Of a DNA stretch of 64,000 bases, positions 1 to 64,000 are shown piece after piece. Within the stretch, counting starts at the first letter, position 1. Every line of letters begins with the position of its first letter. The stretch spans positions 54,565 through 118,564 of the IMG/VR virus record IMGVR_UViG_3300011116_001048; one strand, written 5' to 3'. The stretch comes from a virus. Both the position numbers and the translations under genes were made by a program. The notes under the pieces were generated by a model. That model did not search any database and was not told the DNA's origin. It saw only the letters and a program-made list of their open reading frames with translations.

Positions 1-117
1 GATATCTCCGAAGACACTCTAAGTCTTATCAACAAAGAGATTGATGGGATGGAAGCAGAAAACAAAGAAGAGTTAAAGAATATTGTGCGTGAGCTTTATA
101 TGGAGAGTTTAGAGTGA
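1..117 (+). CDS. 47: Recombination endonuclease subunit gp47 (SbcD/Mre11-like), C-terminal fragment
   Basis: The reading frame is open from the window edge and ends in TGA at 115-117. The 38 visible residues are charged and helical (DISEDTLSLINKEIDGM at the start) and contain no catalytic motif, so the sequence alone does not identify it. The assignment rests on position: in T4-like phages gene 47, the Mre11/SbcD-type nuclease subunit, lies just upstream of gene 46, and here the stop overlaps the GTG start of 46 as GTGA. That overlap suggests translational coupling of the two subunits of one complex. Only the C-terminal tail is visible. Confidence 0.6.
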   Translation, partial: DISEDTLSLINKEIDGMEAENKEELKNIVRELYMESLE

Positions 118-1838
118 TCACATTCAAGACTGTTCGTTTTAAGAATTTTGGTTCTTTCGGTAATACCTTTACTGAAATTAACCTAAACAAAAATAACACA
201 ACTCTGGTGTGTGGTTCTAATGGTAACGGTAAGTCGTTTGCTTTCCTAGACTCTATCTCGTTTGCCCTATTTGGCAAACCGTTTCGTAACATGAACATTC
301 CCCAACTTGTAAATAGCATCAACAAGAAAAATTGTGTGGTGGAATTAGAATTCAGTATTGGTAAAACCGAATACAAAATTGTTCGTGGTTTGGCTCCCAA
401 AGTGTTTAAGATCTACAAGGACGATGAGCTACTGAATGAAGACGCTAAGAGTAAAGACTACCAGAAGATCCTAGAAGAACAAATTGTGGGCATGAATCAT
501 AAGACGTTCTCTCAAGTGGTTGTGCTTGGCTCATCTTCGTTTATTCCGTTCATGCAGTTAACCCCAGCAGATCGTCGTCTAGTTATTGAAAATATTTTAG
601 ACATCGGTATCTTCTCAGAGATGAATGGTGTACTAAAAACCAAGATTGGTACTGCCAAAGGCAACCTACAGGCAGTAGAGTCTGAACTATTGTTAGTAAA
701 CGAAAAAGTTTCTGCAACCAAAGAGGTGTTGGAGTCGTACCAACGCAACACGTCAGATCGTGTGGCAGACCGTAAAAAGACTCTGGAAGAAAACACCGAA
801 ACCATCAAGGCCCTTTCCAAGGAGATCAAAGCTCTTCAAAAGACCATGAAGGAACTGGAAGCCGAAACAGAACCGGGAGATCAGATCAGTGCTGAACTTA
901 AAAAACAACAAATTGTACTTTTTAAACTGGAAAGTACTATTGAGGGAGTTCAAGAAGACATCAAGTTCTTTGAAAAGAACCAAAGTTGCCCAACCTGCAA
1001 ACAAACCATCAGCAAGGAACACAAAGAAACAGTTATTGCTGAAAAGACAGAAAAAGCACAAGAACATAACCGTTCACTGGAACGCATAAAAGAAGCAATC
1101 AATATGTCTAAGAATAATTTGAACAAGATTACCAGTGTTCAAAATAAACTTAATGATCTAATCATCAAAGCTTCTGCCAAAGAGCAAACAGTAGAGTCTC
1201 TGGTTAAACTAAACCAAAAGTTAGATCAGGAGATGCTGGCGGTTGTAGAAACCGCAGACACACAAGCCAAGATTCAAGAAGCACAGGAACGTCTTTCTGA
1301 TCTGCTATCCAAACAAGAAAAACTTTTGGAAAAAAAACAGAAAGCTCTTGACACGCTCCGTTCGTATGATAAACTGGTATTCTTGTTCAAGGACAGTGGA
1401 ATCAAAGCCAAGATTGTAAAATACTATATTCCACTAATTAACAAGTACGTGAACAAGTATCTAAACAACATGGACTTCTACGCAAACTTCCATCTAGACG
1501 AGGAGTTTAACGAAGTCATTAAGAGCCGCCATCGTGACGAGTTCTGTTACGAATCGTTCAGCGAAGGCGAGAAAATGAGAATCGATCTGGCACTGCTTCT
1601 GACATGGCGAGAGATCGCAAAGTTGAAGAACAGTGTCAATACTAATCTGCTTATTCTGGATGAAGTATTTGATTCCAGTTTGGACAGTGGTGGAGTGGAT
1701 GAGCTAATGAAACTGCTGTCTAGTTTTGGTGCCCGTGCAAACGTCTATGTCATTAGCCATAAGACGGACCAACTACTAGATAGATTCAATCACGTTGTTC
1801 AATTCGACAAGAAAAAGAACTTTAGTAGGATTGTATGA
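114..1838 (+). CDS. 46: Recombination endonuclease subunit gp46 (SbcC/Rad50-like ATPase)
   Basis: This is the ATPase half of the gp46/gp47 complex, which resects DNA ends for recombination-dependent replication. The 574-residue protein has the SMC/Rad50 plan: Walker A GSNGNGKS at 34-41, a long coiled coil, a zinc-hook CPTC at 292-295, a second coiled coil, the ABC signature FSEGEK at 482-487, and Walker B with DEVFD from 516, followed by the ISHK switch. Segments such as FGKPFR, QVVVLGSSSFIPFM and KDSGIKAKIVKYYIPL closely resemble T4 gp46. The start is GTG at 114, overlapping the stop of the upstream gene, and it gives an N-terminus that aligns with the family. Length is near the T4 protein (about 560). 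Confidence 0.97.
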   Translation: MITFKTVRFKNFGSFGNTFTEINLNKNNTTLVCGSNGNGKSFAFLDSISFALFGKPFRNMNIPQLVNSINKKNCVVELEFSIGKTEYKIVRGLAPKVFKIYKDDELLNEDAKSKDYQKILEEQIVGMNHKTFSQVVVLGSSSFIPFMQLTPADRRLVIENILDIGIFSEMNGVLKTKIGTAKGNLQAVESELLLVNEKVSATKEVLESYQRNTSDRVADRKKTLEENTETIKALSKEIKALQKTMKELEAETEPGDQISAELKKQQIVLFKLESTIEGVQEDIKFFEKNQSCPTCKQTISKEHKETVIAEKTEKAQEHNRSLERIKEAINMSKNNLNKITSVQNKLNDLIIKASAKEQTVESLVKLNQKLDQEMLAVVETADTQAKIQEAQERLSDLLSKQEKLLEKKQKALDTLRSYDKLVFLFKDSGIKAKIVKYYIPLINKYVNKYLNNMDFYANFHLDEEFNEVIKSRHRDEFCYESFSEGEKMRIDLALLLTWREIAKLKNSVNTNLLILDEVFDSSLDSGGVDELMKLLSSFGARANVYVISHKTDQLLDRFNHVVQFDKKKNFSRIV

Positions 1839-2029
1839 GAAAAAAACAAGATAAAAGAAAAATACCATATCAAGGATCTCCACATAAGTTTAGAGTTCCT
1901 GATGCTTATCTTAAAAATCCTAAATTGTGGGAAGCTAAAATTAAAAAAGAAGAAGATAAAAAGAAAAAAGAAGAAGCAGAATTTTTTGAATGGTATAATA
2001 AAGAACTGAAAAAATACGGATATAAATGA
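1835..2029 (+). CDS. Small lysine-rich hypothetical protein
   Basis: A 64-residue, strongly basic protein with a Lys/Glu-rich probable helix (KIKKEEDKKKKEEAEFFEWY) and no recognisable domain. Its ATG overlaps the stop of gene 46 by four bases (ATGA), and its own stop overlaps the next ATG in the same way, so it is firmly embedded in the 46 operon. Codon use is AT-rich and A-heavy compared with 46. No signal peptide or membrane segment is visible. The function is unknown; T4 also has small unassigned genes near 46. Confidence 0.7.
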   Translation: MRKKQDKRKIPYQGSPHKFRVPDAYLKNPKLWEAKIKKEEDKKKKEEAEFFEWYNKELKKYGYK

Positions 2030-2766
2030 AAAAGAAAAAGAAAAAGGTGTCACGCCGCATCGGTAGGGGAGATTCTGTAGACTCGCTAATTATGGGTAGC
2101 GAGCCTATATGGAAGGATGCAGACAAGCTAACTCCAGAAGAATACGATACCAAGATCCTTAAGGCTATTAACTGGTACAGTTATTCGTGTGACAATAACA
2201 TGTGCAAGCCATGGGTCATCGACTGGATGATGAAGAACGAGTATTCTAAAAAGGACATCAAGGCGGCTGCAGCATGCGATATCAATGCTATGGAGTTTAT
2301 GTATATTGGTAGCCGTTGCCGTATTATGAATCTGGGGGCTAAACTACGACCAGAAACTCTGGATATGATCAAGAAGAACGTAGACCAGATTATTCATCAG
2401 GGGTTGATTCGTCCGGCTAAGATCGAAGATCCTAACAAGGAAAGGGTTAATGTTCAAGAACGTATTCTAAAGAAGAGTATAGAATACATGGCCGTAATTG
2501 AAGGCCGTATTGATCATTTTTACGATCTTGCAATCCACGATGGACTAAAGAACGTAGATCATACTGAATGGCTTCGTAGTGAAGGCATCAAGCCTGTACA
2601 CTATAAGCGTTTAGCTAAAGTTCTAGACCCACACATTAAAGAACTAAAAACAGCATATAAAGGCCAAGATGCAGATCTTAAAGAAGGATTTTCGTTCCTC
2701 GGTAAACGTAAGATCAAACAAATGATAACTACATTAGAGGAATTTAAGGAAATTCTTAATGGCTAA
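2026..2766 (+). CDS. Conserved-looking hypothetical protein, 246 aa
   Basis: I do not recognise this 246-residue soluble protein. It opens with a very basic stretch (MKKKKKKVSRRIGRG), followed by a mixed alpha-helical body rich in Trp, Tyr and Cys (WYSYSCDNNMCKPWVIDWMM) and a basic C-terminal helical region. The start ATG overlaps the stop of the preceding gene (ATGA) and the end overlaps the next start, so it is co-translated with 46 and probably takes part in replication, recombination or transcription. The basic N-terminus suggests nucleic-acid contact. No Walker, zinc-finger or nuclease motif is evident. Confidence 0.75.
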   Translation: MKKKKKKVSRRIGRGDSVDSLIMGSEPIWKDADKLTPEEYDTKILKAINWYSYSCDNNMCKPWVIDWMMKNEYSKKDIKAAAACDINAMEFMYIGSRCRIMNLGAKLRPETLDMIKKNVDQIIHQGLIRPAKIEDPNKERVNVQERILKKSIEYMAVIEGRIDHFYDLAIHDGLKNVDHTEWLRSEGIKPVHYKRLAKVLDPHIKELKTAYKGQDADLKEGFSFLGKRKIKQMITTLEEFKEILNG

Positions 2767-3079
2767 TTTTCCAACAATATTTAAAGTAACAGACGGTTCT
2801 GGAAATTGTATACAATACGCCAAAGGTGATGTTGTATATAAAAATGGAGAAGCGTATATTGCAAAAGTAATTCCTACACCGTGTCTTTCTCCGGAGCACA
2901 AAGCGTCAGGATGGGAACCACTAGCAAGTGAAAGAACTGGAACAACAGTAACTTATTACAATTCCACTACCGCACCCGCCAGAGTGGTTCAGGGAGATGA
3001 ATGGTTCAATCCAAGTACTGGAAGATTGTACAAATATATTATTGATTCAAATTCCGAACAATGGGTACAAATCTTTTGA
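2759..3079 (+). CDS. Small fibre-like protein with possible carbohydrate-binding module
   Basis: A 106-residue protein starting in an 8-base overlap with the upstream gene. The first half (YAKGDVVYKNGEAYIAK, then a Pro-rich loop and SGWEPL) has the pattern of small chitin/carbohydrate-binding modules of the CBM5/12 type. The second half (GDEWFNPSTGRLYKYI ending in QWVQ) closely resembles a motif in the collagen-like fibre of this genome ([16 protein letters not shown] ending in QWIQ, about 27.1 kb). It therefore looks like a virion-fibre module stranded in a replication operon. No signal peptide is present. The family assignment is by pattern only. Confidence 0.65.
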   Translation: MANFPTIFKVTDGSGNCIQYAKGDVVYKNGEAYIAKVIPTPCLSPEHKASGWEPLASERTGTTVTYYNSTTAPARVVQGDEWFNPSTGRLYKYIIDSNSEQWVQIF

Positions 3080-3103
3080 CTTTTGTTTTTTCTGTGGTAT
3101 ATT
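3076..3103 (+). promoter_or_regulatory. Early sigma70-type promoter for the rnh-45-44-62-regA operon
   Basis: TTGACT (3076-3081), a 16-base T-rich spacer and TATATT (3098-3103) form a near-consensus promoter. The ATG of rnh is at 3110, only six bases beyond the -10 box, where transcription would be expected to begin, and there is no Shine-Dalgarno sequence, so the message is predicted to be leaderless. The spacer shares TTCTGTGG with the minus-strand promoter at 60333-60360. Confidence 0.6.
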
Positions 3104-3109
3104 TAAATC

Positions 3110-3946
3110 ATGTTACTTATTGACAACAACCAGATTATTCTGGCTAATATTTTTCAGGCATCCAAAGATGGCGAACCCTTGAATGAAGATTATGTTCGCC
3201 ATACGGTTCTGAACACGTATCGTAAATATCGCACAAAGTTTCGCAATTATGGAGAAATGATTCTCTGTAATGACGGAAATAATTATTGGCGCAAAGAGAT
3301 TTTTCCTTATTATAAGGCAAATCGTAAAAAGCAGCAAGAATCTAAGAAAGAAGAATGGAAAGCTGTTTTTGATGTACTGGATAATCTAAGAGAAGAAATT
3401 AAAGACGTTTTTCCGTATCCTAGCATTCGTATGCAAGGAGCAGAAGCAGACGATATTATTTACACTCTTTGCAAGACTTATTCGCCATCCGAAAAAGTTC
3501 TTATTATTTCTAACGATAAAGACTTTCAACAATTACAGATGTTTCCAAATGTAGAGCAATACAGCCCCACTACAGATAAATATCTTACATGTTCCGATCC
3601 TCGTGGATTTCTTTTTGAACATGTAATTGGTGGTGATTCTAGTGACGGAATTCCTAATATTCTGAGCGATGACGATACCTTTGTGCAAGACGGAAAGCGC
3701 CAAACACCATTAACTCAAAAACGAATTACACAAATTAAAAAGGACGCGGAATTGTCCACATTTTATGAAAATCCTAAATATGTTAGAAACAGTACACTAA
3801 TTGATATGAGTAATGTACCACAAGATCTACAAGATCGTATTTTAGAATCTTATCAGTCTCAGAAAGGAAAAGGCAGAACCAAGCTGCTTCAGTATTTTAT
3901 TGATCATAAACTGAAGAGTCTCATGCCACATTTAGAGGAGTTTTGA
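3110..3946 (+). CDS. rnh: RNase H (FEN-1 family 5'-3' exonuclease)
   Basis: This is T4-type RNase H, which removes RNA primers and flaps from lagging-strand fragments. The 278-residue protein carries the FEN/PIN acidic motifs: an N-terminal Asp (LLIDNN, D5), the YWRKEIFPYYKANRK helical-arch region at 59-73, GAEADD at 110-115, ISNDKDF at 133-139 and GGDSSDGIPN at 174-183. The C-terminal region keeps the LIDMSNVPQ segment seen in T4 Rnh. The start lacks a ribosome-binding site and lies at the predicted transcription start of a sigma70-like promoter. It heads the operon containing 45, 44, 62 and regA and ends in a TGATG overlap with the next small gene. Confidence 0.95.
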   Translation: MLLIDNNQIILANIFQASKDGEPLNEDYVRHTVLNTYRKYRTKFRNYGEMILCNDGNNYWRKEIFPYYKANRKKQQESKKEEWKAVFDVLDNLREEIKDVFPYPSIRMQGAEADDIIYTLCKTYSPSEKVLIISNDKDFQQLQMFPNVEQYSPTTDKYLTCSDPRGFLFEHVIGGDSSDGIPNILSDDDTFVQDGKRQTPLTQKRITQIKKDAELSTFYENPKYVRNSTLIDMSNVPQDLQDRILESYQSQKGKGRTKLLQYFIDHKLKSLMPHLEEF

Positions 3947-4128
3947 TGTATACCCCAGAACCTGAATCAGAGTATGAGCGTTGGAAGCGTGAACAAAAAG
4001 AACGTAAGCAAGCGCGAAAAACAAAACGCCCTCGCAAACCAAATCAACAACAGTGGTTAAATGATCTTCGCCACGGATACACATCTGATGGCGATGATTT
4101 TGAAAATTTTGAACGATTTAACAAATAA
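3946..4128 (+). CDS. Small basic hypothetical protein
   Basis: A 60-residue protein (MYTPEPESEYERWKREQ onward) with an Arg/Lys-rich centre and an acidic tail. The ATG at 3946 shares its A with the rnh stop (TGATG) and is preceded by GAGGAG at 3934-3939, which favours it over the in-frame TTG three bases earlier. It lies between rnh and the sliding clamp, in the same neighbourhood where T4 carries small genes (45.2, rpbA). No similarity to RpbA is evident and the function is unknown. Confidence 0.7.
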   Translation: MYTPEPESEYERWKREQKERKQARKTKRPRKPNQQQWLNDLRHGYTSDGDDFENFERFNK

Positions 4129-4143
4129 AAGGAAATGTATATT

Positions 4144-4830
4144 ATGACTAAAGCGACAACAACAATCTCTAAGGATACGCTGAACATTCTTAAGAATTTC
4201 AGCGGTATTAATTCTAATCTGTATGTAAAGCCCGGTTCAAAGATTACAACTATGTCCCCTACCAAGAACATCATGGCAGAGGTAGAAGTTGAAGAATCTT
4301 TTGATACTGAGTTTGGTATTTGGGATCTGAACAAGCTTCTGGGTGTTATTTCACTGTTTCAAGAACCAGAATTTGCTTTTGAAAACAAGTACATGACAAT
4401 TACTGGTGCTAGAGGTTCCACTGTAAAATACTATTATTCTGATCCTAAGCTCCTATCATATCCAACTAAGAGCATCAAGAAGATCGATTCTGTCGTAGAG
4501 TTTGATCTTACTGCAGATGACTTTAAGGAACTACAACGAGCAAGTGCTGTTCTAGGCAATCCAGATTTGTGTTTTATTTCTGAAGATGACAAGGTACTTG
4601 CTGTGGTAAAGGATCTCAAGGATCCAACCTGTAACGTGTTCTCTATTGAGGTTGGTGAAAACAAGAACGAAGCCGAGTTTTCATTTAACTTCAAGATGGA
4701 AAACATGAAGATGTTAGATGGAGATTATCACGTAGCTCTGTCTAAGAGCGTGATTGGTCAGTTTACAAACGCCAGTCGTCCACTAACGTATTGGGTGGCT
4801 ATGGATGCCAGCAGCACCTACAAGGGATAA
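4144..4830 (+). CDS. 45: Sliding clamp DNA polymerase accessory protein gp45
   Basis: This is the ring-shaped processivity factor that tethers the polymerase and, in T4, activates late transcription with gp33/gp55. The 228-residue protein is the same length as T4 gp45 and aligns with it: TISKDTLNILKNFSGINSN at the N-terminus, WDLNKLLGVISLF, and FNFKMENMKMLDGDYHV near the C-terminus. I place the start at ATG 4144, because AAAAGGA (4127-4133) is about ten bases upstream; the in-frame ATG at 4135 is too close to that site. The clamp-loader gene 44 follows after one base. Confidence 0.95.
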   Translation: MTKATTTISKDTLNILKNFSGINSNLYVKPGSKITTMSPTKNIMAEVEVEESFDTEFGIWDLNKLLGVISLFQEPEFAFENKYMTITGARGSTVKYYYSDPKLLSYPTKSIKKIDSVVEFDLTADDFKELQRASAVLGNPDLCFISEDDKVLAVVKDLKDPTCNVFSIEVGENKNEAEFSFNFKMENMKMLDGDYHVALSKSVIGQFTNASRPLTYWVAMDASSTYKG

Positions 4831-4831
4831 T

Positions 4832-5791
4832 ATGCTAACTGCAAATGATGCTATTGGACTTCTCGTTGAGAAGTATCGTCCTGCTATTATTGATCATTGC
4901 GTACTTCCTCAAGACTTGAAGGACACGTTTAATAGTATTGTGGAGTCTGGGGAGTGCCCTAATCTGCTTCTAGCAGGCAAGCCCGGTATGGGTAAGACCA
5001 CAGTAGCCAAGGCACTGTGTACCCAACTAGGCGCAGATTATATTCTGATCAACTGTTCTGAAGACGGTAATATTGATACCCTACGAACCAAGATCCGACA
5101 ATTTGCCAGTACGGTGTCGCTGTCAGAAGGGGCCAAGCAGAAGATCGTTATTCTGGACGAGTTCGACTACTCTAACGCCCAGAGCATTCAGCCAGCCCTT
5201 CGTGGAGCTATTGAAGAGTTTGCTAAGACTTGCCGGTTTATCTTGACGTGCAACTACAAGAACCGTATTATTGAGCCTATCCATTCTCGTTGCACGGTTA
5301 TTGATTTTAATTTCCCTGCAAAGGAACGTCCAGAACTGGCCAAGCAGTTTCTGTCCCGTTGTCAAGGTATTCTAGACGAAGAAGGCATCAAGTACGATCT
5401 CAAGGTGCTGTCTAAGGTCGTCGTCAAGTTTTTTCCGGATTTTCGTCGTACCCTAAACGAACTCCAGAGGTACTCTGCGGCTGGGGTTATTGATATTGGA
5501 ATCCTTAGCACGGCTGGAGAACTTAACATCAAGGAATTGATGGGGTTCTTAAAGACCAAGAACTTTACAGAGATTCGTAAGTGGGTAGCCAACAATCTAG
5601 ACAACAGCCCTCAGGACGTGTTTAGGAAGGTCTACGATGGCTTATACGAGCATCTAGATCCCAAGAGCATTCCTCAAGCAGTTGTGATTATAGGCGAATA
5701 CCAATACAAAACCGCATTTGTAGCGGACCAAGAAATCAATCTGTGTGCGTTTATGGTAGAAGTAATGATGAATTGTGAGTTTAAGGAATGA
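4832..5791 (+). CDS. 44: Clamp loader large subunit gp44 (AAA+ ATPase)
   Basis: This is the ATPase subunit of the gp44/62 clamp loader. The 319-residue protein matches the T4 length. It contains an N-terminal EKYRP motif typical of RFC-type loaders, Walker A GKPGMGKT at 49-56, Walker B VILDEFD ending at 112, and the SRC arginine-finger motif at 152-154, followed by the helical collar domain. The start at ATG 4832 is preceded by AAGGGA and lies one base after the clamp stop; an in-frame start 27 bases upstream inside gene 45 is less likely. The end overlaps gene 62 by four bases. Confidence 0.97.
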   Translation: MLTANDAIGLLVEKYRPAIIDHCVLPQDLKDTFNSIVESGECPNLLLAGKPGMGKTTVAKALCTQLGADYILINCSEDGNIDTLRTKIRQFASTVSLSEGAKQKIVILDEFDYSNAQSIQPALRGAIEEFAKTCRFILTCNYKNRIIEPIHSRCTVIDFNFPAKERPELAKQFLSRCQGILDEEGIKYDLKVLSKVVVKFFPDFRRTLNELQRYSAAGVIDIGILSTAGELNIKELMGFLKTKNFTEIRKWVANNLDNSPQDVFRKVYDGLYEHLDPKSIPQAVVIIGEYQYKTAFVADQEINLCAFMVEVMMNCEFKE

Positions 5792-6183
5792 ATCCGTTTG
5801 ACTTCCTAAATTCCATAAATCAAACAAAAATTCCACTTATGGACGAAGACCCCGGGTGCGAACGGGAGTACAATCCATTTCTAGCCAATCGTGGTCTTTC
5901 GTACTTTTCTGATACTATATTTTTGGCAAATGAAATGAACCGCTTACCAGGTTTGGGCAAAAAGCTCCAGTACGACTTTCTTCGAGTATCTGCCCGAGCC
6001 CGTAAACGATACAGTAAGTGGATCAAGGACGAGTCTAATGACCGTATAGACGCTTTAAAGACCCTATACGGTTACTCCCATACCAAAGCCAAACAGGCAG
6101 CAGAACTAATATCAGAAGACGATTGGAAGCTTATTTTTGCTCGTTTGAATCAAGGTGGCACAAATACTAAAATTCCTAAATAA
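5788..6183 (+). CDS. 62: Clamp loader small subunit gp62
   Basis: The 131-residue protein begins NPFDFLNSINQTK and continues EYNPFLANRGLSYF and ANEMNR, the recognisable pattern of gp62 in T4-like marine phages, followed by KRYSKWIK, which matches the KRYGKWAK block of T4 gp62. It is shorter than T4 gp62 (187 residues), as expected for the marine-type version. It forms the heteropentameric clamp loader with gp44. Its ATG overlaps the gp44 stop (ATGA), consistent with the translational coupling that sets the 4:1 subunit ratio in T4. Confidence 0.93.
   Translation: MNPFDFLNSINQTKIPLMDEDPGCEREYNPFLANRGLSYFSDTIFLANEMNRLPGLGKKLQYDFLRVSARARKRYSKWIKDESNDRIDALKTLYGYSHTKAKQAAELISEDDWKLIFARLNQGGTNTKIPK
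6176..6183 (+). promoter_or_regulatory. Possible late-type promoter element (CTAAATAA) before regA
   Basis: CTAAATAA overlaps the stop of gene 62 and lies 37 bases before the regA start. It is a two-base variant of the T4 late -10 element TATAAATA, and CTAAATA recurs before other genes here. The A/T-rich composition makes chance occurrence likely, so this is weak. Confidence 0.25.
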
Positions 6184-6220
6184 TTCCGTGTTACTGAAAT
6201 TTTAATGAAAGCGGATTATT

Positions 6221-6625
6221 ATGGAACCCGAAGATATTTTTGATGGCCTTGGAGTTGAAATTAAATTAAAATCTAAAGACGATTTTCTCAAGGTCAAAGA
6301 AACACTTACCCGCATGGGTGTGTCATCCAAGAAAGAAAAAAAGCTGTATCAAAGTTGTCACATCCTCCACAAGCGAGGACGTTACGCTATTATGCATTTT
6401 AAAGAAATGTTAGATCTTGACGGATTAGAAACAGATATAGACGATACCGACCTTGGCCGTCGTAATATGATTGTAAAGCTGCTAGTAGAATGGGGGCTAG
6501 TAGAAGCAGTCGATCCAGAAGAATATAAAGAACCAATTATTTCTCTGGCTCAATTAAAAATTATTCCCCATAAAGAAAAGAAAGAATGGCAACTGGTGCC
6601 TAAATATCATATAGGAAACTCTTAA
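6221..6625 (+). CDS. regA: RegA translational repressor of early genes
   Basis: RegA binds the initiation regions of many early mRNAs and blocks their translation. The 134-residue protein aligns clearly with T4 RegA: DFLKVKETLTRMGVSSKK, LYQSCHILHKRG, MHFKEMLDLDG and a C-terminal WQLVPKYHIGN. It is slightly longer than the T4 protein (122). In T4 regA is followed directly by DNA polymerase 43; here a block of about 26 kb (glycan and fibre genes, then dut) separates the two. A 37-base leader precedes the start. Confidence 0.97.
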   Translation: MEPEDIFDGLGVEIKLKSKDDFLKVKETLTRMGVSSKKEKKLYQSCHILHKRGRYAIMHFKEMLDLDGLETDIDDTDLGRRNMIVKLLVEWGLVEAVDPEEYKEPIISLAQLKIIPHKEKKEWQLVPKYHIGNS

Positions 6626-6627
6626 TC

Positions 6628-7266
6628 ATGAAAACTGAAGTGATTTCTTTTTATAGTGACATAGACGGTAAAACATATTACAGCGATCATGCAAAACGGC
6701 TACACGAACAGTTAGTTCGTTTAAATATACCACATGATATCAGACAAAAAGATTCTTTAGGTTCGTATCAAAAAAATTGTCTGAGTAAACCACAATTCAT
6801 TTATCAACTGTTAGTCCAAAAACAAAAACCACTTGTTTGGTTGGATATTGATTCAGACGTGCGAAAAGATCTGAATATATTTGATCAATTTATAGGAAAT
6901 ACAGATTTGGCAGTCGCATGTTCTACCAACAAACTGCACGCAGCAAAAGCATCACCGATCTATTTAGATTTTAATTCCAAAGTATTGGAATTTTTACAAC
7001 ACTGGACCTTTATGGCAAAACAAATGGCTAACAATGGCCAATGGTTTGATCATGAAGCTTTAATAGGAATTTTACACTCTTTCTACCAAAAAGAAGGATT
7101 TCGTATGAAATTTATAGGTCCAGAATATTGTGTATGGCCCGGTCAAGAAAATGAACATTCGGCTATTGTAATGGGTCTAGCGGATGCTGATTCAAAGAAA
7201 GAAGCTCTGAAAAGATTAGGAATGAGTGAGGATTTAATAGCATGGCAGAGTCCCGGTACAAAATAA
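6628..7266 (+). CDS. DxD nucleotide-sugar glycosyltransferase-like protein (A)
   Basis: A 212-residue protein with the GT-A hallmark hydrophobic strand followed by an Asp-rich turn, LVWLDIDSDVR near residues 70-80, as in GT77-like and other nucleotide-diphospho-sugar transferases. After it come a variable segment and WFDHEALIG, a conserved type of late motif in this group. It is the first gene of the glycan cluster, starting three bases after regA, and its end overlaps the next gene by 25 bases. The donor and acceptor are unknown. It is related in design to the protein at 8101-8763. Confidence 0.65.
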   Translation: MKTEVISFYSDIDGKTYYSDHAKRLHEQLVRLNIPHDIRQKDSLGSYQKNCLSKPQFIYQLLVQKQKPLVWLDIDSDVRKDLNIFDQFIGNTDLAVACSTNKLHAAKASPIYLDFNSKVLEFLQHWTFMAKQMANNGQWFDHEALIGILHSFYQKEGFRMKFIGPEYCVWPGQENEHSAIVMGLADADSKKEALKRLGMSEDLIAWQSPGTK

Positions 7267-8126
7267 AAGGAATAGGTCTTCCTTTTGATGCGTCTCATTC
7301 GTCTTGTTCTAATATAAAACCAAAAAAATTTGATTGGAATTTACAAACAGGAATATGTAACGTCCATGTTGATCGTGGATTGATGATTCGTCCTGATTAT
7401 TCTTTTGAAAAAAATAAAACATTCGGATGGGTGTGTGAGTCCAAATTTATTGTTCCGGACGTTTATAATTTTTTAATTCATAATTATAAAATTTTATTTG
7501 AAAATTATTATAATAAAATATTTACATGCGATCATGAATTATTATCTTTGCATAAAAATTTTATATATTGCCCTAATGGTAGTAATTATCCTTGGGTAAA
7601 TAAAAATGATTGGAAAATTTACTCTAAAAATAAAACATGTTCGATGTTTTGTTCTCCAAAATTGATGACAGAAGGGCATGTATACAGACATCAAATTGCG
7701 AGATTAGCTCTTGATTGTGGTTTTGATGTATTTGGCGGTGCACACGGAACAAAAAGAACAGTAACAGATATACGCAATCCATGGAATACTAAAATAGATG
7801 GTATCAGAGATTATATGTTTAGTATCGTGGTAGAAAATGGTGTTTACGATGCGTACACCACAGAAAAAATAACAGATTGTTTTGCCACAGGTACTATTCC
7901 TATATACGTAGGAACAAAACAAATCCCAAGCTGTTTTGATCCACAGGGAATTATTTGGTTGGAAATGGACAAAGAAAAACAAATACTTGATACTTTAACC
8001 GAAGAATTATACATATCTAAGATTAAGTCAATAGAGCACAATTTAAATGCTTTGAGTCATTTTAAATTAGCAGATGATTACTTATACGAGATGATAGAAC
8101 ATGAAATTTTTAACCCAACTAAATAG
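7242..8126 (+). CDS. Glycosyltransferase family 10 (alpha-1,3/4-fucosyltransferase-like)
   Basis: The 294-residue protein carries the GT10 signature in its C-terminal half: FSIVVENGVYDAYTTEKI, then DCFATGTIPIYVG, where the Glu-Asn and Tyr-Thr-Glu-Lys residues form the GDP-sugar site of fucosyltransferases. The upstream FGGAHG also fits the family. GT10 enzymes transfer fucose (sometimes another sugar) from GDP-fucose to an internal sugar. The ATG at 7242, with GAGG ten bases upstream, lies within the previous gene, and the end overlaps the next by 26 bases, so translation is probably coupled. A second GT10-like gene lies at 11047. Confidence 0.85.
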   Translation: MAESRYKIKGIGLPFDASHSSCSNIKPKKFDWNLQTGICNVHVDRGLMIRPDYSFEKNKTFGWVCESKFIVPDVYNFLIHNYKILFENYYNKIFTCDHELLSLHKNFIYCPNGSNYPWVNKNDWKIYSKNKTCSMFCSPKLMTEGHVYRHQIARLALDCGFDVFGGAHGTKRTVTDIRNPWNTKIDGIRDYMFSIVVENGVYDAYTTEKITDCFATGTIPIYVGTKQIPSCFDPQGIIWLEMDKEKQILDTLTEELYISKIKSIEHNLNALSHFKLADDYLYEMIEHEIFNPTK

Positions 8127-8763
8127 TGGCTGTATTGATATCTGTAAAAATATGATTAAATCTGGAGAATTAGTAGGATTAAATCCAGATGATTTTATTA
8201 TTGCTTGCCTGGATAAAAATGCACACAACGAATTGAAGCATTATAAAGGTGCGTTTTTATATCAAGAAACACCATTAACAAATTATCAAAATTGGTCTTT
8301 TGATCCGTCTAGTAATTTTAGACAAATTGTTAAAAATAAATGGAAATTAATTAAAGAAATATACCAAACACATAAATCTCTTTGTTGGATCGATACGGAT
8401 ATTGTGTTTAAATCAAATCCATTACCCATAATCGACAACCACACTCATATACTGTTTCAATGCGATACTCCCGGTTCTTTTATTTGTTCTGGATTTATGG
8501 TATTTAATAATACAAAAGAATGTGAACAACTAATATCTGAATGTGGAGAAAACACAGAAGAAGACGATCAAATTTTAATCAACAATAAAGTAAGAAAGTA
8601 CGCAAACAGCTGTGGCATATTAGATCAAGAAAAATTTCCAAATGGTTATGTGTATCATACACTAGGAAAGAAAGACAAAGCCGTGATAGTGCACAATAAT
8701 CATATGGTGGGGATTGATACAAAAATTAATAAATTTAAACAAGAAGGAATGTGGCATATATGA
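8101..8763 (+). CDS. DxD nucleotide-sugar glycosyltransferase-like protein (B)
   Basis: A 220-residue GT-A-type protein with LCWIDTDIVFKSNPLP near residues 97-112, the metal- and nucleotide-binding DxD region, followed by ICSGFMVFNNTKECEQL and a DDQI motif that resemble GT77-like capsule or fibre glycosyltransferases. The VYHTL and IVHNNHMVG segments near the end fit the same fold. No signal peptide or membrane segment is present, so it would act in the cytoplasm. The start overlaps the GT10 gene. The sugar specificity cannot be deduced. Confidence 0.7.
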   Translation: MKFLTQLNSGCIDICKNMIKSGELVGLNPDDFIIACLDKNAHNELKHYKGAFLYQETPLTNYQNWSFDPSSNFRQIVKNKWKLIKEIYQTHKSLCWIDTDIVFKSNPLPIIDNHTHILFQCDTPGSFICSGFMVFNNTKECEQLISECGENTEEDDQILINNKVRKYANSCGILDQEKFPNGYVYHTLGKKDKAVIVHNNHMVGIDTKINKFKQEGMWHI

Positions 8764-9608
8764 TCTATACAGAAGACCGATTTAGAATTAAACCCAGTTA
8801 TCCAACATATCCACCATATCATATTGGTGATTATCTTGAAGATTATTTTTATAATAAATTTTCAAAAGAATTACCACATGTAAATGCAGATTATATTGGT
8901 ATAAGTTGGACTACACTATACTGTGATAATAAAAAACAAGATCTCCAAGAATATTTAAATAATCTTCCTATAAATGGTAACTATTTTACAGTGAGTCAAC
9001 ACGATGATGCTCCCATGGAGCATTTACCAAAAAATACTTTGTGTTTTTCTGCTGGAGGAAATATACAAAAATCTGGTATAGTACCAATACCTTTAGTTTG
9101 TTCAGAATTACCAATAAAATCACAACAAGAAACACATAAACGAGAATTGCTTGCATGTTTTGTTGGTTCTTATACTCACCCTATCAGACAAAAATTAATG
9201 AAAATTTGTGAAAATATAAAAGATATTACATTTTATATGAGACAATCAACTGGTAAGCCTTTGATACAAGATGAATTTAAAATGTTTATAAACAGTGCAA
9301 TAAACAGTAAATTTTGTTTATGTCCTAGAGGATACGGTTTAAATAGTTTTAGATTATATGAATGTATGCAATTGGGTTGCATACCAGTTATTATAACAAA
9401 TAAATTTTATTTACCATGGGAAGATGAATTAAATTGGAATGATTTTTCTGTTCTGATAACAGAAAATGATTTACCCAATTTAGAAAATATTTTACGATCA
9501 TATTCCGATGAAAAAATAGAATATATGAGAAATAAAATAAAACAACTATGGCCTATTTATTTTTCTCTAAATGGTGTTTATAACAATATAATCAAGAGAA
9601 TCAAATAA
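8760..9608 (+). CDS. Exostosin-like (GT47-type) glycosyltransferase
   Basis: A 282-residue protein whose C-terminal half reads FCLCPRGYGLNSFRLYECMQ, then LGCIPVIITNKFYLPW and DFSVLI, the pattern of the exostosin/GT47 nucleotide-sugar domain. I choose ATG 8760, which overlaps the previous stop as ATGA with GAAGGA upstream, over the in-frame GTG at 8751. GT47 enzymes include glucuronyl-, galactosyl- and N-acetylglucosaminyl-type transferases, so the substrate is open. The gene is very AT-rich, like the rest of the cluster. Confidence 0.75.
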   Translation: MIYTEDRFRIKPSYPTYPPYHIGDYLEDYFYNKFSKELPHVNADYIGISWTTLYCDNKKQDLQEYLNNLPINGNYFTVSQHDDAPMEHLPKNTLCFSAGGNIQKSGIVPIPLVCSELPIKSQQETHKRELLACFVGSYTHPIRQKLMKICENIKDITFYMRQSTGKPLIQDEFKMFINSAINSKFCLCPRGYGLNSFRLYECMQLGCIPVIITNKFYLPWEDELNWNDFSVLITENDLPNLENILRSYSDEKIEYMRNKIKQLWPIYFSLNGVYNNIIKRIK

Positions 9609-10237
9609 TGAAAATATTTTTAGTACACAAAAAAGGATTAAAAAACAGACTTAATAACATTTTAGAGTTATTAACTAAATGTAATTTTGTAGAAGATATA
9701 GAAATTGTTACTTCTGAAGATAGCTCTGTTGTATTTGCTTCAGATGCGGAAAGAAATTCAATACTTCTTCCTAATTTTCCAAACAAAAATTTAACAAATA
9801 AAGAAAAATCATTATATCATAAACAATATAAAATATTAGAAAAAATATCAAATTTAACAGAACCTGCATTAGTTTTTGAAGATGATGTTTTTTTTGATCC
9901 TATAATTCTAGAAAAATTTATTGCTGATTTAAAAAATATTCCTAATGATTGGGATTTTATATTTTTTGGAACCGGTTGTAATTTAAGTATAGAAGGACAG
10001 GGATTTGTTAAAAACACAAAACTATTAAAGTCAAAATGTACAGACAGCATGTTAATAACACCATCAGCTGCTAATAAATTATTTAATGAGATAAAACAAA
10101 ATAAAGCATATTATGCATACGATTGGGATTTAAATTATAGGTTTCTTAAATTAAATATGAATGTATACTGGTATGAGCCAGGTATAACTATTCAGGGTTC
10201 ACAAAATAACATTTATAAAAGTGAAATACAAATATGA
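9608..10237 (+). CDS. Glycosyltransferase family 25-like protein (short)
   Basis: The 209-residue protein begins MKIFLVHKKGLKNR and has the GT25 core: ALVFEDDVFFDP near residues 92-103, followed by WDFIFFGTG and a SMLITPSAANKLF segment, ending with a WDLNYRF motif that contains a second acidic site. GT25 contains LPS beta-galactosyltransferases and the procollagen galactosyltransferases. The start directly follows the previous stop and the end overlaps the next gene, also GT25-like, by four bases. Because a collagen-like fibre is encoded downstream, collagen modification is an attractive but unproven role. Confidence 0.75.
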   Translation: MKIFLVHKKGLKNRLNNILELLTKCNFVEDIEIVTSEDSSVVFASDAERNSILLPNFPNKNLTNKEKSLYHKQYKILEKISNLTEPALVFEDDVFFDPIILEKFIADLKNIPNDWDFIFFGTGCNLSIEGQGFVKNTKLLKSKCTDSMLITPSAANKLFNEIKQNKAYYAYDWDLNYRFLKLNMNVYWYEPGITIQGSQNNIYKSEIQI

Positions 10238-11010
10238 AAATAGAAATAATAACATTACCGAGTGCAAAAAATAGACAAGAAAGAATGCAAAAATTATTTG
10301 GTGAATTTAATTTACTATTTACATTCAAAAATGGTATATCTCAAGATGAATGTTCTTTTGAAAATATTCATGGGCTGTGGTATGTTAATTGTAAAGGTAA
10401 AAAATTTTTAATAAATGAACCAAAAATATTAAAATATACAAATCGAGCTTGGATGCGTTTTGGAGAAATTGCGGCATATCTTGCCCATTATTTTTTATGG
10501 AAAGAGTTTTTAAACACGGAAGACGAATATTTGGTTATCTGTGAAGATGATGCAAAACCACAATCAAATTTATCTAAATTAAAACAATTATTTTTATCAA
10601 ATAATGATGTTTGTTTTTTAAATCTACAAGCAGTAACAGCACACAATCAATCAAAAACCCCCGGTTACAATTTTCCTCATGTTAACGTACTATCTCCAGA
10701 TCTGGTAGAATACATTAATACCCCAGCACTTCCATTATTATGTGAAGGATTGGCCGCATACGCCATAAACAAAAATGGAGCTAAAATTTTAACCGATTAC
10801 GTAGAAAATAATGGTTATGTTGGTCCTAATGATTGTATGTTAGCTCAAGTAGTCAAAGAAAATATTTTAAAAATACATTCTCCAAAAGATATAGACCAGT
10901 ATTTTTTATTAGATGAGCAGACATATGAACATTCATATACCCATAGCGGAAAATTTGAATTATTACATAATTTTAATACAACTTATATTAATAAAGTTAC
11001 ACAATTTTGA
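10234..11010 (+). CDS. Glycosyltransferase family 25 protein
   Basis: The 258-residue protein opens MKIEIITLPSAKNRQERM, the classic GT25 start (hydrophobic strand, then an Arg-rich helix), and has LVICEDDAKP near residues 103-112 as the catalytic acidic motif, CFLNLQAV, a LPLLCEGLAAYAINKNGAKI helix and a late acidic VGPNDCML. It overlaps the first GT25-like gene by ATGA, so the two are probably made together. Family members transfer galactose or glucose to LPS core or to hydroxylysine in collagen. The target here is unknown. Confidence 0.82.
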   Translation: MKIEIITLPSAKNRQERMQKLFGEFNLLFTFKNGISQDECSFENIHGLWYVNCKGKKFLINEPKILKYTNRAWMRFGEIAAYLAHYFLWKEFLNTEDEYLVICEDDAKPQSNLSKLKQLFLSNNDVCFLNLQAVTAHNQSKTPGYNFPHVNVLSPDLVEYINTPALPLLCEGLAAYAINKNGAKILTDYVENNGYVGPNDCMLAQVVKENILKIHSPKDIDQYFLLDEQTYEHSYTHSGKFELLHNFNTTYINKVTQF

Positions 11011-11046
11011 TATAAGATATACTGATAGACCTTTAAGGAAATAATA

Positions 11047-11898
11047 ATGAACATATCATTTATTGATTTTTGGGATGGATTCGTATATGAAAATAATTTT
11101 TTTATTGATTTATTAAAATCAATGAATAGAAATTACAATTTAGTTCCATTTTCAGACAAAACTGATGTTTTAATTTATTCTTGTTTTGGTGAAAGGCACA
11201 AAGCAGCAAACAGAAATAAAGTTAAAAAAATATTTTATACCGGAGAAAATGTAAGACCAAATTATAATGATTGTGATTATAGTTTAACATTTGATTTTGA
11301 TACGTATTCTCATAAAAATATACGATTACCTTTATGGTTATTACAATTAGATTGGTTTAATAAAAAAAACTATGGCAATCCACAATTTGTCATTCCATTA
11401 CAAGAAATAGCTTATAATAAATGGATACAAAAAGAAAAAACTCAATTTTGTTCTATTGTTTTTAATAATCCCTCACCATATAGAATAGAAATGATACAAA
11501 AGTTGTCAAAATATAAACCAGTTCATTGTTATGGAAGAGTAACTAATAACTCTATTCCTTATGGAGAAGATACTAAATGTGAATTAATATCTAATTATAA
11601 ATTTAATATATGTTTTGAAAATTCAATACATCCAGGCTATTATACAGAAAAATTAATACACGCAAAAATATCAGGATGTCTTCCTTTGTATTGGGCAGAC
11701 AATAATTGTGAAAAAGATTTCAATCCAAATTCATTTTTAAATCTTTACAATTTTAATAGTATAAATGAATTTGTAGATAGAGTTATATGGTTAGATAACA
11801 ATCAAGAAGAATATAATAAAATTTGCGACGAATATCTTTTTAAGGATAAGGTTTTATCACTAGATAATATAAAACAACAGCTTACTAATATTTTATAA
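11047..11898 (+). CDS. Second glycosyltransferase family 10-like protein
   Basis: A 283-residue protein with the GT10 donor-site block FNICFENSIHPGYYTEKLIH followed by SGCLPLYWAD, equivalent to the EN...YTEK...G-PIY block of fucosyltransferases. The N-terminal half contains FYTGENVRPNYNDCDYSLTF, also typical of this family. It starts after a 36-base gap with AAGGAAATAATA as a ribosome-binding site. It shares family but little sequence with the GT10 gene at 7242, so it probably recognises a different acceptor. Confidence 0.85.
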   Translation: MNISFIDFWDGFVYENNFFIDLLKSMNRNYNLVPFSDKTDVLIYSCFGERHKAANRNKVKKIFYTGENVRPNYNDCDYSLTFDFDTYSHKNIRLPLWLLQLDWFNKKNYGNPQFVIPLQEIAYNKWIQKEKTQFCSIVFNNPSPYRIEMIQKLSKYKPVHCYGRVTNNSIPYGEDTKCELISNYKFNICFENSIHPGYYTEKLIHAKISGCLPLYWADNNCEKDFNPNSFLNLYNFNSINEFVDRVIWLDNNQEEYNKICDEYLFKDKVLSLDNIKQQLTNIL

Positions 11899-11915
11899 AT
11901 GAAAGAAACATTTTT

Positions 11916-12554
11916 ATGATATATCAAAGAGAAAGTACTTTACCATACCCCCAACCATGGGAATATGTTATGCATAACATATTTAATAATGCAAAAAATT
12001 TATTTTTTGTTGATGTTGGAGCTCATGATGGATTATGTTCATCTAATACAGCATATGCCGAAATGGATTTAGAATGGAATGGTATTTGTGTAGAACCACA
12101 CCCAGATGTATACCCCAAGCTAATAAAAAATAGAAAATGCAAAACCTACAATTGTTGTATAAGTCAAAATACTGAAGAAGTAGAATTTTGTAGTATACGA
12201 GGATATTCTGAGATGTTAAGTGGGATAAAATCAGCATATGACGAAAAACATATGGATAGAATCAAAAATGAAATTACAAATCATGGCGGTGAATTAAATA
12301 TAATAAAAATTCAATCCAAAACATTAAATGATTTATTTCAAGAAAATAATATAAATCATATTAATTATCTTTCTATTGATACCGAAGGATCCGAATTAAA
12401 CGTTTTAAAAAGTGTAGATTTGAACAAATACAAAATAGATGTAATAAGTGCAGAAAATAATGGTTACAATTCAGATGTTAAAGATTATTTAAATGATTTA
12501 TATCTTTTTGTTGGTAAAGTTTGCCACGATGAAATTTATGTGAGAAAACCATAA
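11916..12554 (+). CDS. FkbM-family methyltransferase
   Basis: A class I SAM-dependent methyltransferase of 212 residues. FFVDVGAHDGLCSSNT near residues 29-44 is the glycine motif, GICVEPHPDVYPKL the acidic loop, and NYLSIDTEGSELNVLKS near residues 148-164 the FkbM signature. Family members O-methylate sugars and antibiotics. Inside a glycan cluster it most likely caps or decorates a sugar. It sits between a GT10 gene and a GT-B gene and overlaps the latter by one base (TAATG). Confidence 0.9.
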   Translation: MIYQRESTLPYPQPWEYVMHNIFNNAKNLFFVDVGAHDGLCSSNTAYAEMDLEWNGICVEPHPDVYPKLIKNRKCKTYNCCISQNTEEVEFCSIRGYSEMLSGIKSAYDEKHMDRIKNEITNHGGELNIIKIQSKTLNDLFQENNINHINYLSIDTEGSELNVLKSVDLNKYKIDVISAENNGYNSDVKDYLNDLYLFVGKVCHDEIYVRKP

Positions 12555-13555
12555 TGAAAACTATTTGCTTTTATACACCACATTTCACTGTAAGAGGAAC
12601 AGAAGTAGCCGTTTACGACTATGCTCATTATAATGAAAAAATATTAGGAAATAAATCTATAATTGTTCATCATAAAAATGATTCCAGAAATGAGGCAGAA
12701 TCTGTTACTAAGTTTAAAAATAGATTTGATGTTGTTTCTATGGAAGGATTCAATTATATTGAAAATAATCCAAGAGCTCATGCCGCAGAAGTTGTAACTC
12801 AATTAAATAAAGTTATCGAAACTAATAAAGCAGATGCCATGTATTTAATAAAAGGTGGTTGGAATGATGGTATAGTTCCAACAGCATGCAAAAGCCTCAT
12901 ACACTGCTGTGGGCTTCCTCCAGTAACAGAGAAGCACGGTGATCGTTATGCGTACGTTTCTTATTGGTGCAGTCAACATTGCTCTAATGGAACCATACCA
13001 GCAGTTCCGCATATGGTAGATTTACCAGATATAAATGAAGATTTTAGATTAGAATTAAATATTCCACAAAATGCAACAGTATTTGGTAGGTCTGGAGGAT
13101 ATGATACTTTTGATCTTCCATGGGTAAAACAAATTATACAAGAAGTATTAAAACGACGATCTGATATTTTCTTTATATTTTTAAATACTGAAAAGTTTAT
13201 AGATCATCCAAATGTAATTCATCTGGGTAAAAACACAGATTTAATTTATAAAACAAAATTTATTAATACTTGTGATGCAATGCTTCATGGTAGATTTATT
13301 GGTGAATCTTTTGGTTTGAGCTGTGGAGAATTTTCTATAAGAAATAAACCAGTAATAACTTGGTTTGGTTCTAAAGAAAGAAATCACATCTATATTTTAG
13401 GCGACAGAGGAATTTATTATAATAACCCTACAGATTTATTTAAAATATTAATGAATTATGATCGAGAATATTACCTAAATAAAGACAACAATTGCTATAG
13501 AGATTATAGCCCAGAAAAAATAATTAAGGTATTTGATGAGGTTTATTTAAAATGA
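12554..13555 (+). CDS. GT-B glycosyltransferase (group 1-like)
   Basis: A 333-residue protein with a two-domain layout expected of GT-B enzymes. The N-terminal domain starts ICFYTPHFTVRGTEVAVYDY; the C-terminal donor domain has FGRSGGYDTFDLPW, FFIFLNT and GRFIGESFGLSCGEF, where Gly-Glu-Ser-Phe-Gly is the equivalent of the retaining-GT ExxxxxxxE nucleotide-sugar site. An IHCCGLPPVTEKHGDRYAYV insert with many Cys is unusual. It overlaps both neighbours by one or four bases. The substrate is unknown. Confidence 0.75.
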   Translation: MKTICFYTPHFTVRGTEVAVYDYAHYNEKILGNKSIIVHHKNDSRNEAESVTKFKNRFDVVSMEGFNYIENNPRAHAAEVVTQLNKVIETNKADAMYLIKGGWNDGIVPTACKSLIHCCGLPPVTEKHGDRYAYVSYWCSQHCSNGTIPAVPHMVDLPDINEDFRLELNIPQNATVFGRSGGYDTFDLPWVKQIIQEVLKRRSDIFFIFLNTEKFIDHPNVIHLGKNTDLIYKTKFINTCDAMLHGRFIGESFGLSCGEFSIRNKPVITWFGSKERNHIYILGDRGIYYNNPTDLFKILMNYDREYYLNKDNNCYRDYSPEKIIKVFDEVYLK

Positions 13556-14370
13556 AAAACAATCTAGTAATTACAACTTCTTTATTTGATCTAAATAGAC
13601 AAAATTGGAAAAATTATAATAGATCTATAGATCAATATAAAGCTTATTCTAAAGGAATGTTGTCGCTTGATTGCGACATGGTAATTTATACACAGCCGCA
13701 ATTTAAAACTTATTTTGAAGAAGCAAGATCAGGTAAAGAAAATAAAACAAAAATAATAACAATGAGTTTGGAAGAAATTCCATATTATGAATATATGGAA
13801 GAAATAACAAACTTAATGAATAGTGATTTTTTTATTAAAAATGTAAGAAATGTACCTGGAATTGATATATACAGACCAGAAGCAAATTATCCAATTTATA
13901 ATATTATACAATTTGCAAAATCAAAATTTGTTAAAAATACAATAAAAAATAATTATTTTAATTCCAAATACCATTGTTGGATGGATGTTGGCATTTATCA
14001 TGACAAATACCCCGAAAGATTTAAAAATAAAAAATATCCTAGTAGGAATTTAGAACAATTAGATGATGAAAAGATTCACCATTTTTATGTCGATTTTCCA
14101 AGAGAAACTGATTTGAATAAGTTAGAATATTATTCAATGATTGGTGATGTTAGAATGGCCGGTGGTTGGTTTGGTGGAGTTAAAAATTCTATGATATTGT
14201 ATTCAGAATTAATAGAAGATGTTGTAAAACAGTCTATAAAAGAAAATGTTATTTCCGATGATCAAAACATGTATACAATAGCGTATTTACAAAATAAAGA
14301 TAAATTTACACTACATGATGGAAGGTTTGCAGTAAATCCCATGTTTGCTGGTCTGGATTATTTTCTATGA
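13552..14370 (+). CDS. HtrL/YibB (WlaTC)-type glycosyltransferase-like protein
   Basis: A 272-residue protein whose features fit the HtrL_YibB family, found in LPS and capsule loci: a VITTSLFDL start, an early DMVIYTQPQ strand, YNIIQFAKSKFVK, CWMDVGIYHDKYP as the acidic motif, and AGGWFGGVKNSMILY followed by SDDQNMYTIA. These proteins are thought to be GT-A glycosyltransferases, although few have been characterised. The gene overlaps both neighbours by ATGA. Confidence 0.75.
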   Translation: MKNNLVITTSLFDLNRQNWKNYNRSIDQYKAYSKGMLSLDCDMVIYTQPQFKTYFEEARSGKENKTKIITMSLEEIPYYEYMEEITNLMNSDFFIKNVRNVPGIDIYRPEANYPIYNIIQFAKSKFVKNTIKNNYFNSKYHCWMDVGIYHDKYPERFKNKKYPSRNLEQLDDEKIHHFYVDFPRETDLNKLEYYSMIGDVRMAGGWFGGVKNSMILYSELIEDVVKQSIKENVISDDQNMYTIAYLQNKDKFTLHDGRFAVNPMFAGLDYFL

Positions 14371-15191
14371 TTAGTGTTACACTGTATGGTCGTTTAGGTA
14401 ATCATTTATGGCAATATGCTGTTTGTAGAACTGTTGCTGAACAAAAAAACTACGAATATCATATTCCTAAAAATTTTTTAGGAATTCATCTGTTTGATTG
14501 TTCTTTGGGTACAGAACAAGATCTAACAAATAAATGTTTTCCAACATGTAATAACCACGATCAGATGCAAAAATACGATCCAGAAATATTTAATATTGAA
14601 GATTTTACAAAAATAGATGGTTATGTTCAAACAGAAAAATACATTAAACATAATAAAAAAAATATAATAGAATGGTTTAAACCAAAACATGATGTCACTC
14701 CAATAATAAAAGAACTAAAATTAGATGAGGATGTTTGTGTTATTGGATTTAGAGGAGGGGATTATAAAGATAAACCTCACGTATATCTTAATATAAAGTT
14801 TTATTACGATTCTATGGATTATATGCGAAGTATAAATCCTAATATTAAATTTATTATTATTACAGATGATCCAGAAGAAGCAAAGAAGCATTTTTCTGAA
14901 TATCCAATTTATAATTATGGAATGGTTGGAGATTTTTATGCGATACAATTTGCAAAATATTTAATAATAGCAAATTCCACATTTTATTGGTGGGCAGCTT
15001 GGTTGAATACCAGATCAAAAGTAACCGTTCTTCCAAAGTATTGGTTACGACATAATATAAGTGAAGGGTGGTGGATGCCTTCTGATTCTCTAACAGAAGA
15101 TTTTATTTATATTGATAGAGATGGAAAAGTCCAAACTTATGAGCATTGTTTGGCCGAAATAACAGATATAAATTATCAACCGCAATACTAA
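14367..15191 (+). CDS. Glycosyltransferase family 11 (alpha-1,2-fucosyltransferase-like)
   Basis: The 274-residue protein has the three GT11 motifs: GRLGNHLWQYAVCR at residues 8-21, VIGFRGGDYKD in place of the HxRxGDY GDP-fucose motif, and the C-terminal DFYAIQFAKYLIIANSTFYW followed by WAAWLN. GT11 enzymes move fucose from GDP-fucose to the 2-position of galactose. With the two GT10 genes it gives three fucosyltransferase-family enzymes in one cluster. The substitution of Gly for the usual residue in the RGGDY motif is noted but probably tolerated. It overlaps the previous gene by ATGA. Confidence 0.88.
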   Translation: MISVTLYGRLGNHLWQYAVCRTVAEQKNYEYHIPKNFLGIHLFDCSLGTEQDLTNKCFPTCNNHDQMQKYDPEIFNIEDFTKIDGYVQTEKYIKHNKKNIIEWFKPKHDVTPIIKELKLDEDVCVIGFRGGDYKDKPHVYLNIKFYYDSMDYMRSINPNIKFIIITDDPEEAKKHFSEYPIYNYGMVGDFYAIQFAKYLIIANSTFYWWAAWLNTRSKVTVLPKYWLRHNISEGWWMPSDSLTEDFIYIDRDGKVQTYEHCLAEITDINYQPQY

Positions 15192-15197
15192 TTTATC

Positions 15198-15824
15198 ATG
15201 CTAAATTTAGTAATAATAACTTCTGTAATTAATGCGTTTGTTCCATCTATATATTCTTCAACAGAAAGATTAGAACAAACTTTAAGATCTATACAAACAG
15301 TCAAAGACAAAATACCAAATTCTTATATAGTATTGCTAGAAGGAAGTCAATTAAATGAAGATCACTCCATTATCTTACGAAGCAAAACAGATGAATTATT
15401 TTATATAGATGTTTCTGGATTACCAAAAAGTGTTGGAGAATTAACTTTATTGGATTCGTATTTAAATTGTGAAAATTTTAATATTATTAAAGATAAAATT
15501 AATAGTTTAAGTAAATTATCTGGCAGATATTATCTAAATGATAATTTTAAATTTGTTGATAATAATTTATGTATGGTAAAAAAAACAGATAAATCATGGA
15601 GCGGAAAAGGAACGTACGATACCAGATTTTATAAAATACCAAAAATTTTATTAAATAATTATATTACGAATTTAAAACAAGTTTATTTGAATAGGTATAA
15701 TATACACGATATTGAACATGGGTTTTACGAATATCAAGTTATATCAAAAGACAATATAATGCTCTTAGATAAACTAGGAGTGTCCGGTAATTATGCCCCA
15801 AATGGGGGATATGTAGAGGATTAA
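15198..15824 (+). CDS. Glycan-cluster protein of unknown function, possible glycosyltransferase
   Basis: A 208-residue AT-rich protein starting MLNLVIITSVINAF, a hydrophobic first strand like that of GT-A enzymes, followed by a helix with TERLEQTLRSIQTVK and YIVLLEGS, as in phage- and virus-encoded transferases. A LSGRYYLNDNF motif and a late IHDIEHGFYEY acidic segment are visible, but no clear DxD. Its place inside the cluster suggests sugar chemistry; the family cannot be named from the sequence alone. Confidence 0.6.
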   Translation: MLNLVIITSVINAFVPSIYSSTERLEQTLRSIQTVKDKIPNSYIVLLEGSQLNEDHSIILRSKTDELFYIDVSGLPKSVGELTLLDSYLNCENFNIIKDKINSLSKLSGRYYLNDNFKFVDNNLCMVKKTDKSWSGKGTYDTRFYKIPKILLNNYITNLKQVYLNRYNIHDIEHGFYEYQVISKDNIMLLDKLGVSGNYAPNGGYVED

Positions 15825-15826
15825 AT

Positions 15827-16429
15827 ATGCTAAGAACAGAAATTATTAATTTATTAATAAACAAGAATAACTACGAATCATATTTAGAAATTGGAATAGG
15901 CGATGGTGGTAATTTTACACAAATAAATTGCAAAACAAAAATCAGTGTAGATCCGCATCCAGAATGTTACAAATTAAATCCAACATTTAAAATGACTTCT
16001 GATGAGTTTTTTAAAATTAATAAACAAAAATTTGATATCATTTTTGTAGATGGCCTTCATACATTCGAGCAAACATACATCGATATCAAAAATGCGTTAT
16101 CGTGTTTAAATGAAAATGGAATAGTATTAGCTCATGATACTTTACCACCATCCGAATACCACCAACGAGAACCAGACCAATATAAGATTGGGGAGGCATG
16201 GAATGGTACTTGCTGGAAAGCAATTGCCAAACTTAGAATAGAAGAAGAAAATCTGACAATTAATACGGTCGATACTGATTGGGGGGTTTCTTTAATTAAA
16301 TTTGGTAAAAATAATAAATTTAATACAGAAAAAAATTCAACATTAGATTACTTATTTTTTTCTAAAAATAAATTAAATTTAATGAACATAATTACAATTG
16401 AACAATTTAAAAATTTATATTTATCATGA
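15827..16429 (+). CDS. Class I SAM-dependent methyltransferase
   Basis: A 200-residue Rossmann methyltransferase of the Methyltransf_24 type. SYLEIGIGDGGNF near residues 18-30 is the SAM-binding glycine motif, ISVDPHPECYKL the acidic strand-2 motif, and FDIIFVDGLHTFEQTYIDI the characteristic VDG-H motif, followed by GIVLAHDTLPP. Such enzymes methylate sugars in glycan clusters. It lies two bases after the previous gene, and its end overlaps the acyltransferase by ATGA. Confidence 0.85.
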   Translation: MLRTEIINLLINKNNYESYLEIGIGDGGNFTQINCKTKISVDPHPECYKLNPTFKMTSDEFFKINKQKFDIIFVDGLHTFEQTYIDIKNALSCLNENGIVLAHDTLPPSEYHQREPDQYKIGEAWNGTCWKAIAKLRIEEENLTINTVDTDWGVSLIKFGKNNKFNTEKNSTLDYLFFSKNKLNLMNIITIEQFKNLYLS

Positions 16430-16944
16430 TAATAGGAGAATATACATACGGTCACGAGACCATTAATTTAATAAAACCAAAAGAAAATCCTTATAATTTA
16501 ATTATAAAAAAATTTTGTTCTATTGGGGAAAATTTAACAGTTTATATGGGAGGTCACCATAGAAAAGAATGGATTACTACGTATCCTTTTGGTCATAGAT
16601 ACAAACAAACATTTAATCAATTTGATGGAAAAGAATACTGCGTATTTAAAGGTGATGTGATTATAGGAAATGACGTATGGATTGGAATGAATGTGTTTAT
16701 TATGGATGGAGTCTCCATAGGAGATGGTGCAATAATTGCTGCTAATTCTCATGTTATAAAAAACGTAGAACCATATTCAATATACGGTGGAAATCCAGCA
16801 AAATTAATAAAATATAGATTTTCAAAAGAATTAATAAATCATTTATTAAAATTACAATGGTGGGACAAATCAATTGAAGAAATTAATAGCATATTGACAA
16901 TATTGTGTTCAAATAATTACGAGGATATAAAAAAAATAAAATGA
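16426..16944 (+). CDS. Left-handed beta-helix acyltransferase (CatB/xenobiotic acetyltransferase-like)
   Basis: A 172-residue hexapeptide-repeat protein. The repeats GDVIIGNDVWIGMNVFIMDG, then VSIGDGAIIAANSHVIKNV, and the end motif YGGNPAKLIKYRFS are typical of CatB/Vat-type acetyltransferases, and MGGHHRKEWITTYPFG supplies the usual active-site His. In a glycan cluster it would O- or N-acetylate a sugar using acetyl-CoA. Antibiotic resistance is an alternative only by family relationship; the context argues against it. Confidence 0.88.
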   Translation: MIIGEYTYGHETINLIKPKENPYNLIIKKFCSIGENLTVYMGGHHRKEWITTYPFGHRYKQTFNQFDGKEYCVFKGDVIIGNDVWIGMNVFIMDGVSIGDGAIIAANSHVIKNVEPYSIYGGNPAKLIKYRFSKELINHLLKLQWWDKSIEEINSILTILCSNNYEDIKKIK

Positions 16945-17825
16945 AAATACTTTACATATCATTAGGACAACCTGATTATCAGTGTGATTGTGTCATGCAC
17001 GGATTATATAATTTATTGGGGGCAGATTTAACACATACAGATAATTATCATTTAATGTATAAACAGCACACTAGTCCAGAATTACTAAAAACTATTTCCG
17101 GGAGAGGTTTTACTATATGGGGCAATCTTCCATTATACCTCAATGATAATTCTGATATTGAAAATAAAATAAAATCCAAATATTTTGATTATGTAATATA
17201 TGGCAGCTATAGAAGGTGTTTAGATTATTTGGATACAGTAAAGCAAAATTATCCAGCAAATAAAATAGCGTTTATAGACGGAGAAGATGATACTAATTTA
17301 ATTAAACCAGCTGATGGAGTTATATTTAAAAGAGAATTGGTTTATGATATTAATGGAGTACATCCGATATCTTTTGCAATACCCAAAGAAAAAATATGGA
17401 ACAATGCAACATTAAAAGAAAAATATAAAAAAATAGCAAACTATAAACCATCAAATCCTGGAACCGGATATGTGTATACAGAAGAACAAGAATACTATAA
17501 TGATTATAAAACATCCTATTTTGCTCTTACACACAAAAAGGGAGGTTGGGATTGTATGCGGCATTATGAAATTTTAGCAAATTTTTGCATACCGTATTTT
17601 CCAAATATAGAAAATTGCCCAACAAAAACCATGTACAATTTTCCTAAAGATAAAATTATTAAAGGCAATAAAATGTTTGAAGATAATTTTAATGAAGACA
17701 TCAAAACAATTAATATAGAACAATACTCTGAATTATTATACAGCATTTTTGAATATACAAAAAATAATTTAACAACAGAAAATTTAGCAAAATATATTAT
17801 ACATACTATAAAGAAGGATTCTTAA
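16941..17825 (+). CDS. Probable glycosyltransferase-like protein of unknown family
   Basis: A 294-residue protein starting MKILYISLGQPDYQCDCV, with a Rossmann-like first half (DYVIYGSYRRCLDYLD, IAFIDGEDDTNLI) and a second half containing SYFALTHKKGGWDCMRHYEI followed by CIPYFPNIENCP. That layout resembles retaining GT-B-like proteins whose C-terminal part recognises a nucleotide sugar and acts on surface glycans, but I cannot assign a numbered family. Its start overlaps the acyltransferase stop (ATGA). Confidence 0.6.
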   Translation: MKILYISLGQPDYQCDCVMHGLYNLLGADLTHTDNYHLMYKQHTSPELLKTISGRGFTIWGNLPLYLNDNSDIENKIKSKYFDYVIYGSYRRCLDYLDTVKQNYPANKIAFIDGEDDTNLIKPADGVIFKRELVYDINGVHPISFAIPKEKIWNNATLKEKYKKIANYKPSNPGTGYVYTEEQEYYNDYKTSYFALTHKKGGWDCMRHYEILANFCIPYFPNIENCPTKTMYNFPKDKIIKGNKMFEDNFNEDIKTINIEQYSELLYSIFEYTKNNLTTENLAKYIIHTIKKDS

Positions 17826-17827
17826 TT

Positions 17828-18823
17828 ATGAAAAATGTTTTAATTACAGGCGGCGTTGGTTTTGTTGGTCACCATATGGTGAATTATTTATTACAAAATA
17901 GTGATGCAAATATTATTGTTATGGATAGATTGGATACTTCTGGTAATCTTAATCGATTAACAGAAATGACCAGCTATCAAAAAAATAAAAATCGTGTAAA
18001 TTTTGTTTGGCATGATTTTAAATCAGAAATTATTAAAAACGAAGTACTGGGAGCCATGTTAGGTAAACCAGATACTATACTACACGTCGGCGCAGGATCG
18101 CATGTTGACAGAAGTATTGAAGATCCATTATCCTTTGTTATGGATAATGTCGTAGGTACATGTAATGTTTTAAATTATGCAAGACAATTAGATAATTTAG
18201 AAAATATAGTATATTTTTCTACAGATGAAGTATTCGGCCCTGCTGCACCTGGCATCGCACATCATGAGTGGCATCATTATAATTCCGGCAATCCGTATTC
18301 TGCATCAAAGGCAGGAGGAGAAGAACTTTGTCTAGCATTCCACAATACGTATAAATTACCAGTTATGATATCGCATTGTATGAATATTTTTGGTGAACGA
18401 CAACACCCAGAGAAATTTATACCTTCTTGTATACGAAAAATATACAAAGGCGAAAAGGTAATAATTCACAGCAATAAAGATTTAACAAAAGCAGGAAGTA
18501 GATTTTATATTCACGCAAATAATGTGTGCTCTGCTGTGAACTTTATATTAAATAAAGGAACTCATGGAGACAAGTACAATATCGTTGGAGAAAAAGAATT
18601 AGATAATTATCAAGTTGCTTCTATTATCGCGGATATTCTTGGCAAACCATTAAATTATCAATTTGTTGATTTTCATAGTAGCAGACCTGGGCACGATTTA
18701 AGATATGCTCTAGACGGTTCAAAATTGGCAAAAATGGGCTGGAATTTAGAATGCACCGTAGAAAAATCATTAGAAGCTACCGTTAAATGGTCATTAGAAA
18801 ATCCTAAATGGATTGGAATGTAA
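17828..18823 (+). CDS. Nucleotide-sugar 4,6-dehydratase (RmlB-like SDR)
   Basis: A 331-residue extended SDR enzyme. GGVGFVGHH at residues 8-16 is the NAD site, GSHVDRSIEDP the RmlB-type substrate loop, FSTDEVFGP the Thr-Asp-Glu catalytic motif of 4,6-dehydratases, and YSASKAGGEE the Tyr-x3-Lys pair. The Asp-Glu after Thr indicates dehydratase rather than epimerase chemistry. It would convert an NDP-hexose to the 4-keto-6-deoxy sugar, the precursor of 6-deoxyhexoses. GDP-mannose dehydratase normally has TSE here, so a dTDP- or similar NDP-glucose is more likely than GDP-mannose. Confidence 0.88.
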   Translation: MKNVLITGGVGFVGHHMVNYLLQNSDANIIVMDRLDTSGNLNRLTEMTSYQKNKNRVNFVWHDFKSEIIKNEVLGAMLGKPDTILHVGAGSHVDRSIEDPLSFVMDNVVGTCNVLNYARQLDNLENIVYFSTDEVFGPAAPGIAHHEWHHYNSGNPYSASKAGGEELCLAFHNTYKLPVMISHCMNIFGERQHPEKFIPSCIRKIYKGEKVIIHSNKDLTKAGSRFYIHANNVCSAVNFILNKGTHGDKYNIVGEKELDNYQVASIIADILGKPLNYQFVDFHSSRPGHDLRYALDGSKLAKMGWNLECTVEKSLEATVKWSLENPKWIGM

Positions 18824-18835
18824 TTTTTATCAGTA

Positions 18836-20095
18836 ATGGAGAATAAACACGTGCCTAAATTATGCTTATCGATGATTGTTAAGAATGAAACTCACATCAT
18901 CAAAGAGTGCTTAGATACTATTTCAAAATACGTTGATTATTGGGTTATTGTAGACACCGGCTCTACAGACGGCACTCAAGACCTAATTCGTAATTATTTT
19001 GCAGAAAAAGGAATCCCCGGAGAGCTCCACGAACGTCCATGGGTAGGTTTCGGGCATAACAGATCAGAAGCTCTGGCTCTTTGTGATGGAAAGGCTGATT
19101 GGGCTTGGATGATTGATGCTGATGATTATATCGAAGGTAAATTTGAATTTCCTATAAACATTCCTCAAGAAATTGATGCGTTTGCGTTAAAATTTAAACG
19201 TCAAGAATTTGTGTGGTGGCGCACTCAAATATTTAAAACCGGATGTGGTTGGAAATACGTAGGCGTCCTTCACGAATATCCAACAATAGAAAATAAACAA
19301 CCAAACATTAGTAAAATTGATGGAAATTACGCAATCGTTGCTCGTACCATGGGGGCACGTAATCTTAATATTACGCCTATAGAAAAGTATAAAAAAGATG
19401 CAGAGCTTCTAGAAAAGGCACTTCAAGAAGAACCTAACAATATACGATACCAGTTCTATCTGGCTCAAAGCTATTTTGATTCGCAGCAATGGGAAAAAGC
19501 AGAAGAAGCGTACATAAAACGTGTACATATGGGTGGTTGGGAAGAAGAACAATTCTACGCTGCGTATCGTATAGGCATGTGCCGGGGGCTGCAAAACAAA
19601 CCGTGGATTGAAATCCAACAAGCATTCTTGGAAGCATGGGAACTACGTCCTACCCGGGCAGAACCCTTACATCAAATTGCAAGAATTTACCGTTTAATGG
19701 GGCATCCTCGTTTGGGGTTCTTGTACGCCAAAATGGCTGCAGAAATTCCTTATCCTTCAGACGATATTTTATTCGTATCAGAAGATGTTTACAAATACGG
19801 AATTTTAGATGAGCTTGGATCCACTGCATTCTATGCGGGCAAGCCCCATATGGGCTATGCTGCATGCAAGAAACTACTCACCGAAACCCGTTTACCAGAG
19901 GACCAAATTCCTCGGGTACAAAACAATCTAAACGAATATCTGAAGTTTTTTGAACAAACTAATCAGACGCATCTTATCCAACAAATAGATGAGCAGGCCA
20001 AAAAACAGAGCGAAAAAAAGGACCATAAACCCGCAATTTTCCCTGCTCATTTACCCAAAAAGAAGTTTAAGGACCGAAAAGCTGTCAGTCGATAA
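18836..20095 (+). CDS. Glycosyltransferase family 2 with C-terminal TPR repeats
   Basis: The 419-residue protein starts with a GT2 domain: LCLSMIVKNETHIIKECLDT, VDYWVIVDTGSTDGTQDL and WAWMIDADDYIEG (DADD metal-binding motif). It then has helical TPR-like repeats (YQFYLAQSYFDSQQWEKAEE and others) and a Lys-rich tail. TPR-GT2 proteins often glycosylate protein targets or work in glycan assembly. ATG 18836 lacks a ribosome-binding site, while GTG 18851 is preceded by GGAGA (18838-18842) and gives the usual family start, so the true N-terminus may be 18851. It closes the glycan cluster and is less AT-rich than its neighbours. Confidence 0.9.
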   Translation: MENKHVPKLCLSMIVKNETHIIKECLDTISKYVDYWVIVDTGSTDGTQDLIRNYFAEKGIPGELHERPWVGFGHNRSEALALCDGKADWAWMIDADDYIEGKFEFPINIPQEIDAFALKFKRQEFVWWRTQIFKTGCGWKYVGVLHEYPTIENKQPNISKIDGNYAIVARTMGARNLNITPIEKYKKDAELLEKALQEEPNNIRYQFYLAQSYFDSQQWEKAEEAYIKRVHMGGWEEEQFYAAYRIGMCRGLQNKPWIEIQQAFLEAWELRPTRAEPLHQIARIYRLMGHPRLGFLYAKMAAEIPYPSDDILFVSEDVYKYGILDELGSTAFYAGKPHMGYAACKKLLTETRLPEDQIPRVQNNLNEYLKFFEQTNQTHLIQQIDEQAKKQSEKKDHKPAIFPAHLPKKKFKDRKAVSR

Positions 20096-20097
20096 AC

Positions 20098-20105
20098 GAT
20101 AAATA
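20098..20105 (+). promoter_or_regulatory. Late-type promoter element GATAAATA
   Basis: GATAAATA differs by one base from the T4 late -10 element TATAAATA. It ends five bases before the ATG of the first fibre-region gene, which has no Shine-Dalgarno sequence, so late transcripts would begin at or next to the start codon. It marks the boundary between the glycan and fibre regions. Confidence 0.5.
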
Positions 20106-20110
20106 CTCGT

Positions 20111-20521
20111 ATGACAGCAAAATACGACTTATCAATCAATCAGGGTTCTAATTTTGATCTTTGGGTACAGTACTTAACAGACGGAAATACCGCTGTTAAT
20201 TTGTCTCCGTACCGAGCAGAAATGCAAATAAAACGGTACAGAGGAGCAGACTATCCTTTAGTGTTTGCTACCAATAACGGAATAACCTACGGATACACCG
20301 GTGGCTATACCGGTGGAATAGGTGGCGTAGGAGGCATCACCCTTAATAGAAACTATGATGGATCCGGTTTGACAGGGGGTATCTACATCACTATGGACGC
20401 AAACACAACCGATTCTATGCCATACGGTAAATACTTCTACGATATTAAATTATTAATAGGAACCACGTATTCACAAAGACTTTTAGAAGGTAGAGTTTCT
20501 GTTGAAGGGAAAGTCGTTTGA
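20111..20521 (+). CDS. Small virion/fibre-associated protein, Gly/Tyr-rich loop
   Basis: A 136-residue beta-rich protein starting MTAKYDLSINQGSNFDLWVQ, a pattern met in small phage structural proteins with an Ig-like or baseplate-attachment fold (inference). The middle holds a Gly-Tyr-Thr-rich loop (YGYTGGYTGGIGGVGGI). The end, LEGRVSVEGKVV, is typical of a last beta hairpin. It precedes two very large proteins and its stop overlaps the TTG start of the next gene, suggesting a structural set. Its exact place in the virion is unknown. Confidence 0.6.
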   Translation: MTAKYDLSINQGSNFDLWVQYLTDGNTAVNLSPYRAEMQIKRYRGADYPLVFATNNGITYGYTGGYTGGIGGVGGITLNRNYDGSGLTGGIYITMDANTTDSMPYGKYFYDIKLLIGTTYSQRLLEGRVSVEGKVV

Positions 20522-22893
20522 AAATCAAAATTCGTCAAATTTCAGAAAATATATCATTTTTTGAACCCGATTTATACTACAGTTTTCCAAAATTAAAATT
20601 AAATCAGGCGACGAAATATGTTACTTTATTCGGACCGTATGAAGGAATATACGACTTTTTACCGGCTGTTCCAGTAGATTTTACTGTACAATTTGATACA
20701 GTATTTAAATATCTTATAAACAGATATGAACCAGAGTGGGCTCAAGGGAAAACAGCAGTGGCCCAAACTTTGGGGGTTTCTTTATCAGAAAATCCTTTTA
20801 ATACTGGTGGTTCTGTCATGTCTGCATTTCAATATGTTGCAAACCCTTCAACAATAGGCGCATCTGCTGGTTGGTTTGATACATTTACACACCCCAGATA
20901 TTATGCAAATGCTGTAAAATCTACTTATATACCATTTCAACGAGCCAAATCACCACAAAATGCAAATCTTAAATTTATTGATTACGATTTAAGAGCACTT
21001 CTGGCGGTAGATTATCATTATAACCAAGGGGGTTATGCTACAAGTTTTTTCAATATAGGTCCAAAATTTACTTGGGATCCTGATGATTCAGATTTAGAAC
21101 AACAAATTTCTTTTAATATTCAACAAAATCATGATAATGGTATTAAAAGAATTATGTTGCATAGTCCATATGGTTATTTAAGAAGTGCAATGAGTGATCT
21201 TTTGGCTGTTGGTGCATGGAGAGCCGTTCCTTGGATTTCAGACAGATACAGTTCTGAAGGATTTAAGTTTGATTCTTATTTAATGTTACAAGAATCAACA
21301 ACAGTTAGAGATCTATTAAATGATCCATTAGCAATCAGAAATGCTTTATTGGGAGTTACCGTTGATGGAATTACTGATATTAATTTAAACACCTTATATC
21401 GCGGACTAACATTTTTAGAAGGAACCGTAGCAGCAAAACGAGATTTTAATAGAGCCAATACTATTGGTTATACCATGAGCGTTAATGTTGGTTCTCCATG
21501 GATTAAATATCCACAAGGGTTGACCTGGCAAGGTGGATGGTTCAGTGCAAATACTCCGGGCATTTGTTTTGATAAAAGAACACTAATAATGTATGATGGT
21601 TCTACATTTTCTGATACCCCACCAACAATAAACAACACGTTTACCCCTGCTAATATTCCAGCCGGTTCTGAGACAGGATTATCGTTTGGATACGGCACTA
21701 AACTATTAAATTCACTTAATAAATTGTCTACCGAATGGGGAGATAAGATAGAATTTATCGGCTATCTGGGAATGCTTCCATACGGACCGATGCACGAAAC
21801 AGCAGTGCCATGGATGTTTTATAAAGATCCAACAAACAACGAAAACGTAAAATACACTAAATGGCGGTTAGACGCTTCAGTATCTCACTGGAAGAATAAA
21901 TTTAAATCACCACACGACGGATTTGCGCACGTGTTTATGGATGCTAGTGCTGTTATTGACCGTACGTATCACAAGTATCAAGCACCGGGATTTACTGCTT
22001 GGAAAAATATATTAGCACCGGGAGTAAGTTTTGTTGAAAACATTCCCGTTTCGTGGGCGCGAGATCAATACAATTACAGTAGAGGAATTTCCGGACCTAA
22101 TACAAACAAAGCTGTAATATTAGGAACAGAAACATTTGCCCAATATATGTTTAAATACGATGCATATTACGGCGATCCTACAAGAACCGAACAAAGCAGA
22201 TTTAACGGAGATTCTGCGCCTAGACATTGGTGTTTGGACGATGATATAGCAACAGATTTACATTCTAGATCGTACGATTTACTTTTAGGTCAAAGAAAAT
22301 GGGGAATAACTTATTCAAATGCTATTTGGGGCCGTGGCGTATGTGGTTCGTCTGATTTGGGAGAAATACTAACAGTAGATACTCCGGCGAATATGCAAAC
22401 TTTAGATGCGTATCCTATGTTTTATAATAGTTTTATTGGTATTTCTGGTAGTGCTTTATATTGGAAAACTGTTCCCAATACAACATATCTTGGAAACACT
22501 TCAGGAATTCCTTGGAACCGGGACAGGCGTTTCCGATTATTTTATCTGTATCCTATGATGTTGGCTTTGAATACTACAATAGTAGATCATATGCACAATG
22601 GAATGGGTTATTATAGGCCACAAGAATCTGGCTGGTTTGATATTTCATTAGGAAATACATTTAATAATAATATGGAAAGTTCTGCAGAATACCCTGTAGT
22701 CGCTTCGTATCCAAGAAGCAACAGAAAAACGCCAACCACTCCACCCAGAAATTATTGGTCAGGAAATAAATCTTCTTCGGAATTTGAATTATTATACGCA
22801 TGTATGAAGGCAGGAGTTACTATGGGCCTAAATAGTTTAGGATTTAATAATTTGTATAATCAACTATACAACGAAGGTGCTACAGGATTTTGA
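20518..22893 (+). CDS. Large putative tail/fibre protein 1, possible glycan-active enzyme
   Basis: A 791-residue protein I do not recognise. It starts at TTG 20518, supported by AAGGGA at 20505-20510 (seven-base spacing) and a TTGA overlap with the previous stop. The N-terminus (LKIKIRQISENISFFEPDLY) resembles that of the next protein ([12 protein letters not shown]), hinting at a shared attachment segment. The body is rich in Trp, Tyr and acidic residues (FAHVFMDASAVIDRTYHKYQ, HWCLDDDIATDLHSR), as in glycoside hydrolase-like barrels, but no named family motif is evident. Virion-borne polysaccharide binding or cleavage is inferred. Confidence 0.7.
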   Translation: MKIKIRQISENISFFEPDLYYSFPKLKLNQATKYVTLFGPYEGIYDFLPAVPVDFTVQFDTVFKYLINRYEPEWAQGKTAVAQTLGVSLSENPFNTGGSVMSAFQYVANPSTIGASAGWFDTFTHPRYYANAVKSTYIPFQRAKSPQNANLKFIDYDLRALLAVDYHYNQGGYATSFFNIGPKFTWDPDDSDLEQQISFNIQQNHDNGIKRIMLHSPYGYLRSAMSDLLAVGAWRAVPWISDRYSSEGFKFDSYLMLQESTTVRDLLNDPLAIRNALLGVTVDGITDINLNTLYRGLTFLEGTVAAKRDFNRANTIGYTMSVNVGSPWIKYPQGLTWQGGWFSANTPGICFDKRTLIMYDGSTFSDTPPTINNTFTPANIPAGSETGLSFGYGTKLLNSLNKLSTEWGDKIEFIGYLGMLPYGPMHETAVPWMFYKDPTNNENVKYTKWRLDASVSHWKNKFKSPHDGFAHVFMDASAVIDRTYHKYQAPGFTAWKNILAPGVSFVENIPVSWARDQYNYSRGISGPNTNKAVILGTETFAQYMFKYDAYYGDPTRTEQSRFNGDSAPRHWCLDDDIATDLHSRSYDLLLGQRKWGITYSNAIWGRGVCGSSDLGEILTVDTPANMQTLDAYPMFYNSFIGISGSALYWKTVPNTTYLGNTSGIPWNRDRRFRLFYLYPMMLALNTTIVDHMHNGMGYYRPQESGWFDISLGNTFNNNMESSAEYPVVASYPRSNRKTPTTPPRNYWSGNKSSSEFELLYACMKAGVTMGLNSLGFNNLYNQLYNEGATGF

Positions 22894-22908
22894 TGTTTTT
22901 TTATTACC

Positions 22909-25900
22909 ATGAAATTAAAAATACGAAACATTTTAAATCAAATAACTCCAAAAATAATTCAAGGAGTCCGTCGTAGTGTATTTTCGCTCTCTATAAAAGA
23001 TAAAATACAATATCAAATTATACCGTTACAAATACCGTATCCAAATATAATAGGAGAATCAGAATCATACAATATTATTCTGGGTTCTTGGTTTGAAATA
23101 CCTAATAGCTCCAGTTTAACTTCTATTGTTCCGTTTGTCTGGGTTAGCTATAATGATATTTTTAATATTAATAATTCCAATACACCTATTGAATCCGCAT
23201 CTGCCGTAAGAAGCCGATTGGATGGAATTTCGGCTGGTAAACGGTTCCTTGCTCCTATACGATATTGGGGACCCAGATCAATTTGGGGGGCAACAACCGA
23301 CAATATACCGTCCGGATCTGTTCCCGGAGTGACAAACGTAACTCCATGGGCAGATACTGGAATAAAAGGAGTAACTACCGAATGGAATTCTTGGTTAGAT
23401 TCTCTGGGAACTACTTTTGATTTTCTTATTATTGATCAAGAAAACCAATACATGATAAGTTCCTTTGATGGAATTACTTTTGAAAAAAAATTAAAAGGAC
23501 TAACCGGAGACTCCAGATATACGCAAGCAAAATACGGCCTTTCTTCTTTGTCTGATTTGTTATCAGGAATTACATTAACTAACGTTACTTTAGGAGCATA
23601 TTCTTCAGGAGCAGAATATATCACATTCAATAAAGTTATTGGGCAATACGGTGCAGCAGTACTGAATCGTGCATTGTGGGATTATTCAAAACAAAAATTA
23701 CCAGATTTAAGAGGAAGCAATTACGACGGATTTATTGCTACAATAAACCCCGGACCGGATTCTAATGGTCACCCACAAAGCCACGACGATATCTTTGGTA
23801 CTGCTTCTGCACCACATTTCTACGGAATATTAGAAGGAATAAAGACCGCATGGTATGTGAACAAATCCAACCCAACTCAATTAATTTTTAGATACACTGC
23901 ACCTGCTGGATACACTTTTTCGGATCTGGTGCCACAAACCGTTTGGTCTGGATTTATTCAAAGCCAACAGCTAGCACGGTCTGTTCGTCGTTCTGATGCT
24001 ACTAAAGGATTTCATCCGTGGATCGCCAGTCCAGGATACACCGGAATTTCGGTTGATGCTCCTGTATTATTTTCTACAGACGATAGGTATTATTACGAAA
24101 ATATAATACATCTTGGACTATTGGGAGCAGAAGCGTATTTGTATTGGAATCCATCACAATTTAATGGATTAAGTTTAACGTATGCAACTAAAATAGATTC
24201 CACAATAAACGAATTAAACACGCGATTTGGTAATAAAAGAATAAAAGAAACAGCCCCATCAGGACTTACTTCCATTTCTTGGAACACAAATTATATAACA
24301 ACAGGGGCTAAACTAGCAAACAATACGTATTTGTGGCGAACAACATTTAAACCAGAAATTTCAATAGCTGTTGATACAAGCACAAATGTACAATATATTT
24401 TGGGTTCTGATGTTGGTGTCTGGAAAACAACCACAAACTCTACCCCACCAGAATATTCATATATTGACAGTTTAATATTTTATGACGGTAGTACAGGCGG
24501 AATAACTCAAATTTACGATATTAGACAAATGAGTGGTGGTGGTAGAGCTCCTGTTGCTGCTTACGAAGCAATGGGAGCCAAATATATGCCGTATGTGCAA
24601 AATATAGATCCGTATTATTTGTGGTATTACGACAAAATTGACGGCATTCCTGGTCTAACTACTGGTTGGAAAGGCGGTCTGACTGCTAATGGCTCTTTAC
24701 GATTTGGTGAAGGGTATAATACTAATGCTTTCAATTACGTGACATCACGAGAAATCGACAACATAGTTCGTCTTCTGGTGTTACAAGGGGTAACTGCAAG
24801 TAAAACCGAATATATTTACATAAATTGGTTTGAAGATCATAGAGATGTTGGTCATTTTGGGTTTGGAGTAATGACAGGTCCAACCGATAGTGTTGATATT
24901 ATCAGCACCACTGTCGATAATAACGGAATAACATTCCAACAGCCGCAAGCTTTAATTTCTCAAGACAATCAAGGACGAACTGTTCGACAAAACTTTACAG
25001 AACTAGCGTACACTATAGCAAAAATTTTTGATGGCGGAACAGGAACAGACGGCGTATATTTCCACGGTTTACGTCATTACTTTCCTAAATGTAAATTTGG
25101 TGTGTACAATTGGCCTGTTTGGGGTTATTATTTTCAAGACGGTTCCGGGAACGTGTTAGGAAATAACGTTTCTGTTGCGAACATTCAAAGTAAAATTGAT
25201 TTTTATGCGGACGCGTGGATTAAAGGAATGAGTGGTGCTATTGATTCTTTTGATATGTGGATGCCTAGTTTTTATTCTAGTTTAAATTCTCCAGATATGA
25301 ATAGAATTAGAGTTATACAAGGGGTTTCCGCATGCGTTAAGATTAATGAATTATTGAGTGCAGCAGGAAAACCTAAAAAATTAATTATTCCGTTTGTTAG
25401 TGTGTTCTACAACACCATAGCAACAGGCAACCCGTATTCACGGCAAACTTACGAAACAGAATATTATTATACTCCTCCTTGGACTATACAGACCGATGCT
25501 AATATAAATTACGAACAGTTACAACCTATTATGAATGGTGGAGGAAATGGAATTGCTATATGGCAAAATACCGCTACCAATAGATGGATCGTGGCGGGAA
25601 GAATAACTAACGGACAAAATGAAGACACAGCACCACAACCAGAGTGGCGAAAATGGATGTTTAATCACCCAGGCGGAACAACGGCTGGAATTAATCAGTG
25701 GTCGGATAAAACTATGTTAAGGCAAGCAATTTCAGCACAGTATAATTACCTTAAAGGCGTGTGTTTGGGTGCAACAGGAAATCGTTGGTGGTGGGCAACA
25801 GCAAGCCAGAACACATTTGCAGGCCCTGTAGAACAGTATACGCCGTCAGAATGGTTACCGTTGGGACTGTCGTTGGCTCCTTACGGAAACAAAGTAGCGT

Positions 25901-26034
25901 ATTACAACGGAACAGCAGACAGAGGAGCCACTTCATCGTTTGAAACTCAACAAATAATAGACTATGTATTAGAAGACGCAAAAGTTCGAATGATACAAAC
26001 CGCTAAATCTCTTTGGTCTAAAAACAATACTTAA
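22909..26034 (+). CDS. Large putative tail/fibre protein 2, possible glycan-active enzyme
   Basis: At 1041 residues this is the largest protein in the window and is unrecognised. It begins [19 protein letters not shown], similar to the start of protein 1. Segments such as [33 protein letters not shown] and [19 protein letters not shown] alternate hydrophobic strands with acidic and aromatic ends, as in TIM-barrel glycosidases. It contains no signal peptide or transmembrane segment. It lies 15 bases after protein 1 and just before the collagen-like fibre, so it is probably a tail-spike or receptor-binding component. Enzymatic activity is inference. Confidence 0.7.
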
Positions 26035-26048
26035 TAATTTTTAATCGT

Positions 26049-27509
26049 ATGGATAAATTTAAAAAATATTTTAATATAGACGAATCTGCAGAACCACAAG
26101 CAGAACCACCTGTATTAGAAAGAGTGGTACCCATTCCCGGTCCACAAGGACCAAGAGGTCCTGTTGGCCCACCCGGACCTCCGGGCGAAGACGGCTGGGC
26201 AGGCCCACAAGGCGAGCGTGGTCCTGTTGGCCCTCAAGGCCCTCAAGGCATACCCGGTCCCAAAGGCGATAAAGGTGATAAGGGTGATACAGGCGAAACC
26301 GGTTGGCCCGGTGATAAGGGCGAACCCGGCATTCAAGGCGAACCCGGTCTTATGGGACCTCAAGGACCTAAAGGCGAACGTGGAGAACCCGGCCCCCAAG
26401 GACCCCAAGGCGTTCCCGGTGTAAACGGTAAAGACGGTGCTCAAGGACCAAAAGGTGAACAAGGTATTCGAGGCGAACGTGGGCCTCAAGGACCTCAAGG
26501 AGTTCCCGGTGTAAACGGTAAAGATGGTGCTCAAGGACCAAAAGGAAAACAAGGACCGCAAGGAAAACAAGGACCTCAAGGACTACAAGGACCACAAGGA
26601 CCTCAAGGCCCAGAAGGCCCGCAAGGACCACAGGGCCCTCAAGGCGAACCGGGAATCGTTTCTGCTAACTATCCTTTAGTATTAGAACAGGGCGAGCTTT
26701 CTTTTGATGGGTCTAAATTTAAACAAGACATTACCAGTTTAATAAAAACAAAGCTGGATGCTCAAACTGTAGCTCAAAACTTCCAATGGCTGAATACCGG
26801 TTCGGTTGGTGGTGGTGCTGTTGGAATTTATAAAGATAAAGCCAGAATAATAAAATCTGTAAACGATTTAAATTTTGTTGGTAATAATATAACAGTTACC
26901 CGTAAAGGTAAACAAGTAGACGTTTCAGTTAGTAGTGAAATTACTGGAGATTATGTTAAATACGTAAACGGTCTTATTGGTGCGGTCACATTAGCAGCAG
27001 GACCAAACATATCATTAACCACAAATAATAATACTATTACTGTTGCCAGTAGTCCTGGATTTACATACACTTCAGAAACACCGGTGTATACTCCTACAGT
27101 TGGTGATCGTTGGATGGATTCTGATACTGGTGTGGAATACGTTTGGGTAGACGATGGTACCAGTACACAATGGATTCAACCAACTAACACAGCACAAGGC
27201 AGCGCATCTAAAGTTTCCATACTACAAACAGTTTCTATAACCGGAGCCACTTACGCAGCCACTGCATTGGACTACTATATTGGTGTGAGTTACGCTGGTC
27301 AGTCCGTAATCACGCTTCCTGCTGCTCCAGAAGCTGGTCGAGAAATGGTGGTTAAGGACGAATCGGGCCATGCTGGCGATAATATTAATCGCTGGATTAC
27401 TATTTGTGGAGCCAGCCCAACCAAGATAGACAACCAAGACACTGCCGTACTAAACATAAGTAACGGTGGTCTTCACTTCATATACAACAACGGATGGAGA
27501 ATTATATGA
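26049..27509 (+). CDS. Collagen-like virion fibre protein
   Basis: A 486-residue protein with three parts. Residues 1-28 form a charged head ([17 protein letters not shown]). Residues about 29-205 are uninterrupted Gly-X-Y triplets, many Gly-Pro-Gln, Gly-Pro-Lys and Gly-Asp-Lys, expected to form a collagen triple helix. The rest is a beta-rich C-terminal domain with [20 protein letters not shown] and [16 protein letters not shown], probably the trimerising tip. The Lys in Y positions are possible modification sites, relevant to the GT25-like genes upstream. The end overlaps the next gene by ATGA. Fibre, whisker or spike are all possible locations. Confidence 0.88.
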
Positions 27510-28741
27510 GTTACCTGTTTAACAATAAAGTGGGATTTGTGGATAATGCGGTGGACGCGTTTAATCGTCTCCGAGTTTCTACGGAATTTACACTTTTTGA
27601 CAGCCAAAATCGTTACCAAGCCAATGATAAGTGGGACACGTTTGGTGTAACAGGCGGCACTGCTGAATACGTTTTGAACGAAAGTGCTATTAATCTGATT
27701 GTGGGAACCACAGTAGGTTCCAAACTAACCAAAGAAACCAAGCGTGTGTTTCCGTATCAACCGGGTAAATCACTACTGATACTGAATACTTTTGCCATGG
27801 CTACGCCAGTAGACGGTGTACGTCAGCGTGTAGGATACTTTGGTATAACCGGTGGTGCCACTGCTGGTGTTCCGTATAACGGAATTTATTTAGAACAAGA
27901 CGGAATCACGTTAAGTATTGTTTTAGAATCTGCTTCACTAAACACCACAACCCGTGTAAATCAGACCGCATGGAACGGAGACACGTTTAACGGACTGGGA
28001 GCTTCAGGCAGAAGTCTAAACGTGACCAAAGGTAACATATTCTGGATGGACATTGAATGGTTAGGTGTAGGCGATGTCCGTACCGGATTCTTTGTTGACG
28101 GAAAACCGGTAGTGGCCCACACGTTCCATAATGATAATGAAAACTCAACCACGTATATGACTACTGCGTGTCTGCCTATTCGTTACGAGATAGAAACCAC
28201 TAAAGCACAAGCGTCCAGTCATACCATGAAACAGATTTGTTCCAGCGTTATTTCAGACGGTGGATACGAAGGGTTTAGTCGCAGATACAACGTTTCTTCG
28301 GATGGAGATTTAATTACCATGGGAACCGCAAAGGTGTATTATCCCCTAGTGTCTATCCGATTAAATCCTAACAGACTGGACTCTATTATTGTTCCGTCTA
28401 ATATCTCTATGGTATTAAACGGCCAACAATGGGTTCACTACCGTGTTGTATTAAACGGAACGTTTACTGGAGGAACCCCGGTTTGGAGTACCCACTACAA
28501 CGGAAATGTAGACTATATTGTTCACACCGCCGGAACTTTAGGTTTAACTGGAGCAACAGACATTATCGGCGGTTATATCAGTTCTAGTAGTTCCGTGATT
28601 GATATTAATTCTGCTTCAAACTTTAATTTTCAGCTAGGCCGTACTCAGACAGGAGTTAGTGATGTGTTGACCATAGTAGCAGCAGGAAGTTCTAACAATG
28701 CTGGTGTTGGTGTAGACTTGTCTTGGTTCGAGATCGTATAA
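27506..28741 (+). CDS. Virion structural protein (adhesin-like), 411 aa
   Basis: The likely start is ATG 27506, with GGAGA at 27496-27500 and an ATGA overlap; an in-frame ATG at 27494 would be embedded in the ribosome-binding site. The protein begins [20 protein letters not shown], then [17 protein letters not shown], a motif (FNRLRVS...TLFDS..RY) recurring at the N-terminus of structural proteins of T4-like marine phages. The rest is beta-strand-rich and Thr/Ser/Asn-rich without enzymatic motifs (for example [19 protein letters not shown]). It is placed between two fibre genes and probably belongs to the tail or capsid surface. Confidence 0.75.
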
Positions 28742-28744
28742 ATA
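28737..28744 (+). promoter_or_regulatory. Perfect T4-type late promoter TATAAATA
   Basis: TATAAATA overlaps the last codons of the upstream gene and ends ten bases before the ATG of the 943-residue fibre gene. In T4 this -10 element is recognised by gp55-containing RNA polymerase with no -35 box, and transcription starts about six bases downstream. Confidence 0.65.
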
Positions 28745-28754
28745 CCTTTAATCT

Positions 28755-31586
28755 ATGCCATTAAATTTTCCATCTAATCCTGCTGTAAACGAACCGTACA
28801 CTTTTGGTGGTCGTACGTGGATCTGGAACGGTTCTGCATGGGATTCGTATAACACTGCAGTTACTGGTCCTACTGGTCCTATTGGATTCACCGGAGCTAC
28901 GGGTCCAACAGGTCCAACAGGAGCTACGGGTCCTACTGGTCCTATTGGATTCACCGGAGCTACGGGTCCAACAGGTCCAACAGGAGCTACGGGTCCTACT
29001 GGTCCTATTGGATTCACCGGAGCTACGGGTCCAACAGGTCCAACAGGATTGCAAGGAAACACTGGGGCAACTGGTCCTGTAGGTGATTACGTAATATCGC
29101 TTAATGGATTAACTGGTATACTTTCGCTCCTAGCGTCCACAGGAATAAGTGTTGCTGCAGCCGAAAAAGGAATTACGTTTATTAATACCGGTGTACTGAA
29201 TTTTAATGGTTTAACTGGTGCTGTAACAGGAATTACACAAATTAATTCTGGATCAGGTATCTTAATATCTGGAACCACCAATCCAACTATAACAAACACT
29301 GGTGTTACCGGATTTAACGGTTTAACCGGAGCAGTGTCTGGTGTAACTGCAGTAAATGCTGGTACAGGTATCAGCGTATCAGGCACTACCAATCCTACCG
29401 TAACCAATACTGGTGTATTGAGTTTTAATACACTAACCGGAGCAGTAACAGGCGTAACACAAATAAACGCTGGATCGGGTGTACAGATAACAGGTACTAC
29501 CAATCCTACAATTACTAATACTGGCGTTACAGGATTTAACGGAGCAACAGGAAATGTTACTGGAGTTACTGGAGTTGCGGCAGGTACCGGTATCAGTATA
29601 TCCGGTTCCACCAATCCTACAATTACCAATACGGGTGTTCAGTCATTCAATGGTCTCACAGGAGCAGTATCTGGTGTTACCACATCCGTAGCTAATACCT
29701 TTACCGCACTTCAAACATTCAATACAGGTATAACTTCTGCTGGTGCCACATTTAACGGCAACGTGGCCATGACCAGCACTTCGTCCCATACAGGTCTTGC
29801 GTCCTTTGCTGGTGGTATTAGTGCTTCTGGTGGTATCACGTTTACAGGAACAATAAACGGACTTCGATTAACCGCTTTTGGTACAGACAATACTATAATC
29901 GGAGCAACAGGAGCAGGTATTGCCTTAACCACAGGAACAGACAACTTCTTTGGTGGGGCACGAGCAGGAGATGCAGTAACAACAGGTAGTAGAAACGTTG
30001 CTATAGGTACTGATGCGTTGGGCGGGACTACTGGAGCATCCGATACAGTAGCTATAGGATATAATGCTCTGTTAGTAAATAGAGCAGACGGTGCGGTAGC
30101 TATAGGATCCAATGCACTAAAAAGTTTAACAACGGGAACGGAAAATTTTGCATTAGGTTTTAATGCTGGAGCCGCAATCAATACGGGCAGTAGAAACGTG
30201 GCAATGGGTGCGTATGCGTTAGCACAAGCCACAACAGTAAATGATTGTGTGGCAATAGGACGTTATGCTCTAAACTATAAAACTGGTAGTGGCGACCATT
30301 GTGTTGCTATAGGTCCCGGTTCTATGTTATACGCAACATCGGCGTCTAATTGCGTTGCTGTTGGTGGTGCTTCACAAAGAGGTAGTGATCTGGTAACAGG
30401 TACGTATAATTCGTCTATCGGTTACGGGTCAATGCTTAATATAATAAGCGGTAACTACAATACCGCCGTAGGTTACAATTCATTATACAGTTTAACCGGC
30501 GGTTCAGAAAACATTGCTTTTGGTGGCGAAGCTTTGGTGGCTTTAACAAACACAGGAAAAAATACTGCTGTAGGTCAAGTTGCTTTACGAAACATTACCA
30601 CAGGTAATTCTAATACTGCTATAGGATATGGTGCTGGTCAATACAAAACTTCGTCAGATACCAATCATACTTTATCTGGTGATGCAAACGTGTATATTGG
30701 GTTTCAAGCTAGAGCCAGTGGAGACAATGTTACTAATGAAGTAGTTATAGGCGGCAATAAACCTGTTGGTTCTGGTTCTAATACTACAACTATTGGTAAT
30801 TCTTCTACAACATTAACTCAACTGTTTGGCAAAATTAGTACTGCCCAAGGTATCAGTGCTTCTGGTGGTATCACATTTCAGGATACTATTTCACTAAACG
30901 GACAAACATTTACAAATGTGGTTTCTTCTGTGAATGGTTTAACAGGAGCACTTGCTAATCTATCTGCACCGGCGGGGCTCACTTCATCTACTGCGGTATA
31001 TACGTTTCCTAACGGAGTGACTGCTTACAGTGCAAGTAGCACACCGTATTACACTTCTCCGTATTTTGGTTCTCGTTCTGTTAGTACTAGCACACTAACA
31101 CCAAACAGAACTTATTTTGTTTTACATCAAGCACCACGAGCGATATCTTTGAAGAATATAAGAATAGCCGCAAATTCGCCTTCAGTTGCTATGAACTTAT
31201 ATCTAAGTGTATGGACTGTGAATCCTTTAACAGGGTTACCACAATCTAGATTGTACGTATCTGGAGGACTAACGGCCAATGCTAGTACTTTTAACTATGT
31301 AACAGTAACAAATGCTTCAGGATTAGTTAGCGTGCCTGCAGGTCCATTTTATATGGCAGTAACAGTCAGTAATTCGCTTCCCACGTACGCACACAGTAAC
31401 GATAGATCGATAAATCTTTACGGATCCGATAATTACGTAACCGGTTATCAGAATTACGCTCCTGTTTTAGACACTGATGGATTTACTGCCCCAACCAGTA
31501 TCACTCAAGCAGGAACAACATTTGCTTTCGTTAATTATATTAATGCTGTGGCACCTACTCCAGTGATGGAGTGGAACCACGTATAA
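28755..31586 (+). CDS. Large modular tail-fibre protein with collagen-like and YadA-head-like repeats
   Basis: A 943-residue fibre. The N-terminus ([20 protein letters not shown], then NGSAWDSY) is the small Trp-rich domain common in phage fibres. Residues about 36-105 are Gly-X-Y triplets ([12 protein letters not shown]). Next come repeats built on [19 protein letters not shown] and [10 protein letters not shown], five or six copies. About residues 375-690 hold YadA-head-like repeats ([23 protein letters not shown]). The remainder is a beta-rich tip ([15 protein letters not shown]). This is a trimeric adhesin plan. A perfect late promoter lies upstream. The tip probably contacts the receptor. 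Confidence 0.9.
28866..29048 (+). repeat. Three tandem 63-bp repeats encoding Gly-X-Y triplets
   Basis: Three nearly identical 63-base units start at 28866, 28929 and 28992, each encoding seven triplets [21 protein letters not shown]; the third ends early in GLQ. The near-perfect nucleotide identity points to recent expansion and to likely length variation by slippage or recombination among relatives. Each unit adds about 21 residues to the triple-helical stalk. Confidence 0.95.
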
Positions 31587-31596
31587 AGGAGATTTT

Positions 31597-31932
31597 ATGG
31601 ACGTAATGATTCATACAATTTACGATGAAGACACAGGAGAAACTGTAATTATCGATAAAAGACATTTTTATCGGTGTGTAGACCATCAGCTTCAAATTAT
31701 TCGTGAACAAGCCAAAACTCTTATTCTTGAAGCCGCACCAGAATACAAACAACGAAATGCTGCTTTAGGACTGTTATCTTCAGAAGAAATAGAAGAAATT
31801 AAAACAAAGATTCAAAATATTCGTACCGTTTCAAATCAAAAAGAACAGGAAATTTTATCTGTTGTTTGGGATGGAACAGAAAACACCAGACCGGCAGCAT
31901 GTGATGCGGTACAATCGGTAAGATGGGATTAA
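31597..31932 (+). CDS. Putative tail-fibre-associated protein (chaperone-like)
   Basis: A 111-residue protein with a strong ribosome-binding site (AAAGGAGATTTT before ATG). The central part reads IIREQAKTLILEAAPEYKQR, then NAALGLL, EEIEEIKTKIQNIR and SNQKEQEIL. That pattern (residues KQRNAALGL, then I..IR..SN..E) is found in small proteins encoded directly downstream of phage fibres and annotated as fibre assembly or accessory proteins. The position just after the large fibre agrees. Direct binding to the fibre is an inference. Confidence 0.6.
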   Translation: MDVMIHTIYDEDTGETVIIDKRHFYRCVDHQLQIIREQAKTLILEAAPEYKQRNAALGLLSSEEIEEIKTKIQNIRTVSNQKEQEILSVVWDGTENTRPAACDAVQSVRWD

Positions 31933-31936
31933 TTAT

Positions 31937-31965
31937 TTGACTTTGTTATTTTTTTAATGTATACT
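31937..31965 (+). promoter_or_regulatory. Early sigma70-type promoter for the dut-43 operon
   Basis: TTGACT (31937-31942), 17 bases and TATACT (31960-31965) form a strong sigma70 promoter. The dut ATG is at 31973, seven bases beyond the -10 box and with no Shine-Dalgarno sequence, so transcription should start at or within one base of the initiator codon. It would restart early transcription after the late fibre block. Confidence 0.65.
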
Positions 31966-31972
31966 ATGACAA

Positions 31973-32491
31973 ATGCTGAAATACTATAAAGTCCATCCAG
32001 ACGCACAACCACCAGTATTTGCAACCCCCGGATCTGCATGTTTTGATCTGAAGGCGTATCTGGGAAATGATATTTTTCAGGTGCGTGGATATTGCCAGAA
32101 CAACCGTGAGTGTAATGTGGCCATTCACCAGACCACTGAAGACCGTTACGTAAAGATTGAACCGGGTCAACGTATTCTGGTTCCTACTGGTCTTGTATTT
32201 GATATCCCCGAAGGATACTCTGTGCGTGTTCACGCCCGTTCTGGTCTGGCGTTGAAGCAAGGTCTAGTAATGGCTAATGCTGAAGGTATCATTGATTGGG
32301 ATTACGTGGAACAAACCCATATTATGGTTCTGAATGTTTCAAACGAAAATTTGTTTGTCCATAATGGCGAACGTATTGCTCAAGGTGAACTGGTTCCTGT
32401 ACTACAGTACAGTATTGAACCCACCGAAACAAAGCCCGAGCAAAAGACCAGTCGTAGTGGTGGTTTTGGATCAACAGGAGTACACGGATGA
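31973..32491 (+). CDS. dut: dUTPase
   Basis: Trimeric dUTP pyrophosphatase, which hydrolyses dUTP to dUMP and supplies substrate for thymidylate synthase. All five motifs are visible in the 172 residues: GSACFDLKA, HARSGLALKQG, GIIDWDYVEQ, GERIAQGELVPV and the C-terminal RSGGFGSTG. An insertion between motifs 1 and 2 (YCQNNRECNVAIHQTTEDRY) lengthens it. No alternative in-frame start lies near, so the leaderless ATG is probably real. The end overlaps the next gene by ATGA. Confidence 0.95.
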   Translation: MLKYYKVHPDAQPPVFATPGSACFDLKAYLGNDIFQVRGYCQNNRECNVAIHQTTEDRYVKIEPGQRILVPTGLVFDIPEGYSVRVHARSGLALKQGLVMANAEGIIDWDYVEQTHIMVLNVSNENLFVHNGERIAQGELVPVLQYSIEPTETKPEQKTSRSGGFGSTGVHG

Positions 32492-32808
32492 CGCGAGACG
32501 ACCTAATTCGTAATCACGAGATGCTGTGCAATACCGCCCGTGAATTGATGAAGAAAAAAAATGCAGATTACGCAGGTCGAAACGGTGTAGAGCCGTTTGC
32601 TAATTTTACCCGCGTGGAAGCCATGGGTATTTGCCCAACCGAAGTAGGATTTTTGGTCCGTGTAACCGACAAGATGAGCCGCCTATCTTCGTTTATGGAA
32701 TCGGGCAAACTTGAGGTTGCCAACGAGTCTTTTGAGGATACAATAGTAGACGTGATTAACTACATGGTGCTACTACACTCGTATCTAAAAGACAAAAAGC
32801 ATGGCTGA
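32488..32808 (+). CDS. DUF1599-like (nucleotide-modification-associated domain 1) protein
   Basis: A 106-residue protein with KKKNADYAGRNGVEPFANF, VGFLVRVTDKMSRLSSF and NESFEDTIVDVINYMVLLHS. This matches the DUF1599 pattern (KN.DYG...PF.NF, then VR..DK..RL, then DT..D..NY), often placed near nucleotide metabolism and called nucleotide-modification-associated domain 1. It sits between dut and polymerase 43 and overlaps both neighbours. A role in handling a modified or rare nucleotide is inferred from family name and position only. Confidence 0.8.
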   Translation: MTRDDLIRNHEMLCNTARELMKKKNADYAGRNGVEPFANFTRVEAMGICPTEVGFLVRVTDKMSRLSSFMESGKLEVANESFEDTIVDVINYMVLLHSYLKDKKHG

Positions 32809-35371
32809 ATTTTACACTGCTGTACACTGTTTCGGTGATACCATTGCCGAGATTTATTATAAGGATGGGAAGCGGTACACACGGAAGACGCAGTTTCTTC
32901 CGTCGCTGTACGCTCCATCACTAACCAAGGCAACTCCGTGGAGATCCCTGGAAGGTCTTCCTCTAGACGAGTTCTGCCCCGGTTCTATCTCTGAATGTAA
33001 AGACACCATTGAGCAATACTCTAACGTGGCCAACTTCCAGATCTACGGTAATACCGACTGGACCGCACAGTATATTGCCAAAACGTATCCCGGAGAAGTG
33101 GAATACGATTACAAGGCTCTTCGTATCGGATTCTTAGACATTGAGACCGAATCGGAAGACGGATTCCCGTCTATCTCCGATCCCAACGAACGCATCAACG
33201 CTATTACCATTGAGACAGACGGTAAGCGTGTCTCGTTTGCTCTACACGAGTTTGACCTGCCCGGTGTGGAGTGCCATGTGTTTGGAGACGAACGCAGCAT
33301 GCTTCGGGCATTCTTGGAGTATTGGGAGCTACACTATCCTGATATCATTACGGGATGGAACATCCGATTCTTTGATATTCCGTACATCTACGGGCGTATT
33401 GCTAAACTGTTTGACGAGAAGACCGCCAAGCGGCTGTCTCCGTTCAAGAAGATCCAAGAAAAGATTATTAACCGTAAGGGTAAAGACCATACGGTATTTG
33501 ATCTGCTGGGTGTGGCTACTCTGGACTACTACGAACTGTACATCAAGTTTACGTACACCAATCGTGAGTCGTACGCTCTAAACCATATCGCTCAGGTAGA
33601 ACTGGGTGAGAGGAAGCTGGACTATACCGAACACGACAGTATTCGTGAGTTCTACACCAACGACTTTCAGAAGTTTATGGAGTACAACTCTCATGACGTT
33701 ACTCTGGTCCAGAAACTAGACAAGAAGCTGAAACTGCTAGAACTGGTTGTGGCTCTGGCGTACAATGCCAAAGTTAATTTCACAGACACGTTCAGTCAGG
33801 TTAAGACGTGGGACTGTATCATCTACCATCACCTCCACTCCAAGGGTGTCGTGATCCCACTAAAGCCCCAAGCAGAAGAGAAGGCCCAGCAGTTTGAAGG
33901 TGCGTATGTGAAAGATCCTCAGGTGGGCATGCACAACTGGATTGTGTCGTTTGACTTGGATTCGTTGTATCCCCATCTTATTATGGGTTTTAATATTTCT
34001 CCAGAAACCAAGGATAAGTTGGGTAAAAGAAATACTTTAAGCCCGGATTATATTCTTAATCCAGAATCTGAAGAGGCTGGCAAGCAATTTATTCGTTATC
34101 AAGACCATTACGAATATGCCAAAAAACATAACACCACTATTGCGGCTAATGGTGTGTATTTTACACGGGCCAAGCAAGGCTTTTTGCCTGAACTGATGGA
34201 AACCATGTACGGTGAGCGTAAGCTGTACAAGGAAAAGATGTTGGATGCCAAGAGAGAACTAAAGGCTCTGCCTGATACTGCATCTCAGGCAGAACGAGAT
34301 CGATTAGAGTTTGATATAACCAAATACCATAACTTTCAATTGGTCCGTAAGATTCAGCTAAACTCTGCTTTTGGAACAGTGGGAAATCCTTATTTTAGGT
34401 TTTACGATATTGATTGTGCAGAAGCCATAACTGTTTCCGGTAAACTGGCAATTCGTTGGATTGAACAAGAATTAAACAAGTACCTGAACAAAATGGCCGG
34501 TACCACAGACGTAGACTTTGTGGTGGCTTCAGATACCGATTCGGTGTACTTATGTCTGGATAAAGTTGTGCAAAAGATTTTTACCAAGCCTGCTACCAAT
34601 CAAAAAATCACCACAACTTTGGAAAAGTTATGTAAGGACAAGATTGAACCGTTTATTGCAGACAGCTACGAGAAGTTGGCCACGCGTGTAAACGCATACG
34701 CCCAGAAAATGCGTATGAAGCGTGAAAGTATTTGCAGCAAGGGTATCTGGACCGCCAAAAAGAGGTATATGCTTAATGTGATGATGGGCGAAGACGGAGT
34801 ACTACTCAAAGAACCAGAACTCAAGATCATGGGTATTGAAACCGCACGGTCCAGTACACCACAGATTGTACGTCAGGCTCTGAAGACCGCAATAGGTCTG
34901 ATTATGAATCAGGGTGAGGCTGCTGTCAAACAGTTTGTTCAAACGTTTCAAGACCAGTTTAACGCTGCACCTGTGGAAGAGATTGCGTTTCCACGATCTG
35001 TTACAGGTATGGAAAAGTATTCGTGCAAGACTAATGTGTACAAGAAGTCTACACCCATTGCTGTCAAAGGTTCGCTACTGTTTAACCATTTCTTAACAAA
35101 GCATGGGCTGGATAAAAAATACCGGTTAATTGGTGAAGCAGATAAAATTAAATTTATTTACCTGAAAGAACCTAATCCACTTTCACACGTAAGTGGAAAA
35201 GAACAAGTTATTTCGTTTATGAACCAGATTCCTAAGGAACTCCACCTAGATAAGTACGTGAACCGGGATCTACAATTTGAAAAATCTTTCAAAGAGCCCT
35301 TGAAAACCATTTTAGATGTGCTATACTGGAGTATTGAAAACCAGCCGACGCTGGAAGACTTTTTTGTGTAA
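32801..35371 (+). CDS. 43: Replicative DNA polymerase gp43 (family B)
   Basis: An 856-residue family B polymerase with proofreading exonuclease. Exo motifs: FLDIETE around residues 111-117, NIRFFDIPYIYGR, and YNSHDVTLVQKLD. Polymerase motifs: motif A SFDLDSLYPHLI near 385, motif B KIQLNSAFG near 516, and motif C ASDTDS near 577. It overlaps the DUF1599 gene by eight bases. The C-terminal ENQPTLEDFFV keeps the short hydrophobic/acidic clamp-binding-like tail expected of gp43. In T4 this gene follows regA directly; here it is about 26 kb away. Confidence 0.97.
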   Translation: MAEFYTAVHCFGDTIAEIYYKDGKRYTRKTQFLPSLYAPSLTKATPWRSLEGLPLDEFCPGSISECKDTIEQYSNVANFQIYGNTDWTAQYIAKTYPGEVEYDYKALRIGFLDIETESEDGFPSISDPNERINAITIETDGKRVSFALHEFDLPGVECHVFGDERSMLRAFLEYWELHYPDIITGWNIRFFDIPYIYGRIAKLFDEKTAKRLSPFKKIQEKIINRKGKDHTVFDLLGVATLDYYELYIKFTYTNRESYALNHIAQVELGERKLDYTEHDSIREFYTNDFQKFMEYNSHDVTLVQKLDKKLKLLELVVALAYNAKVNFTDTFSQVKTWDCIIYHHLHSKGVVIPLKPQAEEKAQQFEGAYVKDPQVGMHNWIVSFDLDSLYPHLIMGFNISPETKDKLGKRNTLSPDYILNPESEEAGKQFIRYQDHYEYAKKHNTTIAANGVYFTRAKQGFLPELMETMYGERKLYKEKMLDAKRELKALPDTASQAERDRLEFDITKYHNFQLVRKIQLNSAFGTVGNPYFRFYDIDCAEAITVSGKLAIRWIEQELNKYLNKMAGTTDVDFVVASDTDSVYLCLDKVVQKIFTKPATNQKITTTLEKLCKDKIEPFIADSYEKLATRVNAYAQKMRMKRESICSKGIWTAKKRYMLNVMMGEDGVLLKEPELKIMGIETARSSTPQIVRQALKTAIGLIMNQGEAAVKQFVQTFQDQFNAAPVEEIAFPRSVTGMEKYSCKTNVYKKSTPIAVKGSLLFNHFLTKHGLDKKYRLIGEADKIKFIYLKEPNPLSHVSGKEQVISFMNQIPKELHLDKYVNRDLQFEKSFKEPLKTILDVLYWSIENQPTLEDFFV

Positions 35372-35381
35372 GGGCACACAT

Positions 35382-35462
35382 ATGGACCTGTCAACCCTGG
35401 TATTTTTGGTTATTATTGTGATATTTTGTGATATTTTAGAAAAATGGATGAATAAAGAGTAA
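35382..35462 (+). CDS. Small single-span membrane peptide (26 aa)
   Basis: ATG 35382 is preceded by AAGGG and the frame ends at TAA 35460-35462. The 26 residues comprise a short N-terminus (MDLSTL), a hydrophobic span (VFLVIIVIFCDIL) and a charged end (EKWMNKE), fitting a tiny membrane peptide. It is the only frame filling the gap between the polymerase and the next gene. Such peptides are common in phages, but the function is unknown and chance cannot be excluded. Confidence 0.4.
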   Translation: MDLSTLVFLVIIVIFCDILEKWMNKE

Positions 35463-35502
35463 ACATATATAAGTGTATACACATTTATGAGGAACCCGCA
35501 GC

Positions 35503-37503
35503 ATGTTTAACCCCTTTGGAAATGTACTAAGATTCCCTGATGGCCGAGTTATAGTCAAACAGCCCAATGGAATGTGGAAAGACACCACTACAGGGGTTCA
35601 GTTCCACCAAAACACCGCCCAAGACTTGTTTTACTCGTCCATGTATCATCTAGACGTTTCAGACGGTGGACGGGTAAAAAAAGCAAGAAGTGGCGATGGT
35701 TCAACTTTAAATTTGGATTTTACTGCTACAACCTCTTTAAATTCCATGTTTACGTTTAGTCGAACCACTACGGCAACCTTCATCAACAGCAGCGGGCTGG
35801 TGCAATATGCAGATGCGAATCTGATTCTTCAGAGTGAGTCCCTAGCCACGTCACCGTGGACCCCAACCAATGGAGCAAGTGTTGCCGACGTTTCAACCAC
35901 AAATCCGATAGGAGGCTCAACGGCAACACAACTGACTTCTGGTGGCGCAAATAACTCTGTTCTGCAAGCACCATCTCTCGCAGCAAGTGTTCCACACACG
36001 GTGCGGTTTTGGGTGCGTGGCGGAACGTCTACACAGATGCAGTTCGGATACTTCGCTGGTAGTTTTCAGACCGCAAGCGGAGTCACGGTTGTCGGAAGTG
36101 GAAGCGTGATTGGTACTGGGTTGATGACGATTACGGGATTGTCTACGACAACGTGGACGCAAGTTACATTTGTGTTGGCCTCGCCAGCCGCCAGTGGGTC
36201 ACTTCTGTTCTATCCAGACACCGCAAGCCCAACTGTTGGAAGAACGAACTTTGTGTGGGGTGTGCAGATGAATGCAGGATCAACTGCAAGTGCGTACAAT
36301 CGCACGACTACTTCTGCCTACCATTCCCCCCGTTTCGACTACGACCCGACCACGCTCGCGCCTCGCGGGCTGCTGATTGAAGGCAGCGCGACCAACTTAA
36401 TACCGTACAGTTTTGCTATGACCGGTGGACAATGGGAGTATGCTGCAGGAGGAACTATTACAGTTACACTTAATACCTCAGAGACGACCGCACCAGACGG
36501 AACAACCGGAGCAATAAAGATACTAAAAAACTCCGGTTCAAATTCGTACACATTTGTACGAAACTCAGTAACACCAACAACGTCTGATTATCACACTGTA
36601 AGTTTTTGGGCCAAAAAACCTAGTATTAACGGATCAACATACGCAGGATTGCGTACCACCGGTGCAGGATTTGTGCCAGCAGACGCAACTAAAAGTATAG
36701 TATTTGATCTGGTAAACGGTACTGTTGTGACTGGTTTGAGCGGAAACCAGTTTTACACCAATCCTACAATTACGCCGTATAGAGACGGTTGGTACCGAAT
36801 AAGTGCCACATCTGGGGCAACTATGGCTTCAGGGTTAGGATCTGTTTACGCCAGCATATGTATGACAACTCCTGAAGATAATGGCAAAGAAAACAACACG
36901 CTTCCAGCAAACACAAGCATGTATGTATGGGGTCCTATGCATGAAGCTGGATCTGGGGCTTCATCGTACATTCCAACCGGTGCGGCATCGGGAGGTGCTC
37001 AAAGAACATCAGATAATGCGTATCTAACAAATTGGTCTGCATTCTCATCAAACTGGAACCAATACGAAGGAACTCTGTTAATCGATGGTGATGTAACCAG
37101 AATTTCTTCAATTCAATCATATCCACGTATTGTTGCGTTTACTACCACAACAAACACCACTCCACGATTTGGTGTATTTATGGATACTGCGCTCAATACA
37201 TACAAAGGAGAAGTGTATCTTCAAACATATCTTATAGATGCAACGGTAAGTATAACACCCGGAACACGATTTGTTCACGCAATTTCTGCTCTTCAAGATA
37301 CAACAAGCCGTTTGCGTGGATCGATAAACGGGAGTACAGTCACAGAAGTTACTGACGCTTCACCTCTTGGTTTAACTTTGGTTGGAGGTCTGGCTTTTAA
37401 CTCCGGCCCAAATACTAATTGCCCATCCGTTCATTTGCGCCGTGTAAAATATTGGCCTCGTGCTTTTTCACAAACAGAACTAAATTCTATTACCACAATC
37501 TAA
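35503..37503 (+). CDS. Mosaic tail-spike/fibre protein with lectin-like domains
   Basis: A 666-residue protein. The N-terminus (FNPFGNVLRFPDGRVIVKQP) is a short anchoring domain. Then come a TFSRTTTATFINSSGLVQYA/NLILQSESLATSPW module of a type seen in phage head-fibre or tail-spike proteins, a carbohydrate-binding-like beta sandwich, the linker SPRFDYDPTTLAPRGLLIEG, then a second similar sandwich (NLIPYSFAMTGGQWEYAAGG) and a C-terminal concanavalin-like domain. The DNA of the first sandwich and linker (about 35.8-36.4 kb) is visibly more GC-rich than what follows, indicating a domain swap. GAGGAA precedes the ATG. Confidence 0.82.
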   Translation: MFNPFGNVLRFPDGRVIVKQPNGMWKDTTTGVQFHQNTAQDLFYSSMYHLDVSDGGRVKKARSGDGSTLNLDFTATTSLNSMFTFSRTTTATFINSSGLVQYADANLILQSESLATSPWTPTNGASVADVSTTNPIGGSTATQLTSGGANNSVLQAPSLAASVPHTVRFWVRGGTSTQMQFGYFAGSFQTASGVTVVGSGSVIGTGLMTITGLSTTTWTQVTFVLASPAASGSLLFYPDTASPTVGRTNFVWGVQMNAGSTASAYNRTTTSAYHSPRFDYDPTTLAPRGLLIEGSATNLIPYSFAMTGGQWEYAAGGTITVTLNTSETTAPDGTTGAIKILKNSGSNSYTFVRNSVTPTTSDYHTVSFWAKKPSINGSTYAGLRTTGAGFVPADATKSIVFDLVNGTVVTGLSGNQFYTNPTITPYRDGWYRISATSGATMASGLGSVYASICMTTPEDNGKENNTLPANTSMYVWGPMHEAGSGASSYIPTGAASGGAQRTSDNAYLTNWSAFSSNWNQYEGTLLIDGDVTRISSIQSYPRIVAFTTTTNTTPRFGVFMDTALNTYKGEVYLQTYLIDATVSITPGTRFVHAISALQDTTSRLRGSINGSTVTEVTDASPLGLTLVGGLAFNSGPNTNCPSVHLRRVKYWPRAFSQTELNSITTI

Positions 37504-37505
37504 TT

Positions 37506-37805
37506 ATGAGCGATTTTTTCCTTCGAACAAACAATAAAACACTTATGAAAACTGCGTTGTTATCTTCTGGTATTGAGGTAGAAGGTATCGACGGAGAAAC
37601 GGTATGGTTTAACGGTATTCGTATCGATTTAGGTTGGATCGGGCCTATTTCACAGCCCAATCCCACGAATCCCAGTGGCCCTCTTATTACTGATAATCGA
37701 TTTCATGCAAACATGAGAGTAAGTGGAGAACTGGCAAAAGATATATTGGATAAGCTTCCGATATTAGATCCGCCACCTAGTACTCCTGTACGTGTTTGGG
37801 CGTAA
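37506..37805 (+). CDS. Small fibre-associated hypothetical protein
   Basis: A 99-residue protein starting at ATG 37506, three bases after the spike gene's stop. It has an N-terminal helix-strand part (FFLRTNNKTLMKTALLSS), a VWFNGIRIDLGWIGPI strand pair and a Pro-rich C-terminus (LPILDPPPSTPVRVWA). Placement right after a spike gene suggests an accessory or chaperone. There is no enzymatic motif and no membrane segment. An in-frame GTG-type extension into the upstream gene is not supported. Confidence 0.55.
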   Translation: MSDFFLRTNNKTLMKTALLSSGIEVEGIDGETVWFNGIRIDLGWIGPISQPNPTNPSGPLITDNRFHANMRVSGELAKDILDKLPILDPPPSTPVRVWA

Positions 37806-37846
37806 CAGGCAACACATTTAACTACATTTAAAAAGGAATATACATT

Positions 37847-38866
37847 ATGAGTGGGTTTTTACATGATCTAATCAAAGAGTCGGGTAATCAGTACGCAGGT
37901 ATGATTGAAGACGGTATTGAAGGCAGTGATATTCGTGGGTTTATTGACACGGGCTCGTACGCGTTCAACGCTCTGGTGTCAGGCTCGCTGTACGGTGGTA
38001 TTGCAGACAACAAGATTATTGCACTGGCTGGTGAGTCGGCTACAGGCAAGACGTACTTTTCCATCGGTATGGTACGTAAGTTTCTGGAAGACCGTAAGGA
38101 CGGTATGGTACTGTACTTTGATTCAGAGCAGGCTGTGACTTCAGACATGTTCTTGGATCGCGGTGTAGACCCCAAGCGTATTGCAGTGTTCCCTGTGGCT
38201 ACGATTGAAGAGTTCCGTGGTCAGCTAATCAAAATTGTGGACAAGTATCTGGAGCAAGACGCAGAGAAGCGTAAGCCCCTGATGGTTGTACTGGACTCAC
38301 TGGGCATGTTGAGCACCAGCAAGGAAATGAACGATACTGCTGAAGGTAAGGAAGTACGTGACATGACCCGTGCTCAGGTTATCAAGAGTACCTTCCGTGT
38401 GCTTACCCTGAAGCTTGGCAAGGCTGGTATTCCACTAGTAATGACCAACCACACCTACGACGTGGTAGGCTCGTACGTTCCCACCAAGGAGATGGGTGGT
38501 GGTTCTGGTCTTAAGTACGCCGCATCAACTATCGTATACCTGTCCAAGAAGAAGGACAAGGACGCAGACGGTCAGGTGGTTGGTAATATCATCCACTGCA
38601 AGCTGTACAAAAGCCGCCTCACCAAGGAAAACCAGATGGTGGATGTACGTCTCAACTACGACAGTGGCCTGAATCGTTACTACGGACTTCTTGACATTGC
38701 TCTAAAGCATGATATATTTAAGAAGGTGTCTACTCGTATTGAACTTCCCGGAGGCGAAAAGGCGTTCGAGAAGAACATTAACGAAGAACCGGAAAAGTAT
38801 TTCACTGAGGATGTAATGAAGCGTCTAGAAGAGGCTGTAGCAAAGGAATTTAAGTATGGACAGTAA
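37847..38866 (+). CDS. uvsX: UvsX recombinase (RecA-like)
   Basis: Strand-exchange recombinase of 339 residues for recombination-dependent replication and repair. Walker A is GESATGKT at 62-69, Walker [10 protein letters not shown] ending near 152, and the L2-type loop with [20 protein letters not shown] is followed by [14 protein letters not shown], typical of UvsX. The C-terminus ([20 protein letters not shown]) also resembles T4. AAAAAGGAATA precedes the start. The end overlaps the next small gene by 11 bases; helicase and primase follow. Confidence 0.96.
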
Positions 38867-39125
38867 TACTGTGTGGTGGTTTGTTGGTGGTCTAGTAGGT
38901 GGTGTTGTTGGTGCTGCAATTGGAAGGACAGTGTATAATTTTGTTTGGACGTATTACGAAGATTTACGAAAGTTAAATCTACGTATCGTGGACGTTCAAC
39001 GTGAACTGGGCGAAAATATACGCCAAAATGATCTTCGTCGTAGCGATAATTTTCATCTCTTATGGAACAAAATTCAAGATTTAACGTGTCGTGTTACTGC
39101 ACTGGAACCTAAGAAGACCAAGTAA
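38856..39125 (+). CDS. Small membrane protein with coiled coil
   Basis: An 89-residue protein. Residues 6-29 ([20 protein letters not shown] onward) are a glycine-rich membrane segment with a small-residue packing pattern. The remaining 60 residues form an amphipathic helix ([18 protein letters not shown]). It begins inside the end of uvsX with AAAGGA as the ribosome-binding site and ends one base into the helicase gene. Its placement between recombination and helicase genes suggests possible membrane anchoring of the replication machinery, but that is speculation. Confidence 0.7.
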
Positions 39126-40519
39126 TGAAAGAATTTGAACTAGTGCTTCTAGAAGCACTTCTCTTCCGAGAAGACTTCTACAAGAAGGTTATACCTTTTA
39201 TCAAGAATGAATACTTCCACAGGAAGCCTATTCAGATGTTGTATACGTGCATCCACGACTTTGTGATGCAGTACAACGCGTGTCCGTCCAAGGATGCTAT
39301 GAGTATCTGTCTTGAGAAGCACAAGGGCATTGCTCAGAAAGAGTACGATGAGTGTATTGAGATGCTGGAAGACTTTAACAAGAAGTCTGCAGACCAGCAC
39401 AATCTGGAATGGCTGATCACAGAAACTGAAAACTTCTGTAAAGAAAAGGCGTTATACAATGGCATCATGGAATCCATTCAGATTATTGATGGAAAGTCCA
39501 AGGACAAAATCCGAACGGCTATTCCAAGTATTCTATCTGATGCTCTTGCAGTTAGTTTTGATACTAATATCGGTCACGATTACTTGGAAGATTCAGATCA
39601 ACGATACGAGTTTTATCATCGAATCGAAAAGCGGATTCCGTTTGATCTGGAGTTTTTCAACACCATCACCAACGGCGGAACTCCCATCAAGACCTTGAAT
39701 ATCGTGATGGCAGGTACAGGTGTAGGCAAGTCCTTATTTCTTTGCCATCATGCAGCAAATTGTCTTGCACAAGGCATGAACGTGTTGTATATTACGTGTG
39801 AGATGGCCGAGGAACGTATTGCCGAACGTATTGATGCTAATCTGCTGGACATCACTCTGGATTCGCTGCGTGAACTTCCCAAGGAAGTGTACGAGAAAAA
39901 GATGAACACACTAAAGCAAACCGTGAAGGGTAAGATTATTATTAAAGAGTATCCTACATCCAGTGCCAGTGTGAACCACTTCCGTGTCCTGCTGGACGAA
40001 CTTAATCTGAAGAAGAAGTTCAAGCCAGACGTGATTATTATTGATTACCTGAACATCTGTGCGTCTAGTCGTATGAAGCACAACGGTAACGTTAATTCGT
40101 ATATGTACATCAAGGCTATTGCAGAGGAACTCCGAAGCATGGCTGTGGAGTACAGCGTACCAATCTGGTCCGCCACACAAGTCAATCGTACAGGATTTGC
40201 CAGCACCGATATCGGTCTGGAAGACACTTCCGAATCGTTTGGTCTACCAGCAACAGCAGACTTTATGTTTGCTCTGATCTCTACAGAAAAGCTGGACGAG
40301 ATGAACCAGATCATGGTGAAGCAATTGAAGAACAGGTATAACGATACCGCAATCAATCGTAAGTTTATTGTGGGTATCAATCGTGCCAAGATGAAACTAT
40401 TTGATGTGGAGCAGTCTGAACTGGCAGACGCCAATCAAGAACCGGACACAGAAGAGGACGAGGAGTATCGCTTTACCAGCAAGTTTGGTAAGAAAGACTT
40501 TTCCAAGTTTCGATCATGA
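39125..40519 (+). CDS. 41: Replicative DNA helicase gp41 (DnaB-like)
   Basis: A 464-residue hexameric helicase. The N-terminal helical domain is followed by the RecA-like core with Walker A GTGVGKS at 197-203, the TCEMAEERIAERID motif, Walker B VIIIDYLN and a LEDTSESFGLPATADFM/LKNRYND region as in DnaB and gp41. It unwinds the fork ahead of the polymerase and, with primase gp61, forms the primosome. It overlaps the primase by ATGA. Confidence 0.95.
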   Translation: MKEFELVLLEALLFREDFYKKVIPFIKNEYFHRKPIQMLYTCIHDFVMQYNACPSKDAMSICLEKHKGIAQKEYDECIEMLEDFNKKSADQHNLEWLITETENFCKEKALYNGIMESIQIIDGKSKDKIRTAIPSILSDALAVSFDTNIGHDYLEDSDQRYEFYHRIEKRIPFDLEFFNTITNGGTPIKTLNIVMAGTGVGKSLFLCHHAANCLAQGMNVLYITCEMAEERIAERIDANLLDITLDSLRELPKEVYEKKMNTLKQTVKGKIIIKEYPTSSASVNHFRVLLDELNLKKKFKPDVIIIDYLNICASSRMKHNGNVNSYMYIKAIAEELRSMAVEYSVPIWSATQVNRTGFASTDIGLEDTSESFGLPATADFMFALISTEKLDEMNQIMVKQLKNRYNDTAINRKFIVGINRAKMKLFDVEQSELADANQEPDTEEDEEYRFTSKFGKKDFSKFRS

Positions 40520-41547
40520 CCCTATTCATCGATAAAAAGTTTATCAATCTGATGTCAGGCCAACTGGAACGTTTCAGTTGGAAGAAAGACAATCTGGCTA
40601 ATTGTCGTTGTCCTATCTGTGGTGATTCCAGCAAGAACAAAGTTAAGGCTCGTGGATTCTTCTTTGAGAAGAAAGGTGAGTTCTTTTACAAGTGTCATAA
40701 CTGTAGTGTAGGATTGAATTTATACAACTTTATGAGTAAAGTTACTCCAAACCTATGTAAAGAGTACAGTCTAGAAAAGTTTAAAGAGAAACAACCAACA
40801 CAGGAAAGGGAAAAACCTAAGATGCTGTTCTCCAAGAAGCCCAAAAAGAAGTACACTATTGAGCTGCCCACTGTTGCAGAACTGCCACCTAATCACATGT
40901 GCCGCCAGTTTGTGGAACTACGAAAAATTCCCAAGAAGATGTGGCAGCATCTGTATTACGCAGAAGATTTTGCAGAGTGGGCCAAGCGTATTAATAAAGA
41001 GTCTGCAGAAGGTTTAGCCAGTGAACCTCGTCTGGTGATTCCTATTCTAGATCGTAAAGGGCATCTAGTAGGAGCACAAGGACGAGTACTTAAAGTGTCC
41101 ACAGATCGTGCTGCCCGTAAGAGTGTTCGTTACATCACCATCAAACCACACGATCAAGAACACAAGTCGTGGTACGGTTTAGATCGTCTAGATCTAACAG
41201 GAACTGTGTATGTTGTTGAAGGACCACTAGATTCGTTATTCCTTCCTAACTGTCTTGCGACTGTGGGAATGAGTGATGTGTTTAACGTTCCTAAGGAAAT
41301 TAAAACTCGTTCTGTGATTTATGTGGTGGACAACGAACCACGAAACGCTCAAGTAGTTCATACCATGGAAAAACTTGTTGATCAACATAAACGTGTTTGT
41401 GTTTGGCCTGACCATATCAAACACAAAGATATTAATGATATGATTATGGATGGAATGGATGCATCTGAAATCCTAAATATCATTAACGAGAATGCAGTGT
41501 CAGGTCTCGAAGCACAAATAAGGATCAACAAATGGAAGAAGATTTAA
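40516..41547 (+). CDS. 61: DNA primase gp61
   Basis: The 343-residue primase is almost exactly T4 length (342). An N-terminal zinc-binding domain has RCPICGDSSKNK and FYKCHNCSVG (Cys 32, 35, 60 and 63, with Cys 30 nearby). The Toprim-like catalytic core is marked by VYVVEGPLDSLFLPN, then DNEPRN and WPDHIKHKDINDMI. It synthesises RNA primers together with gp41. It overlaps the helicase by four bases and the next gene by 16. Confidence 0.95.
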   Translation: MTLFIDKKFINLMSGQLERFSWKKDNLANCRCPICGDSSKNKVKARGFFFEKKGEFFYKCHNCSVGLNLYNFMSKVTPNLCKEYSLEKFKEKQPTQEREKPKMLFSKKPKKKYTIELPTVAELPPNHMCRQFVELRKIPKKMWQHLYYAEDFAEWAKRINKESAEGLASEPRLVIPILDRKGHLVGAQGRVLKVSTDRAARKSVRYITIKPHDQEHKSWYGLDRLDLTGTVYVVEGPLDSLFLPNCLATVGMSDVFNVPKEIKTRSVIYVVDNEPRNAQVVHTMEKLVDQHKRVCVWPDHIKHKDINDMIMDGMDASEILNIINENAVSGLEAQIRINKWKKI

Positions 41548-41837
41548 CTCCAGAAGAACCCGAAAAGAAAAAAGAATACGAAGAAATTGAAATAGACAGT
41601 GATAATCCTATATTTGTGTTTTGCTTCATGTTCATGGAGTATATTAAAGAAATAAATCCAGAACTATACGATAAAGCACATCGTTACGCTCAAGATCATA
41701 CTGATATTGATATTACCGATTTTGAAATAGGAGATTTTGAAGAATTGGAAGACGATGGAGAAGATGACGTAGACGATGAATACGAAGACGATGAAGGTTT
41801 TAATTATGAAGACGACGATTACTCACCAGAAAATTAA
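41532..41837 (+). CDS. Acidic hypothetical protein, 101 aa
   Basis: A very acidic protein. The first part (EEPEKKKEYEEIEIDSDNPI) leads into a helical segment with VFCFMFMEYIKEINPELYDK, and the last 45 residues are mostly Asp and Glu. AAGGA lies upstream. It starts within the primase gene and overlaps the thyX start in another frame. Such acidic phage proteins often mimic DNA or bind basic proteins; nothing here proves either. Confidence 0.65.
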   Translation: MEEDLTPEEPEKKKEYEEIEIDSDNPIFVFCFMFMEYIKEINPELYDKAHRYAQDHTDIDITDFEIGDFEELEDDGEDDVDDEYEDDEGFNYEDDDYSPEN

Positions 41838-42513
41838 TGTTTTAGACAAAGGACACGTTGAATATGTCGATCATATGGGCTCAGATCTTACGGTTGTCAA
41901 TGCTGCTAGGGTCTCATTTGCTAAAACCAGTGAATGGGAACACACAGAAGATGGTACACGTGTTTTATCACAAAAAGACCAACGACTCATCAAATATCTG
42001 GCAAACCACAACCATTGGACGCCTTTTGCGCACCCGCAAATTACCCTCAGAATCAAGGCACCCATCTTTGTCCGAACACAACTGTTCAAGCACAAGGTTG
42101 GGTTCACTGAGAACGAAATTTCGCGTCGTTATGTGACACACGAACCAGAGGTATATAATCCACAATGGCGTGCTGCTCCTACAGACGGAGCCAAACAAGG
42201 CAGTTCTGATTTTATTACAGGCGAAGCTGCAGAACAACGTTTAGATTTTCTGTACGGAATTGTTACAGAAAATATAGAAGTGTACAACAAATTACTGGAA
42301 TTAGGGGTTGCCCCAGAGCAAGCACGGGCTGTATTGCCACAGGGTACCTACACTGAGTGGTGGTGGACGGGATCGCTCTCAGCGTACGCTCGTGTGTTTA
42401 AACAGCGAATAGACGCCCACGCTCAGTGGGAAGTTCAGAGATTTGCTGAGGCAATTGGAAAAATATTGGAACCGCTGTTTCCTCACGCTTGGGCAGTTCT
42501 GACCGCTAAATAA
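41806..42513 (+). CDS. thyX: Flavin-dependent thymidylate synthase
   Basis: ThyX makes dTMP from dUMP with FAD and methylenetetrahydrofolate. In the 235-residue protein I see VNAARVSFAK at the N-terminus, the dUMP/FAD motif region KHKVGFTENEISRRYV (ThyX signature with the usual RHR here read as K-H-K), and the C-terminal QARAVLPQGTYTEWWWTGSL. I choose ATG 41806, with GAAGG nine bases upstream; earlier in-frame ATGs lie inside the acidic gene. It pairs with dUTPase and the ribonucleotide reductase for dNTP supply. Confidence 0.93.
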   Translation: MKTTITHQKINVLDKGHVEYVDHMGSDLTVVNAARVSFAKTSEWEHTEDGTRVLSQKDQRLIKYLANHNHWTPFAHPQITLRIKAPIFVRTQLFKHKVGFTENEISRRYVTHEPEVYNPQWRAAPTDGAKQGSSDFITGEAAEQRLDFLYGIVTENIEVYNKLLELGVAPEQARAVLPQGTYTEWWWTGSLSAYARVFKQRIDAHAQWEVQRFAEAIGKILEPLFPHAWAVLTAK

Positions 42514-42550
42514 ACTTACTTACTTTTAACAAACAGGAGAAAAATTAAAT

Positions 42551-44497
42551 ATGCATTTACCTACACCTTATCAAGAGTTTATTCATCTTTCACGGTATTC
42601 ACGTTGGCTAGAGGAGGAAGGCCGTCGTGAGACTTGGGAAGAAACAGTTAATCGTTACTTTAACTATTTCGACAAGCACCTGAAAGAAAACACCAAGTGT
42701 AAACTGGATAAGGATACTCGTGAAGAGTTACGTCAAGCAGTTCTCAATCAAGAAGTCATGCCGTCCATGCGTTCACTGATGACCGCAGGCGAGGCTCTAG
42801 ACCGTGACAATACCGCAGGATACAACTGTTCATATGTTGCAGTAAATCGCGTTCGTGCTTTTGATGAAATTCTTTATATTTTAATGTGCGGTACTGGAGT
42901 AGGATTCTCCGTGGAGAGACAATATGTGGACAAACTACCTACAATCGCTGAGGAATTTACTGACTCAGATACGACAATCGTGGTCCAAGACAGCAAGGCT
43001 GGTTGGGCTAAGGCTTACAAGGAGCTTATCTCCTTACTCATTGGTGGTCAAATTCCACGATGGGACCTATCTAAAATACGCCCTGCTGGTGCCCGACTCA
43101 AAACTTTCGGAGGTCGTGCGTCTGGCCCAAAGCCACTGGATGATCTGTTTAGGTTCAGTGTGGATACATTTAGAAGAGCAGCAGGACGCAAACTCACCTC
43201 CATCGAATGCCACGATCTCGTCTGTAAAGTTGCGGAAGTTGTTGTGGTCGGAGGCGTCCGTCGATCAGCTCTTATCAGCCTTTCAAATCTTACCGATGAA
43301 CGGATGCGTGATGCTAAGACTGGAGCATGGTGGGAAGCTAATCCTCAAAGAGCACTTGCGAATAATAGTGTAGTGTACAAGGAGAAGCCAGAGATTGGTA
43401 CATTCATGGAAGAATGGGTGTCGTTGTACAAGAGCAAGAGTGGTGAGCGTGGTATCTTTAATCGTGATGCATGCCAGAAGACTGTAGCCAAACTAGGTGA
43501 CCGACGTGATGCTAGTTACGAGTTCGGTACCAATCCGTGCTCAGAAATTATTCTGCGAGATCGTGAGTTCTGCAATCTTACAGAAGTGATTGTTCGTCCC
43601 AACGATACCATGGAGACTCTGGCTCGTAAGGTTCGTCTTGCGTCTATTTTAGGCACATGGCAAGCCTCACTAACCAACTTCCCATATCTGTCCAGCGAAT
43701 GGAAGAAGAACTGTGAAGAAGAAGCCCTGCTGGGTGTATCACTCACAGGCATTCTAGACAATACTATGATGCGAGATCTACACGGTTTAAAGGCTAATCT
43801 GTCCAATCTCAAGGAGATGGCGATCAAGACTAACGCAGAATGGGCCAAGAAGCTTGGTATCAATCCTGCTGCAGCCATTACTTGTATCAAGCCAAGCGGT
43901 ACTGTTTCACAACTTACCGATGCGGCTTCAGGTATTCATCCTCGGCACAACGAGTATTACATTCGTACTGTTCGTGCAGACCGTAAAGATCCTCTGTGCC
44001 AGATGATGATTGACAAGGGATTTGTGCATGAGCCGTGCGTCATGAAGCCAGATTCAGTCATGGTATTCTCGTTTCCCATGAAGGCTGAAGGATCTGTTAC
44101 ACGTAATGACATGACTGCTATCGAACATCTAGAACTATGGCTAGCGTATCAACGCCACTGGTGTGAACACAAGCCATCAATTACGGTTAGTATACGAGAA
44201 GACGAATGGATGGAAGTTGGTGCATGGGTATATAAACATTTTGATGAAATTAGTGGTATTTCATTCTTGCCTTTAGATCTAGGATCATACAGGCAGGCTC
44301 CATATCAAGACTGTTCTAAACAAGAATACGAAGCACTTTTAGAAAAGATGCCTAAAAATATTGATTGGAGTGATTTAAAGAAATGGGAAAAAACCGACAA
44401 TACTGTAGGAACACAACAGTTTGCTTGTAGTGCTGGAGCATGCGAATTAGTGGATTTACAAGTAGATAATTCTAAAGATTTTCCCGTAATGAGATAA
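42551..44497 (+). CDS. nrdJ: Adenosylcobalamin-dependent ribonucleotide reductase (class II)
   Basis: A monomeric class II enzyme of 648 residues that reduces ribonucleotides using a B12-derived radical. Catalytic residues can be placed relative to the Lactobacillus enzyme: Cys 93 (YNCSYVAV), Cys 330 and Glu 332 (NPCSEI), Cys 341 (EFCNLTE; the same 11-residue spacing), and the C-terminal CSAGAC pair. CGTGVGFSVE and CIKPSGTVSQL are further family motifs. T4 has class I NrdAB instead. AGGAG precedes the start. The host must supply or salvage cobalamin for this enzyme to work. Confidence 0.95.
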   Translation: MHLPTPYQEFIHLSRYSRWLEEEGRRETWEETVNRYFNYFDKHLKENTKCKLDKDTREELRQAVLNQEVMPSMRSLMTAGEALDRDNTAGYNCSYVAVNRVRAFDEILYILMCGTGVGFSVERQYVDKLPTIAEEFTDSDTTIVVQDSKAGWAKAYKELISLLIGGQIPRWDLSKIRPAGARLKTFGGRASGPKPLDDLFRFSVDTFRRAAGRKLTSIECHDLVCKVAEVVVVGGVRRSALISLSNLTDERMRDAKTGAWWEANPQRALANNSVVYKEKPEIGTFMEEWVSLYKSKSGERGIFNRDACQKTVAKLGDRRDASYEFGTNPCSEIILRDREFCNLTEVIVRPNDTMETLARKVRLASILGTWQASLTNFPYLSSEWKKNCEEEALLGVSLTGILDNTMMRDLHGLKANLSNLKEMAIKTNAEWAKKLGINPAAAITCIKPSGTVSQLTDAASGIHPRHNEYYIRTVRADRKDPLCQMMIDKGFVHEPCVMKPDSVMVFSFPMKAEGSVTRNDMTAIEHLELWLAYQRHWCEHKPSITVSIREDEWMEVGAWVYKHFDEISGISFLPLDLGSYRQAPYQDCSKQEYEALLEKMPKNIDWSDLKKWEKTDNTVGTQQFACSAGACELVDLQVDNSKDFPVMR

Positions 44498-44504
44498 TTA
44501 AGTG

Positions 44505-44512
44505 TATAAATA
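44505..44512 (+). promoter_or_regulatory. Perfect T4-type late promoter TATAAATA
   Basis: TATAAATA lies just after the nrdJ stop and 15 bases before the HNH endonuclease ATG. It gives this inserted gene, and the small membrane protein behind it, their own late transcription inside an otherwise early operon. Confidence 0.6.
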
Positions 44513-44527
44513 CCTTTGAGGAAACTA

Positions 44528-45142
44528 ATGAATAAATGGGAACAACAAAAACAATTATGTTTATATAAAGGAAAAAGTTATATAAATCAAACTATAAATT
44601 CTTGGAAAATTATAGGATATCACTCCACAAAACAAAAGCCTTCCGGATCTGCGGTTTTGTGGTTGTGTGAATGTATAGAATGTGGAATTAAAAAATCACT
44701 ATATCCATATAGTATATTTTCTAACAAATCCAAAAAATGTTTTTCTTGTTCTATGAAAAACACAAAAGGTTGTAATAATCATAATTGGAAAGGTTTTGGG
44801 GATATACCTAGTTCAGTAATTACAGCTGCAAAAAATAATGCAAAAATTAGAAAAATAAAATTTAAATTAACTCCTAATTATTTGCAAAAATTGTGGTTAA
44901 AACAAAATAAAAAATGTGCATTATCTGGCGAAGAACTTGTAATGAGACCAAAATCTTTTAAAGGAAAGGATGCATGGAGTAATACAGCATCTTTAGATAG
45001 GATAGATTCAAAAAAAGGATACATTCCAGGAAATGTTCAATGGGTACATCCTATAGTAAATATGATGAAAAATCATTTTAATGAATTGTTGTTTTTAGAG
45101 TTTTGTGAAAAAATTTATAATTATAAAAAGGAGATACTATGA
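44528..45142 (+). CDS. HNH homing endonuclease-like protein
   Basis: A 204-residue free-standing endonuclease. The N-terminal part has a CECIECGIKKSLYPYSI/CFSC zinc ribbon; the C-terminal HNH domain reads KKCALSGEEL, then NTASLDRIDSKKGYIPGN and VQWVHPIVNMMKNHF, typical of phage HNH nucleases. Start ATG 44528 is preceded by GAGG; an in-frame TTG lies 12 bases earlier. It is markedly more AT-rich than nrdJ before it and has its own late promoter, consistent with a mobile intronless homing gene inserted beside the reductase. Confidence 0.9.
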   Translation: MNKWEQQKQLCLYKGKSYINQTINSWKIIGYHSTKQKPSGSAVLWLCECIECGIKKSLYPYSIFSNKSKKCFSCSMKNTKGCNNHNWKGFGDIPSSVITAAKNNAKIRKIKFKLTPNYLQKLWLKQNKKCALSGEELVMRPKSFKGKDAWSNTASLDRIDSKKGYIPGNVQWVHPIVNMMKNHFNELLFLEFCEKIYNYKKEIL

Positions 45143-45420
45143 ATACTGATAACTTATTACTATTAAACTTTATCATTACTGTGGCACTAGCTTTTATAAT
45201 GTACCGTCAACACGTTGTTGGCAGTTTCAATCGTGAACGCGAGTCCGAAAACATCCACCAAGAAATCCGAAACAACATGGATTACGTGGACGGGCGTCTA
45301 AACAATTTTCAAGACCGTATTGACCGAGATATGCTGGATCTATACCGAGATCTACAAGACGTACAAGACAAGAATCCTAAAAAGAATCCCAAGGGAATAA
45401 ACTCTCGGATTCCGTTTTGA
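45139..45420 (+). CDS. Small membrane-anchored coiled-coil protein
   Basis: A 93-residue protein with an N-terminal membrane span (LLLLNFIITVALAFIMY), a basic junction (RQHVVGSFNRERE) and a long amphipathic helix with heptad-like spacing (MDYVDGRLNNFQDRIDRDML). AAAGGAGATACT gives a strong ribosome-binding site and the start overlaps the HNH stop. It is the last gene before a terminator. The architecture resembles the 89-residue protein at 38856. Confidence 0.7.
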   Translation: MNTDNLLLLNFIITVALAFIMYRQHVVGSFNRERESENIHQEIRNNMDYVDGRLNNFQDRIDRDMLDLYRDLQDVQDKNPKKNPKGINSRIPF

Positions 45421-45441
45421 GTCTTGTTTGGTTTTGACATA

Positions 45442-45471
45442 AAAAAACCCGGTCTCACGACCGGGTTTTTT
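45442..45471. terminator. Bidirectional rho-independent terminator
   Basis: A perfect stem of AAAAAACCCGGTC with its complement around a TCAC loop, with the A-run on one side and T-run on the other. It lies between converging genes (stop 45420 on plus, stop 45473 on minus) and can end transcription from both strands. Confidence 0.93.
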
Positions 45472-45472
45472 C

Positions 45473-46978
45473 TTATTGGCTCATACGTTTCTTTAATGTG
45501 TCTAGTGCCATCTTGTGGGCTTGACCATGTGTCATCTTAACACCTTGTTCTTGTGCTTGAGTCATCAATTTAATAACTTGGTGTTTCACAAAAGTTTCAG
45601 GATCACTGACTTTTTCTTGGGGTGTATCGGTTTCTGGTTCTAGATCTTCCACATCAGAAGAGTCTCCTACTCCGTATACTCCAGTAGGATTTTCACGACT
45701 GGCTATGTAATGAGCCATTCTTTTTTTGCCTTTTTTAGTTAAACCGTATGCAGAAGTTTCTATACTGACTTCTTCGTTAAACATTTTCATAAAGTGATTG
45801 TAGTATTGTTCTCGTAAACTCATTTCTGTTCCTTTTGTTTGTGTTTGTAACCAACTCATAAGTTGTGGATCATTACCGTAAGCGGCTTTAAACCCCTCAA
45901 CTCCACGTTCTTTTAGATCTTTTTCAGCCTGTAAAATTGTTTCTTGACTTAACTGACCAGTTTGGCGTTCTGTTTGTGTTTGTGCTTGTCTTAGCTTTTG
46001 ATATTGGGCGTTTGCTTGTGCTTGTTTGGCTTGTTGGCTGGTTCCCCATTCTTTGGTGGCTTTTTCTTGTTGGGCTGCACGACCTGCTTTACCGTAACCC
46101 AGTGTTTCTTTGGCCAGATCAATAGGTCCCATTTCTTCTGTTTCTTGTCTTGCTGTTATGGTTTTAGGGTCTGTTTTATCACCAACCCATTGAACACCAT
46201 CTGATCCTATACTCATTTTATTACCAAAATAACGGCCTAATTGCCAGCCGGTTTCAGCAGCAGTCGCCATAGCAGCAGGAACTCCTAACACTCTTCCTGC
46301 AATTCCTAATCCTCTACCTAAACCGCTTTTTCCCAAAGTCTGTATTGCTTTAGCAACGGGTTCTACCAGTTTGGTTTTAGCTAATTTAGATGTAGCATCA
46401 GTAACAACAGAGCCAACTTTTTGTCCTGCTTTATACCCTGTTAAATATCCACCAACAGATCCAACAATAGATCCAGCAACACCACCAAGAGCTTCCTGCC
46501 ATGAACCTTCTCCTGCTCCTATTGATCGTGCAAGAGCAGCACCAGCAGCCTCAGAAGGTTTAGCAGCAAGATTCATCAATCCTACACCACCAACAGCTCC
46601 AGGAATGCTTGGTTTGGCTCCGGTCAACCATCCACCACCAACTTGTCCTGCAGCCTCTATACCAGTTAGTGCCCAAGGATTAACCACACCCATGGCTTGT
46701 GCTGTTTTTTTAGCAGCCAATCCTGTTCCAACTTCTACTACTCCTTGAACTGCTGGAGCCAATTTTGATGGGAGATTAAGAGTGTCTTTTAGGTCAGGAG
46801 ATAAAGGTTCTGTTTTTGGTTTGGGGGCTAAAGCAGGATTAGTATTTCTTGTGTAATCTGGTTTTGGTTTAAACTTAGCGACAACATCTAAAACGGTGTC
46901 AACGACGCTTTCGTTTACTGATTTTTTAAAAATATTTCTGATGATATCAGTTTCGTCGTTTACAGGCAAGTTGTGCAT
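45473..46978 (-). CDS. Large Gly/Ala-rich hypothetical protein, possible virion protein
   Basis: A 501-residue protein. I choose the ATG at 46978 (MHNLPVNDETDIIRNIF), because AAAGGA lies upstream and a perfect late promoter is about 23 bases further. The centre is Gly/Ala-rich (LAAKPSEAAGAALARSIGAG, AGSIVGSVGGYLTGYKAGQK), like membrane-active or glycine-zipper segments. Then come Gln-rich helices and a C-terminal part with SAYGLTKKGKKRMAHYIASR. It could be an internal or ejected virion protein. No known domain is evident. Confidence 0.7.
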   Translation of the reverse strand: MHNLPVNDETDIIRNIFKKSVNESVVDTVLDVVAKFKPKPDYTRNTNPALAPKPKTEPLSPDLKDTLNLPSKLAPAVQGVVEVGTGLAAKKTAQAMGVVNPWALTGIEAAGQVGGGWLTGAKPSIPGAVGGVGLMNLAAKPSEAAGAALARSIGAGEGSWQEALGGVAGSIVGSVGGYLTGYKAGQKVGSVVTDATSKLAKTKLVEPVAKAIQTLGKSGLGRGLGIAGRVLGVPAAMATAAETGWQLGRYFGNKMSIGSDGVQWVGDKTDPKTITARQETEEMGPIDLAKETLGYGKAGRAAQQEKATKEWGTSQQAKQAQANAQYQKLRQAQTQTERQTGQLSQETILQAEKDLKERGVEGFKAAYGNDPQLMSWLQTQTKGTEMSLREQYYNHFMKMFNEEVSIETSAYGLTKKGKKRMAHYIASRENPTGVYGVGDSSDVEDLEPETDTPQEKVSDPETFVKHQVIKLMTQAQEQGVKMTHGQAHKMALDTLKKRMSQ

Positions 46979-47001
46979 GATTAGTCCTTTAACTCCAATA
47001 A

Positions 47002-47009
47002 TATTTATA
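47002..47009 (-). promoter_or_regulatory. Perfect late promoter TATAAATA (minus strand)
   Basis: The plus strand reads TATTTATA. On the minus strand TATAAATA lies 23 bases before the start at 46978, with room for the AAAGGA ribosome-binding site in a short leader. It also lies in the leader of the divergent serine protease. Confidence 0.65.
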
Positions 47010-47042
47010 TTTTTTCCATTTCCTCGTATACATAATATTGAC

Positions 47043-47810
47043 ATGACACGGGCCACTGCAATCTTTACCGCAGTGATTCTAGCCTTCTTAACCGGATGCC
47101 AGAAGGATGCCAGTGTCTCCGGATCTCCCATCCCCACCGCCACCATCGATATTCCAAAGAGTATACGTAAACCAGACCCGTTCCCGGGGTTTCAAATTGT
47201 AGACCACAATACTCAAGATAAGTATGGTTGCGTGGGGCACGTACATAACGAACGGGGTGAATTTATTGGAAGTGGTGTGCTGATTGCCCCTTCGGTAGTT
47301 CTTACCGCTGGTCATGTGATTGACGGCGATGAATTAAAATTCTTTATTACTGGTGATAAAGCGTATATTATTGAAAAAACTATTCTTCATCCGCAGTATA
47401 AAAACGAAGAAGACGTTGTACACGATCTTGGATTATTGATATTAACGGAAGGATGTGATGAAACGCCAGCACAAATAATCCAAAACAGTTCAGAGCTGAC
47501 CCAAAGAGAACCTATCACAACAGTAGGTTATTCTCACCAAATAAAAAAAATCAGTAAACCAGGGACATTCTGGTATTACGGAACAGTTGAAGAAGAACCA
47601 CAATACATGAAGTTTCTTCCTATAAAAGGGCATATCTGGTTTGGTGATTCTGGTGGTGCCGTATTTGAAGATCATGGCCATCTAGCAGGAATTATATCTT
47701 CCATGACCGTTATAGACGAAACACTAATAGAACAATCAGCAACACGTTTAGACAGATATATTACTTGGATACAGGATACCATAGAACATGAAGGATGTTC
47801 ACTTAAATAA
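47043..47810 (+). CDS. Secreted lipoprotein trypsin-like serine protease (S1 family)
   Basis: A 255-residue protein starting MTRATAIFTAVILAFLTGC, a signal peptide ending in a lipobox with Cys 19. The protease domain has the S1 catalytic triad: His 91 in VVLTAGHVID, Asp 128 in VVHDLGLLIL and Ser 203 in WFGDSGGAVF. The lipid anchor would place it in the cell envelope, exported after infection. It stands between a divergent late gene and a RuvC-like gene. No Shine-Dalgarno sequence precedes the ATG. Envelope processing, superinfection exclusion or lysis are possible roles; none is shown. Confidence 0.88.
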   Translation: MTRATAIFTAVILAFLTGCQKDASVSGSPIPTATIDIPKSIRKPDPFPGFQIVDHNTQDKYGCVGHVHNERGEFIGSGVLIAPSVVLTAGHVIDGDELKFFITGDKAYIIEKTILHPQYKNEEDVVHDLGLLILTEGCDETPAQIIQNSSELTQREPITTVGYSHQIKKISKPGTFWYYGTVEEEPQYMKFLPIKGHIWFGDSGGAVFEDHGHLAGIISSMTVIDETLIEQSATRLDRYITWIQDTIEHEGCSLK

Positions 47811-47883
47811 CTGGCAGAAAATTGTTATCTGTATTAACAGTTTCTTGATCGGAATGCTTATTGCACGAGCAATGGGTTTTTAA
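47788..47883 (+). CDS. Possible 31-residue single-span membrane peptide
   Basis: ATG 47788 lies within the end of the protease gene, in another frame, and the frame runs to TAA 47881-47883. The product has a hydrophobic stretch (IVICINSFLIGMLIARAMGF) after a short polar N-terminus. It fills the gap between the protease and the RuvC-like gene. No convincing ribosome-binding site exists, so translation would have to be coupled to the protease. Low certainty. Confidence 0.3.
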   Translation: MKDVHLNNWQKIVICINSFLIGMLIARAMGF

Positions 47884-47897
47884 CCTAAATATTATTG

Positions 47898-48449
47898 ATG
47901 TTAATTGCAGGTATAGATTATTCGCTAACTAGCCCCAGTATTTGCGTTTTTAACTCAGACGAACCGTTCTGTTTTAAACGTTGTGCGTTTTTCTTTTTGT
48001 CAGACGTAAAGAAAAATCAAACCATGTTTTTAAACAACATTTACGGAGAAGCGTTCCACGACTGGACCACCGATTTTTCACGATACGAAAACATTTCAGA
48101 CTGGGCCATGGAACATCTAGGTGTGTGTGAACAAGTAGCGATAGAAGGATACGCATTTGGTGCTAAAGGCAAAGTGTTCCACATAGCCGAAAATACTGGA
48201 GTTCTTAAATATAGGCTACACCAAGCAGGCATTCCTGTAGAAGTTATACCACCCAGTGCCATTAAAAAGCAAGCGTCAGGCAAGGGAAACGCTAACAAAG
48301 AAGAGATGTATAAAGCGTTTGTACGAGAGACGTTTGTAGACCTACAAAAAGTAATTAGTCCCGGAAAGAAAGATGTCGGAAACCCAGTTTCCGACATCGT
48401 AGACTCTTACTTTATATGTAAAGCTCTTTATCTTAAATTAAAGGCTTAG
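47898..48449 (+). CDS. RuvC-like Holliday-junction resolvase (RNase H fold)
   Basis: The 183-residue protein shows the RuvC/RNase H pattern: AGIDYSLTSPSICVF with Asp 7, QVAIEGYAFGAKGKVFHIAE with Glu 83, the VEVIPPSAIKKQASGKGNA segment of RuvC-type enzymes, and SDIVDSYFIC with Asp 166 and 169. It would cut branched DNA during packaging or recombination, the role played by gp49 (unrelated) in T4. ATG 47898 is preferred over the adjacent TTG. CTAAATA ends six bases upstream and there is no ribosome-binding site. The 3' end overlaps the converging gene by four bases. Confidence 0.85.
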   Translation: MLIAGIDYSLTSPSICVFNSDEPFCFKRCAFFFLSDVKKNQTMFLNNIYGEAFHDWTTDFSRYENISDWAMEHLGVCEQVAIEGYAFGAKGKVFHIAENTGVLKYRLHQAGIPVEVIPPSAIKKQASGKGNANKEEMYKAFVRETFVDLQKVISPGKKDVGNPVSDIVDSYFICKALYLKLKA

Positions 48450-48754
48450 TCTTTCTTCTTCTTTACTGCATTACGGACACTAGCGTAAAATACGCGAGTT
48501 CCTTTTTCTTTGCCGTATTGCTTGACCATATTTGCAAGCATTGATTTGTGTTCTTCAGCGTATTTTTCTTCTTCAGCAGAAAGTTGTTCCGATAAAGTTT
48601 TTGGAGTGCTGGCAGAAACTGCTGAAGCTCCAGCTTTAATATTGGTTTCTGCTTGGGGTACAATCCCTAAACGCTTGCGTTGCATTTCAGCTTCTGTTAC
48701 TTGTACTTTTTGAGCTTGACCTTGTAACCATGCGTTCATTATTCTTGGGTCCAT
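48446..48754 (-). CDS. Small hypothetical protein, 102 aa
   Basis: The start MDPRIMNAWLQGQAQKV at 48754 is supported by AAAGGAA upstream and a perfect late promoter at 48775; a longer in-frame reading through the promoter is unlikely. It contains VTEAEMQRKRLG, an Ala/Ser-rich linker and a charged helix ending in YGKEKGTRVFYASVRNAV-KK, a basic tail often seen at the end of small T4-like phage proteins. The function is unknown. The last bases overlap the RuvC-like gene on the other strand. Confidence 0.65.
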   Translation of the reverse strand: MDPRIMNAWLQGQAQKVQVTEAEMQRKRLGIVPQAETNIKAGASAVSASTPKTLSEQLSAEEEKYAEEHKSMLANMVKQYGKEKGTRVFYASVRNAVKKKKD

Positions 48755-48774
48755 TTGTAGTATTCCTTTTCTAT

Positions 48775-48782
48775 TATTTATA
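48775..48782 (-). promoter_or_regulatory. Perfect late promoter TATAAATA (minus strand)
   Basis: The plus strand reads TATTTATA. The element overlaps the stop codon of the upstream minus-strand gene (48778-48780) and lies 20 bases before the start at 48754, with AAAGGAA between. Confidence 0.65.
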
Positions 48783-49401
48783 CGTTTCGTCTTCTTGGGG
48801 TTATAAATCCAGCAAGACCCAGTAAAAACACAGGTCCAGCGCAAGGAATGACTACGCCCGGTCCAAACCCACACCAATCTATGAAATTTCCTTGGGTGTT
48901 TCCACCAACAGCACTAACAGCTTCAAATGAAAACCGGGTGGTGTTTCCAATTGAAATTATAGTTCCGTAATGCACTTGCCATGCCGCATTACTAGCGGCA
49001 AAATCTTGCGAAAATATGGTAGTATCATCACCACCACCCCATGTTTGGTCTGCTCCAAGATCGGTAATGGACAATTTCATTACGTCGGTTCCGTAACGAC
49101 CACGGTGAGCAAAATGCCAGTTTATGGATTGGTAGTCTCCTAGTCCATTCACGTCTTGGTATAGTGTAGATGCGTAGTTAGCGTTTAGTTCTGCATGACG
49201 AGTGCCTTCATACGACGGAGTAGGCATGTACTCTCCCCAGATTTCAATAAGATTATCTGGGGCTGTAGTTTTCCATGGGGTATCTACTCCTCCTTGAACA
49301 AATCCGTAACCGTAATACACGTCATTACCTTCAAAACCACCATCAATTAAATCTCCAGACGCTGAAGTGGCGAGCAGTAGTGATGCTAGTAATTTTTTCA
49401 T
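48778..49401 (-). CDS. Secreted protein with PEP-CTERM-like C-terminus
   Basis: A 207-residue protein starting MKKLLASLLLATSASG, a signal peptide. The body (NLIEIWGEYMPTPSYEGTRH, then AELNANYASTLYQDV) resembles DUF642-like or choice-of-anchor exported domains. The C-terminus has the tripartite sorting pattern: IPCAG, a hydrophobic span (PVFLLGLAGF) and a basic end (TPRRRNV). Exosortase-dependent hosts use this to process surface proteins. Start ATG 49401 overlaps the previous stop (TGATG) with GGAG upstream. It is very unusual in a phage and may be host-derived, perhaps to alter the cell surface. Confidence 0.8.
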   Translation of the reverse strand: MKKLLASLLLATSASGDLIDGGFEGNDVYYGYGFVQGGVDTPWKTTAPDNLIEIWGEYMPTPSYEGTRHAELNANYASTLYQDVNGLGDYQSINWHFAHRGRYGTDVMKLSITDLGADQTWGGGDDTTIFSQDFAASNAAWQVHYGTIISIGNTTRFSFEAVSAVGGNTQGNFIDWCGFGPGVVIPCAGPVFLLGLAGFITPRRRNV

Positions 49402-50201
49402 CAAACCATTCTCCTTCTTGGTGTATTAATTAAACTGAATGCAAATACAGATACTGAACCAGATGCCGGTACAGGTGAAATTTCCGTTCCTTGACCAAAT
49501 ACAAACGGACTGTCTTGAAAGTCTAAAAGAGGATATTGTACATTTGCCAGTAGTTCAGGTGTTACCATAAAAACTAAAGGAAAGTCGTAATCAGTAACAG
49601 ACGCAATAGTAATAGGAGGAACTACTGGTGGATCAACTATAAGTTTACCACCACTAACCGTATCTGTAACTATCTCTGTTTCACCCGGAACCCACGGTTT
49701 ATCCGAAACTTCTGCTTTAGTAATTTCTATTTTAGCTTGATTGATCTTGTCTAAATTTTCAAACTGTTGAAGCAATCCTGCAAAATCAACACCACCTTTT
49801 TGTGATTTACTGTTTCTGGCAGTTTTCTTTGGCTCTTTAGAAATTGGTGCTGAAGTTTCTTTTTTATCTGTTGGTGGTACAATTTCAGTTATTTTAGCTT
49901 GTACATTTTGTACTTGTTCTACTTTACTAAAAATTCGATCAAAAGCTTCTTGACCAAGAATGGTTACACCTATAGTTGTGGCTAGCTGGAAAGCAGACAG
50001 CGTTTTCTGTAGTTTGTTTATTTTAGTTTTGGCTTCTTTAAGTTCTTTGGCTACAGCTTGCTCTTTTTCTATACGAGCGTCTTCATGTGCTTGAGCACAC
50101 TCTTCCAAAGACTTTTTAACTTCTAAGCAAGATTCTTCTTTAAGTTTAATACAACTAGCACAATGTGGATGTTCACTCTGTACAGATTTTTTGTCTGCCA
50201 T
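49401..50201 (-). CDS. Membrane/coiled-coil protein with PEP-CTERM-like tail
   Basis: A 266-residue protein with no signal peptide. The N-terminus has four Cys in a CASCIKLKEESC arrangement, then a coiled coil (KELKEAKTKINKLQKTLSAF) and a moderately hydrophobic segment (FQLATTIGVTILG). The middle is Lys-rich and the end is beta-rich. The C-terminus SPVPASGSVSVFAFSLINTP followed by RRRMV repeats the PEP-CTERM-like layout of the next gene (VxP..G, hydrophobic, TPRRR-x-V). AAGGGA precedes the ATG. Whether the tail works without an export signal is unclear. Confidence 0.65.
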   Translation of the reverse strand: MADKKSVQSEHPHCASCIKLKEESCLEVKKSLEECAQAHEDARIEKEQAVAKELKEAKTKINKLQKTLSAFQLATTIGVTILGQEAFDRIFSKVEQVQNVQAKITEIVPPTDKKETSAPISKEPKKTARNSKSQKGGVDFAGLLQQFENLDKINQAKIEITKAEVSDKPWVPGETEIVTDTVSGGKLIVDPPVVPPITIASVTDYDFPLVFMVTPELLANVQYPLLDFQDSPFVFGQGTEISPVPASGSVSVFAFSLINTPRRRMV

Positions 50202-50224
50202 AGCTTCCCTTTCGTGTTGTAGTA

Positions 50225-50232
50225 TTATTTAG
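50225..50232 (-). promoter_or_regulatory. Possible late-type element CTAAATAA (minus strand)
   Basis: On the minus strand CTAAATAA lies 23 bases before the start at 50201, the same distance as the perfect late promoter before 46978. It overlaps the end of the upstream gene. The two mismatches to TATAAATA make it weaker than the other late elements. Confidence 0.35.
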
Positions 50233-50526
50233 TTATTGCTTTGGTTCAGAATTCTCGTTGAGTAGTTTTTGTTTGGCTTCTTCTAGCTTTTCTTCACACT
50301 CTGGGCACGGCCTCATAAACTGTTTCCATCCCCAAGTGACTACAAGAAATACTAGTGGAAGATACCACAGAATCCACTGCCAACCGGTTTGAAACGAGAT
50401 ATTGTTTTCAATTTCGTGATTTATTTTCTTAAGAATAACACTCTCCGAAGTTGTGTCTGGCACAATTTGTGGTGCTGTAGAGCAAGCGGTTAAGAGTGTG
50501 GTAGTTAATAGTGTTAGATATTTCAT
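50233..50526 (-). CDS. Small lipoprotein with a transmembrane span
   Basis: A 97-residue protein: a signal peptide with lipobox (MKYLTLLTTTLLTAC, Cys at 15), a short polar stretch, a Trp-rich membrane span (WQWILWYLPLVFLVVTWGW) and a charged tail with CPECEEKLEE. Lipid at one end and a membrane span within one small protein recalls unimolecular spanins, but the periplasmic part is only about 30 residues. It follows the holin-like gene and carries a strong AAGGAG site. A lysis or envelope role is a guess. Confidence 0.65.
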   Translation of the reverse strand: MKYLTLLTTTLLTACSTAPQIVPDTTSESVILKKINHEIENNISFQTGWQWILWYLPLVFLVVTWGWKQFMRPCPECEEKLEEAKQKLLNENSEPKQ

Positions 50527-50536
50527 GGGTTACTCC

Positions 50537-50971
50537 TTATGACTTGTTCGATGCAGCAGCAGATCCAAAGTAGAAACCGATAATGCTGAGAAGAATCTGT
50601 CGATTCTCACTGGTAAACAGGTATCCGTTAACTTCAACAAAGAACTTCTTGGTTGTTTCTGGGAAAAGACCAAACAGACCTTCTGGAGTTTTGGCATCAA
50701 CTTCTACGAAAGTTGGTACGCCGAAGAACGGAAGAACGAACGGTGCTAGAAATGTGGCAAACAAGGTTGCAAGCACAATTAGTTGACGAACACCTTTGCC
50801 TACATCTAGTGGTACTCGTTGTGCTGCTGCGTTTTGGTTCTCCGTGGTCTGCTTGTTAGCAGCCATAAGACGTTCAAACATCTCTTTTTGGTCTTGGGCC
50901 TTCTGGGCCATGTAGCGGAAAAGGAATCCGGTTGCAGATCCACCAATCAATGAAATTAATTCTGTCGGCAT
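50537..50971 (-). CDS. Holin-like membrane protein
   Basis: A 144-residue protein with an N-terminal small-residue segment (LISLIGGSATGFLFRY), a central hydrophilic helix, a strong membrane span (LIVLATLFATFLAPFVLPFF) and a C-terminal span ending GFYFGSAAASNKS. The three-segment plan and the GFYFG end resemble 3TM-type phage holins. GAAAGGA precedes the start. A small lipoprotein gene follows 10 bases after. No endolysin is recognisable in the window, so a lysis function is plausible but unproven. Confidence 0.6.
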   Translation of the reverse strand: MPTELISLIGGSATGFLFRYMAQKAQDQKEMFERLMAANKQTTENQNAAAQRVPLDVGKGVRQLIVLATLFATFLAPFVLPFFGVPTFVEVDAKTPEGLFGLFPETTKKFFVEVNGYLFTSENRQILLSIIGFYFGSAAASNKS

Positions 50972-50991
50972 AACAATCCTTTCTCAATAGA

Positions 50992-51384
50992 TCAATAGCT
51001 GTTTTCTTTGTCTGTAAAGTATTTATTAGGCTTCTTACGTCTAAAAATGGAATTTTTAGAAGTATGTCGTTTTTGGGCTTCTACTGGTATTGCTAGATCT
51101 TCCGGTTTTAATCCTGCAATACCGGCTACAACATTAGTAGGACCTGAAGATACTGCAGGACTAGCTCCAGCCCCTCCACCTTCTCCGTCTTCAAATAAAC
51201 GGCATGCGACCAGTTCACGTGTTACAATTTCAATAAATTGTTGTTTGTCACCACCTAAAAAGTCGCATTGCTCAGAAAATTCATTTAGTGCAGTATTCAG
51301 GTTGTTAGAGAATTGTGGTTTTGTAACTTCTTCGATAAATTTACAGGCAGTAAAAGTAGTGATTAATTTTGAAATGTTGTTCAT
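50992..51384 (-). CDS. Hypothetical protein, 130 aa
   Basis: A protein with an N-terminal helical domain (MNNISKLITTFTACKFIEEV), a Gly/Ala/Pro linker, GPTNVVAGIAGLKPEDLAIP, and a basic tail. The layout (helical head, then VAGIAGL and a basic end) is seen in small unassigned proteins of T4-like marine phages. It overlaps the preceding gene by four bases. There is no enzymatic or membrane feature. Function unknown. Confidence 0.6.
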   Translation of the reverse strand: MNNISKLITTFTACKFIEEVTKPQFSNNLNTALNEFSEQCDFLGGDKQQFIEIVTRELVACRLFEDGEGGGAGASPAVSSGPTNVVAGIAGLKPEDLAIPVEAQKRHTSKNSIFRRKKPNKYFTDKENSY

Positions 51385-51761
51385 GTTAACTCTTTTAAAA
51401 CATTCATTATTCTATGATCCACAGGTATCTCTTCAATTTTTAATTCCGGAATTCGTTTTGGTAATATTTGTAGGAAATGTAAAAATGTTTTTAAATACGA
51501 ATGGTATTTTGGTTCTATACGAAAAAACAGTATTCTAGCACAGCCTTCAACACTAAAAACATTATTAAGAATTAAAATATGATTTAATAGTAGACGTTCT
51601 TTAAGAATTTTCTTTGTTTCGTATTTATTAAAAAGCCTTTTAATGTATTTAATTCTATTTAAATCCTCGTAGAATTCGTTCATCCCTTTACAGCCGGGAT
51701 TATCGTACATTTTAATTGCATAAAGAAGAAAATTATCTTCACTCAAAGGCTCATATAACAT
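51381..51761 (-). CDS. Conserved T4-like phage protein (DUF7207-like)
   Basis: A 126-residue helical protein with AIKMYDNPGCKGMNEFYEDL, RIKYIKRLFNKYETKKILKE and RLLLNHILILNNVFSVEGCA. This pattern occurs in a small protein conserved across T4-like cyanophages and marine myoviruses whose role is unknown. The gene is tightly packed: it starts three bases after the preceding stop and overlaps the next start. No membrane segment is evident. Confidence 0.75.
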   Translation of the reverse strand: MLYEPLSEDNFLLYAIKMYDNPGCKGMNEFYEDLNRIKYIKRLFNKYETKKILKERLLLNHILILNNVFSVEGCARILFFRIEPKYHSYLKTFLHFLQILPKRIPELKIEEIPVDHRIMNVLKELT

Positions 51762-51764
51762 TTA

Positions 51765-52292
51765 TTAGATCTTTTCTGCTTTTTCAGCTTCTCCTTGTTC
51801 TGGTTTATCCGAATAACGAACAATTTTAGCGTCCATTTTATATAAACCAGTTTCAGCTTCAATTACATTTATTACTAAAGCTAAATGATCACCACCTAAA
51901 ATATCTTCTACCCCATCAGTTACTTTGAATCCTTTGCTTAAATCGTGGTCTGGAGTGGTTCCAAAGGTACCACCGAAACGTTTAAGAGTAAAATGATGTG
52001 GTTTATTGATCTCAACCTGTGTTTTGTTTGTAAAATCAAAATCCAGACCTGCCAGATTAAGCTTTACTCTCATTAAAGAAAGAGCTGCACGAGGATCTAG
52101 ATATTCACGACTAGTAAACGCGTGTAAAAATGCTTGTAATTTTTGTACTTGTGAATCAATTTGAATCTGGTGGATTCCTACATCATCTGAAGCAGAACGA
52201 GTAGAATCTGGTACTGGCCATTGACCTAAAGCACCACCATCAACGTATTCTGATTCCATTAATTGTTGTTTTAGTTGTTTGTAACTTTTCAT
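51765..52292 (-). CDS. Putative capsid-targeted or structural protein, 175 aa
   Basis: The N-terminus MKSYKQLKQQLMESEYVDGG resembles the capsid-targeting leaders of T4 internal proteins (MKTYQEFIAEA type); LME-S could be cleaved by the prohead protease after Glu 13. The body (FLHAFTSREYLDPRAALSLM, FDFTNKTQVEINKPHHFTLK) is alpha/beta without a known domain. GATAAATA lies upstream and CGGAG precedes the ATG. A packaged or structural protein is inferred, not shown. Confidence 0.65.
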   Translation of the reverse strand: MKSYKQLKQQLMESEYVDGGALGQWPVPDSTRSASDDVGIHQIQIDSQVQKLQAFLHAFTSREYLDPRAALSLMRVKLNLAGLDFDFTNKTQVEINKPHHFTLKRFGGTFGTTPDHDLSKGFKVTDGVEDILGGDHLALVINVIEAETGLYKMDAKIVRYSDKPEQGEAEKAEKI

Positions 52293-52306
52293 TTAAGTCT
52301 CCGTAT

Positions 52307-52314
52307 TATTTATC
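52307..52314 (-). promoter_or_regulatory. Late-type promoter GATAAATA (minus strand)
   Basis: The plus strand reads TATTTATC. The element lies 14 bases before the start at 52292, with CGGAGA between as ribosome-binding site. It has one mismatch to the T4 late consensus. Confidence 0.5.
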
Positions 52315-52328
52315 TGTTTTTAAATGTC

Positions 52329-53813
52329 TTATTTTTTAGTCTTTTTGTTGTTTTTGCCTTTACGCATGGCTAAAACTTTAAAAGTGGCTGTTCGAAATTC
52401 TGCTTCTTCTTGCGAATCTAAACGTTCGTCGGTTTTGATTCGTTTAATATTTCCGCGTTTTTTCATTTTAGCGGCAATTTCGTCTCTTTTTTTTATTTCG
52501 GCTTTAGTCATCGTGCCTTTGTGGTCTTTATTTACCACTTCTTCGTTTATTTTGTTAAAAAATAACGACATTAGTTTATCTTTTAACAATAAATTTGCAT
52601 GTTCATTTATTCCTTGACCGGCTTTATTTGCTTCTATGGCACGAAGTTGAGCAAGGGCTTTATTTTTACTGGAATGAGTACCTAAAACTTTAGTTTTAGT
52701 TTTATTCATCACTATCCATTTTCCGTCTTTATGCTCAATAACCTCATTTAATAGTTCTAGTTCGGTGTTAACATCTTCTTTAACTGACCGCCAAGAACCT
52801 CCTTTTTTCTTGTAACATTTAGCTGCCCAAGCGTTAGCATACGCACTGGGATACACATCAAATTTAGATTTTGCTTGTTTTTTGCACGCTGACCATTTTT
52901 CTGGATCGTTTGGTTTGTTCTTTTCTAAAATAAGAATTTTAGTGTTTTCACAAATTATTTTTACAATTTCTGTAGGATCTATAACCTTTTTTACTTCATT
53001 ATTTTCAAATAACGCAAAATTATTTTTAAAAATTCCCAGAGTACCAAACCAATCACCTGTTGTTGTTTCAATTAAAGCTTTCTTGCCTCTAAATGGTGTT
53101 AAATCTAACTCAGTAAAATCCATACATTCTTTAGTTAGCTGACTTACAGATTTTCCACGTTCCCACATCCGACACGACCAATAACGAGCCTTGGTTCGTG
53201 GACCGGGATTTTCACAGCGATGACGAGCACGAAAATTCTTGCGGCGACCAGGATCGTCCCGTTTAATTTCCATGTTTGGATCGCCAAAACGAACAGTAAT
53301 TACATTACCTTTTTCATTTTTTACACGAACAGCAAACTTTTTTGGACCACCGGGAGTACGAAATGGTTTACCTAATGGAGCATCTTCGTTCAGATATTTC
53401 TTTTGAAGTTTATCTTTAATTTTTTTTACTAGTTGTTTGTCTTTATTGTGTTCACAACCACAATCTTCGTTTGTTGATTCCATGTGTTCGTTCACTTTCT
53501 TTTTCTTTTCTACTCCAGTTTCAACAAATATGGGTTTTTTTCCTTTTTTACCTGTTCCTTTTTCGCCTCTACCTGCTTCCGATTGCGCTGCTCGTTTACG
53601 TTTCACAAAATTTGCAATTCCTTTTTTTCCTAATTTTTTTGCTTTTTGTTTAGATAAACAAGCAGAATATGGTTGTCCTTCTTTGGCATCTCCACATTTA
53701 CCTGCTCTTTTCCCAGCACTGTTATATCTATCCCAACCCGGTTCTTTGGTTGCAGATTCTTTTTTAAACCATTTACCTAAACCTGATTTTGCATAAATTT
53801 CATTTAATCTCAT
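52329..53813 (-). CDS. Basic multi-module protein with DUF5872-like and KWSACK repeats
   Basis: A 494-residue, very basic protein. The first part (KEPGWDRYNSAGKRAGKCGD, then YSACLSKQKAKKLGKK) is DUF5872-like. The middle has CENPGPRTKARYWSCRMWERG, and a later part has DPEKWSACKKQAKSKFDVYP followed by SAYANAWAAKCYKKKGG. Similar short Cys/Trp/Lys modules occur in T4-like phages without known role. It starts MRLNEIYAKSG, where LNE could be a prohead-protease site. It overlaps the upstream GAF-like gene by ATGA. DNA or RNA binding inside the capsid is a plausible inference. Confidence 0.7.
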   Translation of the reverse strand: MRLNEIYAKSGLGKWFKKESATKEPGWDRYNSAGKRAGKCGDAKEGQPYSACLSKQKAKKLGKKGIANFVKRKRAAQSEAGRGEKGTGKKGKKPIFVETGVEKKKKVNEHMESTNEDCGCEHNKDKQLVKKIKDKLQKKYLNEDAPLGKPFRTPGGPKKFAVRVKNEKGNVITVRFGDPNMEIKRDDPGRRKNFRARHRCENPGPRTKARYWSCRMWERGKSVSQLTKECMDFTELDLTPFRGKKALIETTTGDWFGTLGIFKNNFALFENNEVKKVIDPTEIVKIICENTKILILEKNKPNDPEKWSACKKQAKSKFDVYPSAYANAWAAKCYKKKGGSWRSVKEDVNTELELLNEVIEHKDGKWIVMNKTKTKVLGTHSSKNKALAQLRAIEANKAGQGINEHANLLLKDKLMSLFFNKINEEVVNKDHKGTMTKAEIKKRDEIAAKMKKRGNIKRIKTDERLDSQEEAEFRTATFKVLAMRKGKNNKKTKK

Positions 53814-54439
53814 TTGTGTTGTTGTCCTAATTGCGCCGTAATTTGGTCACGGATTTTCATCAGTTGGCCGGAAGAATAGATCTCGTCTATACGTTCAGCT
53901 TTGAGACTACTACACCACTGAACCATTAAAAACCCGGTTAATTGATTCATTATTCGTATAGGAAGTACAGCAAAAGCTTCTACGTTTCGTGATTCCAAGT
54001 ATTGTTTTAAATACGAATTTTTCAGATCTACTGTATAATGAATTTTAGAATCGTCTGCTAAAACCAAATTTAACAAAGGAATAAACATTGAACACAACAG
54101 CCCTTTAATTCTGTTTGCGTCAGAGTCTATGCCTTTTTCTAATGATTCATGAGTTAAACTAAACTTTCTCATAGACACACCATCCATAAAATATTCGCCG
54201 TTATGAAATTGAATTATTTGTGATCTGGCCGCATCGGTTAATACTCGAAGCTCTGTAAGGACTTCATGGATTTCACTATGTACCATTATAAAATTATCAT
54301 TTTTACCAAATTCAATTTTATGGTTTTGCCAGTATTTGTACCCGCCTATAATTAATCCACATATTAGGGCCGCATAAACACTATACGATTCAAATACTTT
54401 TATAACATCTTGGTAAAAATTGTAATGACCGTCGATCAT
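53810..54439 (-). CDS. Membrane-anchored GAF-like domain protein
   Basis: A 209-residue protein with an N-terminal membrane span (SVYAALICGLIIGGYKYW) and a cytoplasmic domain resembling GAF: LTELRVLTDAARSQIIQFHN, GEYFMDGVSMRKFSLTHES, and near the end AFAVLPIRIMNQLTGFLMVQ. GAF domains bind small ligands or mediate dimerisation in signalling. In a phage this may sense a host metabolite or bind a membrane partner. It lies between two large unknown genes and overlaps the next by ATGA. Confidence 0.65.
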   Translation of the reverse strand: MIDGHYNFYQDVIKVFESYSVYAALICGLIIGGYKYWQNHKIEFGKNDNFIMVHSEIHEVLTELRVLTDAARSQIIQFHNGEYFMDGVSMRKFSLTHESLEKGIDSDANRIKGLLCSMFIPLLNLVLADDSKIHYTVDLKNSYLKQYLESRNVEAFAVLPIRIMNQLTGFLMVQWCSSLKAERIDEIYSSGQLMKIRDQITAQLGQQHK

Positions 54440-54449
54440 GGAATGCCTT

Positions 54450-56831
54450 TTATTTTTTATTTTTCTTTTTCTTTAACTGTACTTCTAGATAAGGAATGCT
54501 TGCTCTACCAACGAAAGGAAAATTGGAACCAGGAGTGTCTTTTAGTAGCTTTTCGACTACTTCTGGGGTGCCTTCAAATCCAGCGCCATGATCCTCATTC
54601 ATGCTGCGGTTTTTAGATTTGGGTAATACTCGTAGATTGCTATCGCCGTTATTTTTTGGATTGCCGTCTTTATGGTCTACATCTTTACCGTCACCTTTGC
54701 GGACTTTGCCCTTTTTCTCCATTTTACGACGAGCTAATACACGTTTGCTGCGGTTAGCACGTTGTTCCGGTTTGCTGTGATAATTATCGTATTCTTTACG
54801 GTAATTTCTAGCTTCAGTTAACCCGAATTCATTTTCCATTATGATGAGAGCATCCAACATGTCAATATTTCCTGCTTTGATATTTTCTATCAAAGAATCG
54901 TTCAGTAAAATATATTGTTCCAGGAGTGCGTCTGCACCTTTTTCTAGAACATTTTGTTCATTGCCTTCGGGATCGTAATTTTTTTGAACCGGAATTTGAA
55001 TTTGTTCTTCTGAATTGGTATTTGCATTAAAAATGATTGTATTGCTTGCATCATTATCACCCGCATAAAAATCAGAATATTCTATTGGCATTTTAAATGT
55101 AGCATCTGAAATTCCTAGTTCAAATGCTTGTAAAAACGCTGCAGGAGTATTAATTTGATTTTTAATAGATTCAATGTCACCGATAACAGATAAAGTGTTT
55201 TCCATTAGTGGTGTCATTTTTTGGAACAAGGTTTGTAAAAATCCACCACTAGAATTTGGAGTTTGAATAAATTTTAAAATTAAATTTGTATCTTTAGATT
55301 TGGCCAATGTTAAAGCAAAATTTTGATCTAAAGGAATTGCTTTAGCGTTAGTTCCATCTTTCTTTGCAGTAAACATCATCTGGGCAGAACCGGTTTTACC
55401 ACCAAATTTAATATTGCCTGTGAGAGCTTCTAATAATATAGCAGCTTTTAGGTCGTAATTTTCATTAATATAATTTTCTACTAATTCACCGGCTCGATTT
55501 AACAACGTCTTTTGGGAGTTTTGTGTAGTTTCGGCTCTCCATTTTTCGCGTGCCAAAGCAATAGATCCCTCACGAGAATTTTGTAGTGCTAAAGGTATAG
55601 ATTGGCTTGAAAACGTTTGTCGTAATTGTTGAATAAAATCGTTTACAAACATATCAAAAGAACCAACAATCTGTTGTAACGGCATCATAGCATTTATTGC
55701 ATTAAAAATAATACCGGCTTCCCCTTTACTAATAGGGCGTATTTCTTCTCCAATTTTAATACAAACTCCTAAAGATTGTCCTTTTGTTTTACCGATAACT
55801 GTGGCAGCTGGTGCTGATTCTTTTACGCCCATCTGTGACCATACTTTAGTTGTTTTTACAACAGGATCGGATTTAGTAAAAGTCATAGTGGCAGCAGCAG
55901 GAAATGCAGAATAAATTTCTTTAGCAAATCTTTGCATTGCGTCACCAAACGTTCTGCTTGTATTAATAAATTGTTGATATTCGGTTGACGGTTGTTTTCC
56001 AGATAAAGAATTTAGTGCATCACCAACCCCTGCAACAAATTGAGGAACTGTGTGGTCCCATTCAGGGAAAGTTGAATCTGGATTAGTCATTTCCTTTCCG
56101 TCTTTTGGTGTTCTTAAATGTGGAGGAGTTGGTGTTTCCGTTTTTTCAGATTGTTTTGGTTGCATTTGTTTAGATTTATTTTGTTTTGTGGTTTCTTCTT
56201 TTTCGCGCTCAACACGACCACCAAGCAATCTGATTGATGTTTTGGTGTTCATAAAATTATCTAAACTAGAATAATATGTAAGATCGCGTTTAGTTACATT
56301 ACCTTTATCTTGTTTTTTGGTTTTTCCTTTTAACAGCGTGTGGTGATTTGGATTGTAATCGTGTTTGGTTATAATTTCAATTTTATTTAATTTTGTGTTT
56401 TTAACAATTACAACATTTGCCAGACCAGCTTGCTTTTCTTGTTTACGTGCTTCGCGTTTGCGATCTCTTTCACGATCTTTAGAATCTACTTCCGGGCGCA
56501 TTTTTTGTTTTTCGCGTTTTAACGCAGTTCGTTTAGATTCTGCTTCTGAAAGCAAAGAATTTAAAAATGCATCATTAATTTGTTGGATTTTATCACCAAA
56601 CATAGATTCGCGCATTTGTAGCCCTTTAGCTTTTGCCTGATACAAATCTCTGGCTAGTTCTGCTTTCAATCGTCCTTTTCGTATAGCGGTTTCTCTATCA
56701 AAATTGGCTATTTTTTTTCTGTTTTCAAATTTTTGTTTTTGATACGGAATATTAAGTTCCCACAACAGAATAGATTCTGTTAGAAAGTCAGCGTACTCGG
56801 ATTCATTGAACCAGGAAGGGGTATTAGACAT
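54450..56831 (-). CDS. Large putative encapsidated protein with C-terminal HNH-like domain
   Basis: A 793-residue protein. The N-terminus (MSNTPSWFNESEYADFLTES) has a T4-type capsid-targeting pattern with cleavage expected after LTE. A long charged helical region (to about 180), a Lys/Gln/Pro-rich linker and an alpha/beta body follow. Near the end NYHSKPEQRANRSKRVLARR, then GDGKDVDHKDGNPKNNGDSN and LRVLPKSKNRSM, match an HNH-type motif with the DVDHKDG His. CATAAATA lies 12 bases upstream. A packaged nuclease injected with DNA is the suggested model; processing is unproven. Confidence 0.75.
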   Translation of the reverse strand: MSNTPSWFNESEYADFLTESILLWELNIPYQKQKFENRKKIANFDRETAIRKGRLKAELARDLYQAKAKGLQMRESMFGDKIQQINDAFLNSLLSEAESKRTALKREKQKMRPEVDSKDRERDRKREARKQEKQAGLANVVIVKNTKLNKIEIITKHDYNPNHHTLLKGKTKKQDKGNVTKRDLTYYSSLDNFMNTKTSIRLLGGRVEREKEETTKQNKSKQMQPKQSEKTETPTPPHLRTPKDGKEMTNPDSTFPEWDHTVPQFVAGVGDALNSLSGKQPSTEYQQFINTSRTFGDAMQRFAKEIYSAFPAAATMTFTKSDPVVKTTKVWSQMGVKESAPAATVIGKTKGQSLGVCIKIGEEIRPISKGEAGIIFNAINAMMPLQQIVGSFDMFVNDFIQQLRQTFSSQSIPLALQNSREGSIALAREKWRAETTQNSQKTLLNRAGELVENYINENYDLKAAILLEALTGNIKFGGKTGSAQMMFTAKKDGTNAKAIPLDQNFALTLAKSKDTNLILKFIQTPNSSGGFLQTLFQKMTPLMENTLSVIGDIESIKNQINTPAAFLQAFELGISDATFKMPIEYSDFYAGDNDASNTIIFNANTNSEEQIQIPVQKNYDPEGNEQNVLEKGADALLEQYILLNDSLIENIKAGNIDMLDALIIMENEFGLTEARNYRKEYDNYHSKPEQRANRSKRVLARRKMEKKGKVRKGDGKDVDHKDGNPKNNGDSNLRVLPKSKNRSMNEDHGAGFEGTPEVVEKLLKDTPGSNFPFVGRASIPYLEVQLKKKKNKK

Positions 56832-56842
56832 AAGCGTACTTT

Positions 56843-56850
56843 TATTTATG
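56843..56850 (-). promoter_or_regulatory. Late-type promoter CATAAATA (minus strand)
   Basis: The plus strand reads TATTTATG. The element is 11 bases from the start at 56831 and just beyond the stop of the upstream gene. It has one mismatch to TATAAATA. Confidence 0.5.
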
Positions 56851-56855
56851 GATTT

Positions 56856-57227
56856 TTACGGTTTGTCTTGAATTTGTGGTTGAATTCGCTCTACAGTAAA
56901 TCCTTTAAAAGTTTTTCTTTTTCCAGAAATTACATCGTGCATAGCCGAAGAATTTATCTTTCTATCACGACAAAATCCTTCAAAATTGTCTGTAATATAC
57001 TTAATTCCGTCCTTGTCTGTAAAAATAAAGATTGTGCGTTTCTTTTTAGTGTGAGAAAATTCTATAGTTTTTCGTACTTTTGATTCCCAAACCCATTCTG
57101 CTCCTACTTTTTTGAATTCTCCACCGTATTTTTCTGTGAATTTAGTTCTGTTTAGCTGACTTTTAGAGTTTCCATTAAAAAGAGCCCATTCTCTGGTATT
57201 ACGTCTGTTTACATTGTTTAGGTTCAT
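56856..57227 (-). CDS. Small DNA-binding protein, homing-endonuclease-associated type
   Basis: A 123-residue basic protein. The C-terminal half, IFIFTDKDGIKYITDNFEGF followed by CRDRKINSSAMHDVISGKRK and TFKGFTVERI, has the NUMOD-like helix-turn-helix pattern found next to homing nucleases: a Gly-turn, FCR helix, then SGK...KGF. No nuclease motif is visible, so this is probably a DNA-binding remnant or regulator. It overlaps the upstream PD-(D/E)XK gene by 29 bases, with GGAGA before ATG. Confidence 0.6.
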   Translation of the reverse strand: MNLNNVNRRNTREWALFNGNSKSQLNRTKFTEKYGGEFKKVGAEWVWESKVRKTIEFSHTKKKRTIFIFTDKDGIKYITDNFEGFCRDRKINSSAMHDVISGKRKTFKGFTVERIQPQIQDKP

Positions 57228-57858
57228 ATTCGTCTCTCCATTCTTTAATTGCTACAGCAAGATCTTTTTTATAATTTTTTGTTTGTTCTACAAACGATTG
57301 GACTGTTCCGTCATCACAACTGATTAATATTACAATTTGTGGTATTTTTTCGCCCGTTCGTTCTTCCCACATACACGCGTACGCTGTCGCTTGCAGGAAA
57401 TAATTGTGAATATCGTCTTTACGTTTAGGTTTAGTGCTGCCTTTAAAATCTATTACACTGGGAATCTGATCGTATTCTGCAATACAATCTACTCTTCCCG
57501 CTATACGCAACGGTTTACTCCACAAAAATCCTTCTACTGCTCGTATATTATCAATTTTATCAATTTTACTTTGAAGCTGATTAAACAGGTCTAGAGTGTA
57601 AGGATCTTGATTAGTTTTAAATTCGGGATTATTTTTAATGTAATTTTCAATTAAAGAATGCAGTTTGGTGCCACGATTTCGTGTACGAATCGCTTCTTTA
57701 GGATTATTTTTACGCCATTCCGCAAAAAATTGATTTTTTTTCCAACCAACAACTGTGGTTACGCTGGGAAAACGCCCGTCCGGAGTCTGGTAAAACCCGT
57801 CGATTCGTTCGGCTTGTGGTAGATCTGTTAGTTTATGATTAAAAAGTTTAACACTCAT
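57199..57858 (-). CDS. PD-(D/E)XK nuclease (RecB/Cas4-like exonuclease)
   Basis: A 219-residue protein with the nuclease core: an N-terminal FPSVTTVVGWKKNQFFAEWR, a RGTKLHSLIENYI helix, AGRVDCIAEYDQIPSVIDFK with the paired Asp and DFK catalytic residues, and NYFLQATAYACMWEE, the QxxxY motif of RecB-family exonucleases. Homologous single-domain nucleases occur in T4-like marine phages and may act in DNA recombination or host-DNA breakdown. No ribosome-binding site is visible before the ATG at 57858, and an A/T-rich region separates it from a divergent gene. Confidence 0.85.
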   Translation of the reverse strand: MSVKLFNHKLTDLPQAERIDGFYQTPDGRFPSVTTVVGWKKNQFFAEWRKNNPKEAIRTRNRGTKLHSLIENYIKNNPEFKTNQDPYTLDLFNQLQSKIDKIDNIRAVEGFLWSKPLRIAGRVDCIAEYDQIPSVIDFKGSTKPKRKDDIHNYFLQATAYACMWEERTGEKIPQIVILISCDDGTVQSFVEQTKNYKKDLAVAIKEWRDEYEPKQCKQT

Positions 57859-57891
57859 AATATATACATATATCTATACGAGAAAAACACT

Positions 57892-58140
57892 ATGAAAGCA
57901 ATTACTCCAGCATCATACCAAAAAGTATTTCAAATAACGCCGAGCACCAATACCGTTGCTCCTCATCGTGGGCTGCTATTCACGTATAACTCTGCTGCTA
58001 ATTCTGTTGGTTTAAAGTTTGCCGATGGAACTGGTGTTACTTTAGCTAATTTAGGAGCATCTGGTAGTTCTGACGTATTTCCAATTATAGCAAATCAGGT
58101 TATTTCTGCTAGCGGATTAACCGCTTACGGATTAATTTAA
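57892..58140 (+). CDS. Small virion-like protein, 82 aa
   Basis: A protein starting MKAITPASYQKVFQITPSTN and continuing with beta-strand sequence (HRGLLFTYNSAANSVGLKFA, VTLANLGASGSSDVFPIIAN). This type of small beta-rich protein, with DGTGVTL, occurs among phage head-decoration and spike-base proteins. It is the only plus-strand gene in a minus-strand block and ends base-to-base with the converging neighbour. I start at ATG 57892; a longer in-frame reading reaches into the divergent gene and is unlikely. Virion association is inferred. Confidence 0.55.
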   Translation: MKAITPASYQKVFQITPSTNTVAPHRGLLFTYNSAANSVGLKFADGTGVTLANLGASGSSDVFPIIANQVISASGLTAYGLI

Positions 58141-59745
58141 TCAGCTGCCTAACATTTTCTTGAAGTAACCGGTTACGTCAGAGCCTGTAGAACTGAATAC
58201 TCGGTACTGTTTTTTTCCATATACTACTCTACGAACCCCTCTAATAGAAGACGCAAACACGTCTACTTTTTTGCCGTCTTGTAGATAAGAAACTTTATAT
58301 TTTTGTTTCTTTAATCGGCGTTGCAGCGATTCTTTGGGAGACAGTTTTCCTTCGGAAACCATAATTTGTTGGGTCATCCATCTACGTAGGAATGGATCAA
58401 ACGCTCCAATACGTTTTTTTGCGGCGTATCTCTCTCCGGCAGCAAGTTGATCTTGATACACTGATTGCGGTAACGACGGCGACGCACCGCTGGTAAAAAA
58501 ATCTGGTATTTGTGGTCTTGCCTTTCCCGGTTTAACTTTAGATTTGCTTTTTCCACTACTTCCATCACTTTTTCCCGTTGTTGCAGCCGCAGCAGCAACC
58601 GCTGCGGCTGTAGCTACTGCTGTTGCTTTTGCTCTTGCTGTGTCTGTAATTTTATCAGCAGTTTGATCTACCGTTTGATCTGCAGCTTTAGCCGCATCCT
58701 TGGCCACATCCTTGGCCGCATCCTTGGCCGCATCCTTGGCGGTATTTTGGGGGCTGGCCGTAGTTTTTCCGGTAACTAGATCTGGTGTTTTTGTTTCCTC
58801 CGGTGCCGCAATACCAGCAGGAGGTGCACCCGCTTCAGGTGCTTTTGGAGCCTTTGGAGAAACAATATCTTGTACAGTTTGTTTACCAGATTTTCCTGCT
58901 GGAGGTGCTGGGGCAGCAGGCTTTTGTGTAACTTTTATTTTTGAAACATCGGATTTAGGTAATTCTGGTGTTCTGGTTGGTGCTTCTATGCTGGCAGGAG
59001 GTCTTGGTGTTGGGCTGTACTCTACACCAGGCTTTGCTTCGGCTGCTCCGAGCTGTAATTTTGCCGCAGCAATAAACGTGTAAAGTGGCTTTTTTAATAG
59101 ATCCATAGCAGTTTTCTTTGCTGCTTGTGTTGCGGTTTCTATTCCAGTTTTAAGTGGACTTGGTGGAGTTGGTTCGGATCTGAGACCGCGTTCATGACGA
59201 GCCAACCACGCTATATCGTCAGCACTTCTTGCACTTGCAGGAGTGTCTCGTATTTGTTGTGCAATTTCGTCTGCTGCTTTTGCGTGTGCAGATTGTATTT
59301 CACTGGTTGAGACTTGTCTTCCTTTTTTTTCTGCTTCTATTTTCAGTTCTGATATTTTTTGAGTGGCTTTTTCTGCGGCTCTTGCGGCTGCGGCTTTTGA
59401 TACTCCTTCTACCCCTGCAACAACAGGTTCAACCTGTTCGGCCAGAACTACAGCACAATTTTTTATTATTTTTTCCGCAATTAAAGAAATATCTTTGGAA
59501 GTAATCTCGTCTTCTGATGTTTCTGTTATATTTGGAATACGGAACGGGCTACCAGCACTCTCGTTTAACACACCAAAATGCACACCCATTCCGTAACAAA
59601 TTATGGTTTGAAACTCGTTTGCTATTTCAGTAAATTCTGTCAGTGTAGGATAACAACCATGCTCTGTTTTAAAGAGCATGGCTGCTTCGGTTAGTAGCGA
59701 TTTAATGTACTGTTTTTCTGAAACTTCTAAAAGAGTATTGGGCAT
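58141..59745 (-). CDS. Ala/Lys/Pro-rich putative internal head protein
   Basis: A 534-residue protein. It begins MPNTLLEVSEKQYIKSLLTE followed by AA, with LLTE fitting a prohead-protease leader. A long Ala-rich region has AKDAAKDAAKDVAKDAAKAA (histone H1-like) and Pro-Ala-rich linkers, and the C-terminus is a compact basic domain (VSYLQDGKKVDVFASSIRGV). CTAAATA ends five bases before the ATG, so its message may be nearly leaderless. A DNA-binding or packaged protein is suggested by composition; no enzyme motif is present. Confidence 0.7.
   Translation of the reverse strand: MPNTLLEVSEKQYIKSLLTEAAMLFKTEHGCYPTLTEFTEIANEFQTIICYGMGVHFGVLNESAGSPFRIPNITETSEDEITSKDISLIAEKIIKNCAVVLAEQVEPVVAGVEGVSKAAAARAAEKATQKISELKIEAEKKGRQVSTSEIQSAHAKAADEIAQQIRDTPASARSADDIAWLARHERGLRSEPTPPSPLKTGIETATQAAKKTAMDLLKKPLYTFIAAAKLQLGAAEAKPGVEYSPTPRPPASIEAPTRTPELPKSDVSKIKVTQKPAAPAPPAGKSGKQTVQDIVSPKAPKAPEAGAPPAGIAAPEETKTPDLVTGKTTASPQNTAKDAAKDAAKDVAKDAAKAADQTVDQTADKITDTARAKATAVATAAAVAAAAATTGKSDGSSGKSKSKVKPGKARPQIPDFFTSGASPSLPQSVYQDQLAAGERYAAKKRIGAFDPFLRRWMTQQIMVSEGKLSPKESLQRRLKKQKYKVSYLQDGKKVDVFASSIRGVRRVVYGKKQYRVFSSTGSDVTGYFKKMLGS
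58691..58738. repeat. Four tandem 12-bp repeats (Ala-Lys-Asp-Ala codons)
   Basis: Units of 12 bases (gccgcatccttg on the plus strand, one copy with A for G) start at 58691, 58703, 58715 and 58727. On the minus strand they encode the repeated AKDA/AKDV tetrapeptide of the 534-residue protein. This is a likely site of length variation. Confidence 0.9.
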
Positions 59746-59759
59746 ACTCTTATTTAGTA

Positions 59760-60326
59760 TTACTTTGCTGGCAGCACAAATCGAATAGGCCAGTAACGGG
59801 TACCGTCGCCGTTTCCAAACAATATCCAGTCTTCCACACGAAGAGGATCGTACGGCCTAAGCGTACCGTCTGCCAGATTTACGGTAAAAACACCACCACC
59901 AGTGCCCAACTTACGCCAAACAGCCAGAGAAATAGGCGTTTGGTGTGAATCGGAAATAATGGTGTATCCCTGATCAGCCAGCCAACGGTACATGGCAGGA
60001 GCAATACCCTGCCCAACGTAATCGTTGTGAACACGAATACGATCCATAGTGTACACCTTTCGGCTCCACTGGAACGCTCCGGGCGGAACAGGCGCACTCA
60101 CAAGACGGGCAACCAGCACAACATCACCGTTGTTATCGGTGGCCATAACCAGCACACCATTTCCTTGCAGTGTACGAATGTGCTTCAGTTCAATAGCCAG
60201 ACCGTTCAGGTCACGAGTACCCCAGTGCTTGGTAACAGTACCGGGGGTTTGATCAAACTCCTTGATTTCCTTGTTAAAAGAGGCGAGATGGTCACTATCG
60301 ATTGTAATAGTAGGGGTAAGAATCAT
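59760..60326 (-). CDS. GNAT-like acetyltransferase
   Basis: A 188-residue protein starting MILTPTITIDSDHLASFNKE at 60326. The central part has GNGVLVMATDNNGDVVLVAR (strands), MDRIRVHNDYVGQGIAPAMY (the V..Y.G.G.A...Y acetyl-CoA-binding motif with a Gly-x-Gly turn) and YTIISDSHQTPISLAVWRKL, as in GNAT enzymes. The substrate is unknown; phage GNATs can modify host proteins early in infection. The start lacks a ribosome-binding site and lies six bases downstream of a sigma70-type -10 box. Confidence 0.75.
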   Translation of the reverse strand: MILTPTITIDSDHLASFNKEIKEFDQTPGTVTKHWGTRDLNGLAIELKHIRTLQGNGVLVMATDNNGDVVLVARLVSAPVPPGAFQWSRKVYTMDRIRVHNDYVGQGIAPAMYRWLADQGYTIISDSHQTPISLAVWRKLGTGGGVFTVNLADGTLRPYDPLRVEDWILFGNGDGTRYWPIRFVLPAK

Positions 60327-60332
60327 AATGGT

Positions 60333-60360
60333 AATATACACCACAGAATAAAAATGTCAA
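60333..60360 (-). promoter_or_regulatory. Early sigma70-type promoter (minus strand), probably leaderless
   Basis: On the minus strand, TTGACA (60360-60355), 16 bases and TATATT (60338-60333) precede the ATG at 60326 by six bases. The spacer TTTTTATTCTGTGGTG shares the TTCTGTGG block with the rnh promoter at 3076-3103, so the two may be related copies. Confidence 0.65.
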
Positions 60361-60378
60361 GAATGAAGTATAAATTTC

Positions 60379-60386
60379 CATAAATA
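60379..60386 (+). promoter_or_regulatory. Late-type promoter CATAAATA before candidate small RNA
   Basis: CATAAATA has one mismatch to the T4 late element and lies about 100 bases upstream of a strong terminator, with no open reading frame between. It would start a transcript near 60393, divergent from the GNAT promoter. Confidence 0.45.
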
Positions 60387-60392
60387 ATGGTG

Positions 60393-60516
60393 ATCGGGCT
60401 GAGTTGGTCGTAGACAGTCCTCAAGCGAACTACGCTACTCATGCTAAAAAGGGAACTTCGCTACCTTTCGGTCGTCATAGGGCAGGGGAGAGTTCGCGCT
60501 CTCTCCTGCTTTTTTT
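60393..60516 (+). ncRNA. Candidate small non-coding RNA, about 124 nt
   Basis: The segment lies between CATAAATA (60379-60386) and a strong terminator hairpin and contains no credible open reading frame. It has two copies of a 12-base motif, GAACTACGCTAC (60427-60438) and GAACTTCGCTAC (60453-60464), differing by one base, and short possible stems such as AAAGG/CCTTT around the second copy. It lacks tRNA features. The promoter, repeats and terminator together make a small RNA plausible; expression and exact ends are unproven. Confidence 0.45.
60482..60516 (+). terminator. Strong rho-independent terminator
   Basis: An 11-bp stem GCAGGGGAGAG with CTCTCTCCTGC (one G-U pair) around the loop TTCGCG (60493-60498), followed by seven T. 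It ends transcription on the plus strand and its T-run overlaps the next late promoter. Confidence 0.92.
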
Positions 60517-60523
60517 ATAAATA
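60516..60523 (+). promoter_or_regulatory. Perfect late promoter TATAAATA overlapping a terminator
   Basis: TATAAATA begins at the last T of the terminator and is 31 bases before the ATG at 60555. The end of one unit and the start of the next are thus fused into a single short control segment. Confidence 0.65.
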
Positions 60524-60554
60524 CAGGTAAGAGTATATAGCAAGGAATACCAAA

Positions 60555-61490
60555 ATGGATATAGAAAATATTAAAAAGAATATTAAACAATCAATTGTAC
60601 AAAACTTTATAGCAGAAGCCAAGATGAAAGACGGCCCGGGCAAGACCAGCCAACGCCCAAAAAGTTGGGACAAAGGCATCAAGGCCGGTTCGGAGAAACG
60701 CAAGATGCGTGAACAAGGCAAGCGTGAAGCCCGCGATATGCAAGAGGGAGTCGGTGATTTTTTTGGTACAGATAGAGAAGGAAACACCCGAGGATTAGGT
60801 AGAAATTATGGTGTAGAACACGAGCCTGATGTGGTATCGGGAGCAGAAATGACTCATATTCAACACTTTGAGCAAGTTGATCCGCGAGATGTTAGTAAAG
60901 GATTTCAGTACAGAAAAGGTTCAAAACTAGCAAGACACGGTATTCCTGTTGCACTGTTAAACACTTCAACTCTGCTACCAAAATCAGGAGCCGAAGCAGA
61001 ATTTGCAAAACTACCTAATGCGCTAAAATATCTGCAAGACGTTAAAAATTACCATTGGGATTCGTACAGCCGAAACGTTGATGCAAGACGAAGTGGCCTT
61101 AAAGGAGCAGGAGCCAATGTGCGATACCACACTCAGATGGGTATTGCTACAAAAGCTTTAATAGAAAAACTCAGAGGCGGTCAACAAACTAGTAGTTTAA
61201 CAGAAGGCGAATCTTGGGGACCAGAGTTTGCTGGTTCGTCTCAAGACGATGCCACCGCTCGTGCTTACGAAGAACAAAGCCGAGAAGCAGACATGGAACC
61301 TACTCCCAAGACTCATAAAGATGTTATAAAAGAACTGTCTGCCGCACACGAAAAACGGTCTGCCGCACATGAAGCAGCGTTAAGTCATGCGTATACCGCA
61401 GCAACTATGGGTAAAAGGAAACTAACTCCAGAGCAAATGAGAGACGTGTATCATAAACACTACAGAAGTAGTATGGGTAGCCCAGACTGA
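60555..61490 (+). CDS. Putative internal head protein with T4 IP-type leader
   Basis: A 311-residue, charged protein. Its N-terminus MDIENIKKNIKQSIVQNFIA, then EAKMKDG, contains FIAEA, as in the capsid-targeting leaders of T4 internal proteins (EFIAEA), with cleavage expected after Glu 21. The first 60 residues after this are very basic; later come VEHEPDVVSGAEMTHIQHFE and helical LSAAHEKRSAAHEAALSHAY. A perfect late promoter lies upstream and AAGGAA precedes the ATG. A packaged, injected protein is the leading interpretation. Confidence 0.72.
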   Translation: MDIENIKKNIKQSIVQNFIAEAKMKDGPGKTSQRPKSWDKGIKAGSEKRKMREQGKREARDMQEGVGDFFGTDREGNTRGLGRNYGVEHEPDVVSGAEMTHIQHFEQVDPRDVSKGFQYRKGSKLARHGIPVALLNTSTLLPKSGAEAEFAKLPNALKYLQDVKNYHWDSYSRNVDARRSGLKGAGANVRYHTQMGIATKALIEKLRGGQQTSSLTEGESWGPEFAGSSQDDATARAYEEQSREADMEPTPKTHKDVIKELSAAHEKRSAAHEAALSHAYTAATMGKRKLTPEQMRDVYHKHYRSSMGSPD

Positions 61491-61551
61491 TACGATATTT
61501 GTAACTGTTACGAATATTGTAATCAAATATAAAATTTATAACACAATACGA

Positions 61552-61667
61552 ACTTCCTGTCCGTTACAAAATTCGTAACTGGATAAGAAATTCGTAAGTG
61601 TGTTGTATTTTGTGTACAAACTTTCTGTCTGTTACAAACTTCCTAACGAATAGGAAATTCGTAACAG
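61552..61667. repeat. Intergenic imperfect direct repeats with GTTAC/GTAAC inverted motifs
   Basis: A unit of about 48 bases (61552-61600) recurs imperfectly at 61620-61667. Each copy begins ACTTCCTGTCCGTTACAAA or a two-base variant, and both contain AAATTCGTAA near the end. A partial third copy (ACTTCCTGTCCGG) starts at 61704. The motif TTCGTAAC and its complement GTTACGAA (61507-61514) also recur. The repeats fill a 227-base gap between convergent genes, so they are not an obvious promoter region; iteron-like or protein-binding sites are possible. Confidence 0.7.
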
Positions 61668-61717
61668 ATTTAAATTATAAAATTAGGTGGAGTTCCCGTC
61701 CGCACTTCCTGTCCGGT

Positions 61718-62017
61718 TTATCGCCACCGACGACCTTGCATATTATTGCCTTGATCGTAGCGTCCGCGTAGACTTTTGGGTTGGCCGCGTTTGATCTTGT
61801 TCATCAGTTCGCTCCAGCGTCCGCCGGTAGCCTTATCTGGCGTCAAAGTGTAGTCTGCTCCCAATGCGGGCGTACATCCGGCCCATGACTTCTTCACGGT
61901 TCCTTCCGCCTTGCACTTGGGACATGGAAGAGTGGTGGGCAGGTCACGATCCTTCATCATATGGACTTCTTCCCATAACTTCTTACACTTATCACACTCA
62001 TAGTTGTAGGTTGGCAT
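61718..62017 (-). CDS. FmdB-type zinc-ribbon protein
   Basis: A 99-residue protein starting MPTYNYECDKCKKLWEEVHM followed by LPCPKCKAEG, two CxxC pairs of the FmdB-like zinc ribbon. The remainder is polar and ends in an Arg/Gly-rich tail (SLRGRYDQGNNMQGRRWR). FmdB-like proteins are small, probably regulatory or nucleic-acid binding, and occur in T4-like phages. CATAAATA ends five bases before the ATG and there is no ribosome-binding site, again implying a leaderless message. Confidence 0.8.
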   Translation of the reverse strand: MPTYNYECDKCKKLWEEVHMMKDRDLPTTLPCPKCKAEGTVKKSWAGCTPALGADYTLTPDKATGGRWSELMNKIKRGQPKSLRGRYDQGNNMQGRRWR

Positions 62018-62022
62018 GGAAG

Positions 62023-62030
62023 TATTTATG
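62023..62030 (-). promoter_or_regulatory. Late-type promoter CATAAATA (minus strand)
   Basis: The plus strand reads TATTTATG. The element is separated from the ATG at 62017 by five bases (CTTCC on the minus strand), so RNA would begin at or beside the initiator. A weak sigma70-like -10 (TATACT on minus, 62058-62063) lies further upstream. Confidence 0.5.
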
Positions 62031-62177
62031 GGACTTTGGGGATGCGTCTGATAACCTAGTATACTTCACCCTGTCCGATAAGCAAATGGTATCTCCGATA
62101 TTCCGATTCCCGTATCTGGATTCTGTGAATACAAAATGTATAATACACAATATACTATCAACTTTCTGAACTTTATT

Positions 62178-62789
62178 TCAGCCGTAGAAGCGGGACAGGG
62201 CAGCGTACACCTGGGACGGAATGGTGGCGTGGGCCTTGGCCTTGAAGTCGCTGGGCATCATCTCCACCATTCGCCACGACCTGTACGGGTTCCGTCCGCT
62301 CCGCCAGCATCCTGTGTCACGCATCAGATGGTGAGAATAAATGTACAGGTTGGCGTACCGGGCGTATGCAGCCACATCTATAGGCAAGCCCTTGGCTTTG
62401 GCAAGACGCATGGCTCGTATTTCTGCATCACGCTCAAACGCCATCACACGGGCGAACGCCTTGCGTAGCACCGCTGGGGCTGGAGCCTTGCCACGGTGAA
62501 GGTAGTCGTGGACAATACAGGCGGCTGCGTTGTCGGCGTTGTACACATGGGCGGGCTGTTCCACCCATTGACGGAAGTGGGCGTACTCGTGGAGGAGTGT
62601 GCCAAGCCAATGGGGATGGCCCCGTGCCACCCTGATGATCCGGCGACGGTCGCAGAAGAAGCCCTCTGCCCGCCAGCCACCTCCGTTCACTTCCCGGCCC
62701 CGACCAAAGCAAAGACGGAACCCATAGGAATGGAGTTCCGCCTTCACTTGCTCAACGAACTTTCGTACTTCGGATTTCAGTTTCCCCAT
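62178..62789 (-). CDS. HExxH zinc metallopeptidase-like protein
   Basis: A 203-residue protein with LGTLLHEYAHFRQWVEQ, the HExxH zinc motif, and a following Asp/Glu-rich helix (VMAFERDAEIRAMRLAKAKG) that could hold the third ligand. The start MGKLKSEVRKFVEQVKAELH is helical and FFCDRRRIIRVARGH forms strands before the motif, a plan similar to phage-type SprT-like or putative peptidases. Base composition is clearly more GC-rich than most of the window. Substrate unknown. Confidence 0.75.
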   Translation of the reverse strand: MGKLKSEVRKFVEQVKAELHSYGFRLCFGRGREVNGGGWRAEGFFCDRRRIIRVARGHPHWLGTLLHEYAHFRQWVEQPAHVYNADNAAACIVHDYLHRGKAPAPAVLRKAFARVMAFERDAEIRAMRLAKAKGLPIDVAAYARYANLYIYSHHLMRDTGCWRSGRNPYRSWRMVEMMPSDFKAKAHATIPSQVYAALSRFYG

Positions 62790-62804
62790 TCTGAACCCTC
62801 CGTA

Positions 62805-64000
62805 TTATGTATGCTTTGCCACCGCCTCAACCATGCGGTTCACAAGACTACGGCTGACGATCTTGCGGGACAGGCTCTTGATGAACTGCGACTTGAGCCG
62901 GGTGTAGTTGGTGTTGCTCAAGTCCAAATCCTCGTAGGCATCCGTTTCCTGCTTGCGGGCGATACGGATGGCGAACACAGAGCCGAAGCCAAGGCCGTCC
63001 CCAGCCACCTTGCTGCCGTCGTGGGTGTACACCACCGGGAGAGCAGACAGGTAGTACTCGTCGTTCCAATGCTTGCCAAGAGCATCACCAGCAGGATCGT
63101 CCTTCAGGTAGTACTTGTTGGCATCACGAACCACCTTGCCGTCCGGGGTAGCCAGCGTGTAGCCGGGGATGATGTCGTTGGGCGTGTTGTTGCCCGACAG
63201 GTACAGCATCATGGTGTTGCAGCCCGTTTCGTCCATCAGATACGAGGCCAGCACATTGGTGCTGATGTTGTTGCGGAGGCTGTACGACGCACCCGTGCGA
63301 GGGTTGGTCAGACGAGTGAACCGATCACCGCTACCGTAGTAGTGGTTGTCCAGCGGCGAACTGCTGGTGCTGCCGTCCGTCACCACCACCACATTCATAA
63401 TCTCCGCACGGTGCTTCTTGCGGAACTCCTTGACCATCTGCACCGATGCAACGAGCGAATGGTCGAGCGGAGTGTCGCCCAGCGAGAGCCAATACGGGAA
63501 CGACGGAGCGTGGAGGCTGTAGTTGGGCTTGCTGGGGTTCATGTTGTACGCCAGCATCCACAACTTCTCCATCGCATCCTTGTAGGTCGCACCGTTCATG
63601 GTGCTGCTGGCGAAGTTGTACAGGAAGAACGGCGAGTGCGTTGCCACATTGGGCTTGCTGCTGTTGGTGATGAACCCCTTCGCCAAGTCCTCGAACTTGG
63701 TGGCCTCCTGCTCGTCCTGCATCGTCCTACGATAATCGTAGTAGTCACCGTAGTACTTGTCGCTGGGCTGGTTGCTGCTGAAAGCGTACACATCGAATGG
63801 CACACCGATGCGACGGAAGAACGAGGTGAGCGTGTACATCTGCTTCACCACATTCAGGATCACGCCACCCATAGAACCCGACCAATCCAGCAGCAGAATG
63901 AACCCGTGGTTCTTGCCGTTGGGCTTGATGGTGAAGTGCTTGAACAAGTCCTCGTTCCACTTGTAGGTGGACAGCAGGCCCATGTCCAGCGTTCCCGACT
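62805..64000 (-). CDS. VWA-domain protein (partial, continues beyond the window)
   Basis: The frame is open to the window edge on the minus strand. The visible part begins (G)TLDMGLLSTYKWNEDLFKHF, then GFILLLDWSGSMGGVILNVV, the MIDAS motif DxSxS, VPFDVYAFSSN, and later MNVVVVTDGSTSSSP (second metal-site strand). It resembles the VWA proteins of T4-like cyanophages that are usually paired with a MoxR/CobS-like AAA ATPase, probably encoded just outside. About 398 residues are visible. It is GC-rich, like the metallopeptidase gene 15 bases downstream. Confidence 0.85.
   Translation of the reverse strand, partial: SGTLDMGLLSTYKWNEDLFKHFTIKPNGKNHGFILLLDWSGSMGGVILNVVKQMYTLTSFFRRIGVPFDVYAFSSNQPSDKYYGDYYDYRRTMQDEQEATKFEDLAKGFITNSSKPNVATHSPFFLYNFASSTMNGATYKDAMEKLWMLAYNMNPSKPNYSLHAPSFPYWLSLGDTPLDHSLVASVQMVKEFRKKHRAEIMNVVVVTDGSTSSSPLDNHYYGSGDRFTRLTNPRTGASYSLRNNISTNVLASYLMDETGCNTMMLYLSGNNTPNDIIPGYTLATPDGKVVRDANKYYLKDDPAGDALGKHWNDEYYLSALPVVYTHDGSKVAGDGLGFGSVFAIRIARKQETDAYEDLDLSNTNYTRLKSQFIKSLSRKIVSRSLVNRMVEAVAKHT

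Follow-up and report, generated by a model that had tools for sequence, protein, structure and literature searches.

The closest described counterpart of the locus presented here is the PEP-CTERM/exosortase system of Gram-negative bacteria (EpsH, XrtA; Haft et al., 2006, PMC1569441; models TIGR02595, PF07589 and PF09721), in which the same three C-terminal elements are found: a proline motif, a hydrophobic helix and an arginine cluster. PEP-CTERM proteins reportedly have a signal peptide nearly always (PMC1569441; PMC3237569), and few basic residues in the exported part is the composition reported for them (Haft et al., 2006, PMC1569441). The LPXTG/sortase pathway of Gram-positive bacteria follows an analogous logic, with a tail that is read by a host enzyme. 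Phages, for their part, encode surface or membrane proteins for superinfection exclusion, such as T5 Llp and T4 Imm and Sp. To our knowledge, no phage exclusion protein uses exosortase, and exosortase sorting has not been described outside the proteins of cellular genomes. No report of virus-encoded exosortase substrates was found in the open-access literature searched; subscription papers and preprints lay mostly outside this search, and the novelty of the finding is provisional.

This article describes two overlapping phage genes whose products, proteins A and B, both end in a PEP-CTERM-like tail. The most probable reading is that the phage places A, and perhaps B, in the envelope of its host by means of the host's own exosortase, although cleavage, location and purpose are all inferred.

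The phage and its gene pair

The window, meaning the whole stretch of DNA analysed, covers 64 kb within a 118,564-base viral record obtained from environmental DNA. The phage has a GC content of 38% and T4-type genes for DNA polymerase, clamp, clamp loader and a gp46-like protein; its major capsid protein shares 58% identity with those of cyanophages. It meets the criterion for a T4-like myovirus (T4-type replication and head genes). The features of the locus are as follows:

48778..49401, minus strand: protein A, 207 aa; signal peptide, predicted carbohydrate-binding-module-like beta-sandwich, PEP-CTERM-like tail
49354..49401, minus strand: predicted signal peptide of A, residues 1-16 (from sequence; AxA before a conserved (D/G)LVDGSFE in relatives)
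48781..48852, minus strand: PEP-CTERM-like tail of A, residues 184-207, VIPCAGPVFLLGLAGFITPRRRNV (proline, hydrophobic run and basic end kept in 28 distinct tails)
49401..50201, minus strand: protein B, 266 aa; long N-terminal helix, disordered proline-rich linker, PEP-CTERM-like tail, no signal peptide
49938..50012, minus strand: stretch of B around residues 64-88, LQKTLSAFQLATTIGVTILGQEAF, conserved and of low hydrophobicity (Kyte-Doolittle; possible signal anchor)
49404..49475, minus strand: PEP-CTERM-like tail of B, residues 243-266, PVPASGSVSVFAFSLINTPRRRMV (motif proline and one arginine invariant among 21 B proteins)
49410..49418, minus strand: AGAAGGAGA, the RRR codons of B and also the likely ribosome-binding site of A (from sequence)
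50233..50526, minus strand: adjacent gene for a predicted lipoprotein of 97 aa that has one additional hydrophobic stretch; kept ahead of B in several relatives
50537..50971, minus strand: nearby gene for a hydrophobic protein of 144 aa, assigned to phrog_38283 (function unknown); also kept upstream in several relatives

The initial annotation had claimed that two adjacent proteins with PEP-CTERM-like C-termini occupy 48778-50201, that both end with a proline motif, a hydrophobic segment and TPRRR-x-V, and that only the downstream one has a signal peptide and an exported-type domain; all three claims held. Both reading frames lie on the minus strand, with the TGA of the upstream gene, B, overlapping the ATG of A, and the two proteins end in ...SPVPASGSVSVFAFSLINTPRRRMV (B) and ...VIPCAGPVFLLGLAGFITPRRRNV (A), the PCAGP of A being a divergent version of its family's PxPG motif. 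The combination is unique in the record: among the 492 stop-ended frames of at least 60 aa in the entire 118,564 bases, a screen for hydrophobic and basic tails returned seven, and a proline motif, an uncharged hydrophobic run and RRR come together in A and B only. A Sec-type signal peptide, MKKLLASLLLATSASG/D, is present in A alone of the pair; it was recognised by inspection and conservation, without a dedicated predictor, the relatives of A having AxA just ahead of a conserved DLVDGSFE.

Three other proteins of the window drew attention. The 144-aa neighbour is holin-like by appearance only. A trypsin-like serine protease with a lipobox-like start (46896-47810, plus strand) faces the A/B operon and occupies the same place in two relatives (L002 and L010), and a 793-aa protein (54450-56831, minus strand) has, by eye, an HNH-like C-terminal stretch (KDVDHKDGNPKNNGDSNLRVLPKSKNRS).

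The AlphaFold model of A is a beta-sandwich (mean pLDDT 83.6) which, in Foldseek, resembles the carbohydrate-binding modules CBM4/16/22/61 (E ~1e-5, query TM ~0.5), with a sequence identity of 10-17%. A is thus predicted by the model to be a signal-peptide protein with a carbohydrate-binding-module-like fold; sugar binding is inferred. Lysine and arginine make up 3.7% of the exported part of A; the figure for B is 12.2%, and the low-basic criterion is met by A only. Relatives of A's domain occur in Gram-positive surface proteins. Matches in Listeria phages were set aside, their records being unverified and resembling domains of such surface proteins, and a weak MARTX profile match was taken as a shared domain, not as a toxin. 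A first genome scan with A gave no match. Within the planctomycete phylum, no homologue of the domain was found at E 1e-6 in 392 genomes, and the domain is therefore not traced to the host; two distant homologues come from a Planctomycetaceae MAG.

At its N-terminus protein B has charged residues and a long helix instead of a signal peptide. In its AlphaFold model one long helix spans residues 15-106, the remainder being mostly below pLDDT 60 (disorder). The segment at residues 64-88 has a Kyte-Doolittle 19-residue mean of 1.05, which falls short of the value usually required of a transmembrane helix; the highest mean among relatives is 1.55. Export of B is doubtful, this segment being only weakly hydrophobic, and the sorting inference is weaker for B because it has no signal peptide.

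Conservation of the tails in related viruses

At least 36 IMG/VR contigs carry A, and a smaller set was found with B; a scan for close relatives with B alone confirmed none, and the family was found only via alignment. The tripartite C-terminal region (proline motif, hydrophobic helix, basic cluster) is present in A, B and their families. Relatives are 56-79% identical to this phage's A; proline, hydrophobic run and basic residues occur in 28 of 28 distinct tails, and the tail is present in each of the sampled homologues of A whose C-terminus is complete. B proteins share 17-45% identity: the N-terminal helix and the tail can be recognised, the linker between them cannot. Five positions are invariant over 21 B sequences, including the motif proline and one tail arginine. 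The motif is kept in nearly all of the 22 distinct full-length B tails, the exception (L011) being truncated by a frame change, IIKRRR being readable in a different frame; the basic end is looser in two of the 22. With several frame changes in each of the two genes, one contig listed three times (L006, L031 and L068) was left out of the tail counts. Near this region, two contigs encode a small secreted protein that by eye is probably outer-membrane beta-barrel-like (L011:6886-7629, L006:2499-3300).

A short, tailless B of 104-127 aa is found in one sub-lineage (L028-L030, L036-L038, L040, L041, L044 and L045), in which A keeps its tail. Given this absence, the tail of B is dispensable there. 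At L010:5986-6789 the body of A has been lost and, at the DNA level, the linker of B is continued, in the same frame, by A's tail and then by the DNA downstream of A, a joining that looks as if the two tails might be interchangeable. When a profile of A tails was run on 3043 frames of the phage and its relatives, its only matches below E ~1, apart from A itself, were the B tails and three additional PEP-CTERM-like proteins of sister phages. The bodies of these three are unrelated to A or B:

L061:6653-7678, minus strand: further PEP-CTERM-like protein (GGAVPAPGALALLGLAGIVGRRRR), found with the A-tail profile
L063:9166-9852 and 8705-9292, minus strand: two further PEP-CTERM-like proteins, found with the A-tail profile

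Two rival explanations can be weighed here. According to the first, the likeness is a coincidence between unrelated hydrophobic tails. The lack of any curated model match for the window's proteins speaks for it; against it, the tails are conserved in at least 36 contigs and have no equal elsewhere in the record. Their conservation across the family already rules this explanation out. According to the second, the RRR end of B is a by-product of A's ribosome-binding site (AGAAGGAGA), and B would not be sorted at all. Its arginine codons in the window, AGA AGG AGA, do double as A's likely ribosome-binding site, overlapping its Shine-Dalgarno sequence. However, six relatives (L019, L020, L064, L017, L061 and L063) have basic codons that include CGN and a purine-rich ribosome-binding site after B's stop, so that the tail must be more than a translation signal. 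The proline motif and hydrophobic run are conserved too, and in most relatives no start codon follows A's own RRR at close spacing. This second explanation is most improbable, and is already largely ruled out for the family.

The curated models remain to be considered. Neither A nor B matched TIGR02595, PF07589 or other sorting-signal models at E up to 10. The best-scoring phage relatives reach 15.9, 15.7 and 14.7 bits against a TIGR02595 cut-off of 16 bits, and one B tail among the relatives reads VVPEPSTISVFLAQSFFNQRRRS, the textbook motif. Only four of eight cellular proteins with the same tail type pass TIGR02595, which thus judges this tail dialect poorly; half of the host-type proteins tested miss its cut-off, hence its silence on the phages. 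The initial annotation had proposed a PEP-CTERM profile search as a check, and had named as refutation the lack of any model match together with homologues only in phages without such tails. The search left the window's proteins without a match and the best relatives just below the cut-off, so that the first part is formally true; the second is false.

Tail dialect, exosortases and the host

The phage A-tail profile matched 31 of 199 evenly drawn Planctomycetota genomes, with matches concentrated in about ten genomes of more than 10 hits each, and 8 of 194 Cyanobacteria, where the matches numbered one or two per genome and were mostly weak. The cyanobacterial negative is informative because Cyanobacteria hold many TIGR02595 proteins (56 of 188 genomes, up to 42 each). 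This comparison took in Planctomycetota and Cyanobacteria, leaving out Proteobacteria and Verrucomicrobia. When the order of one strongly matching genome was surveyed, 95 of 101 genomes matched at a stricter threshold (up to 82 hits, best E 6e-10). The phylum of this order, which we take to be possibly Phycisphaerales, is known from its centre genome having been reached from a Planctomycetaceae contig. Host tails (e.g., NAVPAPGAIALLGLAGLVGKRRR) and phage tails (e.g., NAVPAPGAIALVGLAAFFMSRRRL) are almost identical. Exosortase (PF09721) is present in all 11 tested planctomycete genomes that match the A-tail profile, and none was found in this phage record or 15 relatives (16 records searched). 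A cyanobacterial host, suggested by the capsid relative, was rejected, as the tail dialect does not fit.

A second, independent link to the host comes from a sister phage, L063 (a record of 119,654 bases with its own gp46-like gene), in which a pseudopilin gene lies about 5 kb from A and B:

L063:11036-12130, minus strand: pseudopilin of the sister phage, 81% identity to planctomycete cluster

This identity (81%, full length) is to proteins of two genomes of the same Planctomycetota order, in one of which the homologue sits in a tandem cluster near a gene reading as GroEL. In Cyanobacteria the match is essentially limited to the N-terminal 60 residues, and no match was found in 50,697 phage records. 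The phage gene has 46% GC vs 66% in the planctomycete, is 70% identical to the latter's copy at the DNA level and is flanked by phage genes; it is thus an adapted acquisition and not contamination. A chimera at a contig end, or contamination, is ruled out by the phage-like GC and the phage genes on both flanks. The pseudopilin ties the phage family to this order; the host of this particular phage is inferred, the pseudopilin link being that of a sister phage. The earlier suggestion that the host may be an exosortase-bearing lineage is thus supported along two independent lines, the tail dialect of an order with exosortases and the pseudopilin. CRISPR spacers gave matches in 15 genomes; the 8 loci inspected were low-complexity or unstructured, and none lay in a CRISPR array.

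Dockerin proteins were seen in two phages. One (L063:9900-10994) is protease-like by eye; the other (L059:8426-9880, minus strand) is a subtilisin-like (mycosin-like) protease with a C-terminal dockerin, below curated cut-offs.

The dialect bears on a third rival, in which the tails do no more than anchor the proteins in the membrane at their C-termini, with a positive-inside cluster, serving for instance lysis or exclusion, without exosortase cleavage. Any C-terminal helix with an arginine cluster anchors a protein, the hydrophobic run of B is short, and a lipobox protein and a holin-like hydrophobic protein lie upstream. A plain anchor, however, does not need an invariant proline motif at a fixed distance from RRR, it would be by coincidence that the tails agree with the Pro-Gly dialect of a single bacterial order, and the other phage proteins that bear such tails have unrelated main bodies. 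Plain anchoring is unlikely. Several observations count against the exosortase reading itself: the window's proteins reach no PEP-CTERM cut-off, B has no signal peptide and only a weakly hydrophobic N-terminal segment, B is short and tailless in one sub-lineage, no CRISPR spacer connects phage and host, the dialect comparison is limited to two phyla, the pseudopilin belongs to a sister phage, and the GC contents do not match (roughly 58-68% for most of the planctomycete loci looked at vs 38% in the phage).

Proposed sorting and comparison with known systems

In the exosortase reading, A and B carry a host-type variant of the PEP-CTERM sorting signal (VPxPG ... RRRR) of a planctomycete host. 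During infection, A would be exported by Sec and its signal peptide removed; its C-terminal helix would be held in the inner membrane with RRR inside, until the host exosortase cut at the proline motif. The carbohydrate-binding-like domain would then reach the envelope or the exopolysaccharide, the route suggested for the host's own PEP-CTERM proteins. B, whose gene lies just upstream in translational coupling with A, would probably insert via its weakly hydrophobic helix, a topology that is itself inferred, and would offer a similar tail after its disordered linker as a membrane-proximal partner. The likely benefit would be an altered surface of the infected cell, e.g., superinfection exclusion or masking of receptors or EPS; a carbohydrate-binding-like domain displayed there could fit either, but both display and purpose are inferred.

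A is likely a substrate of the host exosortase; for B this is moderately likely, and for both cleavage is inferred. The initial annotation's proposal that the phage uses a host surface-sorting pathway is supported with this reservation, more weakly for B, localisation too being inferred. A fourth rival holds that the pair, B above all, is an exosortase decoy whose uncleaved or slowly released tails keep the host enzyme occupied and so block host surface sorting. The non-canonical N-terminus of B and its lack of the usual folded cargo favour it; against it, A has a well conserved folded cargo domain that a decoy does not need, and B loses its tail in one sub-lineage. The decoy is very unlikely. 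A bolder version of the exosortase reading, in which planctomycete viruses as a group exploit exosortase, A decorating the cell and B acting as a signal-peptide-free substrate, tether or decoy, is also unlikely; if true, the phage would both re-dress the cell and block the sorting of host surface proteins.

If the exosortase reading is true, the pair offers compact natural substrates for a poorly understood enzyme, and the tail dialect becomes a signal for host prediction. The locus is also a pointer to a large family of T4-like planctomycete phages that is uncultured; few phages are known for planctomycetes.

Compared with cellular PEP-CTERM proteins, A likewise carries a signal peptide, lacks other membrane segments and is poor in basic residues, and the inferred host lineage has exosortase. 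Unlike in that system, the proteins are encoded by phages without exosortase, their motif is mostly PxPG or PxPS instead of PEP and falls below curated cut-offs, B has no signal peptide, and two tailed proteins share one overlapping gene pair. CBM4/16/22/61 resemble A in the fold predicted for A and differ by their low identity to it. With phage exclusion proteins such as T5 Llp and T4 Imm/Sp, the pair shares a proposed, inferred purpose. Finally, A's domain is like Gram-positive surface domains, but unlike in the LPXTG/sortase pathway there is no LPXTG, the enzyme belongs to another family and the inferred host is Gram-negative; the pair would then be the Gram-negative counterpart of phages using sortase.

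What the first reader, a model, noticed from the sequence alone, without database searches (positions are those of the whole stretch)
51765..61490. Family of unknown proteins with T4-type capsid-targeting leaders: possible injected cargo
Seen: (L/I)xE sites near the N-termini of 51765 (QLMES), 52329 (LNE), 54450 (FLTES), 58141 (LLTEA) and 60555 (FIAEA). Known: T4 internal proteins and core proteins carry leaders such as EFIAEA and are cut after Glu by the prohead protease gp21. The bodies are basic, helical or Ala/Lys-rich, several genes have late-type promoters, and one carries an HNH-like domain. Inference: they are packaged in the head and injected with the DNA.
Basis: partly seen in the sequence, partly recalled or inferred. 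Interest (0 to 1): 0.85.

Follow-up and report, generated by a model that had tools for sequence, protein, structure and literature searches.

The report
Phage proteins with head-delivery address tags
Several unknown proteins of this T4-like aquatic phage start with short tags that match the ones phage T4 uses to load proteins into its head and inject them, and related phages put the same kind of tag on dozens of unrelated enzymes, including known counter-defence types, so the injected arsenal of such phages may be readable from sequence.

Summary
All five (L/I)xE sites are where stated. The loose motif is weak evidence (36 of 130 genes have it near the N-terminus). (L/I)xE[AS] is rarer: 9 of 130 genes, 4 of them among the 10 of this region (P=0.002, post hoc). 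T4-type late promoters precede 51765, 54450 and 60555.
Relatives make the reading strong. A sister genome carries an array of MKSFLQ(H/Y)(L/I)xE leaders, like T4's MKTYQEFIAE, on unrelated bodies. In viral contigs this leader gives at least 120 stretches with Glu at the cut site and 3 with Asp. It precedes 72 body clusters, including ADP-ribosyltransferase and anti-CBASS Acb1. The one such protein of cyanophage S-SM1 was detected in its virions by others.
Head packaging and cutting are likely for 54450, 58141 and 60555, probable for 51765, weak for 52329. Injection is inferred; no proteomics exists for this phage.

The parts
51765..52292 (-). 175-aa protein; leader MKSYKQLKQQLME|S
   Evidence: ORF; relatives keep QLMES/QLTED; AlphaFold places a helix at residues 4-13, then disorder, then a domain (mean pLDDT 61); NATAAATA 22 nt upstream
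52254..52292 (-). predicted leader of 51765, residues 1-13
   Evidence: inference from (L/I)xE site and MK[ST][FY] start
52329..53813 (-). 494-aa Lys-rich mosaic protein (PHROG 3684, 7595, 27331 segments); short leader MRLNE|I
   Evidence: KLNEV/RLNEV in relatives; weakest candidate
54450..56831 (-). 793-aa protein with C-terminal HNH module; leader ends YADFLTE|S
   Evidence: FLTES/FLAES in all relatives; NATAAATA 19 nt upstream
56775..56831 (-). predicted leader of 54450, residues 1-19
   Evidence: site score 10.9 with profile built from protease and capsid-protein sites
54609..54692 (-). HNH_3 domain of 54450, residues 714-741
   Evidence: Pfam PF13392 E=1.6e-6; H720, N732, N741 invariant in relatives
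58141..59745 (-). 534-aa Ala/Lys-rich protein; leader ends IKSLLTE|A; variable middle, conserved C-terminal ~100 aa
   Evidence: leader differs but LLTEA/LLNEA/ILTEA/LLNEG kept in relatives
59686..59745 (-). predicted leader of 58141, residues 1-20
   Evidence: site score 14.3
60555..61490 (+). 311-aa basic protein; leader ends VQNFIAE|A
   Evidence: first ~64 residues conserved, rest unrelated in L008-L010; TATAAATA 39 nt upstream
60555..60617 (+). predicted leader of 60555, residues 1-21
   Evidence: site score 9.9; relatives have FMEAA (one residue earlier) or FMAEA
60516..60523 (+). T4-type late promoter element TATAAATA upstream of 60555
45473..46978 (-).
   Evidence: TATAAATA 31 nt upstream

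Best explanation
These are non-homologous late proteins that carry short N-terminal capsid-targeting leaders of the phage T4 type. The leader takes the protein into the prohead core. The phage's gp21-type protease then cuts after the Glu of (L/I)xE, and the mature, mostly basic body stays in the head with the DNA. The body probably enters the host with the DNA, where 54450 could act as a nuclease and the others as DNA-bound or takeover factors. Shown here: protease, head operon, matching sites, late promoters, modularity. Inferred from T4: targeting, cutting, injection.
For: S77 protease E=1.2e-41 in the same genome, with its own leader EFITEAA, which is EFLTEAA/KFLTEAA in relatives. Portal, scaffold and major capsid protein of T4 type, with capsid-protein site YLVEA/YLTEA/YLIEA. 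T4 gp21 cuts after L/I-X-E and the first 10 residues of IPIII suffice for targeting (PMC9026906). Leaders kept while bodies change for 45473, 58141 and 60555. Sister genome G001 has an array MKSFLQ(H/Y)(L/I)xE on unrelated bodies, with Pfam methyltransferase, nucleotidyltransferase, DUF6321 and weak ART hits. Leader in viral contigs: at least 120 stretches with Glu, 3 with Asp. Among ORFs not selected by those patterns, 33 of 38 MK[ST][FY]xxx[LIVMF]x starts have E at residue 10. 183 of 188 leader loci hold homologues of genes of this phage or of T4-like S-SM1, and 98 of 233 leader genes have a late promoter element against 14.8 in shuffles. Cyanophage S-SM1's only MK-type leader protein is the GC190 cytidylyltransferase, MKKFSAFLNE|AERS, which was detected in its virions by mass spectrometry (PMC3037559).
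Against: No virion proteomics for this phage. The window leaders are mostly longer than, and different from, the MKxF type; only 51765 begins MKSY. Profile-scored sites conserved in both members of ortholog pairs are no commoner at N-termini than in internal windows. 60555's site shifts by one residue (FMEAA) in three relatives, and in L007 it lies behind 219 extra residues. 51765 is acidic. No body matched a family of T4 IPI-III or Alt.
Confidence: 0.72

Rival explanations
1. They are head-core or scaffold components, like T4 gp67, gp68 and gp22, that are targeted and cut by the protease but serve head assembly or DNA condensation and are not injected effectors.
For: Same sites would be used; basic Lys/Ala-rich low-complexity bodies. 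A variable protein with leader LTEA/LVKEA/LLNEA sits between protease and scaffold in the head operon.
Against: Bodies are swapped between near relatives, which is unusual for core scaffold parts; 54450 carries a conserved HNH module; leader bodies elsewhere include enzymes.
Confidence: 0.2
2. The (L/I)xE matches near N-termini are chance and the genes are ordinary unknown proteins.
For: The loose motif is in 36 of 130 genes; pairwise conservation scored by profile is not above internal windows. Applies best to 52329.
Against: Strict form is confined to the protease and three of these genes; Glu against Asp contrast in viral contigs; late promoters.
Confidence: 0.08

Closest known systems
T4 internal proteins IPI, IPII, IPIII with capsid targeting sequence
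   Same: Short N-terminal leader ending in (L/I)xE before a small residue, basic body, late expression, gp21-type protease in the genome; sister-genome leaders have the same length and layout as T4's (leader letters of T4 from own knowledge)
   Different: Bodies are larger and unrelated; window leaders are 5-23 residues and mostly not of the MKxF form
T4 Alt ADP-ribosyltransferase
   Same: Enzyme cargo with short protease-cut leader; leader-tagged ART-PolyVal proteins exist in relatives
   Different: Different ART clade; none of the window's five matches an ART family
Cyanophage core protein GC190 (cytidylyltransferase) of S-SM1
   Same: T4-type leader MKKFSAFLNE|A; found in virions (PMC3037559)
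   Different: No homologue among the window's five proteins was seen
Head-packaged effectors fused to MuF or portal, and polyvalent proteins (PMC5512222, PMC9503650)
   Same: Same kinds of enzyme domains (ART, 2H phosphoesterase) proposed to be head-delivered
   Different: Those are inferred from fusion to head proteins or gene context; here the address is a cleavable short leader
phiKZ/SPN3US ejection proteins
   Same: Related protease cuts head cargo after Glu at a short motif
   Different: Motif there is S/A-x-E and propeptides are often over 100 residues (PMC5694885, PMC9026906)

Membership tests
T4-type capsid-targeted internal proteins | gp21-type S77 prohead protease encoded by the phage | tested here: met
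   PF03420 E=1.2e-41
T4-type capsid-targeted internal proteins | Protease specificity L/I-x-E seen in the phage's own capsid protein | tested here: met
   YLVEA in the major capsid protein; L/I at P3 nearly invariant in relatives; site identified by alignment, not by cutting
T4-type capsid-targeted internal proteins | Short N-terminal leader ending in (L/I)xE before a small residue | tested here: met
   54450, 58141, 60555 and 51765; 52329 only by the loose motif
T4-type capsid-targeted internal proteins | Site kept in relatives while the body may change | tested here: inconclusive
   Site kept for 58141 and 54450; body swaps for 58141, 60555, 45473; site shifted for 60555; no N-terminal excess genome-wide
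T4-type capsid-targeted internal proteins | Late expression | tested here: met
   NATAAATA upstream of 51765, 54450, 60555, 45473 and the capsid protein; promoter match only, no transcript data; not seen at 52329 or 58141
T4-type capsid-targeted internal proteins | Sequence homology of the body to IPI-III or Alt | tested here: not met
   No Pfam, PHROG or NCBIfam match to them; this lowers 'is an IP homologue', not 'works like one'
T4-type capsid-targeted internal proteins | Cleavage after the Glu and presence in the virion | not testable with these tools
   Needs proteomics of this uncultured phage or an expression system
T4-type capsid-targeted internal proteins | Injection into the host | not testable with these tools
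   Needs an infection experiment

The most novel reading that the evidence does not exclude
T4-like aquatic phages use the short capsid-targeting leader as a general, swappable address tag for a large injected arsenal of enzymes, including leader-tagged anti-CBASS Acb1, ADP-ribosyltransferases, kinase/zeta-toxin-like proteins, RNA ligase-like proteins and HNH proteins, so counter-defence acts from the moment of DNA entry and the arsenal can be listed from sequence alone.
Probability: 0.5. Interest if true: 0.85.

Novelty: new member of a known kind. Interest (0 to 1): 0.63.

Why it matters
What T4-like phages inject besides DNA is known well only for T4. If the leader is a dependable address, the head cargo of thousands of uncultured phages can be predicted from the first 10-20 residues, and proteins of unknown function become candidate early takeover or counter-defence factors. 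Two Acb1 proteins that follow directly on such leaders suggest anti-CBASS enzymes delivered ready-made. The Black review (PMC9026906) suggests that the leader lets T4-like phages load varied cargo; a survey like this was not found in the papers searched, but most subscription journals are not in that library.

Tried and rejected
No close relatives of the window region in cultured phage records; no protein match for 51765, 58141 or 60555, only module matches for 54450 and 52329. Structure prediction was poor for 54450 (pLDDT 41) and fair for 51765 (pLDDT 61); the fold search with the latter gave no hit at E<0.001. Conservation of profile-scored sites in ortholog pairs gave no N-terminal excess. 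In Pseudomonas phage PA5oct, with MS-marked proteins, N-terminal sites were modestly commoner in MS-detected proteins (8/92 against 6/287, P=0.007 at one of five thresholds tried), and its homologue of one leader family lacks the site; treated as weak. A second scan for the 60555 leader found only the three known relatives. No known RNA families in the region. The raw count of E at residue 10 in all loci (261 against 6 D) is biased by how loci were chosen, so the 33 of 38 figure is the fair one.

Full report
WHERE IT LIES. The window is bases 54565-118564 of a 118,564-base virus record. Reading the rest of the record gave 142 called ORFs. The head operon lies just outside the window: portal (PHROG 213), two small core-like genes, an S77 prohead protease (Pfam PF03420, E=1.2e-41), a 540-aa variable protein, a scaffold (PHROG 237) and a T4-type major capsid protein (PHROG 138). 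The phage is therefore T4-like in its head assembly.

THE OBSERVATION. All five (L/I)xE sites are present. The loose motif alone is common (36 of 130 genes). (L/I)xE followed by Ala or Ser within residues 3-26 occurs in nine genes, four of them among the ten of this region. The strictest form occurs in four: the protease itself (EFITEAA), 54450 (DFLTES), 58141 (SLLTEA) and 60555 (NFIAEA). The statistics are post hoc and should be read as supportive, not decisive. A profile made only from protease and capsid-protein sites of related contigs (74 sites, P3 almost always Leu or Ile) gave an N-terminal excess in this genome and a clearer one in the 146-kb relative G001.

PROTEASE SPECIFICITY. T4 gp21 cuts after L/I-x-E (PMC9026906). 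In about 80 related contigs the protease leader reads MKLITETVEQVEFLTEA or similar and the capsid-protein site reads YLVEA, YLTEA, YLIEA or similar. The window's sites fit this specificity.

LEADERS KEPT, BODIES CHANGED. 58141 has orthologues whose leaders differ almost completely but keep LLTEA, LLNEA, ILTEA or LLNEG; their middle parts are unrelated and the last ~100 residues are conserved. 60555 shares its first 64 residues with three relatives and nothing detectable after that. The slot between protease and scaffold holds variable proteins that start MKTKFTDLTEA, MKIKFSHLTEA, MKLQFKQLLNEA or MKLPINSLQTLVKEA. 54450, 51765 and 52329 keep related bodies in all relatives seen, so they give no swap evidence.

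THE SISTER ARRAY. G001 carries on one stretch (118733-131980) genes starting MKSFIQFLSESD, MKSFRNILREA, MKTFKQHLQEA, MKSFLQYISEA, MKSFLQHLQES, MKSFLHYLQEA, MKSFLQYITEQ and MKSFLQHITES on unrelated bodies. T4's IPIII leader is MKTYQEFIAE (own knowledge), of equal length. Pfam finds a methyltransferase (4e-9), a nucleotidyltransferase (9e-5), DUF6321 (4e-19) and a weak ART-PolyVal (0.002) among them. This genome's left end has one such gene (283-981, MKSFLTHLQEKS), and the record stops there.

THE LEADER AT LARGE. Nearly all hits are true ORF starts. A second, T4-like form MK[ST]FxE[FY] also hit the limit. In all loci the leader precedes 72 unrelated body clusters. Among ORFs not selected by the patterns, 33 of 38 have Glu at residue 10, against about 15% for MK-starting ORFs in general. 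Of 188 leader loci, 183 hold homologues of genes of this phage or of S-SM1, and 98 of 233 leader genes have NATAAATA within 80 nt upstream, against 14.8 in shuffles and 22% of other ORFs. Pfam hits among bodies include ART-PolyVal (9.7e-24), Acb1 anti-CBASS in two different contigs (4.2e-17 and 2.8e-23, starting right after the leader), AAA_33/zeta-toxin-like (1e-13), an S-adenosylmethionine lyase family (1.1e-17, one member, not traced), RNA ligase-like, methyltransferase and acetyltransferase families.

OUTSIDE EVIDENCE. In cyanophage S-SM1 the only MK-type leader protein is the GC190 cytidylyltransferase, MKKFSAFLNE|AERS. The S-SM1 virion proteome named this protein among nine newly detected virion proteins (PMC3037559). 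This is independent evidence that a leader-bearing enzyme is in a virion; cutting was not reported in the passages read.

MECHANISM AND LIMITS. By analogy with T4, the leader binds the core, the protease removes it, and the body remains with the DNA. Targeting, cutting and injection are inferences. Confidence differs: 54450, 58141 and 60555 good; 45473 and 51765 moderate; 52329 weak. Against: no excess of conserved profile sites in ortholog pairs, a one-residue site shift and a 219-residue N-terminal extension in relatives of 60555, and poor structural models.

NOVELTY. The principle is known from T4, and the Black review already suggests that leaders let T4-like phages load varied proteins (PMC9026906). 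Head delivery of ARTs and 2H proteins has been proposed from fusions and gene context (PMC9503650, PMC5512222). New here are the members in this phage and the breadth of leader-tagged enzymes, notably Acb1.

Noticed in passing
L179:8640-9134 and L281:2104-2574: Two different viral contigs carry Acb1 (anti-CBASS) domains directly behind T4-type leaders (MKTFLQYLSEA, MKTFREYLAEA), suggesting head-delivered anti-CBASS enzymes.
   Followed up: partly
L231:4752-5990, L280:4344-5267: Leader-tagged DUF6267 protein (E=1.2e-96), which looks ligase-like by eye, and a separate leader-tagged protein with a sub-threshold RNA_ligase match (E=1.7e-5).
   Followed up: no
L007:707-2275: A near-identical strain has the 60555 orthologue fused behind 219 extra residues, with FMAEA kept deep inside the protein.
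   Followed up: partly
window 8000-18000: GC drops to about 27% over a block of genes that look like sugar-transfer and methyltransferase genes, flanked by about 34-38% GC; likely an acquired island.
   Followed up: no
genome 6463-7455 and 2013-3068 (outside the window, L002): Adenylosuccinate synthase-like gene (below all curated cut-offs, also a partial PurZ match) and a GMP reductase over its cut-off.
   Followed up: partly
window 62001-64000: GC rises to 56%, far above the rest of the window; two minus-strand genes shared with the relative G001.
   Followed up: no
window 59760-60326: Conserved protein (about 80% identical in relatives) with a weak GNAT acetyltransferase match, lying between the 58141 and 60555 genes; it has no such leader.
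   Followed up: no
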